Source: a virus. From it: a DNA stretch of 64,000 nucleotides. Positions 1-64,000 of the stretch are shown here, one piece after another. The notes beneath the pieces are model-generated. The model saw nothing but the letters and a program-made list of their open reading frames with translations. It did not search any database and had not been told where the DNA came from. Position 1 is the first letter of the stretch, and the number at the start of each line of letters is the position of its first letter. A program made the position numbers and the translations under genes. The stretch is taken from the IMG/VR virus record IMGVR_UViG_3300043543_000252, positions 1 through 64,000 of that record; one strand, written 5' to 3'.

Positions 1-554
1 TTAGATAGTCTCATTCTATTTATAAATTCTCTAATAGTATTAGGTAGTAACCCCCACCTACCAACTGCCGCTTCATTTTGATAAAAATGTGGATTTTGCC
101 GCATTTTCTCGTTTAATTTATGTTTCAAAGATTTACCGCCAGAAGATTCAAGCTGCATAATAGTCCATAAAAAACTATCTAATGGGTGTAAACCAAAATC
201 ATCTTTTATTTGATGCTCTTGTCTGATATTAGGCTTATCAATCATTGTCTGTGTGGATGATTCAATAGGCAATAAACTAGATAAAGCAGCAAGACCAATA
301 GCAATACTTCTATTTTTAAGGGATTTTGATATATCTTCTATTTTATGGTCATCTCTATCTTCTACCCAAGCGTTCATAGCTCCTCTTCCTAAATACTTAG
401 CAATACTATGTACAGCGTCCTTTAAATTCCTAGAATGAAATGCAATTTTAAATGAAAAAGGATAGCGTTTAAAAATAGGGTCTAAATCATCTACACTATT
501 GATAACGTACTGCTCTAAAGTATTTAATAATAGGTGCTTTACATATAATACCAT
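1..554 (-). CDS. Putative virion lytic transglycosylase-like protein (C-terminus beyond window)
   Basis: The reading frame starts at the ATG complementary to 552-554 and stays open to base 1, giving about 184 residues of a longer protein. Near residues 128-178 it reads QLESSGG, then NEAAVGRWGLLPNTI. This resembles the catalytic Glu-Ser and following Gly/Pro-Asn segment of soluble lytic transglycosylase (SLT) folds in phage virions, which cut peptidoglycan during DNA entry. The assignment rests on these motifs only. The gene starts 9 bases after the stop of the kinase-like gene upstream, and GTAGGAG precedes the ATG, so the two are probably co-transcribed. Confidence 0.6.
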   Translation of the reverse strand, partial: MVLYVKHLLLNTLEQYVINSVDDLDPIFKRYPFSFKIAFHSRNLKDAVHSIAKYLGRGAMNAWVEDRDDHKIEDISKSLKNRSIAIGLAALSSLLPIESSTQTMIDKPNIRQEHQIKDDFGLHPLDSFLWTIMQLESSGGKSLKHKLNEKMRQNPHFYQNEAAVGRWGLLPNTIREFINRMRLS

Positions 555-562
555 AATTACTC

Positions 563-2392
563 CTACGCAGCTTCTCTGCCAGCTTCATGATAAGAACGAA
601 CTATATCTACCAGCTTTCCAATCATTGGCAATGTATAGTTATAAAAATCATTTTCAACCTCTAAATCCGTGCTATCTCTATTATACAAATCATCTAATAC
701 ACTTTGTACGCTATCTAAATAATCATTTCTATAAACAATTTCATTATTCTTATCTAATCTTGGTAAAATAAAATGAGAAAATATATAGTCTAATATAATA
801 GAATAGAAACCTGCCACATCAATATTTCCATAATAATCGTGATGAGCATCTAACATCTTATTAAACACATTATGTAAAACTTCTGGCACTTCTTGTGGGC
901 TAATTTTTTCCAGAAAATGCGATAATACCTCCATTTTTGGTGTTATTTTTTCAGAATTATTTTCTACCACATCTTCCCCAATTAAATCTATCACATGACT
1001 TATAGCTTGTTGTGGGGAATAATCTTTAATTTCTTTGTATAGACTATTATTTTTAAGTTTGCTAGGAGAATATAAATAAGTAAAGGTTGGGATAGCCAAT
1101 GCATTTATATCATCTAAATCACCAAACTCGCCATTAGCCCATTTTGTCAATAAATTATGCCTATGTAAAAAATTGATTAAAATATGATTACGTTTATCTG
1201 GATTTGTAACGCCTTTTATGTGATGTATCAATTCATTTTTAAGGTTATCTTTATTTTGTAACCACCAATTGGAAACTTCATTATAGTTAACCTCTTCCCC
1301 TGTTAAACCTAAAAAACCAGCCAAAGGAGAAACTCGGTCCACAAACCATAATGGGTCAGAAACTACAGTGACGGGTGAATTAGTATTAAAAAGATTATAT
1401 AAAAAACTTAAATCATTATCAATAGCAACAATTGTCGGTTTATTGTGTTTATAAGTCAGTAAGATATTACCGGGATTCCTATCTTTATTGTCTACCAAAT
1501 AATCCATTAGAGAAATTTTAAACAAATTGTTTGCCGCTTCATTTTTATTAAACACATTTTGGCGACCTTTCTCTCTAAATAATTGTCCAAGTTTTTCCAT
1601 ACCTTCAGGGGACTCAAATTTTGTAACAATCATTGGTACTTCATTTACTTTATAAGTACCGACTTGACTAACCATATCACCCAATCCTGCTTGTTTAAAC
1701 AATCGATTAGTTGTAATAGCAGACCACCCTATACTATGATTTCGTAATTTAAAATTTTTTAAACCTTTTGAATAATATGACTTTAACATATAGGTATTAT
1801 TATTTTGAGTATCTTTGTATGCAACTTTCGGAAAAGCCCCTTCATCTAAAGCTTTCTCATCAGTTTCTAAATTTGGGTCTTCTACTACTTTAGAAAAATT
1901 TTCATCCACGTGATACTCAGGTTTATCATGAAAAGAAAAATCAAACATTTTAGTAGTATCTTTACTAACGTCTTTTAAAACTTTTTGAGCATTTCTATTA
2001 TTTAAATCAATAGCTTTTTGCAATTCACTAAATTGTAAACCGTCAATATAATCTATAATTTCAGTAACACTTTTTATAACATCATCTTGTAATGCTGTCT
2101 TCTGAAATTCAGAATTTAAAGAATTTAAAACTTCTTGTCTAAAATTTTTATCTAATACATACTTTTCAAACTTTTCAATAGTACATTTTTCGTTTTTATC
2201 TTTTAAGTGTTGAAGCGCAATTTTGCCAATTTTAGAATACAATTTTTTTAATGCCGCACCACGAGCATCATCTCCGTATCTATCTTTTAGACCATTTAAA
2301 AATTGAGTAAGCCAACCTTCTTTTGTTTCAGGAAGTTCAACCTTTTCTGCTTTATTAAGTCTATAAGCTAACCAATTATCTATGTTTATCAT
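563..2392 (-). CDS. Kinase-like (PI3/4-kinase or HipA-like fold) virion-cluster protein
   Basis: This 609-residue protein has an alpha-helical N-terminal 170 residues followed by a kinase-like core. Visible core elements are a candidate ATP-binding lysine (YMLKSYY, K204), a catalytic-loop-like DNKDRNPGNIL (D304, R305, N309) and a metal-binding-like VAIDNDLSF (D325, D327). The order and spacing match the lipid-kinase/HipA-like branch, where DRxxxN precedes an ID-containing strand. The C-terminal 250 residues are helical and not recognised. It overlaps the upstream gene by 4 bases, so it is translated with the head genes. The substrate is unknown; phosphorylation of a virion or host protein is inference. 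The prohead protease gene carries a related domain. Confidence 0.6.
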   Translation of the reverse strand: MINIDNWLAYRLNKAEKVELPETKEGWLTQFLNGLKDRYGDDARGAALKKLYSKIGKIALQHLKDKNEKCTIEKFEKYVLDKNFRQEVLNSLNSEFQKTALQDDVIKSVTEIIDYIDGLQFSELQKAIDLNNRNAQKVLKDVSKDTTKMFDFSFHDKPEYHVDENFSKVVEDPNLETDEKALDEGAFPKVAYKDTQNNNTYMLKSYYSKGLKNFKLRNHSIGWSAITTNRLFKQAGLGDMVSQVGTYKVNEVPMIVTKFESPEGMEKLGQLFREKGRQNVFNKNEAANNLFKISLMDYLVDNKDRNPGNILLTYKHNKPTIVAIDNDLSFLYNLFNTNSPVTVVSDPLWFVDRVSPLAGFLGLTGEEVNYNEVSNWWLQNKDNLKNELIHHIKGVTNPDKRNHILINFLHRHNLLTKWANGEFGDLDDINALAIPTFTYLYSPSKLKNNSLYKEIKDYSPQQAISHVIDLIGEDVVENNSEKITPKMEVLSHFLEKISPQEVPEVLHNVFNKMLDAHHDYYGNIDVAGFYSIILDYIFSHFILPRLDKNNEIVYRNDYLDSVQSVLDDLYNRDSTDLEVENDFYNYTLPMIGKLVDIVRSYHEAGREAA

Positions 2393-3264
2393 ACATGACC
2401 TGTAAATAAATTATTTGCAGTCATCGTTTTTAGCTTTTGTATATTTTCTCTATAATTAGTATCTAAAAGTTGTCGTTTTTGTTGTAATAATTGATAGCTC
2501 AAATCGTTTACTGATTGCCCAAGACCGTCAATACTTAAAGATTGTGAAGCAATTTTAAAAAGCGGCAATAAATTATCAATTAACATCATCGCTGCTTTTG
2601 CCCCAATGCACTCGTTAACAATAATAGGCACACGACCATCTTCAGTACAAAAACCATGTACACACTCCACAGTCCAATATGCAGGTACAAATCCGATTTG
2701 ACCGATAAATTGGAGAATTGTAGCGCCAGAAGTAGATACGGCAGTGTTAGTTCCAATTGAACTAAAAGCAGGGTTAAGCGGGTTAACAAACAATGTTCCT
2801 CGTACAGCATAAGATACATCTATCCATTCATTTGGTATTTTGTATATTTCAGCACCAGACGGATATTGCTCATTTTCTTCACTTGTACCAGTATAAGATG
2901 CAGAACAAATCGCCATCCGAATTACTTTTTGTATTGGTTTATTTGGCAATTGAGTCCAAATATTCATGTGATATAAATTGGGGTCAAAAGGCAATCTATG
3001 CCTCATAATCACAGGTGTTACATGAAGTTTCGTATCTAATTCAAACTGACTTACAGCTCTTAGAATATAATCTTCTAAATCAGAATTAGTGATTTTTTCT
3101 CTTGTTACAGGGCTAATTAAATTAAAACCAAAAAAGAAACGTTTTTTAAAAGTCTCACCATCTAAAAGTGGTTCAATTCTATTTAATACACCTGTGGCAT
3201 CATAAACGCGCTCAGGAAATATTGAGCCTGTAAGTTTTTTTGATTTACTTAAATCCTTAGCCAT
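2389..3264 (-). CDS. Unrecognised virion-cluster protein
   Basis: The 291-residue product matches no family I recognise. It has mixed alpha/beta composition with a Ser/Gly/Thr-rich centre, about residues 125-190, and no signal peptide or membrane segment. The last 60 residues are helical and Gln/Leu-rich, which could form a coiled coil. The gene overlaps the next gene by 4 bases and begins 3 bases after a 47-residue basic reading frame. Its place between the ClpP-like protease and the kinase-like protein in the late minus-strand operon suggests a head or neck component. Confidence 0.75.
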   Translation of the reverse strand: MAKDLSKSKKLTGSIFPERVYDATGVLNRIEPLLDGETFKKRFFFGFNLISPVTREKITNSDLEDYILRAVSQFELDTKLHVTPVIMRHRLPFDPNLYHMNIWTQLPNKPIQKVIRMAICSASYTGTSEENEQYPSGAEIYKIPNEWIDVSYAVRGTLFVNPLNPAFSSIGTNTAVSTSGATILQFIGQIGFVPAYWTVECVHGFCTEDGRVPIIVNECIGAKAAMMLIDNLLPLFKIASQSLSIDGLGQSVNDLSYQLLQQKRQLLDTNYRENIQKLKTMTANNLFTGHV

Positions 3265-3267
3265 TTT

Positions 3268-3411
3268 TTATATCATACCTAAAACTTTAGTGCATTTGTT
3301 TTTTAAAGCATTTTTTAACTTATCTGAAGGTTTAATAGAACGTTCAATTTTAAAAAATCTTTCCCGCAATTTAGCTACTGCTGTTTTCTTTTGTTTTTGT
3401 TTTCTTGTCAT
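3268..3411 (-). CDS. Small basic protein, 47 residues
   Basis: A short frame reads MTRKQKQKKT at its start and is rich in Lys and Arg (about one third of residues). It is preceded by AAGGAG about 10 bases upstream of the ATG, and its stop lies 3 bases before the next start codon, as expected of a real operon member. The composition suggests nucleic-acid binding, perhaps packaged with DNA, but there is no family match. I infer it is real from the ribosome site and tight spacing. Confidence 0.55.
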   Translation of the reverse strand: MTRKQKQKKTAVAKLRERFFKIERSIKPSDKLKNALKNKCTKVLGMI

Positions 3412-3447
3412 TTTAACTTAACTCCTTATACAACAATATTTAGCTAA

Positions 3448-3843
3448 TTAACAAAAACTATTCTTGTTACCTGCTTGTATTAAATGTAGTTTTGACTCTA
3501 CTAAAACTATTTTAGACTCGCCACCCTCATTTAGCGTAATCTGCATAGAATTATTAGCAATCATATCATTTGGAAGTAAAGATACTACCCAAATAGAACG
3601 GTCGTCAGCAAAAGGATTTATAGCATTTCTAGTAATTACTTTATTTAAATCAATGTGGTCAAATTTTACTGTAATAATAGAGGACACATGGGGAATGTAT
3701 CTTAAGTCGAATTTTTCGCCTATTTTAGAAAATAATTGAAAATAGATGTTATTAGTCTGATTAGCTGGTATATTTAGTGTATCTACTACTCCAAAATTAT
3801 TTACATCATAAACTGGCTCTAGTAATTTAGCATATAATAACAT
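3448..3843 (-). CDS. Unrecognised small virion-cluster protein
   Basis: The 131-residue protein is beta-rich with alternating hydrophobic residues and no membrane segment or known motif. It lies between the ClpP-like protease gene and the small basic gene. The start MLLYAK is preceded by AGAGGGG and by the recurring CCTAATCT element at 3861-3868, so it may have its own late transcription start. A head-decoration or head-completion role is conceivable from position only. Confidence 0.7.
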   Translation of the reverse strand: MLLYAKLLEPVYDVNNFGVVDTLNIPANQTNNIYFQLFSKIGEKFDLRYIPHVSSIITVKFDHIDLNKVITRNAINPFADDRSIWVVSLLPNDMIANNSMQITLNEGGESKIVLVESKLHLIQAGNKNSFC

Positions 3844-3860
3844 ATAAACCCCTCTTAATA

Positions 3861-3868
3861 AGATTAGG
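3861..3868 (-). promoter_or_regulatory. CCTAATCT element upstream of the 3448 gene
   Basis: The minus strand reads CCTAATCTTATTAAG between the ClpP-like stop codon and the next start. The same CCTAATCT plus A/T-rich extension appears at four other minus-strand gene junctions. It may be a late-promoter core or a transcript-processing site; which one cannot be told from sequence alone. Confidence 0.4.
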
Positions 3869-3870
3869 AA

Positions 3871-4491
3871 TTATCTTTTGTCTTTAGAATTTTTAAGAGT
3901 AGGGTATCTTATTTTTGGTTTTGGTAGCTGAACAAGTCTTAAATTACTTTCTGGAAGTAATCTGGGTATAGCTATATCATCTATTAAGCCCCACTCAAAA
4001 GCTTCTTTAGCTGTTAATGTCCAATCGGCGTTTTTTAAACTTCTTAACTTTTCTTCAAATTCTTTTACAGTTTTACCGCAGTCCTCAGCTAAATTTTTAA
4101 ACATTAGTTTATTGACAAAATTTAACGACTCAGCACTAGCTTTCACTTCGGTTGACTTTCCGTAAGCTCCACTTGAAACTTCATGAACTAAAATTAAAGC
4201 ATCGGGTGATGCAAACCGTAAACCTTGAGTACCTGCGGCTAATAGTACCGCACCTGCTGACATCGCTTTACCAAGAGCAATAGTCGCTACAGGTTTAGAT
4301 GATGACTTAATTAAATCTCTCATAGCAAAAGCTGAAGTAATATCACCGCCATAACTACTAACTACAATGACAATAACAGGTATATCAGGATTAGCTTCAA
4401 GTTCTAAAAACTGCTCATAAAAATGTTTTAGAGACTCATCAGTGAATTTATGCACCCAAATATAATTTGAAACTTCTTTAAAATCGCTCAT
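3871..4491 (-). CDS. ClpP-like serine protease
   Basis: The 206-residue protein has the ClpP/crotonase fold. The catalytic triad is visible as S78 in KAMSAGAVLL, H103 in ILVHEVSSG and D156 in NADWTLTAKEA, with the 25-residue Ser-to-His spacing of bacterial ClpP. The substrate-strand motif SSYGGD lies near residues 45-50. Phage ClpP-like proteins can mature capsids or act with host ClpX. Since a separate assemblin-type prohead protease is encoded at 15521, this one may process another virion protein or replace host ClpP. The C-terminal 30 residues are basic. Upstream is a 177-base spacer with a TAGTAT-containing element. Confidence 0.85.
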   Translation of the reverse strand: MSDFKEVSNYIWVHKFTDESLKHFYEQFLELEANPDIPVIVIVVSSYGGDITSAFAMRDLIKSSSKPVATIALGKAMSAGAVLLAAGTQGLRFASPDALILVHEVSSGAYGKSTEVKASAESLNFVNKLMFKNLAEDCGKTVKEFEEKLRSLKNADWTLTAKEAFEWGLIDDIAIPRLLPESNLRLVQLPKPKIRYPTLKNSKDKR

Positions 4492-4668
4492 ATTATTATA
4501 GATACTATTTTTTCTATATTTTTGAGTATAAAAATTATAAACTGTAATAATTTTAAATACTTAATAAATTATTTTTTAAATAAAAAATTAGTTGACATTT
4601 AAATTAAAGTGTGAGATTCTATAATTGAAAGGGCGATAATAATAACCACAACAAAAAAGGAGGCCAAT

Positions 4669-4899
4669 ATGCCAACAATTATGTTACCAATACCAGAAAT
4701 AATTGAAATATTTAAAAATCGTTATGTAATTAGAGACCGCGAAGCTGGATATGAAATAGAAACAGCAGAAAGTTTAGAAGAAGCAGAACAAATAATGGAA
4801 AAATTTATAAAAGAGGATAAAGCTAATGGATTTTATGAACCAAAATTTTATGAAATTTACGATAAAGTAAAAGAAGAAATTATATCTATAAGCGAATAA
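4669..4899 (+). CDS. Small acidic protein, plus strand inside the virion block
   Basis: This 76-residue, Glu- and Ile-rich protein has a very good ribosome site (AAAGGAGG, 6 bases before ATG) and a strong intrinsic terminator just downstream. It is the only convincing plus-strand gene within the minus-strand structural cluster, so it is a self-contained transcription unit. The helical C-terminal half is charged. I recognise no domain. Monocistronic small acidic phage proteins of this kind are often host-takeover factors, but that is inference. Confidence 0.75.
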   Translation: MPTIMLPIPEIIEIFKNRYVIRDREAGYEIETAESLEEAEQIMEKFIKEDKANGFYEPKFYEIYDKVKEEIISISE

Positions 4900-4922
4900 A
4901 AACGATTCCTCCCCCCCCAAAT

Positions 4923-4963
4923 AAAAAAGGCTAGGTTTGTTAGTTTTCCCTAGCCTTTTTTTT
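4923..4963. terminator. Strong intrinsic terminator, probably bidirectional
   Basis: An inverted repeat AAAAAAGGCTAGG ... CCTAGCCTTTTTTTT brackets a 13-base loop. The stem is followed by a T-run on the plus strand and, because it begins with an A-run, also on the minus strand. It ends the 4669 gene transcript and could stop transcripts leaving the 3' end of the major capsid gene. Confidence 0.85.
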
Positions 4964-4986
4964 ATTGTATTTTAACCCTTAATGGA

Positions 4987-6393
4987 TTAGAATATATTGT
5001 CAATCAATACGTTCTTACGAGGTTGATAGCCTACAAGAGTTAAGAATCTGAAGTGAGCTTCAGGTACTGATAAATCAGAGATAGCAAGTTTCATTCTGCT
5101 GTAAGGAGCTAACTCTTTATAAGCCCAAGTATTAGCTTGAATTAGGTAGCCAGTTGTGAAACCAGCAGCCTTGTTACCTAAGTCAATGAAAGTAGTTGTT
5201 GGGTTTTTGCTATTTTTTACTCTACCGATGAATTTAGCATTTGCAGCTGATGTTCCACGATAAACATTGAAGTGAGTAGCGTTAATAGCAGCACCAGCTG
5301 TAATAGTAAGAGTTACATATTCACCAGCATTTACTGTAATAGCAGATGAAGCAATTGGTGAGCTTTCCCCGATTTCATTTTCAGCAGTTACTACATAAAC
5401 ATAAGTACCAGCAGGAATGATTGCACCGCTACCACCTGAAGTTCCAGTAACGCTAGTAATTGGAGATGGTGCACCAGCAATTAGTCTAGTGAATAATGTT
5501 CTACCTCTTAAGAAGTTGCTTGACTCAAGTTGAACTTCACCTTCAGTTACCCATTGTCTTCTTAAATCCGCACCTGATACATCTTGAGCTTTACCAGCAA
5601 GAATAATACGTTGAATGCTGTTAACACCAGTTCCAAGTGCAATTTGTTTGTTATAACCTGCTAAAGCTACAGGGTCAACATAGAGTGTATCTGCTTCACC
5701 GAAATTAAGTCTTGAACGAAGAGAAGCATCTTGAATAATAATTTGGTCAAGACTACCATTTTTAGCAAGCACTACTGAAGTACTAGAACCATAAGCTGCA
5801 AACATTAAATCTTGAGTGCTTTGTAAAATATCAGATTGACGGATTTGAGCTGCTACACCGAGTATATTTGGTAACTCTGGCATAGCAAGTGGGTTACCAT
5901 CAAACACACCGTTGTTAGAGAAATCATCTTTACCTCTAAATGAGTCAAACTCAATATCACCTGCGATAACCATTGCAGTGTTTTCAGCTTCACGGTCTTC
6001 AGCTTTTACGCCGTCAATTGTATCAACCATGTTAGCAGCAACTGTAACACGAGTTTGTTTAGCGTAGAAGCACATAGGAACAACAGCTGATACATAGTCA
6101 CCAACGTTTAAGTTTCCTATTGCACCTTCTCTAACAGCTGAACCGCCAAATTGACCATAGCTAAGTTGTCTTCTGAATTGTACGAGTAAAGATTTATGTG
6201 GCTCAACGTCAAATAATTTTTGCAACTTAATATGTTTACTTTCAAAAGTCACTTTCTGCATTACAGGTTCAATTGGTATAATTTGTAATGCTCCGCCTTG
6301 TACCAATTGACCGGGAGCGACGTTGACATTGCCCGCTTCAAGTGTTTTCACAAGGTTTTGTAATACCTTATTTAGGTCGTTAACTGGGTTCAT
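4987..6393 (-). CDS. Major capsid protein with an Ig/FN3-like insertion
   Basis: The 468-residue protein has the position and architecture of an HK97-fold major capsid protein: it follows the scaffold gene and has a hydrophobic P-domain-like C-terminus. Residues about 315-400 form a Thr/Gly/Ala-rich beta block (PAGTYVYVVTAENEIGESSP, then HFNVYRGT), typical of Ig or fibronectin-III-like surface domains on phage capsids. Residues 14-36 (KTLEAG, NVAPGQ, VQGGAL) are nearly repeated in the prohead protease at 15521. A strong terminator follows. Assembly would depend on that protease and probably the phage chaperonin. No cleavage site could be fixed by eye. Confidence 0.88.
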   Translation of the reverse strand: MNPVNDLNKVLQNLVKTLEAGNVNVAPGQLVQGGALQIIPIEPVMQKVTFESKHIKLQKLFDVEPHKSLLVQFRRQLSYGQFGGSAVREGAIGNLNVGDYVSAVVPMCFYAKQTRVTVAANMVDTIDGVKAEDREAENTAMVIAGDIEFDSFRGKDDFSNNGVFDGNPLAMPELPNILGVAAQIRQSDILQSTQDLMFAAYGSSTSVVLAKNGSLDQIIIQDASLRSRLNFGEADTLYVDPVALAGYNKQIALGTGVNSIQRIILAGKAQDVSGADLRRQWVTEGEVQLESSNFLRGRTLFTRLIAGAPSPITSVTGTSGGSGAIIPAGTYVYVVTAENEIGESSPIASSAITVNAGEYVTLTITAGAAINATHFNVYRGTSAANAKFIGRVKNSKNPTTTFIDLGNKAAGFTTGYLIQANTWAYKELAPYSRMKLAISDLSVPEAHFRFLTLVGYQPRKNVLIDNIF

Positions 6394-7256
6394 TATTGTT
6401 TTCCTCCTTTAGTTAATAAAATTTTTTCAGCTTCGTTTTTATTTATACCTTTTAAGAAATACCCCATAATTACTGTATTTTCACTCTTACTGAACGAAGA
6501 TGGTCCTAATTTTTTATACATTTGAGACATCTCTTCGTGAGTAAGAGATTTTTGCATATCACTTGCTTCAGATTTAGCAATATACCCAAGTTCTGCAATT
6601 TGAGTTATTGCTTTTCTTTCTGGTTTAGCAAGTGTAGCAAATGCTTTTGTCAAAAGAGCTAATGTTTTAGTTTGCTCATTAAGTTGAGCTTTCAATAGAG
6701 CTATTTCTTTATCTTTTTGCGATTTTGATAAGTTAGAATTTTGATTCTCCGATTTCATAGCTGGAGCTTCAGGTGCTGGAGCTTGTTCTTCTGAACCTTC
6801 TCCACCTTTAGATTGTAAGATTTCTCTTATAATCATAAAGTGTTTTTCTAACTCATCTATCGGCATTGCACTATAAACTTCACGAAGCTCATCATCACTA
6901 AGAGGTTGGTCCAAATTTTCTTCCATAGAGTTATCTTGAGGTTCTTCTTCTTGCTTTGGAGCTTGCATTTCTTGGTCATCTTGAGGTTCTTCTTCTTGCT
7001 TTGGAGCTTGCATTTCTTGGTCATCTTGAGGTTCTTCTTCTTGCTCTGGAGCTTGCATTTCTTGACCTTTATTTTGCATAGCTTGTTCCATCTCTTCTGC
7101 TAAAGCTTCTTCTTTTTGTTTTTCATCCATATCATCGTCCTCTTCTGCCTTCTTAATAGCATTATTTCCGCTAGTCATATCAGCAATTGTGCTTTCAATT
7201 GATGCGATAATGCTATCAAGGTCGGCATCAGTAATGTTAATTTTGTTATTATTCAT
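6393..7256 (-). CDS. Acidic putative scaffold or prohead core protein
   Basis: The 287-residue, strongly acidic, Gln/Glu-rich protein lies directly upstream of the major capsid gene, sharing one base with it. Three tandem 15-residue copies of the type QEMQAPKQEEEPQDD occupy roughly residues 65-108. Downstream are coiled-coil-like segments (DKEIALLKAQLNEQ) and a helical, basic C-terminus, as in scaffolds whose C-terminal end binds the capsid protein. Assignment is by position, charge and low complexity. Confidence 0.65.
   Translation of the reverse strand: MNNNKINITDADLDSIIASIESTIADMTSGNNAIKKAEEDDDMDEKQKEEALAEEMEQAMQNKGQEMQAPEQEEEPQDDQEMQAPKQEEEPQDDQEMQAPKQEEEPQDNSMEENLDQPLSDDELREVYSAMPIDELEKHFMIIREILQSKGGEGSEEQAPAPEAPAMKSENQNSNLSKSQKDKEIALLKAQLNEQTKTLALLTKAFATLAKPERKAITQIAELGYIAKSEASDMQKSLTHEEMSQMYKKLGPSSFSKSENTVIMGYFLKGINKNEAEKILLTKGGKQ
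6933..7067. repeat. Three tandem 45-bp repeats in the scaffold gene
   Basis: Units start at 6933, 6978 and 7023. Copies one and two are identical; the third differs by a few bases (Glu for Lys in one codon). They keep the reading frame, so copy number could change without a frameshift. They encode an acidic, Pro/Gln-rich linker. Confidence 0.9.
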
Positions 7257-7280
7257 AATCCCATCTCCTTACCTAATTAA

Positions 7281-7697
7281 CTATTGAGAGAGAGTTAATC
7301 CATGAATTTCGTCAGATGGTATTGAAACAATTAAATTTGCACCAGTTAAATCAAAACTTGAAGGAAGTGTAGCAATTTCATAAATTTCCAATTTCATTCC
7401 AAGTTTTGCGCAAGCAGCAACGACAATTTCTCTTAAAGCTAAATCGCTTGGAGTCTCGTCTCTTAAAATTTTACAAATATGAGGGCTATACACTCTTTGT
7501 GGTAAGCCAAGTCCATCTACACGACCAGCGTTGTCTGATACATCAATTTTAATAAAAATAGTTTCTGAACCTTTAACAAGTTTTAAGCTTTCCATTCCGT
7601 TGCTGTCAACGTCTTCTGAAATTGAAAGTCCTGATACTAACAAAGAAAGTCTTTGTTTTAATTCTCTTGCATGAGCTTGAGATTTAAATTGAGCCAT
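7281..7697 (-). CDS. Unrecognised small head-cluster protein
   Basis: The 138-residue protein starts with a helical, basic segment (HARELKQRLSLLVSG) followed by mixed alpha/beta sequence with no known motif. It is the first gene of the scaffold-capsid group and is preceded by AAAAAAGGAG and a roughly 210-base non-coding leader, so transcription probably starts there. A role in the prohead or as a minor capsid protein is inferred from position. Confidence 0.7.
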   Translation of the reverse strand: MAQFKSQAHARELKQRLSLLVSGLSISEDVDSNGMESLKLVKGSETIFIKIDVSDNAGRVDGLGLPQRVYSPHICKILRDETPSDLALREIVVAACAKLGMKLEIYEIATLPSSFDLTGANLIVSIPSDEIHGLTLSQ

Positions 7698-7909
7698 GTG
7701 TTTTTCTCCTTTTTTGTAAACGTTTAAAAAAAGTTTATAGGTTAATACCCACTATCAAAGGTTAGGACAAGCAATTATGTTATATTATTGATTATAACAA
7801 AGAACAATGTAAATTATTGAAATTATTAAATAAAATGAAAAGACTAATAATATCAAACATTTAAGATTTAAAAAACCTAAATGCTAACTATTTAATTTTA
7901 AAGGAAAAA
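7698..7909. other. Non-coding spacer upstream of the scaffold-capsid genes
   Basis: This 212-base A/T-rich stretch contains no credible reading frame. On the minus strand a TTATAAT-like hexamer lies near 7790-7796, but I found no convincing -35 at normal spacing. It is the longest gap in the structural cluster and the likely place for a promoter serving the 7281, scaffold and capsid genes. Confidence 0.4.
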
Positions 7910-8341
7910 TTAAAATTCTAAAAACAATCTTTCAGTGCAAATACGATTACTTGAAATTGCATTATTAGATTGTAAGATAATATAAGAAGTAGAGTCTAAA
8001 GATTTTTGTAAAGATGCTTCTGCAACCTTTAAACCTCTTTTTTTAGCCCAAGCAATTGCGGCTTTTTTGATTTTTTCGGAAACATTACTTCCAAAATCAA
8101 ACCTCACTTCTCCATTTTCGTATTTAGAAAAAAGCACATCATGTTTTTTAAGTTGTGATTTATACAAATAATCTTCGAATGCAGTTAGAACAATACGTTC
8201 TGCTTTACTTACACGCATTGGCGGTAAAATATCTTGATGAAATCTTTTGAGCCATTTTCTGAACCGATAAGCAAGTCTTGGCGGAAGTGCCTTTTCTAAC
8301 TCATCAATAGATTTAAAAATCCTAACTTTTTTTGCTTTCAT
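7910..8341 (-). CDS. Unrecognised basic head-cluster protein
   Basis: The 143-residue protein is Lys/Arg-rich (KAKKVRIFK at the start, KKAAIAWAKKRG near residue 90) and helical in its first two thirds, with no known domain. It follows the giant solenoid gene by 18 bases, and the CCTAATCT element lies between them. Basic charge would suit DNA or capsid-interior contact, but this is inference. Confidence 0.65.
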   Translation of the reverse strand: MKAKKVRIFKSIDELEKALPPRLAYRFRKWLKRFHQDILPPMRVSKAERIVLTAFEDYLYKSQLKKHDVLFSKYENGEVRFDFGSNVSEKIKKAAIAWAKKRGLKVAEASLQKSLDSTSYIILQSNNAISSNRICTERLFLEF

Positions 8342-8351
8342 AACATTTATA

Positions 8352-8359
8352 AGATTAGG
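8352..8359 (-). promoter_or_regulatory. CCTAATCT element upstream of the 7910 gene
   Basis: The minus strand reads ACCTAATCTTATAAATG just after the stop of the giant protein gene and 11 bases before the next start. It is one of five copies of this octamer at minus-strand gene junctions. Confidence 0.4.
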
Positions 8360-11300
8360 TTATTTACTTGACTTTAAGTCGTAAACCCAACAATCACCTA
8401 CTTGACCCATTTTCTGTTCAGCTATACGAGCAAAAAATGGGTCTGCAAATGGAGTTTCCATGTATGGTATTGGTTTAAAACCTAATGATTTTGGATGGTC
8501 ATGATAACGTTCAATTAACCATTTAGGGAAGTAATCCCGACTATAAAATGAGACATCATCTTTAGAATAAATTTCTCTATCAGGTACATCGCCAATAGAA
8601 ATAGTTGCCATAACTTCTGGAGAATACATATACAATTTTTCTACTCCATGATTGATAGCGTTTTGCTTAACAGCTTCAAATAATACATCATGGATATTTT
8701 TAAATAAATTAGATATGTTTTGAGTATATTTTTCTAATTCATCTTTAGTGTACGACATTTGACCTAATTTAATAACATCTGCTCTTTGCATAATTGCTCT
8801 TAAATTTCGTTTCCACTTTTGCGCCACATCAGACTGTAAATCTTCTACAATCCATCCTTTATTGCCCGCAGAAGTATCAATTCTCACAACCCCCATAGTA
8901 AATGGTAAGATAGGATGAGACCAAAGTTTATTACGTGGTCCACGATTATCAAATTTTATAATATTATGCGCAAGATTAAAGTATAAATTCCATAATTTTG
9001 GGTCTGCGCTCAATGTATCTTTAATTTGCTGTGAAACATTCACGTTAATTAGTAACTCATGATTTAAACGAGATGTATCATCAATGCCGCCGCCGTAGTA
9101 TTTAAAATATCTTGGCCTATTTACAATGATTGGCCAATAACCGTAAGTAATAAAGTATTGTTGTTTTTGGGCTTGCTTATATTGATTATCAATAGCTTTT
9201 ACAAAATCTTCAGGATAAACTAAATTATTAGAACCTTTTGCCATAAATACAGACTTAATCGCATCAGCTTGATTAAATTTTGGATTTTTTTGTTTTGCTT
9301 CTACCCACTTAATACCACTTGTTGGAATAAGAGACATAGCTTCTCTTAACTGCGAAATAGTTTTAGTGATTTTAGAATCTGGCATTTCTAAATTTCTAAT
9401 TAACTTCTTTTCATCTACATTTGGTATTTTTTTGGTTTTTGCAATATAAGAAAATGAAGGTGCAGGCATATGACCAAAATCTGTAATTGGTCTTGGAATT
9501 GTAATGTTTGGTGTTGGTAAAACATTTGGTAAAGAATGTAAATAATCTAAACCCCAAGTTGGATTTAATAATGCTGGGTGAACATAACCGTATGGGTCAG
9601 TAACACCTGACGGTGTGTAATAAGAATATGGAACTTGATTTGCCAAGTAGTCAAATTGCTCTTTAGTCAAATTAGGGTTACGTATCAAATCATAATACAA
9701 ATCATGATAAGCAGAATTTTGACCAACAGGTATATTTCTAATGTAATTGCCAACTTTATCATATACTACCTTTAACGCATCAGTAGATAAAAATTGATTG
9801 TTTGCTAATTCTTTTAAAACTTGTTCTGCATCTGTTTTAGATAAAATTTTTTGTACTGCTTCTTTCGTTAAATTTTTGTTTTTAGATAAACTCATTAAAG
9901 TCTTTATATTCCAAGTCATTCCAAAAACTGACGGAGAATCTAATAATTGGTCTAACACAGTAGGCGATAAATTAGCATGCTCTAAAGCTGCGTTATAAAA
10001 TTCATGCGCAACCGATTTATTTTTAAAAAATTGTCCTAAGTACTCAATGTTTGGTACTTGTTTTGATATATTTTTTGAGAATAAATTGAAAAAAGTATTA
10101 TATTTCACTTCATCTGGAATTTGAGAATTAGTAAAAATACGGTCTATTAACCCTTTATCCATTAAAAACGATAAAGCATCAGATGTGCAACGGTTAATGA
10201 TTCTAGGTACGAGTTCTGCAATATCACTATCAACATCCTCCATTCCTAAAGTAGTTTCTGCTACCCACTTATCAATCTTTGGCATCATAGGCAAAAACAC
10301 TACATTACTTGGAGAATAAATTAAATCATGCCAATTGTCTTTATCTTTTTCGTCTTCTAGAATACCATTTTTAAATAACGAACTTAAAATTAAAGTTTTT
10401 TCGTTATCTAATGACTCTACAGCACCTAATTTAGGGTGTCTAGCATCAATTACACTAAAAATAGTCTTAACTAATTTACTAGGTATGCTAATAGAATTAT
10501 TAAGCATTTTAGCAAAATTAGAAAATACGTTTTGTAATAAAGGCTCATCAATAGGTAAGCGTAATAACCTAGTTACAAACTGAGTTGCATGATTTATAGC
10601 ATTATAATAGCTTTCTTTCTTTGTTTCAGGTAGATTGATATTGTCGTTAATACCTGTATTTTCAAATAATTGAGCATAATTTTGTAATAGCGAAATACCT
10701 TCATCAAGTGGAATACTCTCAAAATCAAATTTTGTACTAATATCTTTTAGGAACTTATCAAATCTCATACTCACTTCATCGGCTAATATGTGAGTATTGT
10801 ACTTTAATAAATTATCGTTATTTTCGTTAGCATAAGTTTTTAAACGACTAATGACAGTTGCTAAATCATCACTTGCACTTGCTAACTGTAACATTCTATC
10901 TCTTAAATTATAATCCATTCTCGTATTTAAAGCGGCTCTATATAACAAGTTAGGCAATTCATCTTTTATGTCAGGCTCTTGAGAATTAAGAGCTCTATCA
11001 ATTACGGTAGTTAAATTATCTGGGTCTAAGTGATTAGCATTATTCATTAAAAATTTTAATTTAAATCCTTTTTCTGAATTAGCAACTACCTCTGGTTGAT
11101 TTATAAATGCAGGAGATGGATTATCAATAGTAATTGGTAATGAATCTGGAAGGGATGTGTAAAGCTCAATTTGCTGATGAAGTGGGATTTTATCTTGAGT
11201 AATTAAATTTGCTATTAAATTCATTGCCTCAGTAGCAATAGGTTTAGATGTATCAACGGTATAGCTTCTAATAGTATTTAAAACAAAATTAGCTTTTTCT

Positions 11301-14300
11301 GGGTCTTTATCAAAATCTAAATGATTAGTAAGTTGATTAAGAGCTTGGCGTTGTTCATTATAATTTAAATTTGGAACATCTAATTTATTTAATAATTTTG
11401 CTAAAAAGTTATAACTTAAAGTTGGAGTACTAAGTACTCTATTGATTAAGGCATCTTTTTGTAATTCAGATAAAGCGGGTAGCTTATTAAGAATCCTTAA
11501 AATATGAGATTCATTAGATTTAGTAGGTTTAGCTTTAAATACCGCAGTTGCAAATTCAAGATGCTGTTTACTAATCGCCCAAGACATTAGTCTATCTGCA
11601 AGTGAATCGCTCGCATTTACTTTTGCTTTTAAATCTTTTGGGTTAATAGAATAAATTAACGCACGCAAAGCTGTTTCTTTTTTATTATCATCTACTTTCG
11701 ATGATAAAACGTGGTCGATAAGTTTCTTTTGAAAAGTTGATTTTATATTTTCATCCCCAATTTTATTTACAAAATTTTCTACAAAATCATCAAGTAAATG
11801 TGGTTGATTTTCTAAAAGATTACTAAACAATTTAATCGGAATAGCACCTTCTTCTAATTCTTGTTTTATAAATAAATCAGGTGTAAAATTTTTAATTAAA
11901 TCAGGAGTTAATGATAAGTACTCGGTAGGGTGTATATTAGATAGTGTATCTTTGATAGCATCTTTTAAAGTATTTTTATCATCTTCTGTATTAGAAGCAT
12001 TATACGCAGATAATAAATGTACCAATTTATGAGTATCACTACCTTCTAAGTTAACCTGCGACGCATTATGAGCATCTAATAGCCCATTTTGATATAATTT
12101 ATTAACTAAATTAGAATTGTTTTTAAATCTACCTAAATCTTCTAAAGTAATTTTGGCTTCTGGTTGATTTTTGATAGTTTCTGTATAATGTTTCACATTT
12201 GGCTGTAAAAATGGGTCTTCTAAAGCGTTTTCTAATAAATAACTCCCAATACTTGCATAATCCTCACCTTTATTTTCGAATGCTTGTAAAAAGTTTCGAA
12301 TACCTTCATTAAAAAATCCGTTTTCCATGAAATATAAATGAGCTAATTTATTTAAATTAGTAGGTTTATCTAAACTTAATAATTTATCACTAATTTTATC
12401 TATGTTATAAATTTCTCTATTTCTATTGTGATAGTGCGCTAGTTCGTGAAAAACCTTTGGACTCATTTCTATGTCGTGAATATTTTGAACTTCATCATTT
12501 AAAAGTTGATGTGCTATATTAGCATAATAATCATTATTATTTGTACGCTTATTAAATAAATTAACTAATGCTAAACCTGTTTCATCATTAGAACGAATTA
12601 AATTTTTAATGGTATCAAAAGGTAATTTATTTTGTACAATATCAGGGTGGTGAGCGATAACTTGAGTAATATCATTTGGTGAAAGCTTAGAAATAGCTTC
12701 TTGCCATATATGCATTGGAGCTTTTGCAGACCTTGCTATCAAATTAAAAGCATTATCATTATTTAAGCTTAAAATTGTTTCAAACATTTTTTGTTGAGTT
12801 TCAGGATTTTCATGAAATACCGCTCTTTTATCTAACACGGTATTTTGACTTTTATCTAGAGTATCATATACAAAAGGCTTATAATCTTGGCTTAAAACTT
12901 GAGATGCCAATTCTTTAAACGCTTCATCTGCCAATTTAGGATGTGAAAATAGAAGATTTCTTAATTTTAAATTTGATTCATCTTCTGGTTTTTCTTTAAT
13001 AGTATTGTATAAATCATTCACTAACTCTGCTGGTAAACTTGGTTTTTGTAAATCATGTTCAAGATAACTATCAATGTCAGTTAGGTTTACTAACCGAGAT
13101 TTGACTTTATCATAATGATTAGTCAATAAATTATAAATTGCCTTTTTAGTAGATGAATTGGAGACGTCGGCATGTTTTTCTAAATCACTCTGACTATCAA
13201 AAATATCATTTATATGCCTTAAAATTTTAGTGTCTAAATCTTGTTTTAAATGATTGAGTTGTTTTTTAGTTTCTTCGTCTGAAGCAACACCTAACTCTTT
13301 TTGCGTTAACTGATTGATTTTAGAAAAACCATCTACTAAGTTAGATTTTGTATCCAAATAATCTTGTAATCCGTCTAAAGAAGTCGGTTTTGTAAATGAA
13401 CTATAAGCTTTATGTAATACGTTTAATAAATCTAAATACTGTTTTTGAGTTTCTGGATTTTCGTATAAATTATTTAATAACAAATTATTTTGTTTATCAC
13501 TAAAAATATGAGAGCCTCTAATGCTACCATTATGAACTAACTGAGATAGTAAGCCTAAGGCTTCGGTATCGTATAATTTTTTAAGTAATAAGGAAGCAGA
13601 AAATTCTGGCTTAATATCAGCAGCCACTAACGCAGCGTGCTTAATCACTTCAGTATTTGCTTGAGGAGAATTAACTACATCATTTAAAATATCTAATGCG
13701 TGTGGTTGTTTTGGGGATAAATCTCTTACTTTATTTATTATATCTTTTAAAATTGATGGATTAGTATGAGGCGAAGTTGCTACCTCTTTAAATACCGACA
13801 AGTCATCAGTATGTTTCTTTTTATCCCAAAAATCAACAATCAAATCCGCAGGCGTATTAGAGTTTTTAACTATATTATGATAACCTTTTTTGTATAACTC
13901 TCTAATTTCATCTGGTGTAATGCTAGGATTTGAAGCTAACGCTTCAGCCATTTTTTGATGCGATTGCGTATCCTTCGTTACTAACATTTTTTTAATAACA
14001 CTTTTTTTAGTAGTTTCAGGTAAATTAGGATTAGACAAAGCGTGTAAAGCTTCGTTTGTAGCTTTTACATCATTTACCACTTTTGCCAACAAAACAGGGT
14101 CGGCATTATGGTGTGTTAAGATATTTCGCATTACTTTTTGATGAGCCTCTTTATCTTTTACCTCAACTGAACTTAAATAATTATATAAAGTATTTAAATG
14201 CAAGTGCTGTAAAGTAGGCTGTTTACTTAAAGCATCTAAATAACTATATTGGTTAGGTAAATTATGAGCATTTTCAATCAAAATCTTAACACGTTTTGTG

Positions 14301-14923
14301 TTAAAATCTTTATCCGCAGGATTAAATTTTTTAGTAGCAGAAAGACCATGCAAGGCAATGTCTTTTAAAGTATTTAAATGTTCTAAGGTGTTCTTATCTG
14401 TGTCAGCAGTTTGGTCTTTGACGTTTTCAATTTGTTTAGAAATATCATTATATAAATTTTCAAAGTATTCACCTGAAATATTATCTATATTTTCTTTAAC
14501 CGTATTGGTAAGAAATTGAGGTACTACCGAATAACTATTAAAAACTTGCGGGTTTTTAATAATTTTATCCAAAAAATCCGTAGTTTCATCTGGGTGATTA
14601 TTTATTTTTTGAAGCACAGAGTGTAATAAACCACTATTACTTGGTTGAGCTTCTAATTGCGAATGTTCATCTTGAATAATTTGTTTTTTAGTAAATGAAG
14701 CAGCTGAAGGGTGATTAAAAATTTTATTATTTAATAATAACTTGGTATCTGTTGATAAAGGTAACTGATTGACTTTCTCATATACACTTTGCAAAACTTC
14801 AGAATCTGTATTAGGGTGAGAAAGTATCCTCTGTAACTGCGGTACAGCATCTATTTCATTATCTGGTAAACTTTTTACCTGTTCTTTTAAAATATCTGAA
14901 TTAGATTTTTGAAGGTCTCTCAT
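8360..14923 (-). CDS. Giant alpha-solenoid protein, 2187 residues, probably virion-internal
   Basis: This is the largest gene in the window. About 1,700 residues consist of degenerate helical repeats with recurring short patterns such as HPNTDSEVL, NPSITPDEI and NPNLTKEQF, resembling HEAT or leucine-rich-variant solenoids. The C-terminal 400 residues form a distinct domain with GWIVEDLQSD. A similar (I/V)E(D/E)(I/L)QSD motif occurs, as I recall, in large polyvalent proteins of phages that are packaged and injected. Its place among head genes supports a packaged or portal-associated role. It overlaps the upstream gene by ATGA. No membrane segments are evident. Confidence 0.8.
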   Translation of the reverse strand: MRDLQKSNSDILKEQVKSLPDNEIDAVPQLQRILSHPNTDSEVLQSVYEKVNQLPLSTDTKLLLNNKIFNHPSAASFTKKQIIQDEHSQLEAQPSNSGLLHSVLQKINNHPDETTDFLDKIIKNPQVFNSYSVVPQFLTNTVKENIDNISGEYFENLYNDISKQIENVKDQTADTDKNTLEHLNTLKDIALHGLSATKKFNPADKDFNTKRVKILIENAHNLPNQYSYLDALSKQPTLQHLHLNTLYNYLSSVEVKDKEAHQKVMRNILTHHNADPVLLAKVVNDVKATNEALHALSNPNLPETTKKSVIKKMLVTKDTQSHQKMAEALASNPSITPDEIRELYKKGYHNIVKNSNTPADLIVDFWDKKKHTDDLSVFKEVATSPHTNPSILKDIINKVRDLSPKQPHALDILNDVVNSPQANTEVIKHAALVAADIKPEFSASLLLKKLYDTEALGLLSQLVHNGSIRGSHIFSDKQNNLLLNNLYENPETQKQYLDLLNVLHKAYSSFTKPTSLDGLQDYLDTKSNLVDGFSKINQLTQKELGVASDEETKKQLNHLKQDLDTKILRHINDIFDSQSDLEKHADVSNSSTKKAIYNLLTNHYDKVKSRLVNLTDIDSYLEHDLQKPSLPAELVNDLYNTIKEKPEDESNLKLRNLLFSHPKLADEAFKELASQVLSQDYKPFVYDTLDKSQNTVLDKRAVFHENPETQQKMFETILSLNNDNAFNLIARSAKAPMHIWQEAISKLSPNDITQVIAHHPDIVQNKLPFDTIKNLIRSNDETGLALVNLFNKRTNNNDYYANIAHQLLNDEVQNIHDIEMSPKVFHELAHYHNRNREIYNIDKISDKLLSLDKPTNLNKLAHLYFMENGFFNEGIRNFLQAFENKGEDYASIGSYLLENALEDPFLQPNVKHYTETIKNQPEAKITLEDLGRFKNNSNLVNKLYQNGLLDAHNASQVNLEGSDTHKLVHLLSAYNASNTEDDKNTLKDAIKDTLSNIHPTEYLSLTPDLIKNFTPDLFIKQELEEGAIPIKLFSNLLENQPHLLDDFVENFVNKIGDENIKSTFQKKLIDHVLSSKVDDNKKETALRALIYSINPKDLKAKVNASDSLADRLMSWAISKQHLEFATAVFKAKPTKSNESHILRILNKLPALSELQKDALINRVLSTPTLSYNFLAKLLNKLDVPNLNYNEQRQALNQLTNHLDFDKDPEKANFVLNTIRSYTVDTSKPIATEAMNLIANLITQDKIPLHQQIELYTSLPDSLPITIDNPSPAFINQPEVVANSEKGFKLKFLMNNANHLDPDNLTTVIDRALNSQEPDIKDELPNLLYRAALNTRMDYNLRDRMLQLASASDDLATVISRLKTYANENNDNLLKYNTHILADEVSMRFDKFLKDISTKFDFESIPLDEGISLLQNYAQLFENTGINDNINLPETKKESYYNAINHATQFVTRLLRLPIDEPLLQNVFSNFAKMLNNSISIPSKLVKTIFSVIDARHPKLGAVESLDNEKTLILSSLFKNGILEDEKDKDNWHDLIYSPSNVVFLPMMPKIDKWVAETTLGMEDVDSDIAELVPRIINRCTSDALSFLMDKGLIDRIFTNSQIPDEVKYNTFFNLFSKNISKQVPNIEYLGQFFKNKSVAHEFYNAALEHANLSPTVLDQLLDSPSVFGMTWNIKTLMSLSKNKNLTKEAVQKILSKTDAEQVLKELANNQFLSTDALKVVYDKVGNYIRNIPVGQNSAYHDLYYDLIRNPNLTKEQFDYLANQVPYSYYTPSGVTDPYGYVHPALLNPTWGLDYLHSLPNVLPTPNITIPRPITDFGHMPAPSFSYIAKTKKIPNVDEKKLIRNLEMPDSKITKTISQLREAMSLIPTSGIKWVEAKQKNPKFNQADAIKSVFMAKGSNNLVYPEDFVKAIDNQYKQAQKQQYFITYGYWPIIVNRPRYFKYYGGGIDDTSRLNHELLINVNVSQQIKDTLSADPKLWNLYFNLAHNIIKFDNRGPRNKLWSHPILPFTMGVVRIDTSAGNKGWIVEDLQSDVAQKWKRNLRAIMQRADVIKLGQMSYTKDELEKYTQNISNLFKNIHDVLFEAVKQNAINHGVEKLYMYSPEVMATISIGDVPDREIYSKDDVSFYSRDYFPKWLIERYHDHPKSLGFKPIPYMETPFADPFFARIAEQKMGQVGDCWVYDLKSSK

Positions 14924-15540
14924 TGCTTCTTATCTCCGTACTTAAAGAGATATAACATTTTTTTAACAAAATCTGGGTCTTCAGCATCTGAATAATCTTG
15001 GGATTCAATATTGTAATCATAGTTAGCATTACTCATTTTATCTAACCTATCTTGATTGCGTACATATTCTAGCATATATTTTAAATAAGTCGGATTTAAA
15101 CGTGGCTTCTGTCTAATTTCTGTATTAGTAGTAGAATTTTCTTGAACTTGTTTTAATGCAACTGATATTGGTAAACTACTACCATCTTGGCTAGCTACTT
15201 GTAATTGATTGGTTGCTAGTAAATTTAGAAGCTGTTGTTTTTCTATATCACTTAAAAGTGTACCATTTACAAACATCGTTTTTAAATCATTAGTTACTTC
15301 TACTACATCACCATTATTTAATAAATATCGAATAATACTATAATTTTTTAAGTCATCTTTTTGTAATTCTAAATGAGAAGATTGATTTATAAAATTTTGT
15401 AATTTAGAAAAATCATCTCCTGCTTTTTTAGGTAACTCACCTTTAGTATTATCTAAAATAAACTGAACTCTTTTACCGTCAGTACGAATTTTTGCTACTA
15501 TTACTTTAGATTCGGTTGATTTAATTATGTACGTTTCCAT
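14920..15540 (-). CDS. Unrecognised structural-cluster protein
   Basis: The 206-residue protein starts with a beta-rich 50 residues (METYIIKSTES, KVIVAKIRTDG), followed by charged helical sequence and an acidic, Tyr/Asp-rich C-terminus. It overlaps the protease-kinase gene by 20 bases and the giant solenoid gene by 4, so the three are translationally coupled. No family is recognised. Confidence 0.7.
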   Translation of the reverse strand: METYIIKSTESKVIVAKIRTDGKRVQFILDNTKGELPKKAGDDFSKLQNFINQSSHLELQKDDLKNYSIIRYLLNNGDVVEVTNDLKTMFVNGTLLSDIEKQQLLNLLATNQLQVASQDGSSLPISVALKQVQENSTTNTEIRQKPRLNPTYLKYMLEYVRNQDRLDKMSNANYDYNIESQDYSDAEDPDFVKKMLYLFKYGDKKQ

Positions 15541-17236
15541 CCGAAGACCCTCTTACTAATATACCATTTATATTTTCTTCTAACTCTAATAATTTATTTA
15601 AAAGATAGTTAATCGGCTTTTTATCTGTTAATAAATGTTGAAGCAATCTTAACCTTGCAAATGCTTTTGCAATGGCTTCTTGAGGTATAGAATGACGTTT
15701 TAAAATTTGAACTAATTTTTGGCCATCAATAGACTCAAGCCACTTCTCTACATTGTAAGGTAGAGTATTCTCTGGCGGCTCAGGTAAGGGGTTAATACTA
15801 CTAAAACGAGCAATACCACTAGGAGTAATAGATGAATAGTCAAAAGCTTTATGGCTGTCAATTAAACGTGGAGTATTATCATAACCAATCATAGTATCTG
15901 TTATACCATCTCTATCCATTCCTAAAATCGTATCCATAAGTAAAATTTTATGCCATAAACCATTTTTTTTAGCTTCTTCTTCCATTTTTTCAGCTCTTTC
16001 TTTAGACTCAATCGGAGAAGTATCCCAATTTTTATAAGTAATATACATTGGCTTGCCACCTTGTACTTTTGGGTTTGAAGCGAACACAATGGTAGGAACC
16101 ACATCGCCCATATTAAATAAATTATGGGCAATATCATAATACGCTAAAGCTCTATTTCTTTTATCTTCATCAATTGTATCATCTATTCTTACTAATGCTT
16201 CCATGCCTTTATCATTTTTGGCTTTTTCAATATGTTTTGTAGTCGGGTAGTCAGGAGTCTCTGATGATACATATAAACCATTTAAAATCTGGCTTTGACT
16301 ATCATTTAAAGGTATAATAGAATCTGAATTAGTTAAACGAATTAAAGGTCTTAAACCTTTTTTTAGCGCTAAATCTTCTGCTAAGTTCTCAAAATGGTCT
16401 AAATACTCATCGGCTACTTCTGGGAGTGCGGCTTTAATAATTTCACGTATTTTTTTGGGAGTATGTAAATTTTGTTTAATGATTTCAAGTATTTTCGTTT
16501 TTATTTCATCTGGTATAATCGTTTTTTTCTTTGCTTTTTTAGTACCTGATAAAGCAGAACCTGCAACAGCTTGTGCTGGCGCGACATTTCCCTGTCCTGC
16601 ACTCAAAGTTTTTTGTAAATCAACTAATGCTAGTTTTAAAGCCTCAAACTTATTTAAATTTGGGTAAAAAGCAGAATCTAAAATAACACTATCTACTTCA
16701 ATTAGATGTTTACCTTCTGATTTACCAAGAGATTTTTCAACAATATCTTTATATTTATCATCTTCTAACAAATCAGCAATACAAGTTTTATTGCAAGGTC
16801 TTAAAGTAAAAGCAACTCTACGACCTACCGACCTGACTAAATGATTTCCCTTTCTTTCTAAAGTTGAACCCTCTATCGAAAAACCTGCCAGTAATTTTTC
16901 TTTTCTTTTTGCGTAATATCTAATCATTGCGGCAGCAGCTACAGCTCCCGGATGCTCCTCATCATCGAATAATTCAGCAATAATATAAACAAAAGGCTTT
17001 TTAACACTATCCCAGTACTTTTTTTGACGCTCATTTTCACAATCTTTTTCTGAAAAAATCTTTTTAGCATAAATAATATGACCAATAATATCATCAGGCT
17101 GACCATTTTCATGTTCAAAGTTGAGTACACCTTTCCCTTCAACTAAATCACTAATATCATGCCCTTTAATATCTAAAACTTCTCCAGATGAATCTAGATG
17201 CTGAGATGCGGCAATACCATCAATTTTAAGCCCCAT
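15521..17236 (-). CDS. Prohead maturation protease fused to a kinase-like domain
   Basis: Residues 1-150 look like an assemblin-type (XkdF/U35-like) prohead protease: H42 in LNFEHENGQPDDIIGHI and S120 in LLAGFSIEGS are the candidate catalytic His and Ser. Residues 207-229 (LQKTLSAG, GNVAPAQAVAGSAL) nearly repeat the N-terminus of the major capsid protein. Residues about 290-480 form a second kinase-like domain with ILLMDTILGMDRDG (D441, R442) and RLIDSHKAFDY (D460), related to the protein at 563; the usual loop Asn is replaced by Thr446, so it may be inactive. A protease-kinase fusion is unusual. Proteolysis of capsid and scaffold is the expected role. Confidence 0.72.
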   Translation of the reverse strand: MGLKIDGIAASQHLDSSGEVLDIKGHDISDLVEGKGVLNFEHENGQPDDIIGHIIYAKKIFSEKDCENERQKKYWDSVKKPFVYIIAELFDDEEHPGAVAAAAMIRYYAKRKEKLLAGFSIEGSTLERKGNHLVRSVGRRVAFTLRPCNKTCIADLLEDDKYKDIVEKSLGKSEGKHLIEVDSVILDSAFYPNLNKFEALKLALVDLQKTLSAGQGNVAPAQAVAGSALSGTKKAKKKTIIPDEIKTKILEIIKQNLHTPKKIREIIKAALPEVADEYLDHFENLAEDLALKKGLRPLIRLTNSDSIIPLNDSQSQILNGLYVSSETPDYPTTKHIEKAKNDKGMEALVRIDDTIDEDKRNRALAYYDIAHNLFNMGDVVPTIVFASNPKVQGGKPMYITYKNWDTSPIESKERAEKMEEEAKKNGLWHKILLMDTILGMDRDGITDTMIGYDNTPRLIDSHKAFDYSSITPSGIARFSSINPLPEPPENTLPYNVEKWLESIDGQKLVQILKRHSIPQEAIAKAFARLRLLQHLLTDKKPINYLLNKLLELEENINGILVRGSSDGNVHN

Positions 17237-17262
17237 ATAAAAAAACCTCTAACTATTTTAAT

Positions 17263-17270
17263 AGATTAGG
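17263..17270 (-). promoter_or_regulatory. CCTAATCT element upstream of the protease-kinase gene
   Basis: The minus strand reads CCCTAATCTATTAAAATAG one base after the stop codon of the Mu F-like gene. It belongs to the five-copy set found at minus-strand junctions, here about 27 bases before the start codon and upstream of a GAGG ribosome site. Confidence 0.4.
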
Positions 17271-17271
17271 G

Positions 17272-18027
17272 CTATTTTTGATTTTTCCTTTGGTCTTCCC
17301 AAACATTGTAATTTAAACTTTTAAATTCAATCCTACCAAATTCATTAAAACCAAAATTTGGAGGTATGAACGTTAAAATATGACGACAATTAGGGTGCGT
17401 TGGACCAAGTGTAGGTATGGGATTTTTATAGTCTTTATTATAACCTTCTGCAAGTTCTGACATTTTATAAACCTTAGGAACTCGTATATTACTTTCTAGA
17501 TGCCAAAGTTTACGACAATTTTCGCACATTTTATCATCAATAACTCCAAGTTTTGCTACAACTGGGTCATCTACACCTACTGCCTGTGCAACTTGCTGGA
17601 TACCCTCTTTCTCTGCGTAAGCTTGGGTTATCCTAGTTTCTGTATTTAATAAAGTCTTAAGGTAAGAAGTAGTGTCTGCAAAATGGTCTTTGATTGATTT
17701 TAAAGCTTCGTCCCAAGTCTCAGCTTGCATTACATCATGCATAATACGGTTGGCCACTTGTAATTTTTTAGCATCTATATAGTTAGCCGTAATATCCGAT
17801 AAATGCTCAATATCCTCTTCATTTACTTTAGCACTTGGCGAAAACATGTGTGCAATCGTATAATTATATAGACCTTCTAAAGTATCAATTGGGTCTGTCT
17901 GTTTTACAACTTGGAAATAAATAGATGGGCCTTTAAAAAAACGACCTAACATTCTAGCCTTTAAGTCGTTAAACATATCATCTAAAATATCTAAAATAGC
18001 TTGACGTTGTTCCTTATTCAGTTTCAT
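17272..18027 (-). CDS. Mu gpF-like / SPP1 gp7-like minor head protein
   Basis: The 251-residue protein ends with the family signature: LLNTETRITQAYAEKEG near the middle, then IDDKMCENCRKLWH and PTHPNCRHILTFIPP, the Cys/His pattern of Mu F-like head morphogenesis proteins. These act beside the portal at the start of head assembly. The gene directly follows the portal gene, as is common. I chose ATG 18027 over an in-frame TTG at 18042; both lie inside the portal gene's 3' end. Confidence 0.82.
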   Translation of the reverse strand: MKLNKEQRQAILDILDDMFNDLKARMLGRFFKGPSIYFQVVKQTDPIDTLEGLYNYTIAHMFSPSAKVNEEDIEHLSDITANYIDAKKLQVANRIMHDVMQAETWDEALKSIKDHFADTTSYLKTLLNTETRITQAYAEKEGIQQVAQAVGVDDPVVAKLGVIDDKMCENCRKLWHLESNIRVPKVYKMSELAEGYNKDYKNPIPTLGPTHPNCRHILTFIPPNFGFNEFGRIEFKSLNYNVWEDQRKNQK

Positions 18028-20161
18028 TGTCGTCTTTATCAACGTTTTTTAAGACTTCTTGCATTTTATCTAATGCTTCTTTAGTTTTTTGTTTCCAATT
18101 TTTCAAATGAGTGTCAACAAGCTGTCTTTGTCGATTTAATAAAATTTTAGAAATTTTTGTATGATTACTTTTTACAGCTTTATTTAAAGACTCGCCAAAA
18201 GAGAATAGCCATTCTTCCATTTTTTGTTGGTCTTCTTCTGGATTGCCAGTAGGAAGTGGCGGTAGCTGACTAAAATCTTCTTCATGATTATGGTCTTCCG
18301 CTGCTTCTGGAGCTTGACTTTCATTTGGGTTAGCACCTTGCTCTTGAGCCATCTGTTGTTGCATTGCTTGTTGTTGCATCATCATTTGTTGTTGCATCAT
18401 CATTTGGGCTTTCTGTAGCATTATGTTTTGATATTGAAACCAAAATGGGTCTCTAACATATTGAAATCTTGGGTCTTTAGATGCACCTTTGCGATTAAAA
18501 AAGTTTTCTAAAATTTCTCCTACGGTTAGGTGTTGGAAAATCACTTGCTGGAAAGCTGGGTTTAAAGGAAATTTACCGCCTAACTCGTCTGGTAAAAGAG
18601 GTTTTTCTACTGCTTCTAAAACCTCATTATAAGTCATGTGCATAGCCATGTCTTGCTGTAAACGAGCTGACTCTTTTTCTGGACTATCTTGCTCTAAGCC
18701 AGCAAATATAATTTTATAGTATTTGGCGATTTGTGGGTCAATTTCAGGTAAAATATGAGTGTTAAATAAATCTTGAATATCATACAATAATGGACGAAGC
18801 CCGACATCTCTTGCTGCGGTCAGCTTCCACTCATTATTACTTTCAGCTAATGCTTGTGTATTAGTGCCTCTAGCAAGATGTGCATAACCGGGAAGCTCCT
18901 CTGGCGACATTTGGAAAGCTGATAAAATCACTCTGGCGTTATTATCCGATAGGTATTGAAACTCAGCATCTCTACCTGACATCTCTATCGGTTGCCAAGT
19001 AATATCTTCATTTGGACTAACCGCAAACACAGGCATACGCCATGAGTTTTGAACTGAATTTATAGATTGATGGAAATTTCTACTAATTTGTTGTATTCCG
19101 CCGTCATCAATAGAATCTGATTTAATCACTAGCATTCCACGAGCTGCGCGACCGTTTTGAAAGTATAATTTATTGTGAATTGTAATGTTAATATGAGTTG
19201 TAATAGCATTTAAAGCTTGGTCTATTGGAGTTAATGGATAACGATTATATTCTACATTAGTAGTTGGATAAAGATTATACCATATTAGTTCTTTTGCAGT
19301 AAAAGCTTGGGTTGGACGACCATTTATAACTTGCATGTAAACATATTCATCACGTTTATATTTTTCTGGGTCTAATTTTTCGTTTTTTAGTTGGGAAAGC
19401 ACCTCAATAGCTTGAACACGTAAACTAGGGTCATGCTGTTGACTTGGTACTACATAATAAATAGTGCCGCTATCTACTGGTCTAAACCCATAAAATACTT
19501 CTTTTAACTCACCGTCTTCTAATTTATAGGTGTATAATCTTTCAATACAAATCCTACCATAAGTTAACCCATCTCTTGTAATCATTTTTAATAATTGAGA
19601 TAGGTTAATAGGCGTATGTTCACCTACTACTAACCCATCGCCACAATTCCATAAGAATTTCTTTATATAATCTAAACGTTTAACGATTTTTTCTTTTTCT
19701 TCAGGAGATAAATCTAATGTCGCTTCTGTAATTTCTTCTAATTCAAATCCAATAGAAAACCTAGAAGTTCTGGGACGACCAAAAGAAGCGACAATATTAG
19801 AACGAGCTTGTAAAATTTGGTTAACTAATTCATCACCATTAACACCTGCAATTCTTTTAAGTAATGGGTCTGGCGTAAGATTGGTTTTCACATAATACAT
19901 TCCTAAAGCGCCAACCTGATTGGCGGTATATGGGTCAACATCAAACGCCATTCTGACAGTTTTACGTTCTTGTCTATTTAACGATTTTAAAATAGCAGGT
20001 AACAACCCCTCTTCTTTTGGAGAAGACTTTTTAACATCTTCTTCTTCCAAAAAAGGCATAACATTAGGGTCGGCTATATAAACTCTGCGTTTAGATGAAT
20101 TAGATTGATTATTATTTTGATTGTTGTCTTGATTATTGTTTTGGTTATTATTTTCAGCCAT
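18014..20161 (-). CDS. Portal protein
   Basis: The 715-residue protein sits between the terminase and Mu F-like genes. It has an Asn/Gln-rich N-terminus (first 25 residues), then a portal core with ITRDGLTYGRICIERLY, then long helices containing SAFQMSPEELPGY and the ARGTNTQALAESNNEWK segment typical of HK97/SPP1-type portals. A Gln/Met-rich stretch near residues 595-620 and an acidic segment precede a basic coiled C-terminus. The protein forms the dodecameric DNA channel and the docking site for terminase. The start is supported by overlap-free spacing from the gene upstream. Confidence 0.9.
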   Translation of the reverse strand: MAENNNQNNNQDNNQNNNQSNSSKRRVYIADPNVMPFLEEEDVKKSSPKEEGLLPAILKSLNRQERKTVRMAFDVDPYTANQVGALGMYYVKTNLTPDPLLKRIAGVNGDELVNQILQARSNIVASFGRPRTSRFSIGFELEEITEATLDLSPEEKEKIVKRLDYIKKFLWNCGDGLVVGEHTPINLSQLLKMITRDGLTYGRICIERLYTYKLEDGELKEVFYGFRPVDSGTIYYVVPSQQHDPSLRVQAIEVLSQLKNEKLDPEKYKRDEYVYMQVINGRPTQAFTAKELIWYNLYPTTNVEYNRYPLTPIDQALNAITTHINITIHNKLYFQNGRAARGMLVIKSDSIDDGGIQQISRNFHQSINSVQNSWRMPVFAVSPNEDITWQPIEMSGRDAEFQYLSDNNARVILSAFQMSPEELPGYAHLARGTNTQALAESNNEWKLTAARDVGLRPLLYDIQDLFNTHILPEIDPQIAKYYKIIFAGLEQDSPEKESARLQQDMAMHMTYNEVLEAVEKPLLPDELGGKFPLNPAFQQVIFQHLTVGEILENFFNRKGASKDPRFQYVRDPFWFQYQNIMLQKAQMMMQQQMMMQQQAMQQQMAQEQGANPNESQAPEAAEDHNHEEDFSQLPPLPTGNPEEDQQKMEEWLFSFGESLNKAVKSNHTKISKILLNRQRQLVDTHLKNWKQKTKEALDKMQEVLKNVDKDDNETE

Positions 20162-20168
20162 AACTTAT

Positions 20169-21137
20169 TTACTCACACATAAAATATCTTACAGTCATAG
20201 GACTAATAGATTTATTTACAATAATGCATTTGTAAGTTAAACCCCATTTGGAGATAAAAGATGGTAAACTTTCATCACCGACTTGAACTGGCGTAATGAT
20301 ATTATTATCTGAAGTATCATCGTTAAAACGAACAACCGCATCTTGTGTAGTCTCAATGTAAATCAGTTTTTTAGCCGATTTATAAATAATTAAAGTATTC
20401 GAAACATAAGGCACATTAGACTCAACTGGTATTGGAGTAGTTGCAATAAAATCAATAGTATTGGGTGTTGCGTTTAATACTTGATAAATTTTTCTTGAAA
20501 CCACATTAAGTGTACCCGTAATAGACATATAATCATTTGTTTGAACGCCATCGTCTGCATAAAAAATAACATCAGAAGCGACACTTGTGGTTATATTTTC
20601 GTTGATACCAACAAAATCACCATCTCTAATAGCAGTAACTACACTGCCATTTACGCCTACCACTCGCCAAAAACCAGAATTTAATGGGTTAAATGCAAAT
20701 GGTAGCGTATCATATAAATCAACACTTTTAATGCGCATAATATCACCAGCTTGTACTGATGATAAATTTGCACCAACAAAATTAAATTCTGCCACTGCAT
20801 TATTATTTATAGTTACGTTACAAGTTGTAATACCACTAACTGCTCTCAATGTTTTAAAACTAACATTACCTGTTACACTTAAACGATAAACAGAATCATT
20901 AGAAGATAATCTTGTAACCGTAAGCTGCGAAGTGCCATCCAGACCTGTACTTATTGTACCATCATAAATTGTATAAGAAGTGTTGGGTGCCAATACTATG
21001 ATATTACTTTGGGGTTTATTTACCTCTAATGAATATAACTTTCTACTAAAATCAAATGAACGTTGTTGAGGATTGTCAGTAATCATTGGGTCGTTATAAG
21101 CTAACAATTGATTTGTGATATTTAAAATACTTTTCAT
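20169..21137 (-). CDS. Beta-rich structural protein between terminase and portal
   Basis: The 322-residue protein is rich in Thr, Val, Ser and Asn with alternating hydrophobic residues, suggesting a mostly beta fold. A segment near 70-125 (GTSQLTVTRL, SVTGNVSFKTL) looks like an Ig or jelly-roll sheet. No signature motif was found. It lies between large terminase and portal, 7 bases before the latter, so it is probably a virion component such as a decoration, neck or adaptor protein. Confidence 0.7.
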   Translation of the reverse strand: MKSILNITNQLLAYNDPMITDNPQQRSFDFSRKLYSLEVNKPQSNIIVLAPNTSYTIYDGTISTGLDGTSQLTVTRLSSNDSVYRLSVTGNVSFKTLRAVSGITTCNVTINNNAVAEFNFVGANLSSVQAGDIMRIKSVDLYDTLPFAFNPLNSGFWRVVGVNGSVVTAIRDGDFVGINENITTSVASDVIFYADDGVQTNDYMSITGTLNVVSRKIYQVLNATPNTIDFIATTPIPVESNVPYVSNTLIIYKSAKKLIYIETTQDAVVRFNDDTSDNNIITPVQVGDESLPSFISKWGLTYKCIIVNKSISPMTVRYFMCE

Positions 21138-21161
21138 AATAAAAACACTCCCTTACATTAA

Positions 21162-21169
21162 AGATTAGG
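21162..21169 (-). promoter_or_regulatory. CCTAATCT element at the terminase-20169 gene junction
   Basis: The minus strand reads ACCTAATCTTTAATG; the octamer overlaps the terminase stop codon (ACC TAA) and lies 25 bases before the next start, ahead of AAGGGAG. It is one of five copies at minus-strand gene junctions. Confidence 0.4.
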
Positions 21170-23024
21170 TCTCATCATCTCCGCCAAAATCCCATAAAAC
21201 GCTACCCGCTTTACCTCTTAAAGAACCTGTATTATTCACTATATTCTCTATTATTGGAGTTAAAGATTTTTCTAAATCAATTGGTTTAGGTGCATCTAAA
21301 GTTTCTAATTTTTTAATATCAGTTACCAATACTTCACCTTTAGCTGTAAATAAATTTTGACCCATATATCTTAAAGCATCGGCAATATCAGCATACACCC
21401 CGTCATCGGGTTCTTGAGTTAGGTTCCCAACTGAGTCTAATTTAAATGCGTGGTTTTTAAACATATCAATTAAAATTTGAGTTCTATCATGCCTAATTAC
21501 TTTAAGCCTTCTAACACCAGCTGCATTTACAATTTGACCTCTAATTGCTTCAATACCACCTCTTACATCTTTTTTAAATTCTGCACAAGGCATTTTATTT
21601 TTATTAAATGAACGAATAAACATAGGCTCAGCGGTATCCGCAAACCATCTTAAAGGTTTATAATTATCTCTAACCTCTTTTGCTAGTGATAACATTTCAT
21701 CAAACTCCAGCTTAGGTATTGAATAAGCATCAATTAACCAAAACTCATGGCTAGGAAGTAATGCGCCGACAACTAGCGCAAAAGCGTGCCTATACCCCCA
21801 GTCAACCCCTGCATAAAATTTAATACCATTTTCTTTTAAAAGTGAGACTAATTTTGTTAAATTAACATCTTTATTAAGCTTAACACCTAAATATCTTTCA
21901 AATGCTTGTTCAATAGTATAAACGTTACCATTGCCATCTGCACTATCCAAAAATCTTGGATAAACTAAACCTTGAGATTGAGGGCGTTTACATAACAATT
22001 GCGACTCAGCAATATCTGGGTCTTCATCACTTTTTGTAAACTGACTAATAGTAAAATCAATAGTTTTCCATAAACCACCTTTATCCTTAGGTGAACGTTT
22101 AGAAAGGTTACCCTTACAAACAGGAAGTAGCGGACATTTAGCACAACCACCCATTGCTTCAATAGGTTCGTATTTTTCTTTTTCTCTATCTGTAAGATTT
22201 GTAAATTCTTCTGGAGTTAAAGTAGAAAGAGGTAAGTTTTTACTAATATACCTTGTTTCTTTAGGTAAATCTGGTCTATGTCTTTCTGGGGGACAATACT
22301 CAGTAATATCTAAGATGTTCCATTTAAATACTTTATAGTTCTTTTTGATAGCAGCATCCCACTCCTGCGAAAAAAGTCCACCAGCAAATTTCAATGTAGA
22401 AGTTTTAATGGTTACAGGAAATTGACCATTAAAAGTATCAGGAATAAATTTAGCTTCTTTATATGCTCTCAATCCTTCAGCAGACCGAATAGTATCTACT
22501 TCATCCACCGTAAATATGTTAGTATGCGATGAATTAGCCCCAGTTACTGTACAAACAATAATTTTAAGACCAGCTTTAGAACCGTCTGGGTGTTCCAAAG
22601 AAACTTCCCGACTATTTTGAGAATGTAATTTTATATTATGATAGTCTAAGTATGGCTTTAATTTTAATAAAAATCTTTCAATATAATTCTGAGCAGCTGA
22701 AGCCTGCGGTACAATGGCTGCCATGTGAGCAATGGTTGCTTTAAAATGGAGCATTGCAATAATTGCAAATACTGCTTCAGACAGTGTTTTGTACGATGAA
22801 CGAGAAGAAATTACTAACACTTCTGGAGAGTTATTAGCTTCATTTTTTTCGTACATCTTATAAACTTCATACATCCACTGAATTGGACTAGAATTACTTT
22901 CTGGGTCAACAAAAGAGTCTGGAAACCACAAATCTAAAAAGTTACCAACCCATTTTTTTAAATGGTCTGGGCTACTAAAATGAACTAAAAATGTTTTTGC
23001 TAACTCTTCATTAAATGTATTCAT
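21165..23024 (-). CDS. terL: Terminase large subunit
   Basis: The 619-residue packaging motor has an N-terminal ATPase with an atypical Walker A (VISSRSSYKT, residues 71-80), a Walker B FTVDEVD (171-177), and a C-terminal RNase H-like nuclease with FYAGVDWGYRH (D408), WFADTAEP (D463) and ADIADALRY (D546/D549). Between them a CAKCPLLPVC cluster at 294-303 could bind zinc. It translocates DNA into the prohead through the portal and cuts concatemers. It overlaps the small terminase-like gene by ATGA. Confidence 0.92.
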   Translation of the reverse strand: MNTFNEELAKTFLVHFSSPDHLKKWVGNFLDLWFPDSFVDPESNSSPIQWMYEVYKMYEKNEANNSPEVLVISSRSSYKTLSEAVFAIIAMLHFKATIAHMAAIVPQASAAQNYIERFLLKLKPYLDYHNIKLHSQNSREVSLEHPDGSKAGLKIIVCTVTGANSSHTNIFTVDEVDTIRSAEGLRAYKEAKFIPDTFNGQFPVTIKTSTLKFAGGLFSQEWDAAIKKNYKVFKWNILDITEYCPPERHRPDLPKETRYISKNLPLSTLTPEEFTNLTDREKEKYEPIEAMGGCAKCPLLPVCKGNLSKRSPKDKGGLWKTIDFTISQFTKSDEDPDIAESQLLCKRPQSQGLVYPRFLDSADGNGNVYTIEQAFERYLGVKLNKDVNLTKLVSLLKENGIKFYAGVDWGYRHAFALVVGALLPSHEFWLIDAYSIPKLEFDEMLSLAKEVRDNYKPLRWFADTAEPMFIRSFNKNKMPCAEFKKDVRGGIEAIRGQIVNAAGVRRLKVIRHDRTQILIDMFKNHAFKLDSVGNLTQEPDDGVYADIADALRYMGQNLFTAKGEVLVTDIKKLETLDAPKPIDLEKSLTPIIENIVNNTGSLRGKAGSVLWDFGGDDET

Positions 23025-23647
23025 GAACTATTTTGTTTATTCCTATCTTCAGTAATTAAATCTAAAATTTTTGCCGCAGTTTCTGGGCTGATTTTTTCAT
23101 TATTAGTATTGATGTTTACATTAGTAGTATTTTTAACCTCACTAATAGTCTTAGTAACCTTATCTTGTCCTGTAATTTTTAAAAGCCCATCCATTAGTTT
23201 AAGTAATCCATTTATACTATCTATGTTTAACACTCCTTTTAATTCCGCTTCATCTCCAGTCTGTAAATACCTTTTTATTTTATCAGAATAACGCCTATTC
23301 GTTGCTACTAAAATATCACTTATCAATCCAGTAGTCTCAAGCTGCGCTTTAATCACTTTTTCTTTAATATGGTCTTGTAGTGATTGAATGTATTGGTCTC
23401 GTGTTTCGTCCCAATTATATTTAATCCGAGCCCATAAAATAGCCTCATACGGAAACCCTTTATTTAGCCTATGAATTTCTTTACAATCAGAACCATTTAA
23501 ATATAATTCAAAAAACTTAGCACAAACATCGGGAGCTAAAGGATGTTTACCGCTTTCAATGTAATTTTTTAAACGAGTAAACTCATCTTCAGGTAGAAGT
23601 TCTTGCGCTTTTTTTAATTGTTCTTCAATAGAAATTATATTACTCAT
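23021..23647 (-). CDS. terS: Probable terminase small subunit
   Basis: The 208-residue protein sits immediately before and overlaps the large terminase gene. It has a helical N-terminus with a possible helix-turn-helix (PLAPDVCAKFFELYLNG, then CKEIHRL), a central helical region and an Asn-rich linker, consistent with a DNA-recognising TerS. The ATG at 23647 is preferred to the in-frame TTG at 23671; it overlaps the upstream stop as ATGAGTAA. Identification rests mainly on position and size. Confidence 0.6.
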   Translation of the reverse strand: MSNIISIEEQLKKAQELLPEDEFTRLKNYIESGKHPLAPDVCAKFFELYLNGSDCKEIHRLNKGFPYEAILWARIKYNWDETRDQYIQSLQDHIKEKVIKAQLETTGLISDILVATNRRYSDKIKRYLQTGDEAELKGVLNIDSINGLLKLMDGLLKITGQDKVTKTISEVKNTTNVNINTNNEKISPETAAKILDLITEDRNKQNSS

Positions 23648-23972
23648 AAGCAGAAGGATTCCTTGAATCAAATGTTAATTTATCATTTACTTTAATTACT
23701 ACGACAGTATCCGACCATAAAATATACTTAATCCATTTAGCAATTTGAGGTTGCAACTCTATAAATTTTTTAGTCTTCTTAAACCGTTTGGTTTTAGAAA
23801 CTGCTTTAATTTCCACATAATGATTATCAGTATCCACTAAAACTTCAGCAGACTTTATCTGTGGCAATAATAAAGGCCACATCTTAAGCTGTAAAACTTG
23901 CGCTTCATGTAATAAACCCCATCTTTCAGTAATAGTTTTTAAATATAAAATTTGCTCCTCTAAATTATTCAT
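23640..23972 (-). CDS. Small protein of unknown function before terminase
   Basis: The 110-residue protein has a helical first 40 residues and a basic beta-rich second half (KTKRFKKTKKF, then SDTVVVIKVND). It lies 1 base after the SbcD-like gene and overlaps the small terminase gene by 8 bases. The basic middle suggests nucleic-acid contact. No family is recognised. Confidence 0.65.
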   Translation of the reverse strand: MNNLEEQILYLKTITERWGLLHEAQVLQLKMWPLLLPQIKSAEVLVDTDNHYVEIKAVSKTKRFKKTKKFIELQPQIAKWIKYILWSDTVVVIKVNDKLTFDSRNPSAYE

Positions 23973-23973
23973 A

Positions 23974-24969
23974 TTATTGTTTTAAAAATGGACATGTGCT
24001 ATAAATATCCTCTAGTATCCTCTTTGATGTTAATTCGTCTAATTTATTATTTACAGCGTATTGATTAAAAAATTTACCAAAAGAAACATTTAACCCTTCA
24101 CTCTCTTTAATGATAATCTTTGTTTCGTCATTTTTTAAGACGGTTCTTACTTTAGTGTTTTCAGGTAAAGTTTGAGCAACCTTTTTAATAAAATCTTGGC
24201 TACCTTTTACCTCTATAAATACTTTAGAAGAAGAATCGATTTTGGGTATTGGTTGACCTTCTTCAATTATAAATTCTTTAAAAGGCTCGCATACATTTTC
24301 AGGTGTTGGTATAAATTCCATATAACCATCTGACTTTAATAATGTTACACCTTTTACCTCACCAATATCAGAACGAGTCAGCATACGCGGTGTACCGATA
24401 TATCTTACAACAACTTGGCCTAACTTATTAGTAATATCTTGTTTTTTATGTATATGGCCTGAAATATATACTATATCATTTGGTACTTTATCAAGTTCTA
24501 CACCATGCGGAGCGTAAAAACCATTTTCATATTGCGCTCCATTAAATTCAGCATGACATAATAAAATTTTAGCTCCTAAACTTTTCGCAGCCAAAGCTAT
24601 ATCAGAAAATAAAACATTATCACGAATAAAACCAACTGCATACATTTTTAAATTTTCATCTATTAAAGTAAGTCTGTTACCAATAACTAAAGTATCATTT
24701 TCATGAGCAAGCATAGAGCTTGTAACACCAGCAGGGTTTAAATCATGGTTACCAACTAAAGAAATAGAATTAGGTATTTGCTTATACGCATTTTTCCAAA
24801 ACTCTAACACCTCAACCCGTACTAAACCAAAATCATTATATTGGTCTCCTAAAAATATTACTCTAGCATTATATTTTTTAGATAAATCGGCTATCCATCC
24901 AATTAACTTCTTGGACTCCTCTATATTGTCCCGCTTAACATGCATATCACCGACTAACAAGTAATTCAT
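23974..24969 (-). CDS. SbcD / Mre11 / T4 gp47-like recombination nuclease subunit
   Basis: The 331-residue protein carries the five metallophosphoesterase motifs: VGDMHVK (7-13), FLGDQYND, LVGNHDLNP, LLCHAEF and SGHIHKK, followed by a C-terminal region that in this family binds the SbcC/Rad50 ATPase. It would trim DNA ends for recombination-dependent replication and repair. Its likely partner, the SbcC-like protein, is encoded at 34449 on the opposite strand, so the two belong to different transcripts. Confidence 0.85.
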   Translation of the reverse strand: MNYLLVGDMHVKRDNIEESKKLIGWIADLSKKYNARVIFLGDQYNDFGLVRVEVLEFWKNAYKQIPNSISLVGNHDLNPAGVTSSMLAHENDTLVIGNRLTLIDENLKMYAVGFIRDNVLFSDIALAAKSLGAKILLCHAEFNGAQYENGFYAPHGVELDKVPNDIVYISGHIHKKQDITNKLGQVVVRYIGTPRMLTRSDIGEVKGVTLLKSDGYMEFIPTPENVCEPFKEFIIEEGQPIPKIDSSSKVFIEVKGSQDFIKKVAQTLPENTKVRTVLKNDETKIIIKESEGLNVSFGKFFNQYAVNNKLDELTSKRILEDIYSTCPFLKQ

Positions 24970-24981
24970 AAAAAATTCCTT

Positions 24982-25311
24982 TTATTTTAAAACATCTGCT
25001 ACACTATCTCTTGCCATAAAAAGATAACCGTACACTACATCTAATGGACAAAATACAATTTCTTTATCATTGTAAATAAATATCTGTTTTGCCCAATGGC
25101 CATGTACAGCATCACCTCTTATAATAACCTTATCTAGTGGCTTTAAATATAAATTATCATCTACTTTATAATGCATAGCCACATCTAATGTTACTAATTT
25201 TACTCTTGGAGTTAAAGCTAATCCACCTTTAATATCAGCTTCAACACCGCTCACTTTAGGTGCATATACTGCAATTCTATCCTGTTTAGTAAAAGCAATC
25301 TGATAAGACAT
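24982..25311 (-). CDS. Candidate GroES-like co-chaperonin
   Basis: The 109-residue protein has the size and layout of GroES and T4 gp31. An N-terminal strand TKQDRIAVYAPKV resembles the GroES start. A mobile-loop-like GGLAL (29-33) compares with GroES GGIVL, and LKPLDKVIIRGDAV (57-70) and NDKEIVFCPLDVVYGYL (81-97) match the pattern xVGDxVxx and DGEEYLxxxxxDILAxx. A phage GroEL at 32391 would be its partner, though on the other strand. Overall identity is low, so this needs structure prediction. The start has a good GGAGG. Confidence 0.58.
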   Translation of the reverse strand: MSYQIAFTKQDRIAVYAPKVSGVEADIKGGLALTPRVKLVTLDVAMHYKVDDNLYLKPLDKVIIRGDAVHGHWAKQIFIYNDKEIVFCPLDVVYGYLFMARDSVADVLK

Positions 25312-25326
25312 ACAACCTCCTATCTA

Positions 25327-26358
25327 TTAGAATAGCTTTCCATATTTTAAAGATAAAACTTTACGCATTATAATATCTAAATTCTCTATATTATTATACA
25401 ATAATTTTTCTAATTCATAGCTTAAAAAGTTATCTTCAGGCTCATTATTAGCAGAAATTGTATCAAATATATTAGTTTCTGCGGTTTCTGGGTCATAACT
25501 AGACCTTACATCTCGATGTGCAGCTGCTTGAATTTCTTGGATTTTTTCTGGGGATACATTCTCAAATGACTCGCTAACATATTCTAAAACTTTCTTAGAA
25601 GTTAAATCGGCATTAGTTTTTTGTTGGGCTTTAACAGCTCTTTTTAAAATACGTTTTTCATTTTGAGGTATATGCACTATAGAGTCATTTAGAATTTCAT
25701 CCATATTATTATTCATTCTAGCAATGGCAGTGGACGCAAAAACCTTTTTGTAAGGGGGGACAAATTTATCAATTGCAACCAAAAGACCTTCTGCTGAAGC
25801 TTGTACAAAATCCATATAATCCAAATCCTTATGACGATGCTGTGGTTTAACCGCGTGGGTCCAAAAAATCTTAGCTCTATTTAAAGCTAATGGTAAATTA
25901 TTATTTACTAATATATGTCTTATTTTGACAATTTCATTATAGATATTTATTAACGCTTTAATTTTATGTCCCTTATAATTTTTTAAAGCCCAATCAATAA
26001 AACGATAGTTAATTCTAAACTTGTATAAACTTTCAGGTTTATTATTCAAAATAGCGTTATAAATTTGCGTAGAACGAGCCTGCTTTTCTCTAAAATACAC
26101 CCTTGAAATTAAGAGGTATTTACTAGTTTCATTTTTTTTGACATTATTCATATAATCAATAAATTTTTTATAAACCAAAGTACCATGTTTTTTATCGGAA
26201 AGTAATAAATCTCTAAATTGTTTTTCTAAACCAAAAAGTTCGTTTAATAATGTTTTTTGAGGACGGCCATCGATTTCACGATTTTCGTCTAAAATCTTGT
26301 TCAACTCTGCAATAAAATTAAAAAACGTTGCGTTTTCTACTTTATTAAATTCACTCAT
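25327..26358 (-). CDS. Sigma-70-family factor lacking region 4.2
   Basis: The 343-residue protein contains sigma region 2: a helical stretch around 140-165 (IVKIRHILVNNNLPLALNRA), then DLDYMDFVQASAEGLLVAID (region 2.1-2.2-like) and VFASTAIARMNNNMDEIL (2.3-2.4-like), then IPQNEKRILKRA. The C-terminus reaches what looks like region 4.1 (MRKVLSLKYG) and stops at once, so the -35-binding helix-turn-helix is missing. It overlaps the helicase gene by ATGA. It probably redirects host RNA polymerase to phage promoters. A separate region-4-like protein is encoded at 43188. Confidence 0.75.
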   Translation of the reverse strand: MSEFNKVENATFFNFIAELNKILDENREIDGRPQKTLLNELFGLEKQFRDLLLSDKKHGTLVYKKFIDYMNNVKKNETSKYLLISRVYFREKQARSTQIYNAILNNKPESLYKFRINYRFIDWALKNYKGHKIKALINIYNEIVKIRHILVNNNLPLALNRAKIFWTHAVKPQHRHKDLDYMDFVQASAEGLLVAIDKFVPPYKKVFASTAIARMNNNMDEILNDSIVHIPQNEKRILKRAVKAQQKTNADLTSKKVLEYVSESFENVSPEKIQEIQAAAHRDVRSSYDPETAETNIFDTISANNEPEDNFLSYELEKLLYNNIENLDIIMRKVLSLKYGKLF

Positions 26359-27851
26359 AATTTCACCACCTGTACTGACCCCATTGTTTTGTAAATTGAT
26401 AAACGTTGTTTTAGATGCCTTTCCATATCAGGAGAGCCATCTATAAAAAAATCTACCACAGTAAATTCACGAGGCAGTCCTTCAACTACTCTAGTGCCTC
26501 TACCTATAGCTTGTTTAATCCTGATTTCTGAAGTTCCACCTTGTAGATAAATTAAAACCGAAACAGGTTTTAAATCTACTCCAGTAGAAATTGCAGAGGT
26601 ACCTATTAGTAACTTTAACTTGCCTTCATTAAATTTATTTACTGCCTCTTGAATATCTACTTTCCAAAACCTTTCAGGTAAAAAATCTTTTAAAGAATAT
26701 CCATCCGCATCCATTCTATTAGAAGCGCCGCCATGTACAAATTCAAAACTTTCTGGCGGTAAATCTTTTAAAAATTCATACAAACAAGCAAACTGCTTAA
26801 ACTCATCTAATATAATAACTACTTGTTTGTTTAAATTCATAAATCTTTTTGCAATTTGAGCAACAGCTGAATTAACATTTGGGTTATAATATAGCTGTTG
26901 TCTCTGCTCCTCTTCTATATCACTGCTACTATTTGGTAACGCAGGTACCGTGATGATAGTAAATTTTGGCTTTTTTAAAAAACCTTCTTCAACTAATTCT
27001 GTAAATTCTTTTTTATATACCACATCTCCTATAATACCTTTTAATAGCAAATCTGCGCCATCATTTCTTATTTGAGTTGCTGAAACAAAATACCTTAAAG
27101 GTACATCTTTTAGAACTCTTAAACAAACTTGTTCAAATGTTTCAGCAGGCGTTGTATGAGATTCGTCCCAAATTAACATCTTAGCACTAGAAATAAACTC
27201 CCACTCTTTTGTACCTTCTTCTAATCGCACTAAAGACTGCGCAACGCAAAGAGTAAACATTTTTCCTAATTCTTTTTTACCACTTCCAAATTTACCGACA
27301 TATTTTTTGCCAAACAGATAAACAAAATCATTATATAATTGGTCAGTAATTGCTTTAGAAGGAGTAACTATTACTGTTTGTACACCAACCCGTTTACATA
27401 ATTCTTGAATAATTCTACTCTTACCAGCACCTGTTGGTAACTCAATACTAGCATGAGTGTGTTTTAATAACGCTTCTACCGCTTCTTCTTGATAATATCG
27501 CAATGGGTGCGGTTTATGTGCCCAAGCAATCATTTTAGAATGCTTTGTATAATCAAAATGATACGGCTCTATATCCCAACCAAATTTTTCTGACAAATCT
27601 TTTGCCAGACCAGAATAAGTACAATTTTTGTTATTATATTCAAAAACAAGACATGGTTTTTGTTTAGACTCTAATTCTTTTAGCTGTGAATAATAAGATT
27701 TTGGGTTAGAGTATTTCCATTTATTATTATTTTTCATTTTTTTTAGTTGATAAGAAACTTGCTTATTCCGATAAGTTAAAAAATTGAGTAACTCATCGGA
27801 AACTTGTGGTATTTCAATTATTGATGGTGTGAGATATTTTATTGTTGCCAT
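26355..27851 (-). CDS. UvsW-like superfamily 2 helicase
   Basis: The 498-residue protein shows SF2 motifs in order: LRYYQEEAVEALL (Q-like), LPTGAGKS (Walker A, about 140-147), IWDESH (DExH), FVSATQ, LLIGTSAISTGVDL and QAIGRGTR (motif VI). T4 UvsW, of the same type, unwinds R-loops and D-loops and moves replication from origin-driven to recombination-driven mode. The first 110 residues may be a DNA-binding domain. It is the first gene of this leftward unit, and its promoter shares the 61-base divergent spacer with the 27913 gene. Confidence 0.85.
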   Translation of the reverse strand: MATIKYLTPSIIEIPQVSDELLNFLTYRNKQVSYQLKKMKNNNKWKYSNPKSYYSQLKELESKQKPCLVFEYNNKNCTYSGLAKDLSEKFGWDIEPYHFDYTKHSKMIAWAHKPHPLRYYQEEAVEALLKHTHASIELPTGAGKSRIIQELCKRVGVQTVIVTPSKAITDQLYNDFVYLFGKKYVGKFGSGKKELGKMFTLCVAQSLVRLEEGTKEWEFISSAKMLIWDESHTTPAETFEQVCLRVLKDVPLRYFVSATQIRNDGADLLLKGIIGDVVYKKEFTELVEEGFLKKPKFTIITVPALPNSSSDIEEEQRQQLYYNPNVNSAVAQIAKRFMNLNKQVVIILDEFKQFACLYEFLKDLPPESFEFVHGGASNRMDADGYSLKDFLPERFWKVDIQEAVNKFNEGKLKLLIGTSAISTGVDLKPVSVLIYLQGGTSEIRIKQAIGRGTRVVEGLPREFTVVDFFIDGSPDMERHLKQRLSIYKTMGSVQVVKL

Positions 27852-27912
27852 TATTATAAATAATATGATATAATCATTAAAGTAAACCTAAATTTTTTTA
27901 AAAAAGAGGAAT
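27852..27912. promoter_or_regulatory. Divergent promoter spacer
   Basis: The 61-base A/T-rich spacer separates the leftward helicase-sigma-chaperone unit from the rightward replication unit. A TATAAT hexamer on the plus strand (about 27870-27875) would suit the 27913 gene, and TTATAATAATG abuts the helicase start on the minus strand. It is the point where transcription direction switches. Confidence 0.45.
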
Positions 27913-28587
27913 ATGAATAATACCGAAAGTTTTAATATGACAGAAAGCCAACTACAAGCATTAGTCGGTTGGCTCATACAAGATAAAGATTTTTTTCTAG
28001 CAGCTCATGAAAAAATAAAACCAAACTATTTTTATGACCCTATACTAAGCGAGATTTTTATAGAAATTAAAAAATTTTATAATAATTACAATAAATTACC
28101 TACAATAGAAGAATTAGATGGGGTCTTTTTTAAAAAATACGAGCAGTTATCAAAATACAAAGAACGAAAGGAAAAACTGCTATTATGCAGTGAGATGAGC
28201 CAAAAAATATCCTTACAATTCTTAATTGACAATATTACTACATTCCTTAAACAAGCCATTGCTATGAATGCACTAAAGGAAATGGTTAATTTTTGGAACT
28301 TAAAAAAATTCAATGAAGTAGTTACTCTTATTCATGCAACTTCTGATGAATTAAAAAGTATTCATTTTAATTATAATAAAGAAAATGAACAGAAAAAAGA
28401 GATAGACCATGTAGCCTTAAAATTTATTAAGATTATCCAATTCATAAAAGACCACCCAGAAAAATTAACTAAAGAAGATAACGACTTAATAGACCAATTC
28501 CTAGCCGAGTATTATACTAATAATACTTGGGATACAAGTTTAGTACCACATATTGCAGCCTTATACCAAAAAGTTAAAAACGAATAA
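27913..28587 (+). CDS. DnaB N-terminal-domain-like protein (half of a split helicase)
   Basis: The 224-residue protein matches the replicative helicase N-terminal domain at residues 10-70: ESQLQALVGWLIQD, then KIKPNYFYDPILSEIFIEIK and NKLPTIEEL. Beyond that it is helical and has no Walker motif. The RecA-like ATPase half is encoded separately at 31307. In intact DnaB this domain binds DnaG primase and builds the trimeric collar. Here it could act as a separate collar subunit or as a helicase loader. The ribosome site is AAGAGGAA. Confidence 0.68.
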   Translation: MNNTESFNMTESQLQALVGWLIQDKDFFLAAHEKIKPNYFYDPILSEIFIEIKKFYNNYNKLPTIEELDGVFFKKYEQLSKYKERKEKLLLCSEMSQKISLQFLIDNITTFLKQAIAMNALKEMVNFWNLKKFNEVVTLIHATSDELKSIHFNYNKENEQKKEIDHVALKFIKIIQFIKDHPEKLTKEDNDLIDQFLAEYYTNNTWDTSLVPHIAALYQKVKNE

Positions 28588-28655
28588 ACTTACCATATTA
28601 GTTCTTATTTATTCATTATAATCGTCATTACAATGAATGTTACATTTTATTATGT

Positions 28656-28738
28656 CAAAAATTACATGAAAAATGCAGATTTTTGCAAAAACTTGCAGAA
28701 ATCATGTAAAAACTTGCAGAAATCATGTAAAAATTAAC
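28656..28738 (+). repeat. Iteron-like repeat, copy A
   Basis: Copy A contains TTACATGA at 28662, then TCATGTAA at 28702 and 28723, with TGCAGATTTTTGCA and two ACTTGCAGAAATCATG words between them. TTACATGA and TCATGTAA are the same site on opposite strands, so the copy has an inverted pair plus a direct repeat. Confidence 0.75.
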
Positions 28739-28750
28739 AAAGCACTTTGA

Positions 28751-28845
28751 CAAAAATTACATGAAAAATGCAAATTTTTGCGAAACTTCGCAAAAATCAT
28801 GTAAAAACTTGCAGAAAATATGTAAAAATCATGTAAAAATTAACA
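28751..28845 (+). repeat. Iteron-like repeat, copy B
   Basis: Copy B repeats most of copy A with substitutions: TTACATGA at 28757, TCATGTAA at 28797 and 28829, and a variant ATATGTAA near 28818. It starts 95 bases after copy A begins. The spacing of equivalent octamers (40 bases) is kept between the copies. Confidence 0.75.
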
Positions 28846-28847
28846 TG

Positions 28848-28864
28848 AATTTGTAGTATAGTAT
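28848..28864 (+). promoter_or_regulatory. Phage-type promoter, AATTTGTAGTATAGTAT
   Basis: This is the RTAGTATA motif found upstream of many plus-strand genes. It sits at the end of the repeat array and 36 bases before the initiator-like gene, so a protein bound to the array could repress it. Confidence 0.6.
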
Positions 28865-28895
28865 TTTTAGAACCTAAAAAAGTGAGGTGTATTTT

Positions 28896-30713
28896 ATGAA
28901 CACAAATAAAGAAAAAAATAATAATTCTGATTATTTAGAACTTTTAAGAAACTCTAAATATCTTCAAAACGAAGAGGTTTTAAAAACTCTAGATGTAATC
29001 TTACAATCTCTTGAAAACGATTGCATAGAAGTAGAAACCCTCCATTCTAAAAGAATATTCAACAAAAGTACCCTAAATTCGCATATTATGTATTTAAAAT
29101 TACTAGGGATTTTAAAATCTAAAAATGAAAACGGTAGAGAATTAGTCCAAGTAGATTACGAAACCTTAAAACGTCTAACCATAAACACTCAAAATATAAC
29201 TCAAGTATCTGATTTTCCTGAAAATTCTAATGAAACAACGGCATACATTAACAAGATAATTGCCCATAGTTTAAACGCTATCACACAAGTCGTTGAACAT
29301 AGCCATAACACTATGCAAGTAATGTTTAGGGAATTTAGTTCTACTATAGCAAACCAAAACCAAGTGATAACCCAGATATTAGCTTTATTTGCGCAAAATT
29401 CGGCTTTAAACGAAAAAAATGGGCTGGGGGTAGCCAATGGTATTACCCAGACAGAAAAAGTCGCTCCTATGAGCCAAAAAACACAAAATAAGCCTATTTC
29501 CGAAATAGCATTACATAGCGAACCAATAAACCGAGTTATAACACCTAAAACAACACCAAATGATACCGACGACGAAATGAACCTAGCCGACAATGAAGTA
29601 GCCGCAGTGGATTTTGAGGGTGATTTTGATGCTGAAAATGAGGCTGAATTTTTACAAGAAAAAGAAAATACGAAAAAAGAAATCAAAAAAGAAGAAAGAA
29701 AAGAAAAAAGTACCAAAAAAGAAAAGAAAGAAGAAAAAAGCAAAGAAAAAAGCACAAAAGAAAAAGAACAGGGTAAAGGCTTAGGATTCCTACCTTACCC
29801 TACCAATGAAAAAGAAAAAGAAAAATATAAAAAAGAAAAAGAAAAGTTTTCAGAAAATTCTGAAACAGAAGAAAACAAAAAATCACCAGCAGAAATTTTC
29901 AAAGAATGGGAATTAAGTCTCCCTGAAAAATTTTCATTCAAGGAACGAAAAGAATTATTTTATAATTTATTCCTGAATTTTGCAAATTTGTTGTATGATA
30001 AAACTGTAGCTATGGAATACTTTGACCGTGCCGTAAAAGCACTATCTCCTAAATTCAAACCCAAAAATGTAAGCCACAACGCTTATCGTGCTTGGCAAGA
30101 GGCAGTGCGTAATGATGCACGGGCAATGTTTGCAAAAGTTTACCCTCTAGAAAGAATTTCCCCTGAGGGAATTAGTAATCATGACAAGGAGGATAATCAC
30201 CATGTAACACGCTCAAACTCAAAACCACAAAACAACACGCCGCCCGCAAGTCCTTCTAGGGTTACTCGTACCTTTGACGACGACGAAGAGGTTGTTGTTG
30301 ACATCGGTACGATGAAGCTTTATCTGCCAACCAAGCCCGGTCCATTTGAAAACGACCCTGAGCTTATGGCAGAGCTTAAAGCAACCAAAGAAGCGTTACA
30401 GCGAGATGACTCTGCGGAGTTAGAAGCAAAAAAAGCGATTTTAAAAGAGGTGTTAGAGAAAAACCCTCACATTGACATAACTAAGCCACTTGATTACGAC
30501 TTTGATGCGCTAATTAAGGCTTATAACGAACATATCAATGCCAAAAATGAGCCTAAAAATACGGCAGAAGATACTAATGGCCCCCGCGTAAATAATGGCG
30601 ATACGCCCAAAGACACTAATGCCCTAAATACTAATGCCCAAACTAATGCTCATGACCCTTTGGCGATTGATATTTCGGCTTTAAATATTGCTCATGAGAA
30701 TAACAATGAATAG
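28896..30713 (+). CDS. Possible replication initiator or array-binding protein
   Basis: The 605-residue protein follows the repeat array. ATG 28896 is preferred to the upstream GTG 28887 because GAGGTG lies 7 bases before it. Residues 10-90 look like a winged helix (SKYLQNEEVLKTLDVILQ, then NKSTLNSHIMYLKLLGILKS), compatible with DNA binding. A very Lys/Glu-rich low-complexity segment (about 235-305) is followed by a helical domain and an Asp/Asn-rich tail. From about 30100 on, base composition is GC-richer and codon choice differs from its neighbours, suggesting acquired DNA. Similarity to plasmid initiators is by layout only. Confidence 0.6.
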   Translation: MNTNKEKNNNSDYLELLRNSKYLQNEEVLKTLDVILQSLENDCIEVETLHSKRIFNKSTLNSHIMYLKLLGILKSKNENGRELVQVDYETLKRLTINTQNITQVSDFPENSNETTAYINKIIAHSLNAITQVVEHSHNTMQVMFREFSSTIANQNQVITQILALFAQNSALNEKNGLGVANGITQTEKVAPMSQKTQNKPISEIALHSEPINRVITPKTTPNDTDDEMNLADNEVAAVDFEGDFDAENEAEFLQEKENTKKEIKKEERKEKSTKKEKKEEKSKEKSTKEKEQGKGLGFLPYPTNEKEKEKYKKEKEKFSENSETEENKKSPAEIFKEWELSLPEKFSFKERKELFYNLFLNFANLLYDKTVAMEYFDRAVKALSPKFKPKNVSHNAYRAWQEAVRNDARAMFAKVYPLERISPEGISNHDKEDNHHVTRSNSKPQNNTPPASPSRVTRTFDDDEEVVVDIGTMKLYLPTKPGPFENDPELMAELKATKEALQRDDSAELEAKKAILKEVLEKNPHIDITKPLDYDFDALIKAYNEHINAKNEPKNTAEDTNGPRVNNGDTPKDTNALNTNAQTNAHDPLAIDISALNIAHENNNE

Positions 30714-31040
30714 CCATGCCATAAGATACGGGAATAAAATATGCCTAGAATTTGGCGTAAAGTGCCATACAATGCGCGAAAACAATGCCCTTCGTGGCCA
30801 CCTATTAAGACGCCAAAAAAATGCCATATACGCCAAATTAACGCCAAAAAATACTAATCCCCAATTTACACACGGCCAATTAAAAGCTATTTGTTGTTAT
30901 AACACCCTACGATATGATGCCTATTTGAATTTATGGCTAAAAAATGGTGCTCATGAGGCCACTAAATAATGCCCTAATTTAAAATGCCCTAAGAAAATAA
31001 AGGCGTTGAGTGTTAATGTTATAAGGCCCTAAACACCTTC
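30530..31040. other. GCC/GGC-rich segment spanning the initiator 3' end and spacer
   Basis: The triplet GCC or its complement appears more than 25 times here, in short words such as AATGCCC, ACGCCAAAAA and GGCCA, against a strongly A/T-rich background. The coding part encodes the Asn/Thr/Ala-rich tail of the initiator-like protein; the rest continues past its stop codon without a change of pattern, so coding does not explain it. Confidence 0.6.
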
Positions 31041-31143
31041 AAATCGTAATAAGCAATAAATTTTCGTGGGAGTTTTTCGCTTTTGAAATTTTAGCTTTTT
31101 TGTGTTCTTTCCGATAAGAGCTCTTAGCTGATAGAATTAGTTT

Positions 31144-31191
31144 ATCCTTTTTTGCTTACTATTTTTGTAAGCTAGGATAGTTATTTTTTTT
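31144..31191 (+). terminator. Candidate intrinsic terminator
   Basis: The stem GCTTAC/GTAAGC (31154-31159 with 31167-31172) is extended by an outer ATCC/GGAT pairing and followed by a run of eight T after a 4-base gap. It could end the initiator transcript. The short stem makes this moderate evidence. Confidence 0.4.
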
Positions 31192-31273
31192 GAAAAAATA
31201 CGCTTTTGATTGATGGTAGCGTAGAGGGATTTTATTTTTTTGGCGTTAAAAAAATTTTTATTATTAAATGGCT

Positions 31274-31290
31274 AAATTATAGTATTGTGA
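31274..31290 (+). promoter_or_regulatory. Phage-type promoter, AAATTATAGTATTGTGA
   Basis: A copy of the RTAGTATW motif lies 17-33 bases before the DnaB-type ATPase start, with AGGAG between, so transcription of the helicase-GroEL-SbcC run probably starts here. Confidence 0.6.
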
Positions 31291-31306
31291 TAAATAGGAG
31301 TTTCAC

Positions 31307-32359
31307 ATGATGGGTGAATCAAAGCATATTAAAATTAACGATTTTAATTTATTAGAAAAAGAAAAAGAATTAAAAAAAGAAAAAATTGCAGAAGAATTAG
31401 GTAAGAGACAATATACCAAAAGTTTAAGAGAAAGATTAGAAAATTTTAGTTTAACAGATTACGAAGCTGGTACTACGCAAGCAAAACGCGCTACTCAAAT
31501 TCTGAACCAAATTAACATTGATAAAAGAGTTGTTGCTAAAAGATTAACTTTTATTAACGACACGTTGTCTCGTTACGTACCTTTACTTGGTGGAAGTTTA
31601 TATTTAATCGGTGCTGTATCTGGTTCAGGTAAATCTACTTGCGTTGCGAATATCGTACATCCTTTATGGAAAGCGAAAAAGAAAATTTTAGTTTTATCTA
31701 ACGAGGAAACTCAAAAAGACGTGTATGCTCGTATTGCTTGTCTAGATTTACCTAACGGAGATTTTAATGCATGGAGAAAAGGTCTAGTAGATAGTAAAAC
31801 TCATTTAGATATTACTGCTAAGATTTTGGATATTATTCCTTACGTAACGGTGGTGGATAATTCAGCGGGTGCTCCTCCTAGTACTATAGAAGGTATCCAA
31901 AAAACTCTAGAAGAGGCAAAGAAAAAAAATAATTATGATTGTATTTTAATTGACTATGCTCAAAACTGTAAAACTAGTATTTTTAACCCACACTTAGATA
32001 ACACAACGGTTATGTATCAATTAAGAGATTATTTAAACTCTTACATTTCCACTTCTAGCATTCCGTTAGTATTATTTACTCAGCTAAAGCCATTTGTTGC
32101 TGATAAAGACCAAAGAGACCGTAAAATTGAAAGTCGTATTAAATGGTGTACTGGATTGTTCGAAATTGCAACTTGTGTAATTGAAATTATTAGGGATAGA
32201 GAAAATAAAATGTCTATTTTCCATGTGGAAAAAGACCGATTTGGTGATATTGGACCTGATGTGCCATGTCGGTTTGAACGTGGGAAATATGTTGAATTAA
32301 GTGTAGATGAAATGTTGGCACTTGAGATGCCTCAAGAAAAATCTAATAAAAATAAATAA
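31307..32359 (+). CDS. DnaB-type replicative helicase ATPase
   Basis: The 350-residue protein is the RecA-like C-terminal half of a DnaB-family helicase: Walker A GAVSGSGKS (about residues 101-109), LSNEETQKDVYARIA, Walker B CILIDYAQN and a sensor-like LVLFTQLKP. The usual N-terminal collar domain is absent, replaced by a 60-residue charged helix; a protein resembling that domain is encoded at 27913. It would unwind DNA ahead of the DnaE polymerase with the primase at 50617. The start has AGGAG six bases upstream; ATG 31310 is an alternative. Confidence 0.85.
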   Translation: MMGESKHIKINDFNLLEKEKELKKEKIAEELGKRQYTKSLRERLENFSLTDYEAGTTQAKRATQILNQINIDKRVVAKRLTFINDTLSRYVPLLGGSLYLIGAVSGSGKSTCVANIVHPLWKAKKKILVLSNEETQKDVYARIACLDLPNGDFNAWRKGLVDSKTHLDITAKILDIIPYVTVVDNSAGAPPSTIEGIQKTLEEAKKKNNYDCILIDYAQNCKTSIFNPHLDNTTVMYQLRDYLNSYISTSSIPLVLFTQLKPFVADKDQRDRKIESRIKWCTGLFEIATCVIEIIRDRENKMSIFHVEKDRFGDIGPDVPCRFERGKYVELSVDEMLALEMPQEKSNKNK

Positions 32360-32370
32360 TTTATAGTACT
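32358..32370 (+). promoter_or_regulatory. Phage-type promoter, AATTTATAGTACT
   Basis: This TATAGTAC copy lies in the 31-base gap between the helicase stop and the GroEL start, ahead of GTGGAGG. It could provide extra GroEL transcription. Confidence 0.5.
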
Positions 32371-32390
32371 TTTATAAGTGGAGGGTCAAT

Positions 32391-34187
32391 ATGAGTCTAT
32401 TCCAAACTAAAAAACCAAAATCCGCTGCAAAAATCATGTTACCAGCTTCTGAAAGGTTAACTACAGAGACATTAAATACTTTAAAACATATTTCGCAGAT
32501 GGTTAGTCAAACATTAGGCCCCGGTGGCAAACAAGTTTTGATTGAACGACCAGAAGTTGGTATGAAACCTATTGCCACTAAAGATGGTGTAACCGTATTT
32601 AAACATTTGGGTTACGAATCAGCAATTCAACAAGTAATTTTAGAAGCCGCAAGAGACGCAGCAATTCGAACAGCTAATGATGCAGGTGATGGTACTACAA
32701 CTGCTACAATTTTATCTTATGCTATTGCAGAACTAACTGCTGAAGTACTTAAAAATAATGATAAAATTAGTCCACAATCTTTAATTAGAGCAATGCAATC
32801 TTTAATTCCTTCAATTACTAAATTTATTGAATCTCATAGAATAGATGTAAATGCAGATAATTATGAGGAGGTCTTAAGAATAGTAGGTACAATTTCTGCT
32901 AATGGTGATGTAGATTTAGCTAATAAAATTTTAGAAGCGATAGACCAAATAGGAGAAGAAGGAAGCCTTACTATTGCTGAAATTAACATGGGTGGTACTA
33001 GCCGTTATGAGATTGAAAGATTAAATGGTTATACTTTAGAAAAAGGTTATGAAGAAAGTTGCCGTAATTTTGCAACAGGATTTTTAAACGATAAGAGCGG
33101 TTCTAAAGTAGTATTAGAGAAACCTGTGTTTATCTTATATGATGGTGTGATTAACGACATCTCACAAGTTGCAGATGGTTTAATTAAATTAACCGAGTAT
33201 ATGGTACAATCAAATATACCTAACAAAAACGCAGTTATTGTAGCTCATGGATTTTCTGATAGTGTAGTTGGCGATTTACATGTAAACTGGAACCACCCTA
33301 AAGCTCAGTTAAAAATTTTCCCATTACTTACCCCATCTGATATTATTAGAAATTATGGCACTCACATTTTATATGATTTACAAGCTTATGTCGGTGTACC
33401 TGTATTTAATCCAATAGATAGACCTTTTACTGATATAGACCCCAAACAATTATGCGATTTAAATAGAGCTACAAAATTTGAGTGCGAAAGATATAAGTCT
33501 TTAATTTATGTAAATGAAGACCCAGATGCTATAGCTTTACGAGTTGAGGAGTTAAAATTACAAAAAGAAAAACCAGAAAGTGAATATGAACTTCGTTCTT
33601 TAGAATTACGAATTGGTAAACTTACTTCTGGTATTGCCAGATTAAACATTTATGGCCCTTCTGCAATTGAAACAAGAGAAAAACGGGATAGAGCAGAAGA
33701 TGCTTGGATGGCCATTAAAGGTACTATTAAGCATGGAGCTGTAACTGGCGGCGGTTATATTTTGGTAAGGCTTGCGGCATTTTTACAAACACAAGCTGAT
33801 AAAATTACTGATACTACTTTAAAACTTGCTGCAATTATTTTAGGCAATGCGGTTTTAGAACCAGTTAAAGTGTTATATAGAAACTATGGTTACACAAACA
33901 ACCAAGTTGATAAAATTATTAGTGAATTATTGAGAAATGACGACCAAACTTTTGATTTACTAAAACAAAAATGGGTTTCAAAATACGAATTGCTAGACTC
34001 AGTACCTGCTTTAGTTGAAGCTATTAGAAATAGTATTTCAATTGCATCATTATTAGGTACATTAGGCGGTATCATTGCTTTTCCAAGAGACCATATTGAA
34101 GATAGAAAAGAAGCAGATTTTGTTAGAGAATTTTCACACGCTATTGGAGAACGTGGTAGTACCAATGGTACAACTTCTATGGAGTAA
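32391..34187 (+). CDS. groL: GroEL-type chaperonin (phage-encoded)
   Basis: The 598-residue protein is a group I chaperonin. Nucleotide-site motifs are TLGPGGKQVLIE (41-52), TKDGVTVFKHL (63-73) and NDAGDGTTTATIL (96-108), which includes the catalytic Asp in the DGTT segment. It is longer than the usual 540-550 residues, with extra charged helix around 370-400. The Gly-Gly-Met tail typical of bacterial GroEL is absent. It would fold phage proteins such as the capsid protein; a candidate GroES partner is at 24982. It lies between helicase and zinc-ribbon genes with GTGGAGG before the start. Confidence 0.93.
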   Translation: MSLFQTKKPKSAAKIMLPASERLTTETLNTLKHISQMVSQTLGPGGKQVLIERPEVGMKPIATKDGVTVFKHLGYESAIQQVILEAARDAAIRTANDAGDGTTTATILSYAIAELTAEVLKNNDKISPQSLIRAMQSLIPSITKFIESHRIDVNADNYEEVLRIVGTISANGDVDLANKILEAIDQIGEEGSLTIAEINMGGTSRYEIERLNGYTLEKGYEESCRNFATGFLNDKSGSKVVLEKPVFILYDGVINDISQVADGLIKLTEYMVQSNIPNKNAVIVAHGFSDSVVGDLHVNWNHPKAQLKIFPLLTPSDIIRNYGTHILYDLQAYVGVPVFNPIDRPFTDIDPKQLCDLNRATKFECERYKSLIYVNEDPDAIALRVEELKLQKEKPESEYELRSLELRIGKLTSGIARLNIYGPSAIETREKRDRAEDAWMAIKGTIKHGAVTGGGYILVRLAAFLQTQADKITDTTLKLAAIILGNAVLEPVKVLYRNYGYTNNQVDKIISELLRNDDQTFDLLKQKWVSKYELLDSVPALVEAIRNSISIASLLGTLGGIIAFPRDHIEDRKEADFVREFSHAIGERGSTNGTTSME

Positions 34188-34189
34188 AA

Positions 34190-34462
34190 ATGGGTTGGTT
34201 TAGATATAAATGTCCACAACATGGTGAATTTATAGCAGTTTTGTCTAAAAGGTCTAAAGCTTATATTTGCCCTATCTGTTCTCAAGAGTCTCCAGCTGTA
34301 ATTACAGTCGGTTCTTCAAGAGTAGTAGAAAGATTAGACAATGGAGCGATGGAAAGAGCGGTAGAACGACTTGCCGATATTAAAGAGTTAATTAAAGAAA
34401 GAAACGAAAAGCACGATGAACAAATGAAAGTGGTTAAGGAGTTAGAAGATGATACAGATTAA
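34190..34462 (+). CDS. Zinc-ribbon protein, 90 residues
   Basis: The N-terminus has YKCPQHGEF and, 20 residues on, YICPICSQES: a four-ligand zinc ribbon. The rest is a charged helix (MERAVERLADIKELIKER). It starts 2 bases after the GroEL stop and overlaps the SbcC-like gene by 14 bases, so it is translated with them. It could be a small DNA- or protein-binding adaptor; no exact family is recognised. Confidence 0.75.
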   Translation: MGWFRYKCPQHGEFIAVLSKRSKAYICPICSQESPAVITVGSSRVVERLDNGAMERAVERLADIKELIKERNEKHDEQMKVVKELEDDTD

Positions 34463-36134
34463 AAAGCTGGAGTTAGAGGGTTTTCGTTCTTTTAGAGATA
34501 AGACTGTCATAGAATTTCCAGACAGTGGGCTTGTTTTAATTTCTGGTAAATGGATTGACTCTGATGTATCATCTGGTTCTGGTAAATCTAGTATTATTTT
34601 AGCTATTGCTTTTGCATTAGATATTTGTGATTTACCTGCTAGCGAATTAAAAAATTGGGATTCTAAAAAACTATTTGTGAAGCTTACTTTAAGTGATGGT
34701 CAAAATACTTATGATATTGTCCGAGACCCATCTCTTTCTTTTTATGTAAATAATGTTAAGCAATCTAATATGACAGAAGATGCTAAAGAAAAAATCAATG
34801 CGCTACTAAAAGTTTCACCTGATTTGTTAAAAGTGTTAACTTATAAGCCTCAAAGAGAAAAAGGTCAATTTTTAAATATGACCGACTCTCAAGCAAAAGA
34901 ATTTTTATCTAGTGTGTTAAATTTGAATGCCATTGAGCAAGCTATTGAACAAATTGAAACTAAAATTAAAAATACTGAAATTACTTTTTCTCAAATCAAT
35001 GGTAGTTACGAAGTGGTTTCAAATTTTGTTCAATCTTTTAATATAAGTAAAGAAGAAATAACTAAAGCGCGCCAAATTTACGATGAAGCTAAAAAAAGGT
35101 TTGAAGCTGTAAGTTCTGAACCTAAATTAACTATACAAAATTTAAAGGAAAAACTTAATCAAATTAACGAAGAAATAAATAAAGTATTACAAGTAAGGCA
35201 GAAAGTAGATTCAGCTAAATATGAAACTACCATTTTAAATAAACAAATAGAACAACTAAAAGTAGAAGTAAATAAATTAAAAGAACAAGTATGCTATACT
35301 TGTTTACGACAGTGGGATAAAAGTCAGGAGTTATTAGATAAAAAACTAAGTGAAATTAAAGTATTAGAGCATAAAGTGCAAGTAAACGAGGCTATTATTA
35401 AAAATAGTGCACCTATTCTAGAGAACTATTCGGTTTTACAAGCACAGCAAGCGGAATTAAATAAACAAATCGGTGAATTAAATTCTACAATTACATCAGC
35501 TCAACTTGCTTTACAAAGTGCTGAACAAAATTGTAAAAATATAGCACTTCAAGTTGAAAAGTATAAAGAAAATCTATCTAAATTAGAAACTTTAAAACAA
35601 CAAAAAATAACATTAGAAAATGAGTTGAATATATTAAATCACGAGAAAAATATTTTAGGACGACAAGGATTTTTAGGTGTTATTTTTGATGAAGTGCTTG
35701 CCGAAATTGAGAATAAAGCAAATGAGTTAATATGTTATTTCCCAAACATTAGTACTTATAGTGTACAGATTAGTTCTACTACTCAAACTAAAACTAAAAA
35801 TTTAAAAAAAACTTTAAGTAAAAAAGTTTATAAAGACGGTAAAGAAGTTTCTATTAAAAGTTTATCAGGTGGACAGCAAGCGGCACTAGAGTTATGTGTG
35901 GATTTAGCAGTTTCAGAAACGATTAGAGCAAGAACAGGCACTAATCTTGGTTGGATTATTTTAGATGAAGCGTTAGAAGGATTAGGAGTGGTTGAGAAGC
36001 AGTCGGCGTTAGATATGTTAAAACAAAAAATTAAAGGTACTGTGTTAGTTATTGACCATAGTACTGAAGTTAAAGAGGGTTTTGATAAAATTATTAACAT
36101 AATGTTTGACGGCAGGACATCACATGTTATTTAG
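34449..36134 (+). CDS. SbcC / Rad50 / T4 gp46-like ATPase
   Basis: The 561-residue SMC-like protein has FRSFRDKTVIEFP near the start, Walker A SSGSGKSS (41-48), coiled-coil arms with a zinc hook VCYTCLRQW (about 280-288), the ABC signature LSGGQQAALEL (about 471) and Walker B WIILDEALEGL (about 503). The arms are short compared with bacterial SbcC, as in T4 gp46. With the SbcD-like nuclease (23974) it processes DNA ends for recombination-dependent replication and may degrade host DNA. Confidence 0.9.
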   Translation: MIQIKKLELEGFRSFRDKTVIEFPDSGLVLISGKWIDSDVSSGSGKSSIILAIAFALDICDLPASELKNWDSKKLFVKLTLSDGQNTYDIVRDPSLSFYVNNVKQSNMTEDAKEKINALLKVSPDLLKVLTYKPQREKGQFLNMTDSQAKEFLSSVLNLNAIEQAIEQIETKIKNTEITFSQINGSYEVVSNFVQSFNISKEEITKARQIYDEAKKRFEAVSSEPKLTIQNLKEKLNQINEEINKVLQVRQKVDSAKYETTILNKQIEQLKVEVNKLKEQVCYTCLRQWDKSQELLDKKLSEIKVLEHKVQVNEAIIKNSAPILENYSVLQAQQAELNKQIGELNSTITSAQLALQSAEQNCKNIALQVEKYKENLSKLETLKQQKITLENELNILNHEKNILGRQGFLGVIFDEVLAEIENKANELICYFPNISTYSVQISSTTQTKTKNLKKTLSKKVYKDGKEVSIKSLSGGQQAALELCVDLAVSETIRARTGTNLGWIILDEALEGLGVVEKQSALDMLKQKIKGTVLVIDHSTEVKEGFDKIINIMFDGRTSHVI

Positions 36135-36567
36135 AGAGAATTTTTTTGTTGCACCAGAAGAGTATATGCTTTATTTTGAATTTTTAGAACAAAATAAAGA
36201 GTTCTATACGGTTGTACTAAATATTAAAACTAAAAACCCTCAGCTGTATTTAGAAAAATGCGAAGACCCAAACATTTTAGGTACAGTACGTGTCTTTATA
36301 GATGAAGAAAGCTGTATTATATATTTAAATCAAATACTTAAATTACGTCCATCATTAAAAGAAAAGTCTATTGGTGTTTGGCAAGTACCAGCTCAAAATT
36401 TAGTAGAAGTTTTAAATAAAGTGGATAATAAATATCGTTCAATCTATAATAAAGGAATTAGAGCTGTTACAACTACTATTGATATTCGAACAGATAGAGA
36501 AAATAAAATTATGTATTACACTAATATAGATACTTTCTGGACGAAAGAAAATAAATTAGTGGTATAA
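36124..36567 (+). CDS. Unrecognised protein following SbcC
   Basis: The 147-residue protein has mixed alpha/beta sequence without known motifs. ATG 36124, inside the SbcC 3' end and preceded by AGGA, is preferred to the in-frame TTG at 36106. Translational coupling to SbcC suggests a function in recombination or replication. Confidence 0.65.
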   Translation: MLFRENFFVAPEEYMLYFEFLEQNKEFYTVVLNIKTKNPQLYLEKCEDPNILGTVRVFIDEESCIIYLNQILKLRPSLKEKSIGVWQVPAQNLVEVLNKVDNKYRSIYNKGIRAVTTTIDIRTDRENKIMYYTNIDTFWTKENKLVV

Positions 36568-36574
36568 TAAAATT

Positions 36575-36772
36575 ATGGAAAGAGAACGGATTTTAAAAAT
36601 TTTAAATGATGCCAAAAAAATGTACGAAGAAGATTTAAGTGAAACATTAAATCATATAAGTAATTTACAAAAAGAATTAGAATTACAAGCCCAAAAACAT
36701 GAACAATTAAAGGGAGCTATTTATAGTATTACAAATTTAATTGAACAATTTAAAAACGAAAGTAACGAATAA
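36575..36772 (+). CDS. Small coiled-coil protein
   Basis: The 65-residue, charged and fully helical protein has a heptad-like pattern (HISNLQKELELQAQKHEQL). It follows 7 bases after the previous gene. There is no clear Shine-Dalgarno; the sequence GTGGTATAAT just upstream resembles the phage promoter, so it may be read from a nearly leaderless start. Function unknown. Confidence 0.6.
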   Translation: MERERILKILNDAKKMYEEDLSETLNHISNLQKELELQAQKHEQLKGAIYSITNLIEQFKNESNE

Positions 36773-36781
36773 GGAGGTATT

Positions 36782-37093
36782 ATGGCATTTCCATTTAATA
36801 AACCAAAAAAGCAAAAGAAAGCAAAAACTTTACAAGATAAAGTTAGAGAAATAGACCCAAATTTTGTTGATGAAGTGTTAGTGGCTACTGATGACGAGTT
36901 AAAATCTAAAATTACCACCTTAACTACTCATAAGATAGAAGTAGAAGAGGCTCAAAAGAATGACCTAGACATTGCCGATGCCAAAGAAAAGTTGAAACAA
37001 CTAAATAGTACCTATACCGAACCTTTAAAAGCATATAAATTTAAAATAAAATTTTTAATTCAGTTATTAAAAGATAGAGGTAAAGCTAGTTAA
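36782..37093 (+). CDS. Small helical protein, unknown function
   Basis: The 103-residue protein has a basic N-terminus (FNKPKKQKKAK) and a helical, acidic-basic body. It has a strong AAGGAGG site and shares one base with the RuvC-like gene. The pattern suggests a small nucleic-acid- or complex-associated protein; no family is recognised. Confidence 0.7.
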   Translation: MAFPFNKPKKQKKAKTLQDKVREIDPNFVDEVLVATDDELKSKITTLTTHKIEVEEAQKNDLDIADAKEKLKQLNSTYTEPLKAYKFKIKFLIQLLKDRGKAS

Positions 37094-37674
37094 TGAAAGT
37101 TTTGGGGTTAGATATTAGTAGTAAAACAGGTTACGCTTTAATTGATGATGGATTTTTAAAAGATAAAGGATTACTTAAATCCCCTATTGTTATAAATGTA
37201 TTAGGCGAAAATTTTGCAATCTTAGATAGAGCTTCCAAAATGGCCGATTTAATTTTTAACTTAATTAAAAATAATAAACCTGATTATATTTATATTGAGC
37301 AAACCAATGCAGGAAAATTTAGGACATCTCAAAAATTACTAGAGTTTACACATTGTGTATTACTTCAATATATTGTAAAGCATAATTTACAAGATAGAGT
37401 AAGATATGTAGATACATCTAAATGGCGTTCTAAACTCTCAATTAAATTAACTAAGGAAGAAAGAAAGCATAATAAATCGGTAAAAGAAAAAAAAGCGCGA
37501 GGTAAAATTACTACTAAACATTTATCTGTTAAATGGGCTAATAAAACTTATAATTTAAATTTAAAAATTAAAGATAACGATATAGCCGATGCAATAGCTA
37601 TTGCTACATTTGGATACCAAACATCTCAAACTTTTCAAGCCGCTAATTTCTTAAAAAGTGATAATATATTATAA
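37093..37674 (+). CDS. RuvC-like Holliday junction resolvase
   Basis: The 193-residue protein has the RNase H-fold RuvC core: LGLDISSKTGYAL (D7), YIYIEQTN (E69) and DNDIADAIAIA (D164 and D167 candidates). A Lys-rich segment (KEERKHNKSVKEKKARGK, about 134-151) precedes the last motif. It should resolve recombination junctions before packaging. It sits between small operon genes and the ribonucleotide reductase. Confidence 0.82.
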   Translation: MKVLGLDISSKTGYALIDDGFLKDKGLLKSPIVINVLGENFAILDRASKMADLIFNLIKNNKPDYIYIEQTNAGKFRTSQKLLEFTHCVLLQYIVKHNLQDRVRYVDTSKWRSKLSIKLTKEERKHNKSVKEKKARGKITTKHLSVKWANKTYNLNLKIKDNDIADAIAIATFGYQTSQTFQAANFLKSDNIL

Positions 37675-37697
37675 ACCACAACAAAGGAGGATACATC

Positions 37698-39668
37698 ATG
37701 TTCCATAATGATGCTAATGAATTTGTCTTTATTAGAACGTACGCAAGGTACTTACCAGAGCAAAACCGCAGAGAAACTTGGGTTGAAACCGTAGAAAGAT
37801 ATGTAAATTTTATAACAAAACATAGAGGCAAGGTAGTGCCTCCAAAAGTTTTAAGAAAGATTAAAGAAAAAATCTTAAAATTTGATGTAATGCCTTCAAT
37901 GAGGTTTTTATGGACAGCAGGCCCCACTGCTGAAAGAGATAATACTGTAATTTATAATTGTTCGTTTGTAGCTATAGATAGCGTAGATTCATTTGCAGAA
38001 GCTTTATTTATCTTAATGTGCGGAACTGGTGTTGGCTTTAGTGTTCAAAAAAAATATATTGAAAAGCTACCCACCGTACCAACGGAAATAAAAATTTCAG
38101 ATGTTACTTATGTAGTAGATGATTCAAAAGAAGGCTGGGCAAACTCAGTAAAAGAATTGATAAATAGTTTATATAATGGTTATGATATTAACATGGATTA
38201 TAGCCAATTAAGACCAGAAGGCGCACCTTTAAAGACAATGGGTGGTAGAGCATCAGGCCCTGCCCCTTTAATTGCGCTGCATAATTTTATTAAAGAAACT
38301 TTTAAAGCCGCTAGAGGTCGTAAACTCAATGAATTAGAAGTGCACGATATTATTTGTCAAATTGGTGAAGCGGTAGTAGTAGGAGGTGTTAGACGTTCTT
38401 CAGAAATTTCATTATCTGATTTAGATAGTGAACTATTACGAAATGCTAAAGTTGGGAATTTCCCTGTTAGAAGATATTTAGCTAATAATTCAGCCGTTTA
38501 CGAAACCAAACCTAATTCTATGGAGTTTTTAAAAGAATGGAGCGCATTAGCTCTATCAGGTACTGGCGAACGTGGAATTTTTAATCTTGAGTCTGCTAAA
38601 AAACGCTCCCCTTCAAGACGTAATGCGGATTTGATTGTAGGTACAAACCCTTGCGGTGAGATTTTGTTAAGAGATAAACAATTTTGTAATTTATCGGAAA
38701 TTGTTGTTAGGCCTACCGATGATTTAGATGATTTATTAGAAAAAGTAGAAACAGCAGTTTGGATGGGCGCAATTCAGAGTACATTTACTTATTTCCCTTA
38801 TTTGAGACCAGAATGGCAAAAAAATTGTGAAGAAGAAAGACTACTTGGTGTTTCAATTACAGGCCAGATGGATGCACCACATTTATTAACTCCAGAGGCA
38901 TTAAAAGCTATGAAAGCTAAGGCAATTAAGGTTGCTAAAAAAGCAGCGCAAATCTTAAAGATAAATGTACCAGCGGCAATTACTTGTGTAAAACCATCTG
39001 GTACCGTTTCTCAAGTAGTTGAGTCATCGTCAGGTATGCATCCTCGTTTTTCAAGGTATTATTTAAGACGTTATCGTATTAGTGCAACAGACCCTCTCTG
39101 TAAACTAATGCAATCTCAGGAAGTTCCTTTAAGTCCAGAAAATGGGCAAACAGAAAAAGCATGGAAAGAAGCGGAAAAGATTTATCAAGAAACAAATTCT
39201 GAAGTAGCAGCAAGAGCTGTATGTTCAATCTATCAAACAAACCAAAAATGGAGTCCAGATAAAGTTAAGACATGGGTAGTAGCTTTCCCATTTAAATCTC
39301 CAGAAGGTTCTTTAGTTGCCGACGAATTAAGTGCGATTGAACAATTAGAATGGTATAAGAAACTCCAAATGTATTGGTGTGAACATAACACTTCTGTTAC
39401 TATTTATGTTAAGCCAGATGAGTGGGTAGAAGTAGGCAATTGGGTGTACAATAATTGGGAATATGTCGGTGGGGTATCATTCTTACCTTATTCAGACCAC
39501 AAATACGAGCAAGCGCCTTATGAGGCTATAACTAAAGAAAAGTACGAAGCATTAGTTGCTAAAATGAAAAAAATTGATTATTCTCAATTATATAAGTTTG
39601 AACAAGGCGATAACACTGAAGGCGCAAAAAGCTATGCGTGTTTATCAGGGGTATGCGAGTTGATTTAA
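37698..39668 (+). CDS. nrdJ: Class II (B12-dependent) ribonucleotide reductase
   Basis: The 656-residue protein has the monomeric RTPR-type architecture: SMRFLWTAGP and NTVIYNCSFVAI near the N-terminus, GTGVGFSVQ, GVRRSSEISL, the active site TNPCGEILL followed by QFCNLSEIV, and a C-terminal cysteine pair YACLSGVCELI that would re-reduce the active site. It makes deoxynucleotides with adenosylcobalamin, without oxygen, so the host must make or import cobalamin. The start has AAAGGAGG. The thioredoxin-like protein at 62458 could supply electrons, but that is inference. Confidence 0.92.
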   Translation: MFHNDANEFVFIRTYARYLPEQNRRETWVETVERYVNFITKHRGKVVPPKVLRKIKEKILKFDVMPSMRFLWTAGPTAERDNTVIYNCSFVAIDSVDSFAEALFILMCGTGVGFSVQKKYIEKLPTVPTEIKISDVTYVVDDSKEGWANSVKELINSLYNGYDINMDYSQLRPEGAPLKTMGGRASGPAPLIALHNFIKETFKAARGRKLNELEVHDIICQIGEAVVVGGVRRSSEISLSDLDSELLRNAKVGNFPVRRYLANNSAVYETKPNSMEFLKEWSALALSGTGERGIFNLESAKKRSPSRRNADLIVGTNPCGEILLRDKQFCNLSEIVVRPTDDLDDLLEKVETAVWMGAIQSTFTYFPYLRPEWQKNCEEERLLGVSITGQMDAPHLLTPEALKAMKAKAIKVAKKAAQILKINVPAAITCVKPSGTVSQVVESSSGMHPRFSRYYLRRYRISATDPLCKLMQSQEVPLSPENGQTEKAWKEAEKIYQETNSEVAARAVCSIYQTNQKWSPDKVKTWVVAFPFKSPEGSLVADELSAIEQLEWYKKLQMYWCEHNTSVTIYVKPDEWVEVGNWVYNNWEYVGGVSFLPYSDHKYEQAPYEAITKEKYEALVAKMKKIDYSQLYKFEQGDNTEGAKSYACLSGVCELI

Positions 39669-39688
39669 AAATGTATTATAATTTAATG

Positions 39689-39704
39689 AAATTGTAGTAT
39701 TATT
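39689..39704 (+). promoter_or_regulatory. Phage-type promoter, AAATTGTAGTATTATT
   Basis: A good match to the recurrent motif lies in the 88-base gap after the reductase gene, 53 bases before the 39757 start. It probably drives the 39757-42460 run. Confidence 0.6.
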
Positions 39705-39756
39705 TAAATAAATACTTCTTTGTGATTGCTGCGCTGAATTTTAAGGAGTGTAAAGT

Positions 39757-40578
39757 ATGAGTATTAACAATAATTTTTTAAATAACCAAAATGACGATGA
39801 CAGTCAATTTAATCAATTTTTTCAAGAGAATCAATATAACCAAAATGAAACAATAGATGATATTGTAGAAGATAGTTTACAAGAAACAATGGTTTTAAGT
39901 GAAGCGGTCAAAAGGATTGAGCAAGCGAAACTTTATGAGACTTTCTTAAAACACAAGCTTTTTGCTGAAGGTTCAGCACGACCTGAAATTATCCAAATTG
40001 TAGAAACTGAGTTAAAGCAGTTTATTTTATCTCGATTAGAAATTTTACTAGGTATAAAACCCGAAAAACCGACACCTAATCAGCAAGTGCAATCTATTTT
40101 TACAGATGAGGAAATAAACGCATTAAAGCAATTGGCTGGTAGAGTGTTACAAAAAACCACTCAGCCCACTATCAATCCTGTACAAAATTCAGCACCTCAA
40201 AATATCTCTTTAGAACCTCAAATAAAACCTACTATCAATCCAGTACAAGCTACACAACCAGTTATAAATAAAATCCCAACGCAGAATAATACTCCTAAAC
40301 CTCAACTTAAAAAACAAGCTGTACCAAAAAACACTAACGCCTCTAAGCGTCGGTCTAATAATGTATCACAAGTAATTGTTGAGACTACTGATGGACAGCA
40401 AATACCTATAAACCAAGATTACTCACAAGTTTCGTTGAATAATAAATCTATGACTCCAGCGGATTTGGAAGCGGCAATGGCCTTACAAGCGCAAAAAGAA
40501 GTGAACAATATACTAAGTGGTAATTCAACGGTTGGTCAGCAATTATTACAAAATTTAATAAAAAATGGAGGACAATAA
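39757..40578 (+). CDS. Unrecognised Asn/Gln/Pro-rich protein
   Basis: The 273-residue protein has an Asn/Gln/Asp-rich disordered N-terminus, a helical domain around 45-135, then a Pro/Thr/Gln/Asn-rich linker with a repeated PTINPVQ word, and a helical C-terminus. No family recognised. It is the first gene after a promoter and abuts the next gene without a gap. A multi-domain adaptor in replication or head assembly is possible. Confidence 0.7.
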   Translation: MSINNNFLNNQNDDDSQFNQFFQENQYNQNETIDDIVEDSLQETMVLSEAVKRIEQAKLYETFLKHKLFAEGSARPEIIQIVETELKQFILSRLEILLGIKPEKPTPNQQVQSIFTDEEINALKQLAGRVLQKTTQPTINPVQNSAPQNISLEPQIKPTINPVQATQPVINKIPTQNNTPKPQLKKQAVPKNTNASKRRSNNVSQVIVETTDGQQIPINQDYSQVSLNNKSMTPADLEAAMALQAQKEVNNILSGNSTVGQQLLQNLIKNGGQ

Positions 40579-41193
40579 ATGTCAACGTTAAATAAAGTAA
40601 TTGAAATAGAAAACACAGTGAAAACCTTAAAAGAAGAAAATTTGCAGTTAAAAAGAGCGGTGGAAACTCTTTCTCAAAACATTATAAGATTGTATAATGC
40701 AATAGATGCAAGTTCTAATAGTATAAGTACTGTACATCGTACTTTAGTTTCGATAGTACAAGCAATTGGTAACTCTACGAATACTGATATTAAAAGCATT
40801 TTAAAAGATGCTAATAGAGTTATGCGTCAGGCAGATGATGAGGATAGTAAATCAAAAATAGAACAATTAAAAGCACTAAAATTGATTGAAACATCCTCTA
40901 GTATTACTGATAAATCATTAGTTGTAGCTGAAGTGGTAGATAAGGATAGCGGAGAAACTTTATATTCTTATGCGGTATTAGAAATTGGTCCTATGGAAAA
41001 CAACGAAAAATTTTCTAATTTAGTGAAATTATTAAAAGAACATGATTTAGCAAGTAACACTCCTCTTGAGGTTGACGCTGCCGCTTTTAATAGTTCTGAT
41101 GGTCGTTCTACCCTACTTCTTAAAATAAAAGAAGTTTATAATATAAAAGATAATATAAACATACAAGGTGATACTTTAACTCAAAAACAATAA
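40579..41193 (+). CDS. Unrecognised coiled-coil protein
   Basis: The 204-residue protein has an N-terminal coiled coil (VKTLKEENLQLKRAVETLSQ) followed by helical and mixed sequence with a beta-rich centre (LVVAEVVDKDSGETLYSYAV). It directly follows the 39757 gene with AATGGAGG as ribosome site. Function unknown; the pair may act together. Confidence 0.7.
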   Translation: MSTLNKVIEIENTVKTLKEENLQLKRAVETLSQNIIRLYNAIDASSNSISTVHRTLVSIVQAIGNSTNTDIKSILKDANRVMRQADDEDSKSKIEQLKALKLIETSSSITDKSLVVAEVVDKDSGETLYSYAVLEIGPMENNEKFSNLVKLLKEHDLASNTPLEVDAAAFNSSDGRSTLLLKIKEVYNIKDNINIQGDTLTQKQ

Positions 41194-41209
41194 CTTTAAG
41201 TAATAATTT

Positions 41210-42460
41210 ATGGAAAATGGTTTTGACTTATTACAATTAGTAATAGAGGATTTTACTAACGTTTCTAAACGTATTGATACACCTGTCGTTCAGATGACTT
41301 TTGGTGATTATGTACGTGGTGGCGGCAAATACTCTCAGTCAATTATATCAAGGGTTGGCGGCTTAAAAACTATTAAGTCCGTATTATTTTCGAACAAAGA
41401 CCCGTCTGACTTAGCAGTATTTCAGGAATTAAGACGTATCAATCGGGAAAACTTAAAGTTAGAACGCACTTTAGGCACAACTGAACTGTTTTTCACTAAA
41501 TTAAAAAATTCAATAGGTGAATTGCCTATTGTGAAGATTAAACCTTACAATACTAAAAAAAAGCATAAGAAAATTTCTAGAACGTTAAATTTGGTGCTTT
41601 CTGACTTACATTTTGGTTCAGATTTAAATATAAAAGAGCATGGTCATAATTATGGTAAAGTTGAAGAAGCTAGGGCTTTAGCGGCTGTAATTAAAAATGT
41701 TTTAGAGTATAAGTTACAATATAGAGATGAAACCGAATTAGTTATTAACATTTTGGGCGATATTATTCAAAACGAATTACATGGCAGAACTTCTGCGGAT
41801 TTATTACACTCGCAGACTTGTCGTGCTATTTGGTTACTTACTCATGCAATAGGTTTATGCGCTCAGTCTTTCAGGAAAGTAACTGTTAATATGGTTACAG
41901 GAAATCATGGTAGGGATATGTTTATACATCAAAATAGAGCTAATAGCTTAAAATTTAATTCTATAGAAACGACTATTTATTATGCAATAAAAAATGCTTT
42001 TAGAAATGTGCTTAATGTAACTTTTAACCAGCCACTATCTGCATGGATTACTTATGAAGCGCAAGGTCATAAAATGTACGCAACGCATGGAGATACTCAC
42101 TTAAATCCGGGCAATCCGGGAAAGTCTGTCGATATTGACCGAGTACAAAATAATATAAATAAAATTAACGCATCGTTAAAAGATACAGATGAATATAAAG
42201 TATTTATTTGTGGGCATGTACATTTACCTTTAGTTACTAACTTGCCTAATGGTGCTTATTTGGTGATAAACGGAGCTTTAACCCCACCAGATAGTTATGC
42301 TCAAAGCTTAAATATTTTAGAGTCAAAACAAGTGCAAGTTTTATTTGAAACTACTTCAGAATATCCTGTGGGAGATTTTAGGTTTATAGACGCTTCACAA
42401 TCTTATAATAATCCTGAATTAGATAAGATTATACCCCCATTTAAAGATATTGATTTTTAA
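41210..42460 (+). CDS. Calcineurin-like metallophosphoesterase
   Basis: The 416-residue protein has metallophosphoesterase motifs LVLSDLHFGSD, INILGDIIQNE, MVTGNHGRD, MYATHGDTH and FICGHVHLP. The N-terminal 120 residues are a separate basic, helical region. The lack of an SbcD-type C-terminus and presence of a true SbcD elsewhere suggest another substrate, perhaps a nucleotide or DNA 3' phosphate. No strong Shine-Dalgarno precedes the ATG. Confidence 0.85.
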   Translation: MENGFDLLQLVIEDFTNVSKRIDTPVVQMTFGDYVRGGGKYSQSIISRVGGLKTIKSVLFSNKDPSDLAVFQELRRINRENLKLERTLGTTELFFTKLKNSIGELPIVKIKPYNTKKKHKKISRTLNLVLSDLHFGSDLNIKEHGHNYGKVEEARALAAVIKNVLEYKLQYRDETELVINILGDIIQNELHGRTSADLLHSQTCRAIWLLTHAIGLCAQSFRKVTVNMVTGNHGRDMFIHQNRANSLKFNSIETTIYYAIKNAFRNVLNVTFNQPLSAWITYEAQGHKMYATHGDTHLNPGNPGKSVDIDRVQNNINKINASLKDTDEYKVFICGHVHLPLVTNLPNGAYLVINGALTPPDSYAQSLNILESKQVQVLFETTSEYPVGDFRFIDASQSYNNPELDKIIPPFKDIDF

Positions 42461-42463
42461 ATA

Positions 42464-42480
42464 AAATCGTAGTATATTAT
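42464..42480 (+). promoter_or_regulatory. Phage-type promoter, AAATCGTAGTATATTAT
   Basis: The TAGTAT core ends 13 bases before the 42489 start codon, and there is no Shine-Dalgarno between them. If TAGTAT is the -10 element, the 5' leader would be only a few bases. Confidence 0.6.
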
Positions 42481-42488
42481 ATTTAAGT

Positions 42489-42821
42489 ATGTCCAGAACT
42501 TACGGCGATAGAAAAGACTTTGGTGATAAACTTGTAATTTTAAAGAAAAAGGTTAAATTTCTTGAGCGAGAAAATGCAAGGCTTCGCAAGGAATTAGCTA
42601 AACTGACTAGTTTTTTGCAAAATCAAACGGCGCAAGAAAATCCTGAAAATAATAAAAAAACTAAAAAAATGCATATTATACCGCAAGAAAAACGTAAACA
42701 ATGCTCTCATTGTAACTCTTTGAATGTGTCTGAAATGACACTTGAAACTAGAGGTGGTATTCGTAATTATGTGGTATGTTTAGATTGTAGTAAACGAACT
42801 TTAGTGAAGGATCGTGAATGA
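42489..42821 (+). CDS. Coiled-coil plus zinc-ribbon protein
   Basis: The 110-residue protein has an N-terminal coiled coil (LKKKVKFLERENARLRKEL) and a C-terminal zinc ribbon: QCSHCNSL, 20 residues, CLDCSKRT. This resembles small DNA-binding or transcription adaptor proteins. It overlaps the next gene by ATGA and seems to be read from a nearly leaderless mRNA. Confidence 0.75.
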   Translation: MSRTYGDRKDFGDKLVILKKKVKFLERENARLRKELAKLTSFLQNQTAQENPENNKKTKKMHIIPQEKRKQCSHCNSLNVSEMTLETRGGIRNYVVCLDCSKRTLVKDRE

Positions 42822-43204
42822 GTTTAAAATTTTGGTTACCAAAAGATAATAAATATGTTTTAGCCTTAGAGGTTAAGATTGCGGCGGCTGAAGAGCAAAT
42901 CCGTAAAATTGAAAAGGATAAATATGTCGCCGTTTTTAATCGTAATCAGGCTCAGGAAAGATTAAAAGAAGTTATCTCTTGTTTAAATAATTTAAAATCT
43001 AAAGAGACAAAAATTGTTAGCCTTGCTGAGTATCAAAAACTTTTGCATGAAAAGAGTAAGTATTATGCAGATTATGTATATCAATGCGATTTAATTGAGA
43101 ACTTGGAAATGCAAATTTACCACGAAAAAAGAACTATACAAGAATTAGAATTAGAAATAGAAAAAGTAAGAACTAAGATACTAAAATATGAAAAAAAGTC
43201 GTAA
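42818..43204 (+). CDS. Coiled-coil protein
   Basis: The 128-residue protein is almost entirely helical with long heptad stretches (KIAAAEEQIRKIEKDKY; TIQELELEIEKVRTKIL). It overlaps the genes on both sides, by 4 and 17 bases. It may bridge the zinc-ribbon protein and the sigma region-4-like protein, but only the gene order suggests this. Confidence 0.68.
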   Translation: MSLKFWLPKDNKYVLALEVKIAAAEEQIRKIEKDKYVAVFNRNQAQERLKEVISCLNNLKSKETKIVSLAEYQKLLHEKSKYYADYVYQCDLIENLEMQIYHEKRTIQELELEIEKVRTKILKYEKKS

Positions 43205-43409
43205 TCCGAAATTAGACACTGATATTGATTATATTGAGTGTCGTAAATACAAAAATTCTCTAAGATTATTCTTGGAACATCACCCTGATGGTGTATCATT
43301 TACCGTCATTGCTCGTCTATTACAACTTCCTATTTCTGAAGTTGAAAATATTTATAATTCTGCTATACTAAAATTAAAGGAAAGTTTAAGGTCGGATGAA
43401 GAAATTTAA
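43188..43409 (+). CDS. Sigma region-4-like helix-turn-helix mini-protein
   Basis: The 73-residue protein matches the plan of sigma-70 region 4: a helix ending FLEHHPDG, then SFTVIARLLQLPISEVENIY and NSAILKLKESLRS. This parallels the region 4.2 pattern of EIAxxLgxSxxxVxxixxxAlxKLRxxL. It has no region 2. The sigma-like protein at 25327 ends just where this part should begin, so the two may form a split factor, comparable in principle to T4 gp55 and gp33. A SinR-like or other small HTH regulator is the alternative. It overlaps the DnaE gene by 14 bases. Confidence 0.6.
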   Translation: MKKSRNPKLDTDIDYIECRKYKNSLRLFLEHHPDGVSFTVIARLLQLPISEVENIYNSAILKLKESLRSDEEI

Positions 43410-46400
43410 ACAGCTAATTAACCCGCATAGTCATAGTGATTATTCACTTGATGGTGCGGCTACAGTTGCTCAAATTATTAAACGCAATATAGAGCTTGGA
43501 GCTTCGTACGTTTGCATTACTGAGCACGGCAATATGAACTCGGCAATGGAGCTCTACAAAAATATTTATGATAAAAAAATCGTTGGTGATGTAAATGCAA
43601 AGCCAATTCTAGGTATTGAAGCTTACATGGAAAATCCTTTTTTGGATTATTATATTGCAGCTTATAAAAAAGCTTATCAATTTGGACAATTAAAGCTTAA
43701 AAGTAAAAGCCCTGATAAAATTGAACAAGAAATTATAAATAAAGCAAGGCATGTATCTTATACGCATTTAACAATTCACTTTAAAGATGAAGAGGCTTAC
43801 TTATATTTTTGCAAACTTTCTCCAAAAATGTGGGATAGAGCTTTAAAAAAATATGATGAGTTAAAGCCGATTATTTTATTTGACGAGCTAAAACCAATTG
43901 CAAAGCATATCACTATAACATCCTCTTGCATGAAAGGTCCTGTACAACAATTTTTAATGCCTAGTCGTGATGGTATTATACAGCCTAATCCTGATTTAGC
44001 TGAAAAAATGTATTGTATGCTTAGAGACCTAGTAGGTCCAGATGATTTTTTTGTAGAGATTTTTCCGCATAAAGTTACTCATGAATGGCAAAAACCGCAA
44101 TTGGATAATGATACTAAAAGAATTATAAAAAATGGTTACTTTAAACAAAATGAATGTACTTGTCATTTTCCAGATGGAGATTTACAAAAACCTTTAAATC
44201 AATTTGTCTTAGGATTAGCTAATAAATATAAAGATAAAGTGTTAATTTCTTTGGACAGCCACTTTGCTACTCCTAATCAAAAAGTAATACAAGATGCAAA
44301 ACTTGGTAACGGTTTAGAAGCATGGAAATTTTATGAGTCTTATCATATTTTTAGTTCTGATGAAGCGGCGGCTAGACTTAAAAGTACATTAAATGTTAGT
44401 GATAGAGATATTGAAGAGTGGATTGATAATTCGTATTACTGGGCTGAAAAGTTTAAAGATTTTAAGTTAACTACTTCTAAAGAGAGATGGATTTTAAAAA
44501 ATAGTGCAGATGAATTTTTTAGCCGTTTAAAAACTACCATTGAAAAGTATGGTCGAATGGATTGGAACAATCCTGAAATGGTAGAAAGATTAAAATATGA
44601 AATTAAAGTTTTAGCTCATAATGGTAAAATCAACTTACTTTCGTACTTTGAAATAGTTGAGGATATTGCAAATTTTTGTAAAGCTAATGATATTCTAATC
44701 AATGTGCGTGGTAGTGCGGCTGGATGTTTATTATTATACGTTATTGGTGTGAGTTCTATTAACCCTTTAAAACATGGACTGTCATTTGAAAGATTTTTAA
44801 CTGAAGGTCGTATTAAGGCTAATACTCTACCCGATGTTGATATTGATGTGTCGGATAGAGATGCAGTCATTAAATACTTAGAAGAAAAATATGGGGATAG
44901 GGTTTGCAGACTTTCAACTGATATACTTTTAAAATTAAAATCGGCTATTAAAGATGCAGAAAGAGCTTTCTTAGGATTTGTAAGACCTGAAACCGAAAAA
45001 ATGTGTACAAAGTTACCTAATACGCCACAAGGTGTAGAAGATAGAAAATTTTTATTTGGTTATACAGATGATAACGGAGACCATCATGTAGGTATTTTTG
45101 AAACTTCTGTAGAATTACAAGAATACGCCAAAAGAAACCCTGAATTATGGCAAGTAATTACTGAGATGCTTGGTATTCAAAGGAATAAATCCACTCATGC
45201 TTGCGGTTTAATTATTACAGATAAACCTGTATATGAATATATGCCTGTCATTAAAGTAAATAAAGACTGGGCTACAGGTTTTTCTCCTAAATCAGTAGAA
45301 ATGGCAGGTGGAGTAAAATATGATATTCTAGGAGTAAATACTCTACGGGATATTCAAGAATGCTTAAAATCTATTAAAAAACGATTTGGTATTGCATTAG
45401 ATGTTTGGAATTTACCGTATGATGAAAAAGTTTTTGAAGCATTTGGTCGAGGAGATACAGTGTCGGTATTCCAATTTGATACGGTAACAGTAAGACCATT
45501 TGTTACAGCAATTAAACCAAAAAGTATTGATGACTTGGCAGCTATTACAGCTCTATGCCGTCCCGGTACTTTAGATGCGCCATCAGATGAGCCTAATGTT
45601 ACACTTGCACAAGCCTATATACACAGAGCTAAAGGTAAGCCTATTAAATATATTCATCCAGACTTAGAGCCAATTCTTAAAGAAACAATGGGTATTCAAT
45701 TATACCAAGAGCAGACGTTGAGGATTTATCGTGATATTGGCGGTTTTACATATGAAGAAGCAGAAACTGTACGTCGTGGTATTGGTAAGAAAGACGAAGC
45801 AATCCTTGCTGAATCAACTAAGAGATTAAAAGAGTCTTGTCTTAAAAAGGGTTGGACAGAAGAGCAAGTTAATCTTTTAATCGAACAAATCATGGCATCT
45901 GCTCGTTATTCATTTAATAAGTCTCACGCAGTATCTTATGCTTATGTGTCATATATTTGTATGTGGCTTAAAATAAACTATCCATTAGATTGGTGGCTTG
46001 CGATTTTGACTAATAGCTCTAAAGATGAAATTGCTAGTAAGTTTTGGCGTGAAGTGCAAGATTATGTTGTTTTGCCTGATATTAACAATTCAGAAGCAAA
46101 TTGGACTATTTTAGGTGATAAAATTATAGCACCAATTCCAATTATTATAGGAATTGGACCAAAAACTTACGAGTCTTTAATTGCAGGTAAACCATATAAG
46201 GATTTAAGAGCTTTTGTCGAATATCATTTTGGTCCTAATAATCAGTCAGCGGTAAATAGTGGGGCAGTAAGAAAACTTGTTACGGCTGGTGTAATGGATT
46301 CTTTATTTGATAAAAATTTGAATATCACAGAAAAGTTACAACTATTTGAAAAAATTAAAGCAGAAGTAAAAGATACGACTAAAGTTGAAGCAATCCCAGA

Positions 46401-46971
46401 AGAATTTTGTAATGTTACTTCTATTGGCCAGTATCTACTAAGAAAACAATTACTAAACATATACTCTGAGGATTTAAGACCATTAGTACTACCTCAACGT
46501 GGTGGTAAAAGATTGCCTTCTAAGCGAAATCCAGATTATTACTTCTGGGTTACACAAGGTGGAGTGGTAGTTTTAGATGGTGTACAACTTGATTGGATAA
46601 GACAATGTATTCAGAATAAAGCTTTTTTAGAAATGACTGCAAAGTTAGAAGCTATTATGCCAAAAAATATAGAAATTACTGTTAATGGCGGTAAAACTTA
46701 TATTGTTGGAGGGCTTGCTTATGTGTTAGATGAAAAACCACTACTTTATAGCGGTAAAACAAAACAAGCCACTAAATTAGTATTAGATATTAACGGATAT
46801 TTTACTGAAGAGATTATTTGGCCACAAAATGATAACCCAATCGCACCGCATGGTTTTAAAAATAAGATTTGTTTGGTTACTTATAAATTACACAACGAAA
46901 AAATGTCCTTACTAACTATTACAACTGTGATTGACCCAACGCGTGTCAAAAATCCTTATTCATTAAATTAG
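43396..46971 (+). CDS. dnaE: DNA polymerase III alpha subunit (DnaE-type)
   Basis: The 1191-residue replicative polymerase starts with a PHP domain (INPHSHSDYSLDG; EHGNMNSA) and has C-family catalytic motifs VRGSAAGCLL and LPDVDIDVSDRD with D480, D482 and D484. The fingers-like ALCRPGT and QEQTLRIYRDIGGF and the YSFNKSHAVSYA segment follow. The PHP domain keeps the first metal-binding His residues (HSHSD). It replaces the A- or B-family enzymes of most phages and would need a clamp; none was recognised here. The start overlaps the upstream mini-protein gene. Confidence 0.93.
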   Translation: MKKFKQLINPHSHSDYSLDGAATVAQIIKRNIELGASYVCITEHGNMNSAMELYKNIYDKKIVGDVNAKPILGIEAYMENPFLDYYIAAYKKAYQFGQLKLKSKSPDKIEQEIINKARHVSYTHLTIHFKDEEAYLYFCKLSPKMWDRALKKYDELKPIILFDELKPIAKHITITSSCMKGPVQQFLMPSRDGIIQPNPDLAEKMYCMLRDLVGPDDFFVEIFPHKVTHEWQKPQLDNDTKRIIKNGYFKQNECTCHFPDGDLQKPLNQFVLGLANKYKDKVLISLDSHFATPNQKVIQDAKLGNGLEAWKFYESYHIFSSDEAAARLKSTLNVSDRDIEEWIDNSYYWAEKFKDFKLTTSKERWILKNSADEFFSRLKTTIEKYGRMDWNNPEMVERLKYEIKVLAHNGKINLLSYFEIVEDIANFCKANDILINVRGSAAGCLLLYVIGVSSINPLKHGLSFERFLTEGRIKANTLPDVDIDVSDRDAVIKYLEEKYGDRVCRLSTDILLKLKSAIKDAERAFLGFVRPETEKMCTKLPNTPQGVEDRKFLFGYTDDNGDHHVGIFETSVELQEYAKRNPELWQVITEMLGIQRNKSTHACGLIITDKPVYEYMPVIKVNKDWATGFSPKSVEMAGGVKYDILGVNTLRDIQECLKSIKKRFGIALDVWNLPYDEKVFEAFGRGDTVSVFQFDTVTVRPFVTAIKPKSIDDLAAITALCRPGTLDAPSDEPNVTLAQAYIHRAKGKPIKYIHPDLEPILKETMGIQLYQEQTLRIYRDIGGFTYEEAETVRRGIGKKDEAILAESTKRLKESCLKKGWTEEQVNLLIEQIMASARYSFNKSHAVSYAYVSYICMWLKINYPLDWWLAILTNSSKDEIASKFWREVQDYVVLPDINNSEANWTILGDKIIAPIPIIIGIGPKTYESLIAGKPYKDLRAFVEYHFGPNNQSAVNSGAVRKLVTAGVMDSLFDKNLNITEKLQLFEKIKAEVKDTTKVEAIPEEFCNVTSIGQYLLRKQLLNIYSEDLRPLVLPQRGGKRLPSKRNPDYYFWVTQGGVVVLDGVQLDWIRQCIQNKAFLEMTAKLEAIMPKNIEITVNGGKTYIVGGLAYVLDEKPLLYSGKTKQATKLVLDINGYFTEEIIWPQNDNPIAPHGFKNKICLVTYKLHNEKMSLLTITTVIDPTRVKNPYSLN

Positions 46972-46990
46972 AATTATAGTATTATATTAC
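46972..46990 (+). promoter_or_regulatory. Phage-type promoter, AATTATAGTATTATATTAC
   Basis: The motif lies 12-30 bases before the 47002 start with GAGGAGG between. The polymerase stop codon ends just in front of it, so it starts a new unit with the SSB gene. Confidence 0.6.
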
Positions 46991-47001
46991 GAGGAGGATA
47001 T

Positions 47002-47766
47002 ATGAGATTAAAAGAAATACTAGGAAACTTGGCAAAAGCTAAAGACAACGCAAAAATAGACCCAGCAAGTGCAGACCCAAGAGTTGCAGCTGGTGTTGAA
47101 GCAATGGCTAGGAATGCTATAAATGAGATAGAACAATTAACACAAGAATATAAAAATGAAGTAATTAAGCACGTAGTTTTAGTTGCTTTAAATGGAGAAA
47201 AAAGTCAAGAATTTGCCGAGAAAGCAAAAGAACTTACTAATGCGTTAATCGTAGATTTTGAACAAGTAAAAAAAGATATTTCTAATAATTTAAAAACAAG
47301 ACAAGCAAGTCCGATTTTTAATAATACAACTTATTATTTATTATTAGATGAATTAAATAAAATAAAAGTAAAAAATCAAATTTTATCTATACCAACACCT
47401 ATATTAAATTTAAACGATGCAAATTATTATGAGCTACCTATTGAAGATGCTGTTAGTAAATTATTAGATAAAGCATACGCTGGTAGTTTATCATCAGTTA
47501 TTACTAGAAATACAATTGCTAATACTGCTTTAGAGCATGAATTTTGTAGTCAGTATTTACCTGTGTTGGTATATAATGTTAATCAACCAATTGACACGCA
47601 ATTTTTACCACAAGCAATTATTACACATCAGGTAGATAATGATTTTACTCTTAATGATGTTAAGAGTTTATTAGATAAGATAAAATCAGCAGTTGCTCCT
47701 GCGAAAAAATCTAAAAAGAAAGCAGATAATGAAGTGGAAGATAATAATATAAACCAATTAAAATAA
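47002..47766 (+). CDS. Unrecognised protein preceding the SSB gene
   Basis: The 254-residue protein is helical in its first 110 residues (charged, Ala-rich) and mixed in the remainder, with a Lys/Ala-rich tail (APAKKSKKKADNE). It has a strong GAGGAGG site and lies 17 bases before the gp32-like gene. Its context, between DNA polymerase and SSB, suggests a replisome component. Confidence 0.7.
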   Translation: MRLKEILGNLAKAKDNAKIDPASADPRVAAGVEAMARNAINEIEQLTQEYKNEVIKHVVLVALNGEKSQEFAEKAKELTNALIVDFEQVKKDISNNLKTRQASPIFNNTTYYLLLDELNKIKVKNQILSIPTPILNLNDANYYELPIEDAVSKLLDKAYAGSLSSVITRNTIANTALEHEFCSQYLPVLVYNVNQPIDTQFLPQAIITHQVDNDFTLNDVKSLLDKIKSAVAPAKKSKKKADNEVEDNNINQLK

Positions 47767-47783
47767 TAAAGGAGGTAAGTAAT

Positions 47784-48908
47784 ATGAATACAAGCACAAA
47801 TAATGATATTATCAACGTATTAGAAGATGAAGACCTATCATTTTTAGGTGATAGGAAAAATACCACTAATACAGCCACAAATCACGGCAAGTTTTTTTAC
47901 CTAAAAAGCGAACCAAATGTTAAGGTGGATAATATCTATAGAGTACTTCCACCAATGCATAGTTGCAAAGATACAGGTAAATATGCTGTTTATCATAGAT
48001 TTCATGATAAGTTAAAAGGTTCGCCCACAGAATATCAACCAAAAGGTGCATATTTTCCGTTTCAATGTTTAGAAGAAAAACAAAATAAAGTGGTAACTAA
48101 AAGATGTCCTGTATGTGATAAATTTGAGGAAATGAATGCAAAATACAAAACTCTTGCTGAAAAAGGAGCACCAAAAGACCAACTAAACGAGTTCTATTTA
48201 AGATTTGTATATCCTTTAATGCCAGCTAAAAGATACTTTTTAAATGTAGTTAATTTAGAAGGTCAGATTGGCGTGCTTGATATTTCTTACACTATGTATT
48301 GCAGTTTAAGAGCTAAAATTGACGAATATGAAAGTAAAGGTATAGATTTAACTGGAATGACCGCGCCTTATTTAAACTTCACTGTAATGAAAAAATATAA
48401 AGGAGATAGAGATGCAGTACATCAAGTGGAAGTTTATATGCAACCTCAAGATGACGGTTCGTTTAGGCGTGTAATGCATACTATTGATAAGGAATTTATT
48501 AAAAGGTTAAAAGTAGAAAGTAGAGATTTACAAAAGCTATTTAGAACAATTATTCCAGAAGATGCCGCTAGAATTGCCGCAGCTGACGAAACAACTCGTG
48601 CATCTGTAATTGATAGTTTAATAGCTAAAGAAAGAGAACAAAAGAAAAATAATACTACTAAAAGTGAACCTGTATCAGTATCTACTAATGGTGTAGCTAC
48701 AGACATTGTATTAGAGCAATCACAGCAAAATGTCGGAATATCACTCAATAGTACTAGTGGATTAGCACAAGTAGTTGTACCAGAACAAACTAAGGTAGAA
48801 AAAATCAAAACACAGGTTGTTACAACACAATCTAGCTCAACAGTTGAGGTGCCAAAAATTGACTTGGCATCATTATCAGATGAAGAATTTTTAAAAATGT
48901 TTAAATAA
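47784..48908 (+). CDS. T4 gp32-like single-stranded DNA-binding protein
   Basis: The 374-residue protein resembles T4-type SSBs: IYRVLPPMHS, aromatic-rich sequence to residue 95, a zinc subdomain candidate with C61, H71/H74, C95 and RCPVCDKFEEM (C108, C111), then AKRYFLNVVNLEGQ as an OB-fold strand. The C-terminal 100 residues are disordered and end in an acidic tail (SDEEFLKMF), as SSBs use to recruit partners. It coats ssDNA for polymerase and UvsX. AAAGGAGG precedes the start. Confidence 0.8.
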   Translation: MNTSTNNDIINVLEDEDLSFLGDRKNTTNTATNHGKFFYLKSEPNVKVDNIYRVLPPMHSCKDTGKYAVYHRFHDKLKGSPTEYQPKGAYFPFQCLEEKQNKVVTKRCPVCDKFEEMNAKYKTLAEKGAPKDQLNEFYLRFVYPLMPAKRYFLNVVNLEGQIGVLDISYTMYCSLRAKIDEYESKGIDLTGMTAPYLNFTVMKKYKGDRDAVHQVEVYMQPQDDGSFRRVMHTIDKEFIKRLKVESRDLQKLFRTIIPEDAARIAAADETTRASVIDSLIAKEREQKKNNTTKSEPVSVSTNGVATDIVLEQSQQNVGISLNSTSGLAQVVVPEQTKVEKIKTQVVTTQSSSTVEVPKIDLASLSDEEFLKMFK

Positions 48909-48923
48909 AGCTTGGGAAGCGTT

Positions 48924-49490
48924 ATGTCCTTAGAACAAGATACATTGCTTAGTGTTCCTAGAGGTCGCCCTAACTTACCTCCTATAGTCATGGATATGAC
49001 GTTGCCCTATGAAGCAGAGCGTAGATTGTCAGATTTACGCTCTGTTTCACCTACTAATGCGCCTGAACTAATGGCTGTTTTTAATGAGGCAACTAATTTG
49101 ATTGGTAAGTACTTAGCTTGGGTTGAGTATGAGTACTTACAAGCTCAAAAAACTTACGAACTTGCTAGAGCGGAAGTTATTTTAGATAAAGCTCCAGAGG
49201 CTTTTAAAAAGCAAAAAGATAGCGGCATTAAATTCAATGAGGATTTTAGAGAGGCATTGGTGGCAAAAGATGAAGAGTGCTCTAGGGCGTTAGATACTCT
49301 AAATACTATTAAAGCAGTTAAAGTATTACTAGAGTCTAAGTTTAGAACTTTTGAACGTTCTTATTATGCCGCAAGAGCAATTGCTGAGAAAAAAAGTTTA
49401 GTTGCTGCAAGCCCCAATTTTAGTGGCATTATTGGACAAACATACGAAGAGCCGCAAGATAATTTTATGGGCGAACGATTAAGAAAATAG
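48924..49490 (+). CDS. Helical protein between SSB and UvsX genes
   Basis: The 188-residue protein is mostly helical from residue 30 on, with Ala/Glu/Lys-rich segments (YLQAQKTYELARAEVIL). ATG 48924 is preferred to the TTG at 48912. Its place between gp32-like and UvsX-like genes, where phages often encode recombination mediators, makes a UvsY-like role possible, but no sequence signature supports it. Confidence 0.65.
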   Translation: MSLEQDTLLSVPRGRPNLPPIVMDMTLPYEAERRLSDLRSVSPTNAPELMAVFNEATNLIGKYLAWVEYEYLQAQKTYELARAEVILDKAPEAFKKQKDSGIKFNEDFREALVAKDEECSRALDTLNTIKAVKVLLESKFRTFERSYYAARAIAEKKSLVAASPNFSGIIGQTYEEPQDNFMGERLRK

Positions 49491-49500
49491 TATAATTATA
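49484..49500 (+). promoter_or_regulatory. Phage-type promoter, AAAATAGTATAATTATA
   Basis: A TAGTATAAT core overlaps the stop codon of the 48924 gene and lies 18-34 bases before the UvsX-like start, which has its own TAGGAGG. Confidence 0.5.
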
Positions 49501-49517
49501 TTGGTAGGAGGTTAGGT

Positions 49518-50606
49518 ATGTCATTAAATCAAAATGCTAAAAAAATACTAGCTAAACTTCGAAATGCTGAAGGTGTGGTTAATTTTGAATATAATCCTTT
49601 AGAGCATTGTTTGCGAACCCCATCGCCATCGGTAAATTGGGCATTTGCTAATGTAGGTTTTGGTTTGCCATTTGGTTATGGTATGCTTCTTTATGGGCCA
49701 CCAAAAGGTGGTAAATCAATTATTTGTAATGCTATTATTGGGCAGTTACATAAAGATGACCCAGAAGCAGTAGCGGTTGTTTTTAATACTGAAATGAGAG
49801 GTGAATTGCAGACTAATGATGCGCATTTTAAAAAATGGGGTATAGATAAAGAAAGGTTAATTGTACGAGATGTTAACCAACCAGAGTTAATTTTTGATTT
49901 TATAGAACACGACTTAAATGCAGCTTGCCAAGAGGGATTGCCCATTAAACTTATTATTATTGACTCATTATCTGGAATTGCAGGTAGGAGATTTTTAACT
50001 GCTTCATCTATTAACACACAACAAATAGGAGACCAAGCTGCAACTATTAAAGATGGATTACTAAGAATACTGCCTGTAATTAGAAAAAATAAAATTGCAT
50101 TTATTGGCACAGCTCATGTGAGAGCTGAAATGGACCAAAAAGAACAAATGCGTGGTAAGACTATTAAGATGCAAGCAGCATGGGCTGCAAAACACATGTT
50201 TGAATACTTCTGCTATACAGAACCTAATAAGTCTAAGGAAGGTAGAGTATCTCTTGCTGGTGAAGAGTTTGTTGACCAAGAGATAGTGGATTTTATGGAT
50301 AAAGCTCAAAAGACAGGTCATAAAATTCGCTTTAGAGTAGAAGAAAGTTCAGTTGGTGTATCTGGTAGAACTGCGGAGTTTACTTTAGATTACTCACGAG
50401 GTATTATTAACCAATACGAAGAGATTTTTACATTAGCAAAAAATTATAACATTATTGAGCGACCAAATAATGTAACTTATACATTTAAAGATTATAAATG
50501 GAAAGGTTTAGTTAATTGTTTAGAAGCTATACGTGATAATCCAGAATTGCAACAAGAGCTTCTTTCACTTATTAGACTTAAAGACGCAAATAACGGTCAT
50601 ATTTAA
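49518..50606 (+). CDS. RecA/UvsX-like recombinase
   Basis: The 362-residue protein has the RecA core: LPFGYGMLLYGPPKGGKSII (Walker A GPPKGGKS, 60-67), a Glu region FNTEMRGE, Walker B IKLIIIDSLSG, and IAFIGTAHVR as a motif-4-like strand. The bacterial RecA C-terminal domain is not evident, as in T4 UvsX. It catalyses strand exchange on SSB-coated ssDNA and primes recombination-dependent replication. The start has TAGGAGG. Confidence 0.88.
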   Translation: MSLNQNAKKILAKLRNAEGVVNFEYNPLEHCLRTPSPSVNWAFANVGFGLPFGYGMLLYGPPKGGKSIICNAIIGQLHKDDPEAVAVVFNTEMRGELQTNDAHFKKWGIDKERLIVRDVNQPELIFDFIEHDLNAACQEGLPIKLIIIDSLSGIAGRRFLTASSINTQQIGDQAATIKDGLLRILPVIRKNKIAFIGTAHVRAEMDQKEQMRGKTIKMQAAWAAKHMFEYFCYTEPNKSKEGRVSLAGEEFVDQEIVDFMDKAQKTGHKIRFRVEESSVGVSGRTAEFTLDYSRGIINQYEEIFTLAKNYNIIERPNNVTYTFKDYKWKGLVNCLEAIRDNPELQQELLSLIRLKDANNGHI

Positions 50607-50616
50607 TATAATTTAA

Positions 50617-51582
50617 ATGAACTTAGCTGATAGAATAAAAGAAATTATTGCTGAGTGCGGTGTTTCTTTTGTTGAAAAACCAAGAACTATTTATACTACT
50701 TGCCCTTTATGTGGGCGTAGTGATAAATTTTCTATCTTAAAGGAAAACGGAGCTTGTATTTGTTACAGGGCCTCATGTGAGTTTGGTAGGCGTTGGTTTG
50801 TGGATTGGATTATGTTAACTGCTAATGTAGATAGAGTCACTGCCAAACTCATGCTTTATAATAACAATACTTCTAGTAAAGGTTTATACATTCAATTTGA
50901 CGAAAAAAATAACCAAAAACAAGACGAATTAAAACCTATTACTTTCCCAGATTTATCAATGGTTTCCATAGATAGTCCAGAAGCTATAGATGGAGCTAAC
51001 TACTTAAAATCACGAGGTATTCCAGTAGAAATTGCCGTGCATTATAGTATTTATTATTCACCTCTCTTGCGCAGGGTGATTTTTCCTGTTATAATGGATG
51101 GTAAGGTGTATGGGTATCAGGCAAGACATATTGATAATGTTGATAGCGCACAAAAAGTGCGTAATAATGAAGGTTTTAGGAGAGATTCTTTAGTTATGTT
51201 TTATGACAGAATAGAACTTAATGGTCATGTGATTATTACTGAAGGTCCAATTGATGCCTTGAAATTTCATTTTGTTGGTGGCAATATTTGTACGATGGGT
51301 AAAGTAGTTACAGATAAACAAATTGACTTGATTTTAGAAAAAAATCCTGCTAAAATATATTTAGCATTAGATGAAGATGCGGATAAAGAAATGAATGAAT
51401 TAAGATATAAGTTTTCTGGCAAAGAATTATATTGGATAAGATTGCCAAAAAGTGTTAAGGAACGTTGTGCGGGTGTAAACAAAAAAGCCGATTTTGGAGA
51501 ATGTACGTTTTTGGAATGTTCTGAGGCTTTTAAAAATGCTATAAAATTAGACCCTTTAAGTTTAATTTTTAGCATTAGTTAA
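50617..51582 (+). CDS. DnaG-like TOPRIM primase
   Basis: The 321-residue protein has an N-terminal zinc-binding region TTCPLCGRSDKF (C29, C32) with ICYRASCEFG (C49, C54), and a TOPRIM core with VIITEGPIDALKF (about 206-218) and IYLALDEDADKEM (about 245-257). It lacks a helicase-binding domain longer than about 60 residues. It would make RNA primers for the DnaE polymerase. No Shine-Dalgarno is visible in the 10-base spacer after the recombinase gene. Confidence 0.87.
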   Translation: MNLADRIKEIIAECGVSFVEKPRTIYTTCPLCGRSDKFSILKENGACICYRASCEFGRRWFVDWIMLTANVDRVTAKLMLYNNNTSSKGLYIQFDEKNNQKQDELKPITFPDLSMVSIDSPEAIDGANYLKSRGIPVEIAVHYSIYYSPLLRRVIFPVIMDGKVYGYQARHIDNVDSAQKVRNNEGFRRDSLVMFYDRIELNGHVIITEGPIDALKFHFVGGNICTMGKVVTDKQIDLILEKNPAKIYLALDEDADKEMNELRYKFSGKELYWIRLPKSVKERCAGVNKKADFGECTFLECSEAFKNAIKLDPLSLIFSIS

Positions 51583-51599
51583 GAAAAATAGGAGGTAAT

Positions 51600-52436
51600 A
51601 TGCCAAAAAGAAAAAGATTTAGTAGTAAAGAAAATTGGGAAGCTGTTTATTTAAAATATTATACTACCAAAAAAGCGTTTAAAAAATTTACACAAGAAGA
51701 AATGAATGAAATACTACAGCGAGATTACGTCAAACGAATTACTAAATACGTTGCAAAGCAAATATGCAGTAAAAATAGGTATTTAGAAAAATATGGTTAT
51801 GGTTATGAAGATTTAGTATCAATTGCACAAGTATATGCTATAAATTTCCATGCATTAAATCAAAAATTTAAAACTGACAAAGATTTACAATCTATAATGA
51901 TTTCTTATTTATATCAAAAGTTTTTTGTGTTTTTAAGGCTATTACAATCTAAATTAAGCTTACCGACCGTTACTACCAATGAAGAAAGCTTTGAAACGAA
52001 CATTTATGATTTATTCACTAATGATTCAAAAACGCAAGCGAAAGAAGATAAGGTATCATTTAATCAGTTAGAGCATGAAAGTCCTAATCCTATAGAAGAA
52101 GAAATTGATTTTTTATATAGTATTTTATTTAAAAAAATAGAACATCTACAAAAAGAACATCCAGATAAAAAAATTGGTGAATTAACGGTTTCGGGTTGTA
52201 AAATTAAACCATTAAAAGAATTACTTAGAAAAATCAATATGTTAAATGAAGAATTATATTCACATCAACAAAATAGAAAAGTTATTTTTACACAATTACG
52301 TTCTTTATTATTAGAAAATATTGAAGTATATGCTGATGAGTTAAAATTCTATGCTGAGTCTAAATTCGTTGACGATAGCATTAGGAGATGTAGTAGGGTA
52401 TTGTGTAGTAAATTTGGCATTGAATATAAAAAATAG
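51600..52436 (+). CDS. Basic helical protein, weakly sigma-like
   Basis: The 278-residue protein is Lys-rich and helical. Residues 50-115 (VKRITKYVAKQICSK; GYGYEDLVSIAQVYAINFHA; then SYLYQKFFVFLRL) recall sigma region 2 in layout (EDLxxxA followed by a Phe-rich helix), but the match is weak. The rest contains a charged helical domain. It closes the replication unit and has TAGGAGG. It may be a second, divergent sigma-like factor or an unrelated DNA-binding protein. Confidence 0.6.
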   Translation: MPKRKRFSSKENWEAVYLKYYTTKKAFKKFTQEEMNEILQRDYVKRITKYVAKQICSKNRYLEKYGYGYEDLVSIAQVYAINFHALNQKFKTDKDLQSIMISYLYQKFFVFLRLLQSKLSLPTVTTNEESFETNIYDLFTNDSKTQAKEDKVSFNQLEHESPNPIEEEIDFLYSILFKKIEHLQKEHPDKKIGELTVSGCKIKPLKELLRKINMLNEELYSHQQNRKVIFTQLRSLLLENIEVYADELKFYAESKFVDDSIRRCSRVLCSKFGIEYKK

Positions 52437-52461
52437 TTAAAAAAAATTCATAATTTTTATT

Positions 52462-52476
52462 GAAATTGTAGTATAA
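52462..52476 (+). promoter_or_regulatory. Phage-type promoter, GAAATTGTAGTATAA
   Basis: The TAGTAT core ends 9 bases before the 52484 start codon, and no Shine-Dalgarno lies between. The transcript would begin within about 3 bases of the ATG, so translation is probably nearly leaderless. Confidence 0.6.
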
Positions 52477-52483
52477 CAAATGT

Positions 52484-52972
52484 ATGGAGAAAAAAACAGT
52501 TATTTTTATTTGCGCTACCTTTATAGTAGGGGTAGCTATTGGTCGTTTTACTTTACCTAAAAAAGTCATCACAAAAACTGAAACTCAAGTAGTTACTAAA
52601 GAAATAGTTAAATGGAAAACTAAAAAAAATACTCAAGTGGATAAAGATAAAGAAATTGTAATTATTGAAACGAAATACCCAGATGGTACAATTAAAACCG
52701 AAAAACGAATAATTGATAAAGGTAAAATAACAATTCAGCTAGATAAAAACAGCCAAACAACCACTAATACTAATATAGCCTCTAACACAACTTCAGTTAA
52801 AGAATATAATACAAATAATTTACTTATCTCAGGAATGGTAAGCCCAGATATTAGAAATTCAACATTACGTTATGGTTTGTTAGTACAAAAAAGGTTTATT
52901 GGCCCATTTTTCGTTGGCGGATTTGGTGTGCTTAATTCTGGAGTGGGGTTAACTATTGGGGTCAGTTTTTAA
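52484..52972 (+). CDS. Membrane-anchored protein, possibly lysis- or envelope-related
   Basis: The 162-residue protein starts with one membrane segment (TVIFICATFIVGVAIGRF, residues 5-22), followed by a Lys/Thr-rich polar region and a C-terminal 30 residues with alternating Gly and hydrophobic residues ending in SF (GPFFVGGFGVL, GLTIGVSF). A final Phe after an amphipathic strand is typical of outer-membrane beta strands, but one strand cannot make a barrel. It could span the periplasm like a spanin. It lies before the membrane protease gene. Confidence 0.65.
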   Translation: MEKKTVIFICATFIVGVAIGRFTLPKKVITKTETQVVTKEIVKWKTKKNTQVDKDKEIVIIETKYPDGTIKTEKRIIDKGKITIQLDKNSQTTTNTNIASNTTSVKEYNTNNLLISGMVSPDIRNSTLRYGLLVQKRFIGPFFVGGFGVLNSGVGLTIGVSF

Positions 52973-52996
52973 TTTACAAAAAATGGGGGGAGACAA

Positions 52997-53866
52997 ATGA
53001 TTAAAGCAATAAAATATCTAATAGTTGGAAGTATTATCGGTATAATAGCAAGTTTTATATCGATTGGCGCAAATAAAATGTACAAATCATTATTATTTAA
53101 GTATGTTAGTAAATCTACTTATAGAGTTTATGGTTATGCGAAAGACCAAGAAAGCCCATTTGTTTTTGGTTCGGGATTTTATGTAAAAGGTAAATCTGGT
53201 AAAGTATATTTTGTAACGGCACGCCATGTTTGTAACGAATTAAAACAAGGTAAAATTATTTCCGCAGATAATGATTTAAGCTTAACACCTGTGAACAGTT
53301 TATCTAGTTTGATTAAACCTGTAGATACTTTAAAAATCGTTAAAATTTCTGAAAATGCGGATATTTGTATATTATCTGGACAGAAAGATATGCCCACATT
53401 ATCATTTAATACCAATAAAATTGCAAAAGATCAGGAATTATATTTAACGGGTGGTTTTTCTGTATTTCCAACCAACTTACTTTCTGGAAATGCGATTTCT
53501 TTTTTACAACAAGTAGAAATACCTATTATAGTCGCAACTTCTGAAGAATGTCGTTATAAAAATCAAAAATTATCGTACTTACTAAATGGTAAGCCAGTAG
53601 ATAAACTACCTGATGTAATTAGGAAATTTGATGATATGTATGGTATTCCATTTGGACCGATTTTAATACCAGTTGATGTAAGATTGATTTGTAAAGAACG
53701 CACTGATATGGTCTTAGTTAATATACCAATACGTGGAGGTAATTCTGGCGGTGCGGTAGTAGATAGCTTTGGTCGTGTGGTTGGTATTGCAACAGTAGGT
53801 GTAGAAAAAGAAATTGGTGGTATGATTCCAGCCTCAGAAATTGTCAAAGAACTAGAGGATTTATAA
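52997..53866 (+). CDS. Membrane-anchored trypsin-like serine protease
   Basis: The 289-residue protein has an N-terminal membrane segment (residues 8-24) and a chymotrypsin-fold domain with a complete triad: H77 in VTARHVCNE, D122 in NADICIL and S250 in RGGNSGGAVVD. Followed by GRVVGIATVG, this is the DegP/HtrA-like pattern, but no PDZ domain is present. The catalytic part would face the periplasm. It could degrade envelope proteins for lysis, block superinfection or mature another phage protein; the substrate is unknown. GGGGGAG precedes the start. Confidence 0.82.
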   Translation: MIKAIKYLIVGSIIGIIASFISIGANKMYKSLLFKYVSKSTYRVYGYAKDQESPFVFGSGFYVKGKSGKVYFVTARHVCNELKQGKIISADNDLSLTPVNSLSSLIKPVDTLKIVKISENADICILSGQKDMPTLSFNTNKIAKDQELYLTGGFSVFPTNLLSGNAISFLQQVEIPIIVATSEECRYKNQKLSYLLNGKPVDKLPDVIRKFDDMYGIPFGPILIPVDVRLICKERTDMVLVNIPIRGGNSGGAVVDSFGRVVGIATVGVEKEIGGMIPASEIVKELEDL

Positions 53867-54207
53867 TGAATTATACAATGTTATTTTTACTTGGAGTGTC
53901 GCTAAAACAAGCGACACCTATCCCACCAAAATATACCTTAGCTTACGATAATATAATGAGTTCGATGTACTCGCAAACTGAAATTCCAAAACTTGCTCAA
54001 AATGCTAAAATGTTTTTTAAAACTCAATTGAATAGTCTGTTTTTTGATGTGTTACTGTTTAGTTCTGGGTTAGGAGCGCAAGCTTTAACTCGCAAAGCAA
54101 TTCAAATACAAAATTTATCACTTAATGAAATCTGCAAAGTTGGGTTACAAGCTAATATAGGTAGAGATTTAGGCGGAGCAATTTCAGTACAATTTAATCT
54201 AAATTAA
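53866..54207 (+). CDS. Small protein coupled to the trypsin-like protease
   Basis: The 113-residue protein starts at an ATG that overlaps the protease stop as TAATG, so translation is coupled. Residues 1-12 are hydrophobic (MNYTMLFLLGVS), perhaps a short signal; the rest has mixed composition, with a Gly-containing hydrophobic stretch at 55-72. It could be an accessory or exported partner of the protease. No family recognised. Confidence 0.62.
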   Translation: MNYTMLFLLGVSLKQATPIPPKYTLAYDNIMSSMYSQTEIPKLAQNAKMFFKTQLNSLFFDVLLFSSGLGAQALTRKAIQIQNLSLNEICKVGLQANIGRDLGGAISVQFNLN

Positions 54208-54218
54208 ACATCATCATC

Positions 54219-54521
54219 TTATTTAAAATGTTTGTAGTTTTTATCTTCGGCATCGCAATAAATGCAGAACCTACTAAAGTGTCTAAATAATTCATAAGTT
54301 TCCCAGAAATGACTACAATTTTTCTGAAGCTCGTCTAAGTCTTTTTGCAAGCTTTCTAATCTTTCTGCTTCTTTTTTACTTAAAAATGACCCTTTATTTT
54401 TTAGAGATTTAATCTCTTCTATTAAATATTTTGCTTTATCGGTAAGTGCACTTTGAGGTTTTAGATTTAAATTAAGTTGCCCATCAAGATAGTCGCTATA
54501 ATCAAAATAATCATCTGACAT
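54219..54521 (-). CDS. Small protein with a charged coiled coil
   Basis: The 100-residue protein has an Asp/Tyr-rich N-terminus (DDYFDYSDYLDG), a charged helix (KKEAERLESLQKDLDELQKN) and a C-terminal FCIYCDAED with a preceding Cys/His, possibly a metal site. It is convergent with the 53866 gene, 11 bases away. The start has AGGAGG, and a TATAGTATAAA-type promoter lies just upstream. Confidence 0.65.
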   Translation of the reverse strand: MSDDYFDYSDYLDGQLNLNLKPQSALTDKAKYLIEEIKSLKNKGSFLSKKEAERLESLQKDLDELQKNCSHFWETYELFRHFSRFCIYCDAEDKNYKHFK

Positions 54522-54535
54522 ATCTAATCAGCCTC

Positions 54536-54560
54536 CTATTTTTATACTATAAAATATAAA
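54536..54560 (-). promoter_or_regulatory. Phage-type promoter, minus strand
   Basis: The minus strand reads TTTTATAGTATAAAAATAGG ahead of AGGAGG and the 54219 gene start. It is a minus-strand member of the RTAGTATA family, so the motif is not restricted to one transcription direction. Confidence 0.45.
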
Positions 54561-54620
54561 AAAATCAACTTTTTTAACTTGAAAAATTTTATATGTTAAA
54601 AAATTGACATTTTTTTAATA

Positions 54621-55028
54621 TTATGGAATAAAAAACCTATTATTTGATTTTGGTGGTAAGATTTGAAAATGCACCCAATTAGGTGTATAGTTAAAATCTT
54701 CCATCCAAAGTCCTATAGCTTCAATCTTAGGTAGATTATTTAAAATCCAAGTTTGTAGTTCTTTTTTAGGGTCTGCAATATCACATGCGGCACCTATTAA
54801 GTGTTTGGATTGCATAGGTATTTTAGACTTATCTGTAATACCTTTAGCTGCATAAATACGCAAATGGTCTTCCATCGACCTATAGCCTGAAGTAACTATC
54901 ATTGGTTTACCGTACAACAATCGGACTTGATTGATTTTTTCCAATAAAATCTTTAAATTTTCTTGATGTTCTTTAGGTAATGTTATAAATTGATATTTAT
55001 TATTTAATAATTCTTTTAGTGAAATCAT
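54621..55028 (-). CDS. Endolysin, M15-type peptidase
   Basis: The 135-residue protein fits the peptidase M15A fold: VTSGYRSMEDH, then SKHLIGAACDIAD (H76 and D83 as zinc ligands) and NWVHFQI (H120, third ligand). These enzymes cut peptide cross-links of peptidoglycan; phages use them for lysis. It lacks a signal peptide, so it needs a holin; candidate small membrane proteins lie just across at 55129-55897. The CCTAATCT element lies 10 bases before the start. Confidence 0.8.
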   Translation of the reverse strand: MISLKELLNNKYQFITLPKEHQENLKILLEKINQVRLLYGKPMIVTSGYRSMEDHLRIYAAKGITDKSKIPMQSKHLIGAACDIADPKKELQTWILNNLPKIEAIGLWMEDFNYTPNWVHFQILPPKSNNRFFIP

Positions 55029-55037
55029 ATATTTAGT

Positions 55038-55045
55038 AGATTAGG
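55038..55045 (-). promoter_or_regulatory. CCTAATCT element upstream of the endolysin
   Basis: The minus strand reads AAACCTAATCTACTAAATATATG, so the octamer lies only 9 bases before the endolysin start and no Shine-Dalgarno is visible. Unlike the other four copies there is no gene upstream on this strand, which favours a promoter rather than a terminator or processing role. Confidence 0.45.
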
Positions 55046-55106
55046 TTTATATTTATTGCAAAATAACAAGTATAACTTGTGAAATTTTAAGAATTGCAAA
55101 CCTATT

Positions 55107-55124
55107 CAATTTATAGTATAATAG
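55107..55124 (+). promoter_or_regulatory. Phage-type promoter, CAATTTATAGTATAATAG
   Basis: The TAGTAT core ends 9 bases before a 25-codon frame at 55129 and drives the small membrane-protein genes. It faces away from the endolysin promoter, so the two units diverge. Confidence 0.6.
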
Positions 55125-55128
55125 TATT

Positions 55129-55206
55129 ATGATATTTATACTAGAATTTATGTTGGCCGTTAGTTTCTTTAGTTCGTTAATTTTATTACTCAGACATAGG
55201 AGGTAA
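55129..55206 (+). CDS. 25-residue membrane micropeptide
   Basis: The frame encodes MIFILEFMLAVSF followed by FSSLILLLRHRR: one hydrophobic helix with a basic end. Its ATG sits 9 bases after a promoter core. Its stop codon overlaps the AGGAGG that serves the next gene, so ribosomes finishing it would sit on that start. It could be a holin-like peptide or a leader coupling translation. Short length limits confidence. Confidence 0.45.
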   Translation: MIFILEFMLAVSFFSSLILLLRHRR

Positions 55207-55208
55207 GT

Positions 55209-55598
55209 ATGAATACATTAGTAGGGCTACTATTGCTATCGGTTTTATTTGGATTAGCGTATTATGTGGTTAATTTGGTGAGGAAAGAAACGATTGAGAA
55301 ATGCCATCGTATTACTTTAAACGATTTGTTTAATAATCAACTTCCAAATACTAGCTTATTTTTAGATGGGGATACACCTTACAGTAGTCGTATTGAAGTG
55401 TATAATGATAATGAAGATTTAATTATGACCGCTAAACAACCCCCTAAGTTTAATTTAATTAAATATCTGTATAATTTGTCTGACAAAATAGCTATTGCAT
55501 ATAAAAAAGTGGACGATGTGAAAAGTATTTTTATTGTTAGAGATTGTATGTCAGATAAAATATATCTTTTGATACAATATTTTGACGTTAAAAAATAA
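55209..55598 (+). CDS. Membrane-anchored small protein
   Basis: The 129-residue protein has an N-terminal membrane helix (TLVGLLLLSVLFGLAYYVVNLV, residues 3-24 in two parts) and a soluble mixed domain. It starts after AGGAGG that overlaps the micropeptide stop. A holin-associated or superinfection-immunity role is possible given the endolysin opposite. No family recognised. Confidence 0.65.
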   Translation: MNTLVGLLLLSVLFGLAYYVVNLVRKETIEKCHRITLNDLFNNQLPNTSLFLDGDTPYSSRIEVYNDNEDLIMTAKQPPKFNLIKYLYNLSDKIAIAYKKVDDVKSIFIVRDCMSDKIYLLIQYFDVKK

Positions 55599-55609
55599 AG
55601 GAGGTATTT

Positions 55610-55897
55610 ATGAAATTAAAAATAATAGATAAAATACAAAATAAAGTAAATATCAATAAAATTATTCAAAAGAGTGAAACGTGTATAAAACAGTTAAATA
55701 CTAAAAAAAATATAACTATAAATAATTTGAAATTTATAGGTAAAAGTATTAAAAGTTTTATTACATCCAGAGTAGGAGTAATTTTATGGCTAATTGTAAG
55801 CAGTTTATTGTTTTGTTTTGCTTTATTGATTATTATAATTCGGGCAATAAGGTCTATGTATATTGATATGGTGAGTTCCAATAAAAGAGAATTATAA
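55610..55897 (+). CDS. Small membrane protein ending inside the transposon remnant
   Basis: The 95-residue protein has a Lys/Asn/Ile-rich N-terminus and one membrane helix (residues about 55-80, GVILWLIVSSLLFCF). Its last ten codons, including the stop TAA, lie inside the 269-bp copy of the IS607 right end that begins at 55868, so its original C-terminus has probably been replaced. The start has AAAGGAGG. Confidence 0.6.
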   Translation: MKLKIIDKIQNKVNINKIIQKSETCIKQLNTKKNITINNLKFIGKSIKSFITSRVGVILWLIVSSLLFCFALLIIIIRAIRSMYIDMVSSNKREL

Positions 55898-56136
55898 TAA
55901 GAGCAGAAGAATATTTAGAGGATTATTTAGAAGCAATAAAGGTAAATTGATTAATGCAGATTTAAATGCTTCTTATCAAATAATAAGAAAAGTATTTCCT
56001 GAAGCGTTTGCAGAGGGAATAGAGGGTGTCGGGTTACACCCAATCAGAGTAAACATAGCTTGAAATATGTTGACTGATGAATCATTTTATTAAAATTTAT
56101 AATGATTTTTATGAATTTTAATAAAATGGATAACCT
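55868..56136 (+). mobile_element. Solitary right end of the IS607-type element (tnpB 3' end plus presumed omega RNA)
   Basis: These 269 bases repeat 60721-60990 with one base deleted near 55877 and otherwise no difference seen. They cover the last 64 codons of tnpB, including the RuvC-III Asp, and the downstream region that should form the omega RNA. After the shared ATAACCT, flanking DNA differs (GATTAAGAAAATGC here, AACCTGTACAAAAC there). No tnpA or complete tnpB is attached. It is a deletion remnant or a partial duplication. Confidence 0.85.
56028..56130 (+). ncRNA. Presumed orphan omega RNA of the solitary TnpB end
   Basis: Within the remnant, GGGTGT/ACACCC, AACATA/TATGTT and AATCATT/AATGATT can form three successive stems. 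This is the place where TnpB guide RNAs (omega or reRNA) arise: the 3' end of tnpB and the element's right end. The guide would be the flanking DNA following the element. Transcription is not shown by sequence alone. Confidence 0.5.
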
Positions 56137-56163
56137 GATTAAGAAAATGCTGGGAGGTAAATA

Positions 56164-56472
56164 ATGCATTCAGCTTTACCAGATAGCTTAAAATATATTT
56201 CCTTAGAAGACACAGAAGTAATACCTGAAAGTATAGTAAAAGTATGGGAAGATGGTTATTTTGTTGGTGTATATCATCAACCTGCGGGTTTTATACTTGG
56301 GCAGTATTTAAAAGACCGTTTTACTAATTATTTTATTAAACCTAAGACTGAAGATGGGAAAATTACATTTGAATTATTTAAAATACAAGATGGGAAAATT
56401 GGCGACAGAAAATTTATATTCATGCAAGTACCCATATCACCTCTTAAGCCTATAAACTATTGTAAATTTTAA
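56164..56472 (+). CDS. Small protein of unknown function
   Basis: The 102-residue protein is mixed alpha/beta and acidic, without signal peptide or known motif. Its ribosome site GGGAGG lies just beyond the transposon remnant, so its original promoter may have been displaced. It stands 9 bases before the PagL-like gene and is probably co-transcribed with it. Confidence 0.65.
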   Translation: MHSALPDSLKYISLEDTEVIPESIVKVWEDGYFVGVYHQPAGFILGQYLKDRFTNYFIKPKTEDGKITFELFKIQDGKIGDRKFIFMQVPISPLKPINYCKF

Positions 56473-56481
56473 GGAGTAGAG

Positions 56482-56979
56482 ATGAAAAAATTAGTTTGGT
56501 TATTGTTATTGATTAGTGTACAATTAGCTTTTGGAATTGAAAAGGATATGTTTATAAAATATGGACTCGGTGTACCCACTTCATCTTATCATAAATTAGC
56601 TGACATGAAACTAATGAGTTTGGGGCAAAAAGAGCATTTAAGGTTATTCACAACGAAATGGGAATTAGGTTATTACGCTGATAACAGAATATACCTTACA
56701 GGTTTAAAAAATAGTGGGTTTTTATCGGCACAAATCGGTGTAGAACCTAGATGGGATTATTTTTACGTTTCAATGTTAAGTGGAATAGGGTTAATTACTA
56801 ATCCCGACAGTATGTTAGGTAGTGGTTTTCAATTTTTCCATGACTTTGCGGTGGGTGTAAAAGACGCGCGTAATGTAGGAGTTGGTTTTTATTATAAACA
56901 CATTAGTAACGCTGGAATTAAGATGCCAAATTATGGACGTGATTTCTTTGGCATTGAATTTTTTATACCAATAAAATGA
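56482..56979 (+). CDS. PagL-like lipid A deacylase (outer membrane)
   Basis: The 165-residue protein has a cleavable signal (KKLVWLLLLISVQLAFG) and alternating beta-barrel-like sequence. The C-terminal motif YYKHISNAGIKMPNYGRD matches the PagL signature (H-x-S-N-A-G-x-x-x-P-N-x-G). H140 and S142 correspond to the catalytic His and Ser; the usual Glu position, 12 residues after Ser, is Asp154. PagL removes the 3-O-acyl chain of lipid A. In a phage it could alter LPS to prevent superinfection or calm host defences. It overlaps the Mom-like gene by ATGA. Confidence 0.8.
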   Translation: MKKLVWLLLLISVQLAFGIEKDMFIKYGLGVPTSSYHKLADMKLMSLGQKEHLRLFTTKWELGYYADNRIYLTGLKNSGFLSAQIGVEPRWDYFYVSMLSGIGLITNPDSMLGSGFQFFHDFAVGVKDARNVGVGFYYKHISNAGIKMPNYGRDFFGIEFFIPIK

Positions 56980-57619
56980 TAAAAGAGAAATATCAAGTAA
57001 AACTTATAGAAAATAAAGATGCGTATTATTTTTTACTAAATATACATTACGCTCGGAGAATACCATCTATTAGCTATACTTTTGGATTATTTCATTTAGA
57101 TGAATTGGTTGGGGTTGTTTGTTATGGCACTCCGCCCTCTCCCACATTAAGAAATGGTATTGCGAGTCCAGAAATGCGCATCGGATATTGGAATTAAACA
57201 GGCTATGTTTGTTGTATAATAGAAAAAATGAGGCAAGTTTTTTAGTTTCTAGGAGTTTAAAAATGTTACCAAAAGGTAAAATTATAATTAGCTTTGCAGA
57301 TATATCTCAAGGACACGTTGGTTATGTTTACCAAGCATGTAACTTTACTTATCATGGATTATCGGCTAAAAGGCCAGTCTATTGCTTAAAAAATGCGCCA
57401 CATTTACATGGAATAACTATTTTTGATATTGTTAGAGGTCAAAAAAATAGAAGCCAAGCGTTGAAAGAAAAATTTGGCGATAATTTTTATTACAAGCCTC
57501 GCCCTCGTAAACATAGATATATTTTTATTACAGGAGATGCAAAAACGCGACAAGAGTTGTACAAACAAATAAGATACCCACAACAACCTTATCCTAAAAA
57601 GAATGAGGAGGAAAAATGA
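56976..57619 (+). pseudogene. Mom-like DNA adenine modification gene, frameshifted
   Basis: The first frame (56976-57197) encodes FGLFHLDELVGVVCYGTP, then stops. A second frame, read from about 57185 to 57619, continues with ILELNRLCLLYN, FLVSRSLKMLP, SFADISQGHVGYVYQACNF and HRYIFITGDAKTRQEL. Together they make a protein of about 214 residues of the Mom family (GNAT fold), which adds a methylcarbamoyl group to adenine in phage DNA to escape restriction. A single -1 shift near 57185 joins them. No classical slippery heptamer was seen, so an inactivating indel or a sequencing error is more likely than programmed frameshifting. Confidence 0.75.
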
Positions 57620-58350
57620 AAAGTAGTAGCTATCTTGCAAGTTTAGTTGCAGGAATTTTTATTATATCTAATTTTATTTTAGCGGATACTGATAATCGTG
57701 TTAAAATAGCTATTATTGATAGCGGTATTGAATATAGAGATGAGTTAAAGCCTTATCTTTGCAAAACAGGTCATAAAAATTTTACTAGTATTCCTATGGA
57801 TTTTAAAGCTGAACATGGTACTAATATCGCGGCTATTATTGCTCAAAGGTTAGATGCGAGTAAAGAATGTATTATAATGGTAAAATACTATGACCCGTAC
57901 GCCGCAGACGATGTGCAAGCTGATTTATTCGTACAAGCAATAAAATACGTTTCTACTCTACCAATTAAATTTTTAAATTTAAGTGTAAGTGGTAAAGCAA
58001 AAAGCAATGAAGAGAGATTATATTTACAAAAAATGTTAGACAATGATGTTAGGATAATTGTGTCGGCTGGGAATAATAATCAAGATTTGACCTTAAAATG
58101 CAATATTTACCCAGCATGTTATTATTTTGGGTCTCCATTATTTCATGTGGTTGCAAATGGCAAAAAAACAACGTATTTAACTATACATACTCATTTAAGT
58201 AATTGGGGTGGCCCTGTTACTGATTGGGCTTGGGGGGTAGATGTAAAAGCTGGTGGTTATACAATGAGTGGTACAAGTCAAGCTGCTGCTATTGTAACAG
58301 GTAAGCTTGTTGAAGAATATAGAAAATATAAAGAAATGATTAGGAGGTAA
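57616..58350 (+). CDS. Secreted subtilisin-like serine protease
   Basis: The 244-residue protein has a signal peptide (about residues 1-23, SLVAGIFIISNFILA) and an S8 domain with D35 in IAIIDSGIE, H67 in EHGTNIAAI, oxyanion Asn in IIVSAGNNNQ and S221 in MSGTSQAAA. It is compact with no evident propeptide, unlike most secreted subtilases. It overlaps the Mom-like gene by ATGA, giving a PagL-Mom-subtilase operon. It should act in the periplasm or outside the cell; the substrate is unknown. Confidence 0.85.
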   Translation: MKSSSYLASLVAGIFIISNFILADTDNRVKIAIIDSGIEYRDELKPYLCKTGHKNFTSIPMDFKAEHGTNIAAIIAQRLDASKECIIMVKYYDPYAADDVQADLFVQAIKYVSTLPIKFLNLSVSGKAKSNEERLYLQKMLDNDVRIIVSAGNNNQDLTLKCNIYPACYYFGSPLFHVVANGKKTTYLTIHTHLSNWGGPVTDWAWGVDVKAGGYTMSGTSQAAAIVTGKLVEEYRKYKEMIRR

Positions 58351-58363
58351 CATTTTTGAACTA

Positions 58364-58471
58364 CCACTAGGCTAAAGCCATAGTGGATTCCTAAGTACAG
58401 AGTTCTATCGAACTCTAATTGATTAGGCTATCCCCGTAGTCCCTACGGTTAATCGCAAGGCTTCCTTGCGA
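58364..58471. ncRNA. Compact array of four hairpins, possible structured RNA
   Basis: In 108 bases there are CCACTAGGCTAAAGCC with ATAGTGG (58364-58386), AGAGTTC/GAACTCT (58399-58416) enclosed by CCTAA/TTAGG, CCGTAG/CTACGG (58434-58448) and TCGCAAGG/CCTTGCGA (58453-58471). Local GC content is well above the surroundings. It lies between convergent genes, 13 bases after the subtilase stop. It is more elaborate than a terminator and lacks a clear T-run. Candidates are a regulatory RNA or a remnant guide-RNA scaffold of another transposon; neither is proven. Confidence 0.55.
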
Positions 58472-58484
58472 AGATATAAATTTT

Positions 58485-58928
58485 TTAAATATCCAAAGGT
58501 TCATAAATATAAATATCGATTGTTAAGTCTTTTAATTTATCTTCTATGATTTGCTTAACCTTAGGCCATTCAAGCCCGCCGTTACCTACTCCTAATGCTG
58601 GGATAGCTATACTTTTAATATCGAAAATTTCAATTTGTTTTTTAAGAGTTTCTAAGCCTTTTATAATAAAATCGTATTTAGAAGGGTTTTTCCAATCTAC
58701 TTTAGTTGGGAAATTGATTATTATTTTGCCACTATCAAATGTTAAGAAAGGTCTTCCAATTTGTATATATTTATTTTCACAAGCTTTTTTGTATAATTTA
58801 TAATTTAAAGGGAAAGTTTTTTTAAATTGCAAGGCAAGTCCTTTACCCATCACTCCGACGATATTAACTGGATTGACAAGAGCTTGTGCGTTACTTTCCA
58901 AGATATTGCCTCTAATATATTTAATCAT
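58485..58928 (-). CDS. DarG-like macrodomain ADP-ribosyl hydrolase
   Basis: The 147-residue protein is a lone macrodomain of the DarG/TARG1 group: IRGNILESNAQALVNPVN, VGVMGKGLALQFKK (ADP-ribose loop), IINFPTK and IPALGVGNGGLEWPKVK. DarG removes ADP-ribose that the toxin DarT places on thymine in DNA. No DarT gene is adjacent, so an anti-defence role against host DarT is plausible. A Shine-Dalgarno is weak or absent; a TATGGTAT-containing promoter-like sequence lies upstream. Confidence 0.82.
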   Translation of the reverse strand: MIKYIRGNILESNAQALVNPVNIVGVMGKGLALQFKKTFPLNYKLYKKACENKYIQIGRPFLTFDSGKIIINFPTKVDWKNPSKYDFIIKGLETLKKQIEIFDIKSIAIPALGVGNGGLEWPKVKQIIEDKLKDLTIDIYIYEPLDI

Positions 58929-59098
58929 ATAGTTTATAGTTTAAAATACCATAATTTATTAAAAATTTAGCCGACTTTTTTGAGAAAATGGTTAGTGTTA
59001 AAAATAAATAAAAATAATAAAAAATATTAAAAATTTTAATAAAATTAGTGGACGTTAAAGCAAATATATGTTATAATCATCTTATAGAGGTGATTATA
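58929..59098. other. A/T-rich spacer with the left end of the IS607-type element
   Basis: The stretch is very A/T-rich. On the minus strand AAATTATGGTATTTTAA near 58938-58956 resembles the phage promoter for the macrodomain gene. On the plus strand AATTTTAATAAAAT at 59032-59045, followed by GG at 59050, matches the right end of the transposon. Confidence 0.5.
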
Positions 59099-59713
59099 AT
59101 GAAATCCAAAGAAGTATTAGAATTATTACAAATAACAAGACCTACTCTAACAAAATATGTAAAAGAAGATTTAATAAAAGTAAATATTTTGCCTAATGGT
59201 AGATATGACTATGATAAAGATAGTGTATATAAATTGTTTAATAAGGGCATAGAAATAAAAACATATATTTATGCAAAGGTTTCTACTCCAAAACAAAAAG
59301 CTGATTTAGAAAACCAAATACAAATGTTAAAACAATTTTGTTTTAGCAATGGTTATTGTATATCAAAAATATTTTCAGATATAGCAAGTGGAATAAGTTT
59401 TGAAAAAAGAAAAGACTTTTTTAAAATGCTGGATGATGTAATTGCAGGCAAGGTAGAAAGAGTTGTAATAACTTATAAAGATAGATTAAGTAGAGTAGGT
59501 TTTGAATTATTTTATCATTTGTTTAAAAAATATAATTGTGAAATAGTTGTTATAAGTGAAGTTGGTTCTGAAAAATTAGATAGTGAAGAAATATTTGAAG
59601 AAATAATTAGTTTATTGCATTGTTATTCTATGAAATTATACTCTAAAAGAAAAGGACAAAAGATAAAAAAGATACTTGAAGAAAAGGAGGTGAATGAAGA
59701 AGATGAAAGTTAA
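59099..59713 (+). CDS. tnpA: IS607-type serine transposase TnpA
   Basis: The protein has a MerR-like N-terminal helix-turn-helix (SKEVLELLQITRPTLTKYVK) and a small serine-recombinase domain with YIYAKVSTPKQK (S62 nucleophile) and VVITYKDRLSRVGFELF. ATG 59099, with AGAGGTG five bases upstream, is preferred to the GTG at 59048. It moves the element through a circular intermediate with little target specificity. It overlaps tnpB by 20 bases. Confidence 0.9.
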   Translation: MKSKEVLELLQITRPTLTKYVKEDLIKVNILPNGRYDYDKDSVYKLFNKGIEIKTYIYAKVSTPKQKADLENQIQMLKQFCFSNGYCISKIFSDIASGISFEKRKDFFKMLDDVIAGKVERVVITYKDRLSRVGFELFYHLFKKYNCEIVVISEVGSEKLDSEEIFEEIISLLHCYSMKLYSKRKGQKIKKILEEKEVNEEDES

Positions 59714-60917
59714 TAGAGTAGAAAGGTATATAATATATCCTAAAAATCCTTATTACAAGATGTTAGATGAATATTGTTTTAAATCTAAAAATCTTTATAA
59801 TTTTGCAAATTATCAAATAAGACAAAAGTTTTGTAGTGAAAATAAATATATAACTTATAATCAAATGGATAAGTTACTAAAACAGGAAGGAATGGATTAT
59901 GATTATAGGAATATGCCAACAGCACAGTCTGCACAACAAACATTAAGATTATTAGATAAGAATTGGAAGTCCTTCTTTAAAGCTATTAAAGATTGGAGTA
60001 AACATAAAGAGAAATATACAGGCAGACCTAAATTACCAAACTATTTACCTAAAAATGGAAGATATTCATTAATATTAACAAACATGAATTGTAAATTAAA
60101 AGATAATCAAATTTATTTTCCTAAATGTTTTAATGGTTTTGTATTGAATACAAAAGTAACTAATTTACAACAAGTTAGGATACTTCCAAGAAATAATCAC
60201 TTTATAATTGAAGTGGTATATCAAGTAGAAATTCCAAAACCAAAAGAAGATAATGGCAGATATATTAGTATTGATATTGGTTTAGATAACTTTGTAACCA
60301 TAGGTAATAATATAAGTGCTTTACCTATAATACTGAATGGTAAGGGTCTAAAATCAATAAATCAATACTATAATAAACAAATAAGCTATTATCGTGAAGT
60401 TGCCAAAAGGATGAATAATCTTGATTATACTAAAAGAATGAACAAATTAACAGTTAAAAGAAACAATAAAATTAATGACTTTATTCATAACGCGAGCAAA
60501 TGGGTAGTAGATTATGCTTTAGCATTAGATGCAAACACAATAATTATAGGAAACAATAAAGATTGGAAACGAAAAAGTAAAATGAGTAAAAAGGTCAATC
60601 AATCTTTTGTAGGCATACCATATCAAGAATTTATAAATAAAATAGTTTATAAAGCAGAGAATGTAGGTATTAAAGTAATACTCACCGAAGAAAGTTATAC
60701 AAGTGGAACATCATTTTTAGATGGTGAGTTACCAATAAAAGAGAATTATAATAAGAGCAGAAGAATATTTAGAGGATTATTTAGAAGCAATAAAGGTAAA
60801 TTGATTAATGCAGATTTAAATGCTTCTTATCAAATAATAAGAAAAGTATTTCCTGAAGCGTTTGCAGAGGGAATAGAGGGTGTCGGGTTACACCCAATCA
60901 GAGTAAACATAGCTTGA
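59694..60917 (+). CDS. tnpB: TnpB RNA-guided nuclease with rearranged RuvC site
   Basis: The 407-residue protein is a Cas12-ancestor TnpB. RuvC-I is SIDIGLDNF (D194) and RuvC-III is LINADLNASYQ (D374). The usual RuvC-II Glu position reads IIIGNNKDWKRK with no Glu; a substitute is probably E332/E333 in ILTEESYTS. The zinc finger cysteines normally following are absent (SGTSFLDGE instead). TnpB proteins with relocated catalytic Glu have been described, so it may be active. It cuts at sites matching an omega RNA guide and helps the element persist. AAGGAGGTG precedes the start. Confidence 0.88.
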   Translation: MKKMKVNRVERYIIYPKNPYYKMLDEYCFKSKNLYNFANYQIRQKFCSENKYITYNQMDKLLKQEGMDYDYRNMPTAQSAQQTLRLLDKNWKSFFKAIKDWSKHKEKYTGRPKLPNYLPKNGRYSLILTNMNCKLKDNQIYFPKCFNGFVLNTKVTNLQQVRILPRNNHFIIEVVYQVEIPKPKEDNGRYISIDIGLDNFVTIGNNISALPIILNGKGLKSINQYYNKQISYYREVAKRMNNLDYTKRMNKLTVKRNNKINDFIHNASKWVVDYALALDANTIIIGNNKDWKRKSKMSKKVNQSFVGIPYQEFINKIVYKAENVGIKVILTEESYTSGTSFLDGELPIKENYNKSRRIFRGLFRSNKGKLINADLNASYQIIRKVFPEAFAEGIEGVGLHPIRVNIA

Positions 60918-60985
60918 AATATGTTGACTGATGAATCATTTTATTAAAATTTATAATGATTTTTATGAATTTTAATAAAATGGAT
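60882..60985 (+). ncRNA. Presumed omega RNA at the right end of the complete element
   Basis: The same three stems as in the solitary copy (GGGTGT/ACACCC, AACATA/TATGTT, AATCATT/AATGATT) span the tnpB stop codon and the right end. The guide would be the flanking host-phage DNA beginning ATAACCTAACC or AACCTGTACA, depending on the true boundary. Predicted from location and pairing only. Confidence 0.5.
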
Positions 60986-61070
60986 AACCTAACCTGTACA
61001 AAACAATTTAATTGATTATCCATAAAATCGGTTTTTAAAATAAAAGTAATAACAAAGAAAGGAGCAAAAT

Positions 61071-61316
61071 ATGGAATCAGTCTATAGTATATGGGTTAAA
61101 CACCCTGAATGGGAAAAAGAAATTTTAATTGATTCTGGAATAATTAACGTAGAAGCGGTATTAAGAAAACTTCAAAAATGCTTAAACGATAATGAAGTAG
61201 TAGATATTTTAATTCAAAAAAGAAAACTTGATTATGATACAGTAGAATCTGATAGACCTACCTTAAGAGACACTCTAGAATGTTTAGAAAAATTGAATAA
61301 AAGACACAAAAAATAA
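61071..61316 (+). CDS. Small acidic protein, unknown function
   Basis: The 81-residue, mostly helical protein has mixed charge and a basic end (NKRHKK). It has a very good AAAGGAG site and lies just right of the transposon, convergent with the 61320 gene and only 3 bases from it. No family is recognised. Confidence 0.65.
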   Translation: MESVYSIWVKHPEWEKEILIDSGIINVEAVLRKLQKCLNDNEVVDILIQKRKLDYDTVESDRPTLRDTLECLEKLNKRHKK

Positions 61317-61319
61317 TTA

Positions 61320-62177
61320 TTAAAGTATGTCATTTTTAAGGTAGAGGCTGTTTGGGTGGTTAGGATTTTTAAAATAATCACCCAAACACTCTCCGATGTT
61401 ACCCCAAGTATTTTTTAATCTTTTAGCGAAAATCTTATAAGCTATATTGCATAAGAGATTTTTAGCTTTAGTGTTTTGATACACTTTAGCTTTACACCAA
61501 CCTAGTACCCAAGCATCATGATGGTCTTTTGAGATTTTTCTAATTAAAGAAAAACACCAAAAGAGTTTTTCAAAAAAGGTAGGGTTTTTATGTGTTGCAA
61601 ATTTAAAATGAGCTATAAGTTGTGGGAATCTCCCCATCCAAGCACTTAAATGAAACATTTGAAAATATTGGTTATTATAGACGTAAGGGACACCTTTTGG
61701 ATTGAATAGTTTTAATATAGGAAATATGGTAGTATTTAAAGTTTTTCGGGATATTTTAAAATTGAGGATGTTAATTGTTTCGTCTGGTTCAAATTCTGGG
61801 TTATTATATTGGGATAAAAATGTCTGACCATAGGTTAATACATTTTGCGCCATAACTGAATACTGGCTTAAATACATTGATGCAAGGGCTATGCCATAGT
61901 AATCATCAGGTCCTTCAAGGTCGGTTTTATTTGGGGAACGTTTAAAGAGTCCGGGAAAAATTTGACAATCTTTGTAGGCTTTTCTAAAATTTATGATTAA
62001 GTCTTGCGTTAGAGCTTGATTTTGATATAAAGCTACAATTGCTTGGGCTGTGTATAGTAAACCATTGCCTGACGTTGGAGCAGGGGCGTTTGGGTTAGGG
62101 GATTTTTCTGGTTGTACGAGGTGATATTGGTCAATGTAAGGTTTGAAATCGTTTTGGATTTTGATTGGGTCTGACAT
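61320..62177 (-). CDS. Unrecognised phage protein with a helical-barrel look
   Basis: The 285-residue protein is helical with many Tyr, Trp and Asn residues. It includes NGLLYTAQAIVALY near residue 38, GPDDYYGIALASMYL near 89 and LSAWMGRFPQLIAHFKF. The pattern recalls alpha/alpha-barrel glycan-active proteins, but no catalytic residues can be fixed. It belongs to the rightmost minus-strand unit with tail-fibre-like and small redox genes. TAGGAGC precedes the start. Confidence 0.7.
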   Translation of the reverse strand: MSDPIKIQNDFKPYIDQYHLVQPEKSPNPNAPAPTSGNGLLYTAQAIVALYQNQALTQDLIINFRKAYKDCQIFPGLFKRSPNKTDLEGPDDYYGIALASMYLSQYSVMAQNVLTYGQTFLSQYNNPEFEPDETINILNFKISRKTLNTTIFPILKLFNPKGVPYVYNNQYFQMFHLSAWMGRFPQLIAHFKFATHKNPTFFEKLFWCFSLIRKISKDHHDAWVLGWCKAKVYQNTKAKNLLCNIAYKIFAKRLKNTWGNIGECLGDYFKNPNHPNSLYLKNDIL

Positions 62178-62218
62178 TTTTGTATGGCTCCTACTATTAT
62201 AAGATTATGGTTTAGGAG

Positions 62219-62461
62219 CTACTTTTTCCATTTATTTAAAGGACATTTCATACCAGCAAGTTTACCTTTTACAGATAAAAAACATCCACATTCACCACAT
62301 TGATTAGTAGCTTTAACATGTTTTTCACAACCATTACAAATAGAAAGTCGTTCTAAATAAACTTCATTAGGTACAGTTAAGTCATTTCCTTCTATTGCAT
62401 TTTTAGCAATGGTTTTTGCTGATTCCATTGCTAGTTTTAATTTATCTTTAAATGAACTCAT
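62219..62461 (-). CDS. Small cysteine-rich (zinc) protein
   Basis: The 80-residue protein has LSICNGCEKH, then TNQCGECGCFL and MKCPLNKW, a Cys-rich set likely to bind zinc, after a helical N-terminus. It overlaps the thioredoxin-like gene by ATGA. Proteins of this type often lie near phage tail or fibre genes, with unknown function. Confidence 0.72.
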   Translation of the reverse strand: MSSFKDKLKLAMESAKTIAKNAIEGNDLTVPNEVYLERLSICNGCEKHVKATNQCGECGCFLSVKGKLAGMKCPLNKWKK

Positions 62462-62958
62462 TGGTTAACCTCGTTTGGTTGTACATTTTGATTGTCAAAT
62501 GCCATTATTTGTTCACATACAGTTCTAAGTTCATCTTCTAATGCACCATTAAAACCACCAATGAAGCCATAATCATTATTTTCAGCAATTGCTTCTGTAT
62601 GATGCACATAGAAAGCAGGCACTGCGTATTTTCTAACCATTTTAGGAGTACCATCTTCATTAAATTGCGGTACTATATTCATTATTACATTGCCGTTTTC
62701 ATCTTTTTTTGGTTCGTTGTTTTGGTCTAAGATTGGTTCAAATTTTATTTCTTGTTCTATTTCTGCGAATTTATTGTAATACTCTAAACCTTCATTTATT
62801 TCCATTTGACAAAATTGTATTTCTGGATATTTTTCTGCATATTGTGCAAAAATTGGTTTTATTTTTTCACAATGCTGACATCCATTTGCGTAGAATAGTA
62901 GAATACCAAATGGCCTAGAATTGATTTTATGTAATTCATCTTTTTTAATTTCTAACAT
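62458..62958 (-). CDS. Thioredoxin-like protein with an insertion
   Basis: The 166-residue protein has a thioredoxin-fold start ILLFYANGCQHCEKIKP with a CxxC motif (C26, C29). An acidic insertion of about 50 residues (DQNNEPKKDENGNV) precedes the cis-Pro strand VRKYAVPAFYVHH and GFIGGFNGA. It may reduce disulfides, perhaps for the class II reductase or for folding of fibre proteins. The start has TAGGAG and a minus-strand promoter motif. Confidence 0.78.
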   Translation of the reverse strand: MLEIKKDELHKINSRPFGILLFYANGCQHCEKIKPIFAQYAEKYPEIQFCQMEINEGLEYYNKFAEIEQEIKFEPILDQNNEPKKDENGNVIMNIVPQFNEDGTPKMVRKYAVPAFYVHHTEAIAENNDYGFIGGFNGALEDELRTVCEQIMAFDNQNVQPNEVNQ

Positions 62959-62967
62959 AATTTTCTC

Positions 62968-62989
62968 CTATTATAATATACTATAATTT
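62968..62989 (-). promoter_or_regulatory. Phage-type promoter, minus strand, before the thioredoxin gene
   Basis: The minus strand reads AAATTATAGTATATTATAA, an excellent match to the recurrent motif, just after the stop of the fibre-like gene and 15-30 bases before the thioredoxin start. Confidence 0.6.
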
Positions 62990-62995
62990 AAATGT

Positions 62996-64000
62996 CTATG
63001 ATGAGCCTTTTATACCAATACAAGTATACATAAACCTACCGTCAACAGGACCTGATGTATTTCTTAATACTATATAATGATTAGCAACTAAAGAACATAT
63101 TATTTGATACCCACCAGCTGTACACCAACAAATTGGTGGAGATTTAAAAATATTAGGTTTATATGTTGCTACATATTCTCCAGTATAATAAGCAGACCTT
63201 TGAATTTGCTGTATCCAATCACTCGTCTTTTTGGCTATACTACATATAGTATTTGCTCCTATACAATCATTGATTTCAACAGATTCTATACGCAAAGCAT
63301 CTGCACTCTTTGATGTTACACTACCGACTAATAATGGAGCTGGTCTATTATTTGATAAAGGGATTAGTTCCATAACAAATCCAGCCCAACTAGTTGAACC
63401 AGTACCTATTCCAATTCTACAATTACCAGTACCATAATATTTTCGAGCGTAAACAGCAAATTCTCGTGTACCAACAGAATTATAACTAAAATAATTATGA
63501 ATAGTAGTGTTTATTCTAGTTCCGCTACTTTGTAAAACTCTACTTTCTGGTGGAACAGAAGATAAAGATATGTCGTTAATACTAAAAAAACAATCAATTC
63601 CTTCTACATCAGATCCTGCATATCCTGTAGCTTTTACTAAATAATCTCCAGCTGGTAAATTTTCAAATCGAATACACATTTGATTAGGATCAGAACAAGG
63701 TTTCGCTGCTCCGATATATGATGCAATATTTTGTAAATTAGTTACTGTTAAAATAGTTCTAGTGTTGGTTGATACAAATGAAGATGAAATATCGGTATTT
63801 GAAATATATTTAACCCCACCATAAACATTTTGTGTTTCTGGTCGTACGGCTATTTCAGAATCTAATGGGTAGCGATAGACTTCGATGGTACCAGAAAATA
63901 TAGCACATTGTGTAGAACTTGAATATCTTATCGATTGAATTTGAATAGTATTATCTTGTATTGCTTGGTTATATATTATATTACCACCAAGTATTGGAAC
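62996..64000 (-). CDS. Tail-fibre-like structural protein (5' end beyond window)
   Basis: The frame is open from base 64000 to its stop at 62996, so at least 334 residues are visible. Sequence is rich in Ser, Thr, Gly, Asn and Tyr with beta-like repeats, for example NLPAGDYLVKATGY and IVLRNTSGPVDGRFM near the end. This suits a tail fibre or receptor-binding protein C-terminus. An internal ATG at 63679 has no ribosome site and is not the start. Confidence 0.65.
   Translation of the reverse strand, partial: VPILGGNIIYNQAIQDNTIQIQSIRYSSSTQCAIFSGTIEVYRYPLDSEIAVRPETQNVYGGVKYISNTDISSSFVSTNTRTILTVTNLQNIASYIGAAKPCSDPNQMCIRFENLPAGDYLVKATGYAGSDVEGIDCFFSINDISLSSVPPESRVLQSSGTRINTTIHNYFSYNSVGTREFAVYARKYYGTGNCRIGIGTGSTSWAGFVMELIPLSNNRPAPLLVGSVTSKSADALRIESVEINDCIGANTICSIAKKTSDWIQQIQRSAYYTGEYVATYKPNIFKSPPICWCTAGGYQIICSLVANHYIVLRNTSGPVDGRFMYTCIGIKGSS

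Follow-up and report, generated by a model that had tools for sequence, protein, structure and literature searches.

To our knowledge, little is known of how a separate prohead protease enters the head of SPO1-like phages, among which are therapy phages of Staphylococcus, Listeria, Enterococcus, and Bacillus, and of when it acts there. A stretch of viral DNA of 64,000 nucleotides (IMG/VR record IMGVR_UViG_3300043543_000252, positions 1 to 64,000; hereafter the window) gives this question a concrete form: why does a prohead protease carry a piece of the major capsid protein (MCP)? In a large set of phages, SPO1 and Staphylococcus phage 812 among them, the protease contains a copy of the first residues of the mature shell protein. 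The two copies evolve in concert, which suggests that one shared tag carries the enzyme into the shell and sets the place of the cut in both proteins. Such a peptide common to enzyme and shell, together with a predicted cleavage signal Phi-x-K↓S in capsid, protease, and scaffold (Phi, hydrophobic residue; the arrow, the cut bond), makes the question of recruitment directly testable, and it may yield a tag for loading proteins into SPO1-like heads.

The two carriers in the window

Residues 14-36 of the window MCP (LVKTLEAGNVNVAPGQLVQGGAL) and residues 207-229 of the prohead protease (LQKTLSAGQGNVAPAQAVAGSAL) are identical at 15 of 23 positions, and the two copies agree at 36 of 69 nucleotides. 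The original prediction, which had announced about 15 of 23 identities between these residues, was thus exact. It had also held the remainder of the two proteins to be unrelated, and indeed the best local alignment of the whole MCP with the whole protease is the block itself (36 residues, score 74). Searching the six frames of the window with the motif as a regular expression revealed no third carrier; only the MCP and protease copies match. Both have Thr at P1' and miss the E/Q found at +22 in relatives.

The MCP is of the SPO1 type, its residues 6-467 aligning with positions 14-468 of the family phrog_752 in a whole-protein profile match (Table 1). For the protease, the match to phrog_1028 covers residues 5-52 only and there is no Pfam S78 match; a profile-profile comparison of its group with the SPO1 group gave a probability of 98.6 (E 6.8e-16). 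Moreover, H42 and S120, taken as the catalytic His and Ser, are invariant in 13 relatives, as are E122 and G123, and lie in EH and SxEG contexts, matched by NFDH and FSVEG in the SPO1 protease. The motif had been described as a protease-kinase linker. This needs correction, since it does not directly precede the kinase: the catalytic domain is followed by the motif, then by a three-helix segment (profile match to the same region of a related group, probability 81.8), and only later by the kinase-like region. To judge from its residues, the latter looks degenerate and inactive: a relative, L101, keeps DRHAGN and matches PI3_PI4_kinase (E 1.4e-6), and the window protease reads DRDGITD. AlphaFold models had a pLDDT of 42.7 for the MCP and 48.7 for the protease, too poor for fold searches.

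Table 1. Head genes and protein parts in the window, with positions in related contigs (L001, L002) in brackets
Feature	Position	Strand	Basis
Major capsid protein, SPO1-type	4987..6393	-	phrog_752 E 1.2e-34; PDB 9vel SPO1 gp6.1 E 3.2e-11
Shared motif in MCP, residues 14-36	6286..6354	-	Alignment; homologues in five lineages
Predicted MCP N-terminal propeptide, residues 1-16, ending at K16	6346..6393	-	Homology to phage 812
Putative scaffold protein adjoining MCP	6393..7256	-	Synteny with SPO1 gp3.3
Prohead protease with C-terminal extension	15521..17236	-	phrog_1028 E 1.3e-5; group profile-profile comparison
Shared motif in protease, residues 207-229	16550..16618	-	Sequence; homologous copies in other proteases
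Protease catalytic domain, ~residues 3-156	16769..17230	-	Invariant columns; low-confidence model
Three-helix segment after motif, residues 243-292	16361..16510	-	Model pLDDT ~70-79
Kinase-like region, apparently degenerate, protease C-terminus, limits approximate	15803..16210	-	Comparison with L101
Huge ORF	8360-14923 (L001 1305-7274; L002 1330-8034)	-	
ClpP-like protease	3871-4491 (L001 18806-19474)	-	Pfam CLP_protease 2.3e-33; phrog_94 head maturation protease
Second PI3_PI4_kinase-like region	563-2392	-	2.7e-6

Three further genes were noticed around these two. A huge ORF (1989-2234 aa in this lineage), with no useful Pfam match, lies between the protease and capsid genes; a ClpP-like protease, additional to the S78-like prohead protease, stands beside the capsid gene; and the head module holds a second kinase-like region.

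Spread of the block and phages that depart from it

The shared block is a family trait, not a peculiarity of the window. There are 60 non-redundant phage genomes in which the prohead protease repeats the beginning of the mature MCP of the same phage; these were obtained from a first collection of 67 loci with both copies and 13 more pairs from contigs near the window lineage. Five lineages are represented, i.e., SPO1, Herelleviridae, the Touem01-type, the Mx1-type, and an Mx1-related group. In SPO1, protease gp3.2 has LDKSLEAGYEVDPEKMEGGDVFRKESLDKDLKNLSY and capsid gp6.1 LNKALEAGHTVNPLDLEGGGAFRVESLERSLHNLSF; the Mx1 pair reads AKAMEAGNFNAAPSTLQGGSAL and RKAMEAGNFNAKPSTLVQGSAM. Unusual variants can be shared by the two copies of one genome, such as the odd HGGTDQ core of ADU4 or TYAGTAP in contig G002; the pair of Lalka8 is strongly diverged (p 2e-4). 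The proteases of SPO1 and phage 812 match the major-head-protein family phrog_752 through exactly the block stretch (E 4.4e-5 and 4.4e-6, respectively), and among PDB entries that of 812 finds its own capsid chain (E 1e-6). In a related group (L109, L111, L112, L114, L116, L119-L121, and L123-L127), the genes of protease and capsid lie on opposite strands and the protease has long, varied insertions; the motif is kept in most of them and is weak in L125.

Within the collected loci, no carrier other than MCP and protease was found, two extra matches being truncated copies of those genes. The Mx1 MCP found nothing in cellular genomes, and a scan with the DAC23 MCP also returned nothing. We also rejected the block as a general trait of ordinary HK97-type phages, since pairwise local comparison of the protease-capsid pairs of HK97, Sfi21, and D3 gave no such block at this site. 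A literature search of partial coverage yielded no account of the shared block and no paper for PDB entry 9row.

The case named beforehand as refuting, one protein with the motif and the other without it, is real: examples are the MA9V-3-like and L076-like phages, DAC23, LE1, and L032. Because of these exceptions, the coupling of capsid and protease is strong but not absolute. In MA9V-3 with six related contigs, and in the L076 group, protease and K-S-rich scaffold form one fused protein, encoded immediately before the MCP. The protease copy is absent from all the fusions found, and MA9-like MCPs keep K[AS]MxAG. Hence, these phages are consistent with a protease copy that serves recruitment, a role that fusion would make needless. 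Herpesviruses of the UL26 type have such a protease-scaffold fusion, in which a covalent link takes the protease along; unlike them, most of the present phages keep the two genes apart, and the block is found where there is no fusion. On the other hand, recruitment must be possible without the block, since DAC23 and LE1 have separate proteases that lack it and L032 and L045 have a decayed protease copy. In the Touem-type L034, L035, L040, and L041 (some of them near-identical), it is the MCP copy that has changed: it reads EVPLEAGYG, with the cut-site Lys lost and a K-A four residues upstream.

Cut bond, co-variation, and scaffold sites

Where does the block stand with respect to head maturation? 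The mature MCP chains of phage 812 (48 chains in 9row, 9rox, and 9roz) have S25 as their first residue, directly behind K24, with which the block opens; this start was taken from the deposited PDB chain sequence. As the mature chains begin right after the block Lys, the block is a cleavage bond followed by the new N-terminus, which is retained in the capsid, and not a removed leader. The suggestion that the motif might be removed from the mature capsid is therefore wrong for this family. Indeed, in a column-by-column alignment the within-genome identity of the two copies jumps at the Lys (position 0) and remains high as far as about +25, beyond which it declines, and upstream only a hydrophobic residue at -2 (P3) is common to both copies. 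The Lys itself is present in 45 of 47 MCP copies and 46 of 47 protease copies. By homology to phage 812, we predict cleavage of the window MCP at K16↓T17; self-cleavage of the protease is likewise predicted, at K209↓T210 in the window phage. We had also considered a single P1-Glu site in the T4/phiKZ style, at the E of ..GGALRxES, and rejected it: the mature 812 chain already begins some 22 residues before it, at K↓S, and in the window this E is missing. Maturation at K↓S is not general, however, since the annotated mature starts of Sfi21 and phiC31 fall elsewhere.

If an old duplication had merely diverged, the two copies of one genome should be no more alike than swapped pairs. On the contrary, the check proposed at the outset, for co-variation in homologous capsid and protease pairs, was positive: over the 60 non-redundant pairs, the quartet score was positive in 1377 of 1377 between-lineage comparisons, which reuse genomes and lineages and so are not independent (five lineages, ten lineage pairs), and a within-lineage permutation gave p 5e-5. 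The 15 residues upstream of the block showed no within-lineage signal (p 0.97). Co-variation peaks at +6 to +10 and +14 to +22, and in 95% of genomes the two copies have the same choice of E or Q at +22. At identical residues, codons were identical in 344 of 722 cases (330 expected), i.e., without excess beyond usage. We thus rejected recent duplication or gene conversion; co-variation without excess codon identity indicates that selection probably acted on the peptide.

A similar site recurs in the scaffolds. Among 19 of them, K-S was found 136 times where 47.4 would be expected (z 14). The other K-X dipeptides all stayed within z 0.7, and K-S was not enriched in MCP bodies and portals. The scaffold context is hydrophobic-x-K-S, and in four lineage groups the 73 ORFs that precede the MCP hold hydrophobic-x-K-[SAT] at 3 to 6 times expectation (218 vs 35 expected in the SPO1 group, 142 vs 33 in the Touem group, 229 vs 63 in Mx1 and related phages, and 61 vs 19 in the Herelle group). 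The window scaffold has five K-S of the predicted Phi-x-K↓S type, for 2.1 expected. Since scaffolds over-represent the Phi-x-K↓[SAT] site of capsid and protease, all three proteins appear to share one cleavage signal, the cutting of scaffold and protease being predicted. These scaffold sites carry Phi-x-K↓S alone, without the extension of about 24 residues. The window scaffold also contains approximately three tandem EMQAP[EK]QEEEPQDD units near its N-terminal third.

Proposed recruitment by a docking peptide and competing readings

We consider it somewhat probable, on balance, that the block is a shared prohead-docking peptide placed behind a protease cut site, which recruits the protease and is then severed from it; the docking role and its partner are here proposed by inference. 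The element would consist of a bond Phi-x-K↓[S/T/A], cut by the phage's own prohead protease, and of the following ~25 residues, which would form the mature N-terminus in the capsid protein and the start of the C-terminal extension in the protease. During assembly, these residues may bind a common prohead partner, either the scaffold or a groove on neighboring capsid subunits, and the protease would be carried into the shell by mimicking the N-arm of a capsid subunit. Once activated, it would digest the scaffold at many Phi-x-K↓S sites, trim each capsid protein at a like site, and sever itself from its own docking tail. The original prediction had left the choice between a scaffold-binding address, a protease recognition sequence, and a targeting peptide. 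The second holds for the site residues (the K↓S start of 812, the Phi-x-K-S of scaffolds); the extension fits docking or targeting better than cleavage alone, because it lies downstream of the cut, co-varies, and is absent from the scaffold sites.

Other readings have to be weighed against this one. Chance likeness of two Ala/Gly-rich stretches could be imagined from the window 23-mer, which is dominated by low-complexity residues, but the alignment score was reached by none of 1000 shuffles (Gumbel p 1.2e-4), the block has p 4.9e-8 to 3.8e-9 in SPO1, 812, and Touem01, and dozens of genomes carry it, so that we regard chance as practically ruled out. Separate copying of the capsid segment into the protease in each lineage, with a likeness due to recent common origin and no shared function, would explain why the capsid copy of its own lineage is the best match of a protease copy in 59 of 60 cases. 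We find it very unlikely: the place of the copy is always between the catalytic domain and a C-terminal helical part, likeness within genomes exceeds chance inside lineages too, synonymous codons show no excess identity and hence no recent copy, and conservation stops sharply at the cleavage Lys.

The main rival makes the block a ligand of the protease itself, an exosite substrate in the capsid and a pseudo-substrate in the protease tail, which would be cut in trans or keep the enzyme inactive until assembly, with no docking to scaffold or shell. That the start of the block coincides with the cut bond speaks for it, two copies that fit one groove of the enzyme should co-vary just as well, and self-cleaved C-terminal propeptides are known (PMC10052503). 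However, the scaffold sites do without the extension, which is thus unneeded for recognition as such; the co-varying positions reach ~22 residues past the cut, far for active-site pockets; and fused protease-scaffold enzymes lack the block though they also need regulation. This rival seems to us possible but doubtful.

Known systems offer partial parallels to the docking peptide. The HK97 MCP is cut at K↓S (K103/S104, PMC10275583) and, as here, keeps its N-arm after the cut; the proteases of 812 and SPO1 match PF04586 and belong to the same class (Peptidase_S78) as HK97 gp4. Unlike here, the scaffold of HK97 is built into its capsid protein as a domain, and gp4 and gp5 lack such a block (best local p 0.026, protease residues 8-45). 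The proteases T4 gp21 and SPN3US gp245 also act on prohead proteins that share short cleavage signals; propeptides can target T4 proteins into the core, and gp245 removes its own C-terminal 64 residues, a precedent for a removable protease propeptide (PMC10052503). Their P1 is Glu (e.g., ARE-12 and E-124; PMC10052503), whereas the block has Lys. Moreover, the T4-type signal is removed and ends in Phi-x-Glu; the block starts with Lys, its conserved part follows the cut, and the capsid copy is kept, only the protease copy being predicted to be severed.

A more specific form of the docking peptide, in which the protease tail mimics the mature capsid N-arm in the shell lattice and the severed tail stays inside with its fused domains as cargo, is in our opinion unlikely. 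If true, the kinase-like or GGDEF domains behind the tail would be head cargo in the window lineage, and Herelleviridae and their relatives would share, in the block, a natural tag for packaging into the capsid. In contig L004 (9992-12412), the prohead protease bears a fused GGDEF domain (1.3e-7), and a separate GGDEF gene, whose product could be packaged as cargo, follows just after the protease in Mx1 (L005 16127-16858, 1.3e-9).

Follow-up and report, generated by a model that had tools for sequence, protein, structure and literature searches.

A phage prohead protease fused to a PI3/4-kinase-like domain: a putative carrier for exchangeable signalling enzymes

Several described proteins share part of the architecture considered here, in which a head-maturation protease and a PI3/4-kinase-like domain are encoded as one protein. 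Gp3.2 of phage SPO1 (Herelleviridae) has a homologous protease domain, a linker motif similar to the one that opens the major capsid protein (MCP), and a gene placed after the portal gene and before the scaffold and capsid genes, but at 256 aa it has neither a kinase nor a GGDEF module, unlike the fusion in our window. The cultured Myxococcus phage Mx1 is a further case. Its protein WNM70322.1 (1239 aa) carries the same protease (42% over residues 3–293) and a C-terminal PI3/4K-like domain with an intact motif, the surrounding cluster is syntenic with ours, and each of the two viruses has a further separate kinase (WNM70334.1 in Mx1). Mx1 differs in its longer middle region, its intact active site and its separate GGDEF gene (annotated as the 'nucleotide cyclase' WNM70324.1), and the paper announcing its genome makes no mention of the fusion (PMC10720576). 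In UniProt, A0A6J5L1V5 from an uncultured Caudovirales phage is a whole-length fold match (E 6.4e-34) and, judging from that model-based match, is almost certainly the same protease-kinase fusion; it bears only the automatic name 'PI3K/PI4K catalytic domain-containing protein', with the protease part unnamed. The fusion is already in databases under automatic names of this kind (A0A6J5L1V5, and 'putative prohead protease' in Mx1), and no published description of it was found in the literature searched, which was mostly without subscription papers and without preprints.

In placing variable enzyme domains behind one putative carrier, the fusion resembles MuF-fused capsid effectors and polyvalent proteins, where a head-associated carrier bears variable enzymes, GGDEF and kinases included, that are thought to be injected (PMC5512222). 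In the survey of polyvalent proteins, assemblin-like peptidases are always C-terminal and the kinase belongs to another family, one without a C-lobe (PMC5512222), whereas the present protein has the opposite order, with an N-terminal protease, and its kinase is of the PI3/4K-like kind. For the kinase module itself, the closest branch is that of SCO1664, Fam20C and PI4K-II, which has similar DRHxxN and IDxG motifs, weak profile matches (TIGR03843, Fam20C) and a fold match (PI4KII); the profile matches fall below family cut-offs, and our family differs in being fused to a phage protease.

The fusion gene within the head gene cluster

The window, as we call the whole stretch of DNA analysed (64,000 nucleotides), is nearly all of virus record IMGVR_UViG_3300043543_000252, which has a length of 64,253 bases. 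Because the nearest relatives with long records have 98–158 kb, this record is probably a fragment of a larger genome. A first-pass annotation, made from the letters of the window, had placed a fusion gene at 15521–17236; an open reading frame of 571 aa with an ATG start was confirmed there, on the minus strand (which that annotation had not given) and with a 20-base overlap with the next gene. The gene lies between those for portal (18014–20161) and MCP (4987–6393), in a minus-strand head cluster with the order terminase, portal, MuF-like protein, fusion, 206-aa protein, 2187-aa protein, probable scaffold, MCP, ClpP-like protease and 609-aa kinase-like protein. The features are as follows, all on the minus strand.

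21165..23024, minus: large terminase subunit (phrog_5653, 4.8e-14)
18014..20161, minus: portal protein (PF04860, 2.2e-12)
17272..18042, minus: MuF-like minor head protein, 256 aa (phrog_595, 3.8e-5; phrog_115, 2.7e-4); no toxin domain was seen in it
15521..17236, minus: fusion of a prohead protease with a PI3/PI4-kinase-like domain, 571 aa (open reading frame; architecture also in 30 further non-redundant relatives)
16742..17236, minus: prohead serine protease domain, residues 1–165, with H42 and S120 (SPO1 gp3.2, phrog_1028, pLDDT, Foldseek against BFVD)
16538..16618, minus: linker motif, residues 207–233 (LQKTLSAGQGNVAPAQAVAGSALSGTK region), like the MCP N-terminus (profile matches to and from MCP)
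15569..16366, minus: PI3/4-kinase-like domain, residues 291–556, with a degenerate active site (R350, D441–T446, D460; HMM, AlphaFold2, Foldseek, residue table)
14920..15540, minus: protein of 206 aa whose frame shares the last bases of the fusion gene (open reading frame); no significant family match in Pfam and PHROGs scans
8360..14923, minus: giant protein of 2187 aa, encoded between fusion and capsid genes (open reading frame); no family match in Pfam or PHROGs
6393..7256, minus: acidic protein with repeats, encoded immediately ahead of the MCP, a probable scaffold by position only (open reading frame); no PHROGs match
4987..6393, minus: major capsid protein, 468 aa, with the N-terminal motif KTLEAGNVNVAPGQLVQGGALQ (phrog_752 major head protein, 1.2e-34)
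3871..4491, minus: ClpP-like protease (PF00574, 2.3e-33)
563..2392, minus: second, separate PI3/4K-like kinase, 609 aa, with the motif NKDRNPGN...IDND intact (PF00454, 27.9 bits)

The giant protein at 8360–14923 was matched, at about 1950–2200 aa, in 7/7 close-relative records and had no match in 8 other records tested. To our reading its sequence looks like alpha-helical repeats, and a C-terminal stretch, WIVEDLQSDVAQKW, recalls polyvalent-protein domains; it is possibly injected too. The ClpP-like gene adjoins the major capsid gene. GC and AT skew both flip sign at about 28000–32000 of the window, which suggests that the coding direction changes there between two gene blocks. Compared with L006, a near-identical contig (relatives' loci are cited by such numbers), the window shows 0 differences in the protease-kinase and terminase genes, and its portal gene shows 9 non-synonymous and 2 synonymous differences.

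Protease and kinase-like domains

Homology and the modelled fold identify the N-terminal 165 residues as a prohead (head-maturation) serine protease. Using tblastn, the fusion protein matches SPO1 gp3.2 (31% identity over residues 5–155, E 5e-7), proteins akin to gp3.2 (5e-7 and better) and, at 6e-63, the Mx1 protein annotated as 'putative prohead protease'; it also matches phrog_1028, head maturation protease, at 1.3e-5, and gp3.2 in turn matches Peptidase_S78 (PF04586). The first-pass annotation had proposed such a protease within the N-terminal 150 residues, with H42 and S120. Both positions are correct and are invariant across 24 aligned sequences, SPO1 included; of the catalytic triad, these two residues are the ones assigned here. 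A full-length AlphaFold2 model, made with 34 sequences, bore out the proposed fold, with a pLDDT of 92–98 for residues 1–165 and dozens of prohead proteases among the Foldseek matches in viral models (BFVD; E 3e-9 and weaker). The Pfam families that the first-pass annotation had pointed to, XkdF and U35, did not appear, as the Pfam scan of the fusion protein gave no S78, U35 or XkdF match; a missing Pfam match here is a detection limit and not a functional criterion. Sequence profiles of the protease domain found no solved structure in the PDB.

For the C-terminal half, a kinase-like core had been proposed in residues 290–480, and the two stretches named for it, ILLMDTILGMDRDG and RLIDSHKAFDY, are present. 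Taken alone, the C-terminus gave no kinase match in Pfam, PHROGs and NCBIfam scans and no match in tblastn against 50,697 phage records, and homology was therefore shown through relatives. An HMM built from the relatives' C-termini, excluding the window and the copy nearly identical to it, recovered the window domain at 3.8e-36, and one built from distant relatives only did so at 9.5e-22. When 200 shuffled sequences were compared with those HMMs, 0 were reported, and on these scores the kinase-domain match is not due to chance. Over the C-terminus, 11 close relatives align with the window, most of them with canonical PI3/4-kinase motifs (DRHxGN...IDND). PF00454 matches 20 of the family members scanned (best 2.5e-12), and a profile of 23 canonical domains, searched against PDB sequences, finds PI4KA at 1.7e-5 and, more weakly, mTOR, VPS34 and PI3K-alpha. 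The AlphaFold2 model of residues 292–571 (pLDDT 80.8, pTM 0.80) gave Foldseek matches in the PDB that are almost all kinases, with PI3K-gamma prominent, and with the full-length model the top PDB match was PI4KII-alpha (PI4K-II alpha; prob 1.00, E 6.9e-4), so the proposed kinase fold was recovered, with modest E-values. These PDB scores are modest throughout (TM < 0.45), such that the fold backs the sequence evidence and would be insufficient alone. From relatives' profiles and the model, residues 291–556 are assigned as a PI3/4-kinase-like domain (PF00454 superfamily), and both halves of the proposed fusion are thus confirmed by homology and fold. A SAM domain suggested at 489–523 (E 0.029) was dropped, as it is below the cut-off and inside the kinase C-lobe helices.

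Most aligned relatives keep the Lys, catalytic Asp, loop Asn and metal Asp (K/D/N/D) intact, and for this reason their C-terminal family as a whole is predicted to consist of kinases. In the window's copy, the beta-3 Lys is replaced by Arg350, the catalytic-loop Asn is lost (the loop reads DRDGIT, or is shifted by one residue) and the metal Asp460 is kept. Thr446, already recognized in the first-pass annotation as standing in place of the Asn, is the sixth residue of DRDGIT and ends it. The binding role or different chemistry read from that replacement is well supported for the window copy, in which Arg350, previously missed, joins the lost Asn, but does not extend to the family, where most members are intact. 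Given Arg350 and the lost Asn, the window's fused domain is probably a pseudokinase. Other degenerate copies occur at L008, L011, L022, L029 and L057.

The separate 609-aa kinase at 563–2392 matches PF00454 with 27.9 bits against a gathering cut-off of 27.1, and its orthologues are present in the five nearest relatives with their motifs intact. In Mx1 (L108), the second kinase-like protein, WNM70334.1, is encoded at 12852–14711 and has what we read as a GNAT-like N-terminus, and a 1479-aa protein annotated as a NUDIX hydrolase is encoded downstream of the capsid gene (8405–12844). Both are candidates for further head cargo.

Exchangeable C-terminal modules and a linker motif common to protease and capsid protein

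Relatives were gathered by searching with an N-terminal alignment, which gave 78 IMG/VR loci and two loci from MAGs. A scan of genome contigs with a single protein query had no match; the alignment query gave the two MAG loci, whose host labels are not trusted. The non-redundant set (n=69, window counted) consists of IMG/VR sequences, phage Mx1 and one MAG. A C-terminal kinase is present in 31/69, GGDEF takes its place in 10/69, and the other 28/69 have neither module or are cut by contig ends. Sixteen kinase-bearing loci have a separate GGDEF gene within the next few genes, and in L020 kinase and GGDEF are both separate genes downstream of the protease gene. Mapped onto a tree built from the protease domain, the GGDEF label has to change 4 times, at least 2 of them forced by starred branches; L040, which has GGDEF, groups as sister of the kinase-bearing L044 (support 99/98). 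As read from these sequences, the C-terminal module is exchangeable, with either a kinase or a GGDEF behind one protease, and all versions of the module stay within the terminase-to-capsid gene cluster. A search for GGDEF in the window's record and in the seven relatives close to it gave no match; these records have instead the giant protein of ~2000 aa in common.

Rarer partners of the protease are GNAT in L081, DUF6321 in L078 and L048, and ParB_N in L048, whose protease protein (7971–12677, 1569 aa) ends in DUF6321 and includes a kinase besides the ParB_N-like insertion. The prohead protease gene of L020 (7986–12269) holds an intein-like domain (PF14890, 3.9e-9). Long forms such as L003 (residues ~370–880) have a common middle region (GGSNVHVPDTHFTRYLFG ... 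FPAFWKNW), which gave no Pfam match and which leaves the impression, from its sequence, of a helix-hairpin-helix glycosylase.

Between protease and module, most relatives carry the motif K-x-[LM]-x-AG-x-x-[ND]-x-AP-x-x-L-x-x-G-x-ALQ-x-E. The MCPs of the same genomes begin with this motif, and the SPO1 MCP has a looser version of it. A profile of the protease matches the N-terminus of the window's MCP at 5e-6, an HMM of the MCP arm matches proteases down to 7e-13, and the window's MCP, used as a plain query, retrieves proteases of relatives at 1.6e-6 to 2e-4. For the window's own protease linker, the MCP-arm HMM gives 0.0097, which is weak on its own. In proteases with insertions, the motif shifts with the end of the protease (to 444 in L077 and 515 in L070). 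We take the motif to be a putative segment for head loading (prohead targeting) or for cleavage.

The conserved Glu of the motif is found in 50/54 proteases and in 40/41 MCP open reading frames with a recognised motif (duplicate contigs included), and the window is the sole genome in which it is missing from both proteins. There is thus a hint that this Glu marks a cleavage site; it stays a hint because the proteases of L055 and L078 also do without it (the L055 MCP keeps it). Residues 214–240 are disordered in the full-length model. With the model and the motif common to the capsid protein, the flexible segment 171–240 is a more likely place for separation than residue 150, where the first-pass annotation had put a possible self-cleavage. 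The likeness of the linker to the MCP N-terminus, the exchange of modules and the second, intact kinase were all invisible to that annotation from sequence alone.

Proposed function and alternatives

The reading we favour, as slightly more likely than not, is that the N-terminal protease is a capsid-loading carrier for exchangeable signalling enzymes, because other phages put a GGDEF in the same slot or in a nearby gene. The 165-residue protease would mature the head, and the C-terminal 265 residues would be the kinase-like module of a bifunctional head protein. As its middle carries a copy of the MCP N-terminal motif, the fusion protein probably enters the prohead, where the motif, in the flexible middle, would recruit it with the coat and scaffold shell; gene position and this motif are what point to an association with the virion. 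Inside the prohead the protease may sever the flexible linker of its own chain; the freed module would stay in the head, be ejected with the DNA and target proteins or lipids of the host during early infection. The protease would in this way carry a PI3/4K-like kinase in some phages and a diguanylate-cyclase-like GGDEF in others. In the window, the fused kinase probably serves as a pseudokinase partner or for binding, with the second kinase taking the catalytic role. Packaging, self-cleavage, ejection, targets, enzyme activity and the way in which the two kinases divide their roles are parts that we infer, the scheme being drawn from precedents: the SPN3US protease gp245, expected in wild-type heads, removes its own C-terminal 64 residues (PMC10052503), MuF provides known cases of enzymes that are fused to head proteins and injected from the capsid, and T4 Alt is likewise carried in the head (PMC5512222).

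The main rival to this carrier reading places the kinase-like part in head assembly and not after ejection, either as a structural or regulatory C-terminal extension that keeps the protease inactive or as a domain with scaffold and capsid proteins as its substrates for phosphorylation or its binding partners, to be degraded afterwards. We consider it unlikely, although worth weighing. The MCP motif in the fusion protein would place the protein in the prohead, the 64-residue C-terminal propeptide of SPN3US gp245 goes by self-cleavage, and the degenerate active sites of the window, L008 and L011 fit binding. A plain propeptide, however, needs no intact kinase or GGDEF active site, yet most relatives keep one, and the swap of two unrelated folds at the same place fits cargo better than a specific inhibitor.

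It is improbable, in our judgement, that the fusion is a matter of co-expression, with the kinase cut off in the infected cell and acting in the cytoplasm late in infection, unpackaged. The fusion is indeed non-essential, given that a separate gene directly downstream encodes the kinase in L020 and GGDEF in many relatives, but every version lies within the terminase-to-capsid cluster, and the MCP-like motif sits in the fused protein. We give even less credence to the window's C-terminal domain being a decaying leftover with no function. Its Lys-to-Arg replacement and lost catalytic-loop Asn could be read so, as could the degenerate copies in L008, L011, L022, L029 and L057, and two near-identical contigs that lack any difference in the fusion gene offer no selection signal. 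Against decay, the reading frame stays open over its full length, confidence in the model is good and the overall profile similarity is kept. Pseudokinases are commonly functional.

Returning to the carrier reading, a broader form of it is a possibility that we put forward tentatively: such 'polymorphic' prohead proteases, tethered to the capsid by their copy of the MCP motif, may be a general vehicle for loading exchangeable signalling enzymes (PI3/4-like kinases, diguanylate-cyclase-like GGDEF and others) that self-cleavage frees for ejection, with kinase/pseudokinase pairs in some lineages. Among 50,697 phage records searched with two kinase-module queries, Mx1 alone was found, and it is therefore the cultured phage in which the carrier reading can be tested. 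Prohead proteases have so far been regarded as pure assembly enzymes. If the reading is true, a group of 140–170 kb phages would have a second carrier principle beside MuF and T4 Alt, delivering at infection, and would use PI3/4K-like and GGDEF chemistry, in contrast to the ADP-ribosyltransferases and nucleases that mainly make up the known head cargo. The motif common to protease and MCP would also be a specific candidate for the signal by which proteins are loaded into SPO1-like heads.
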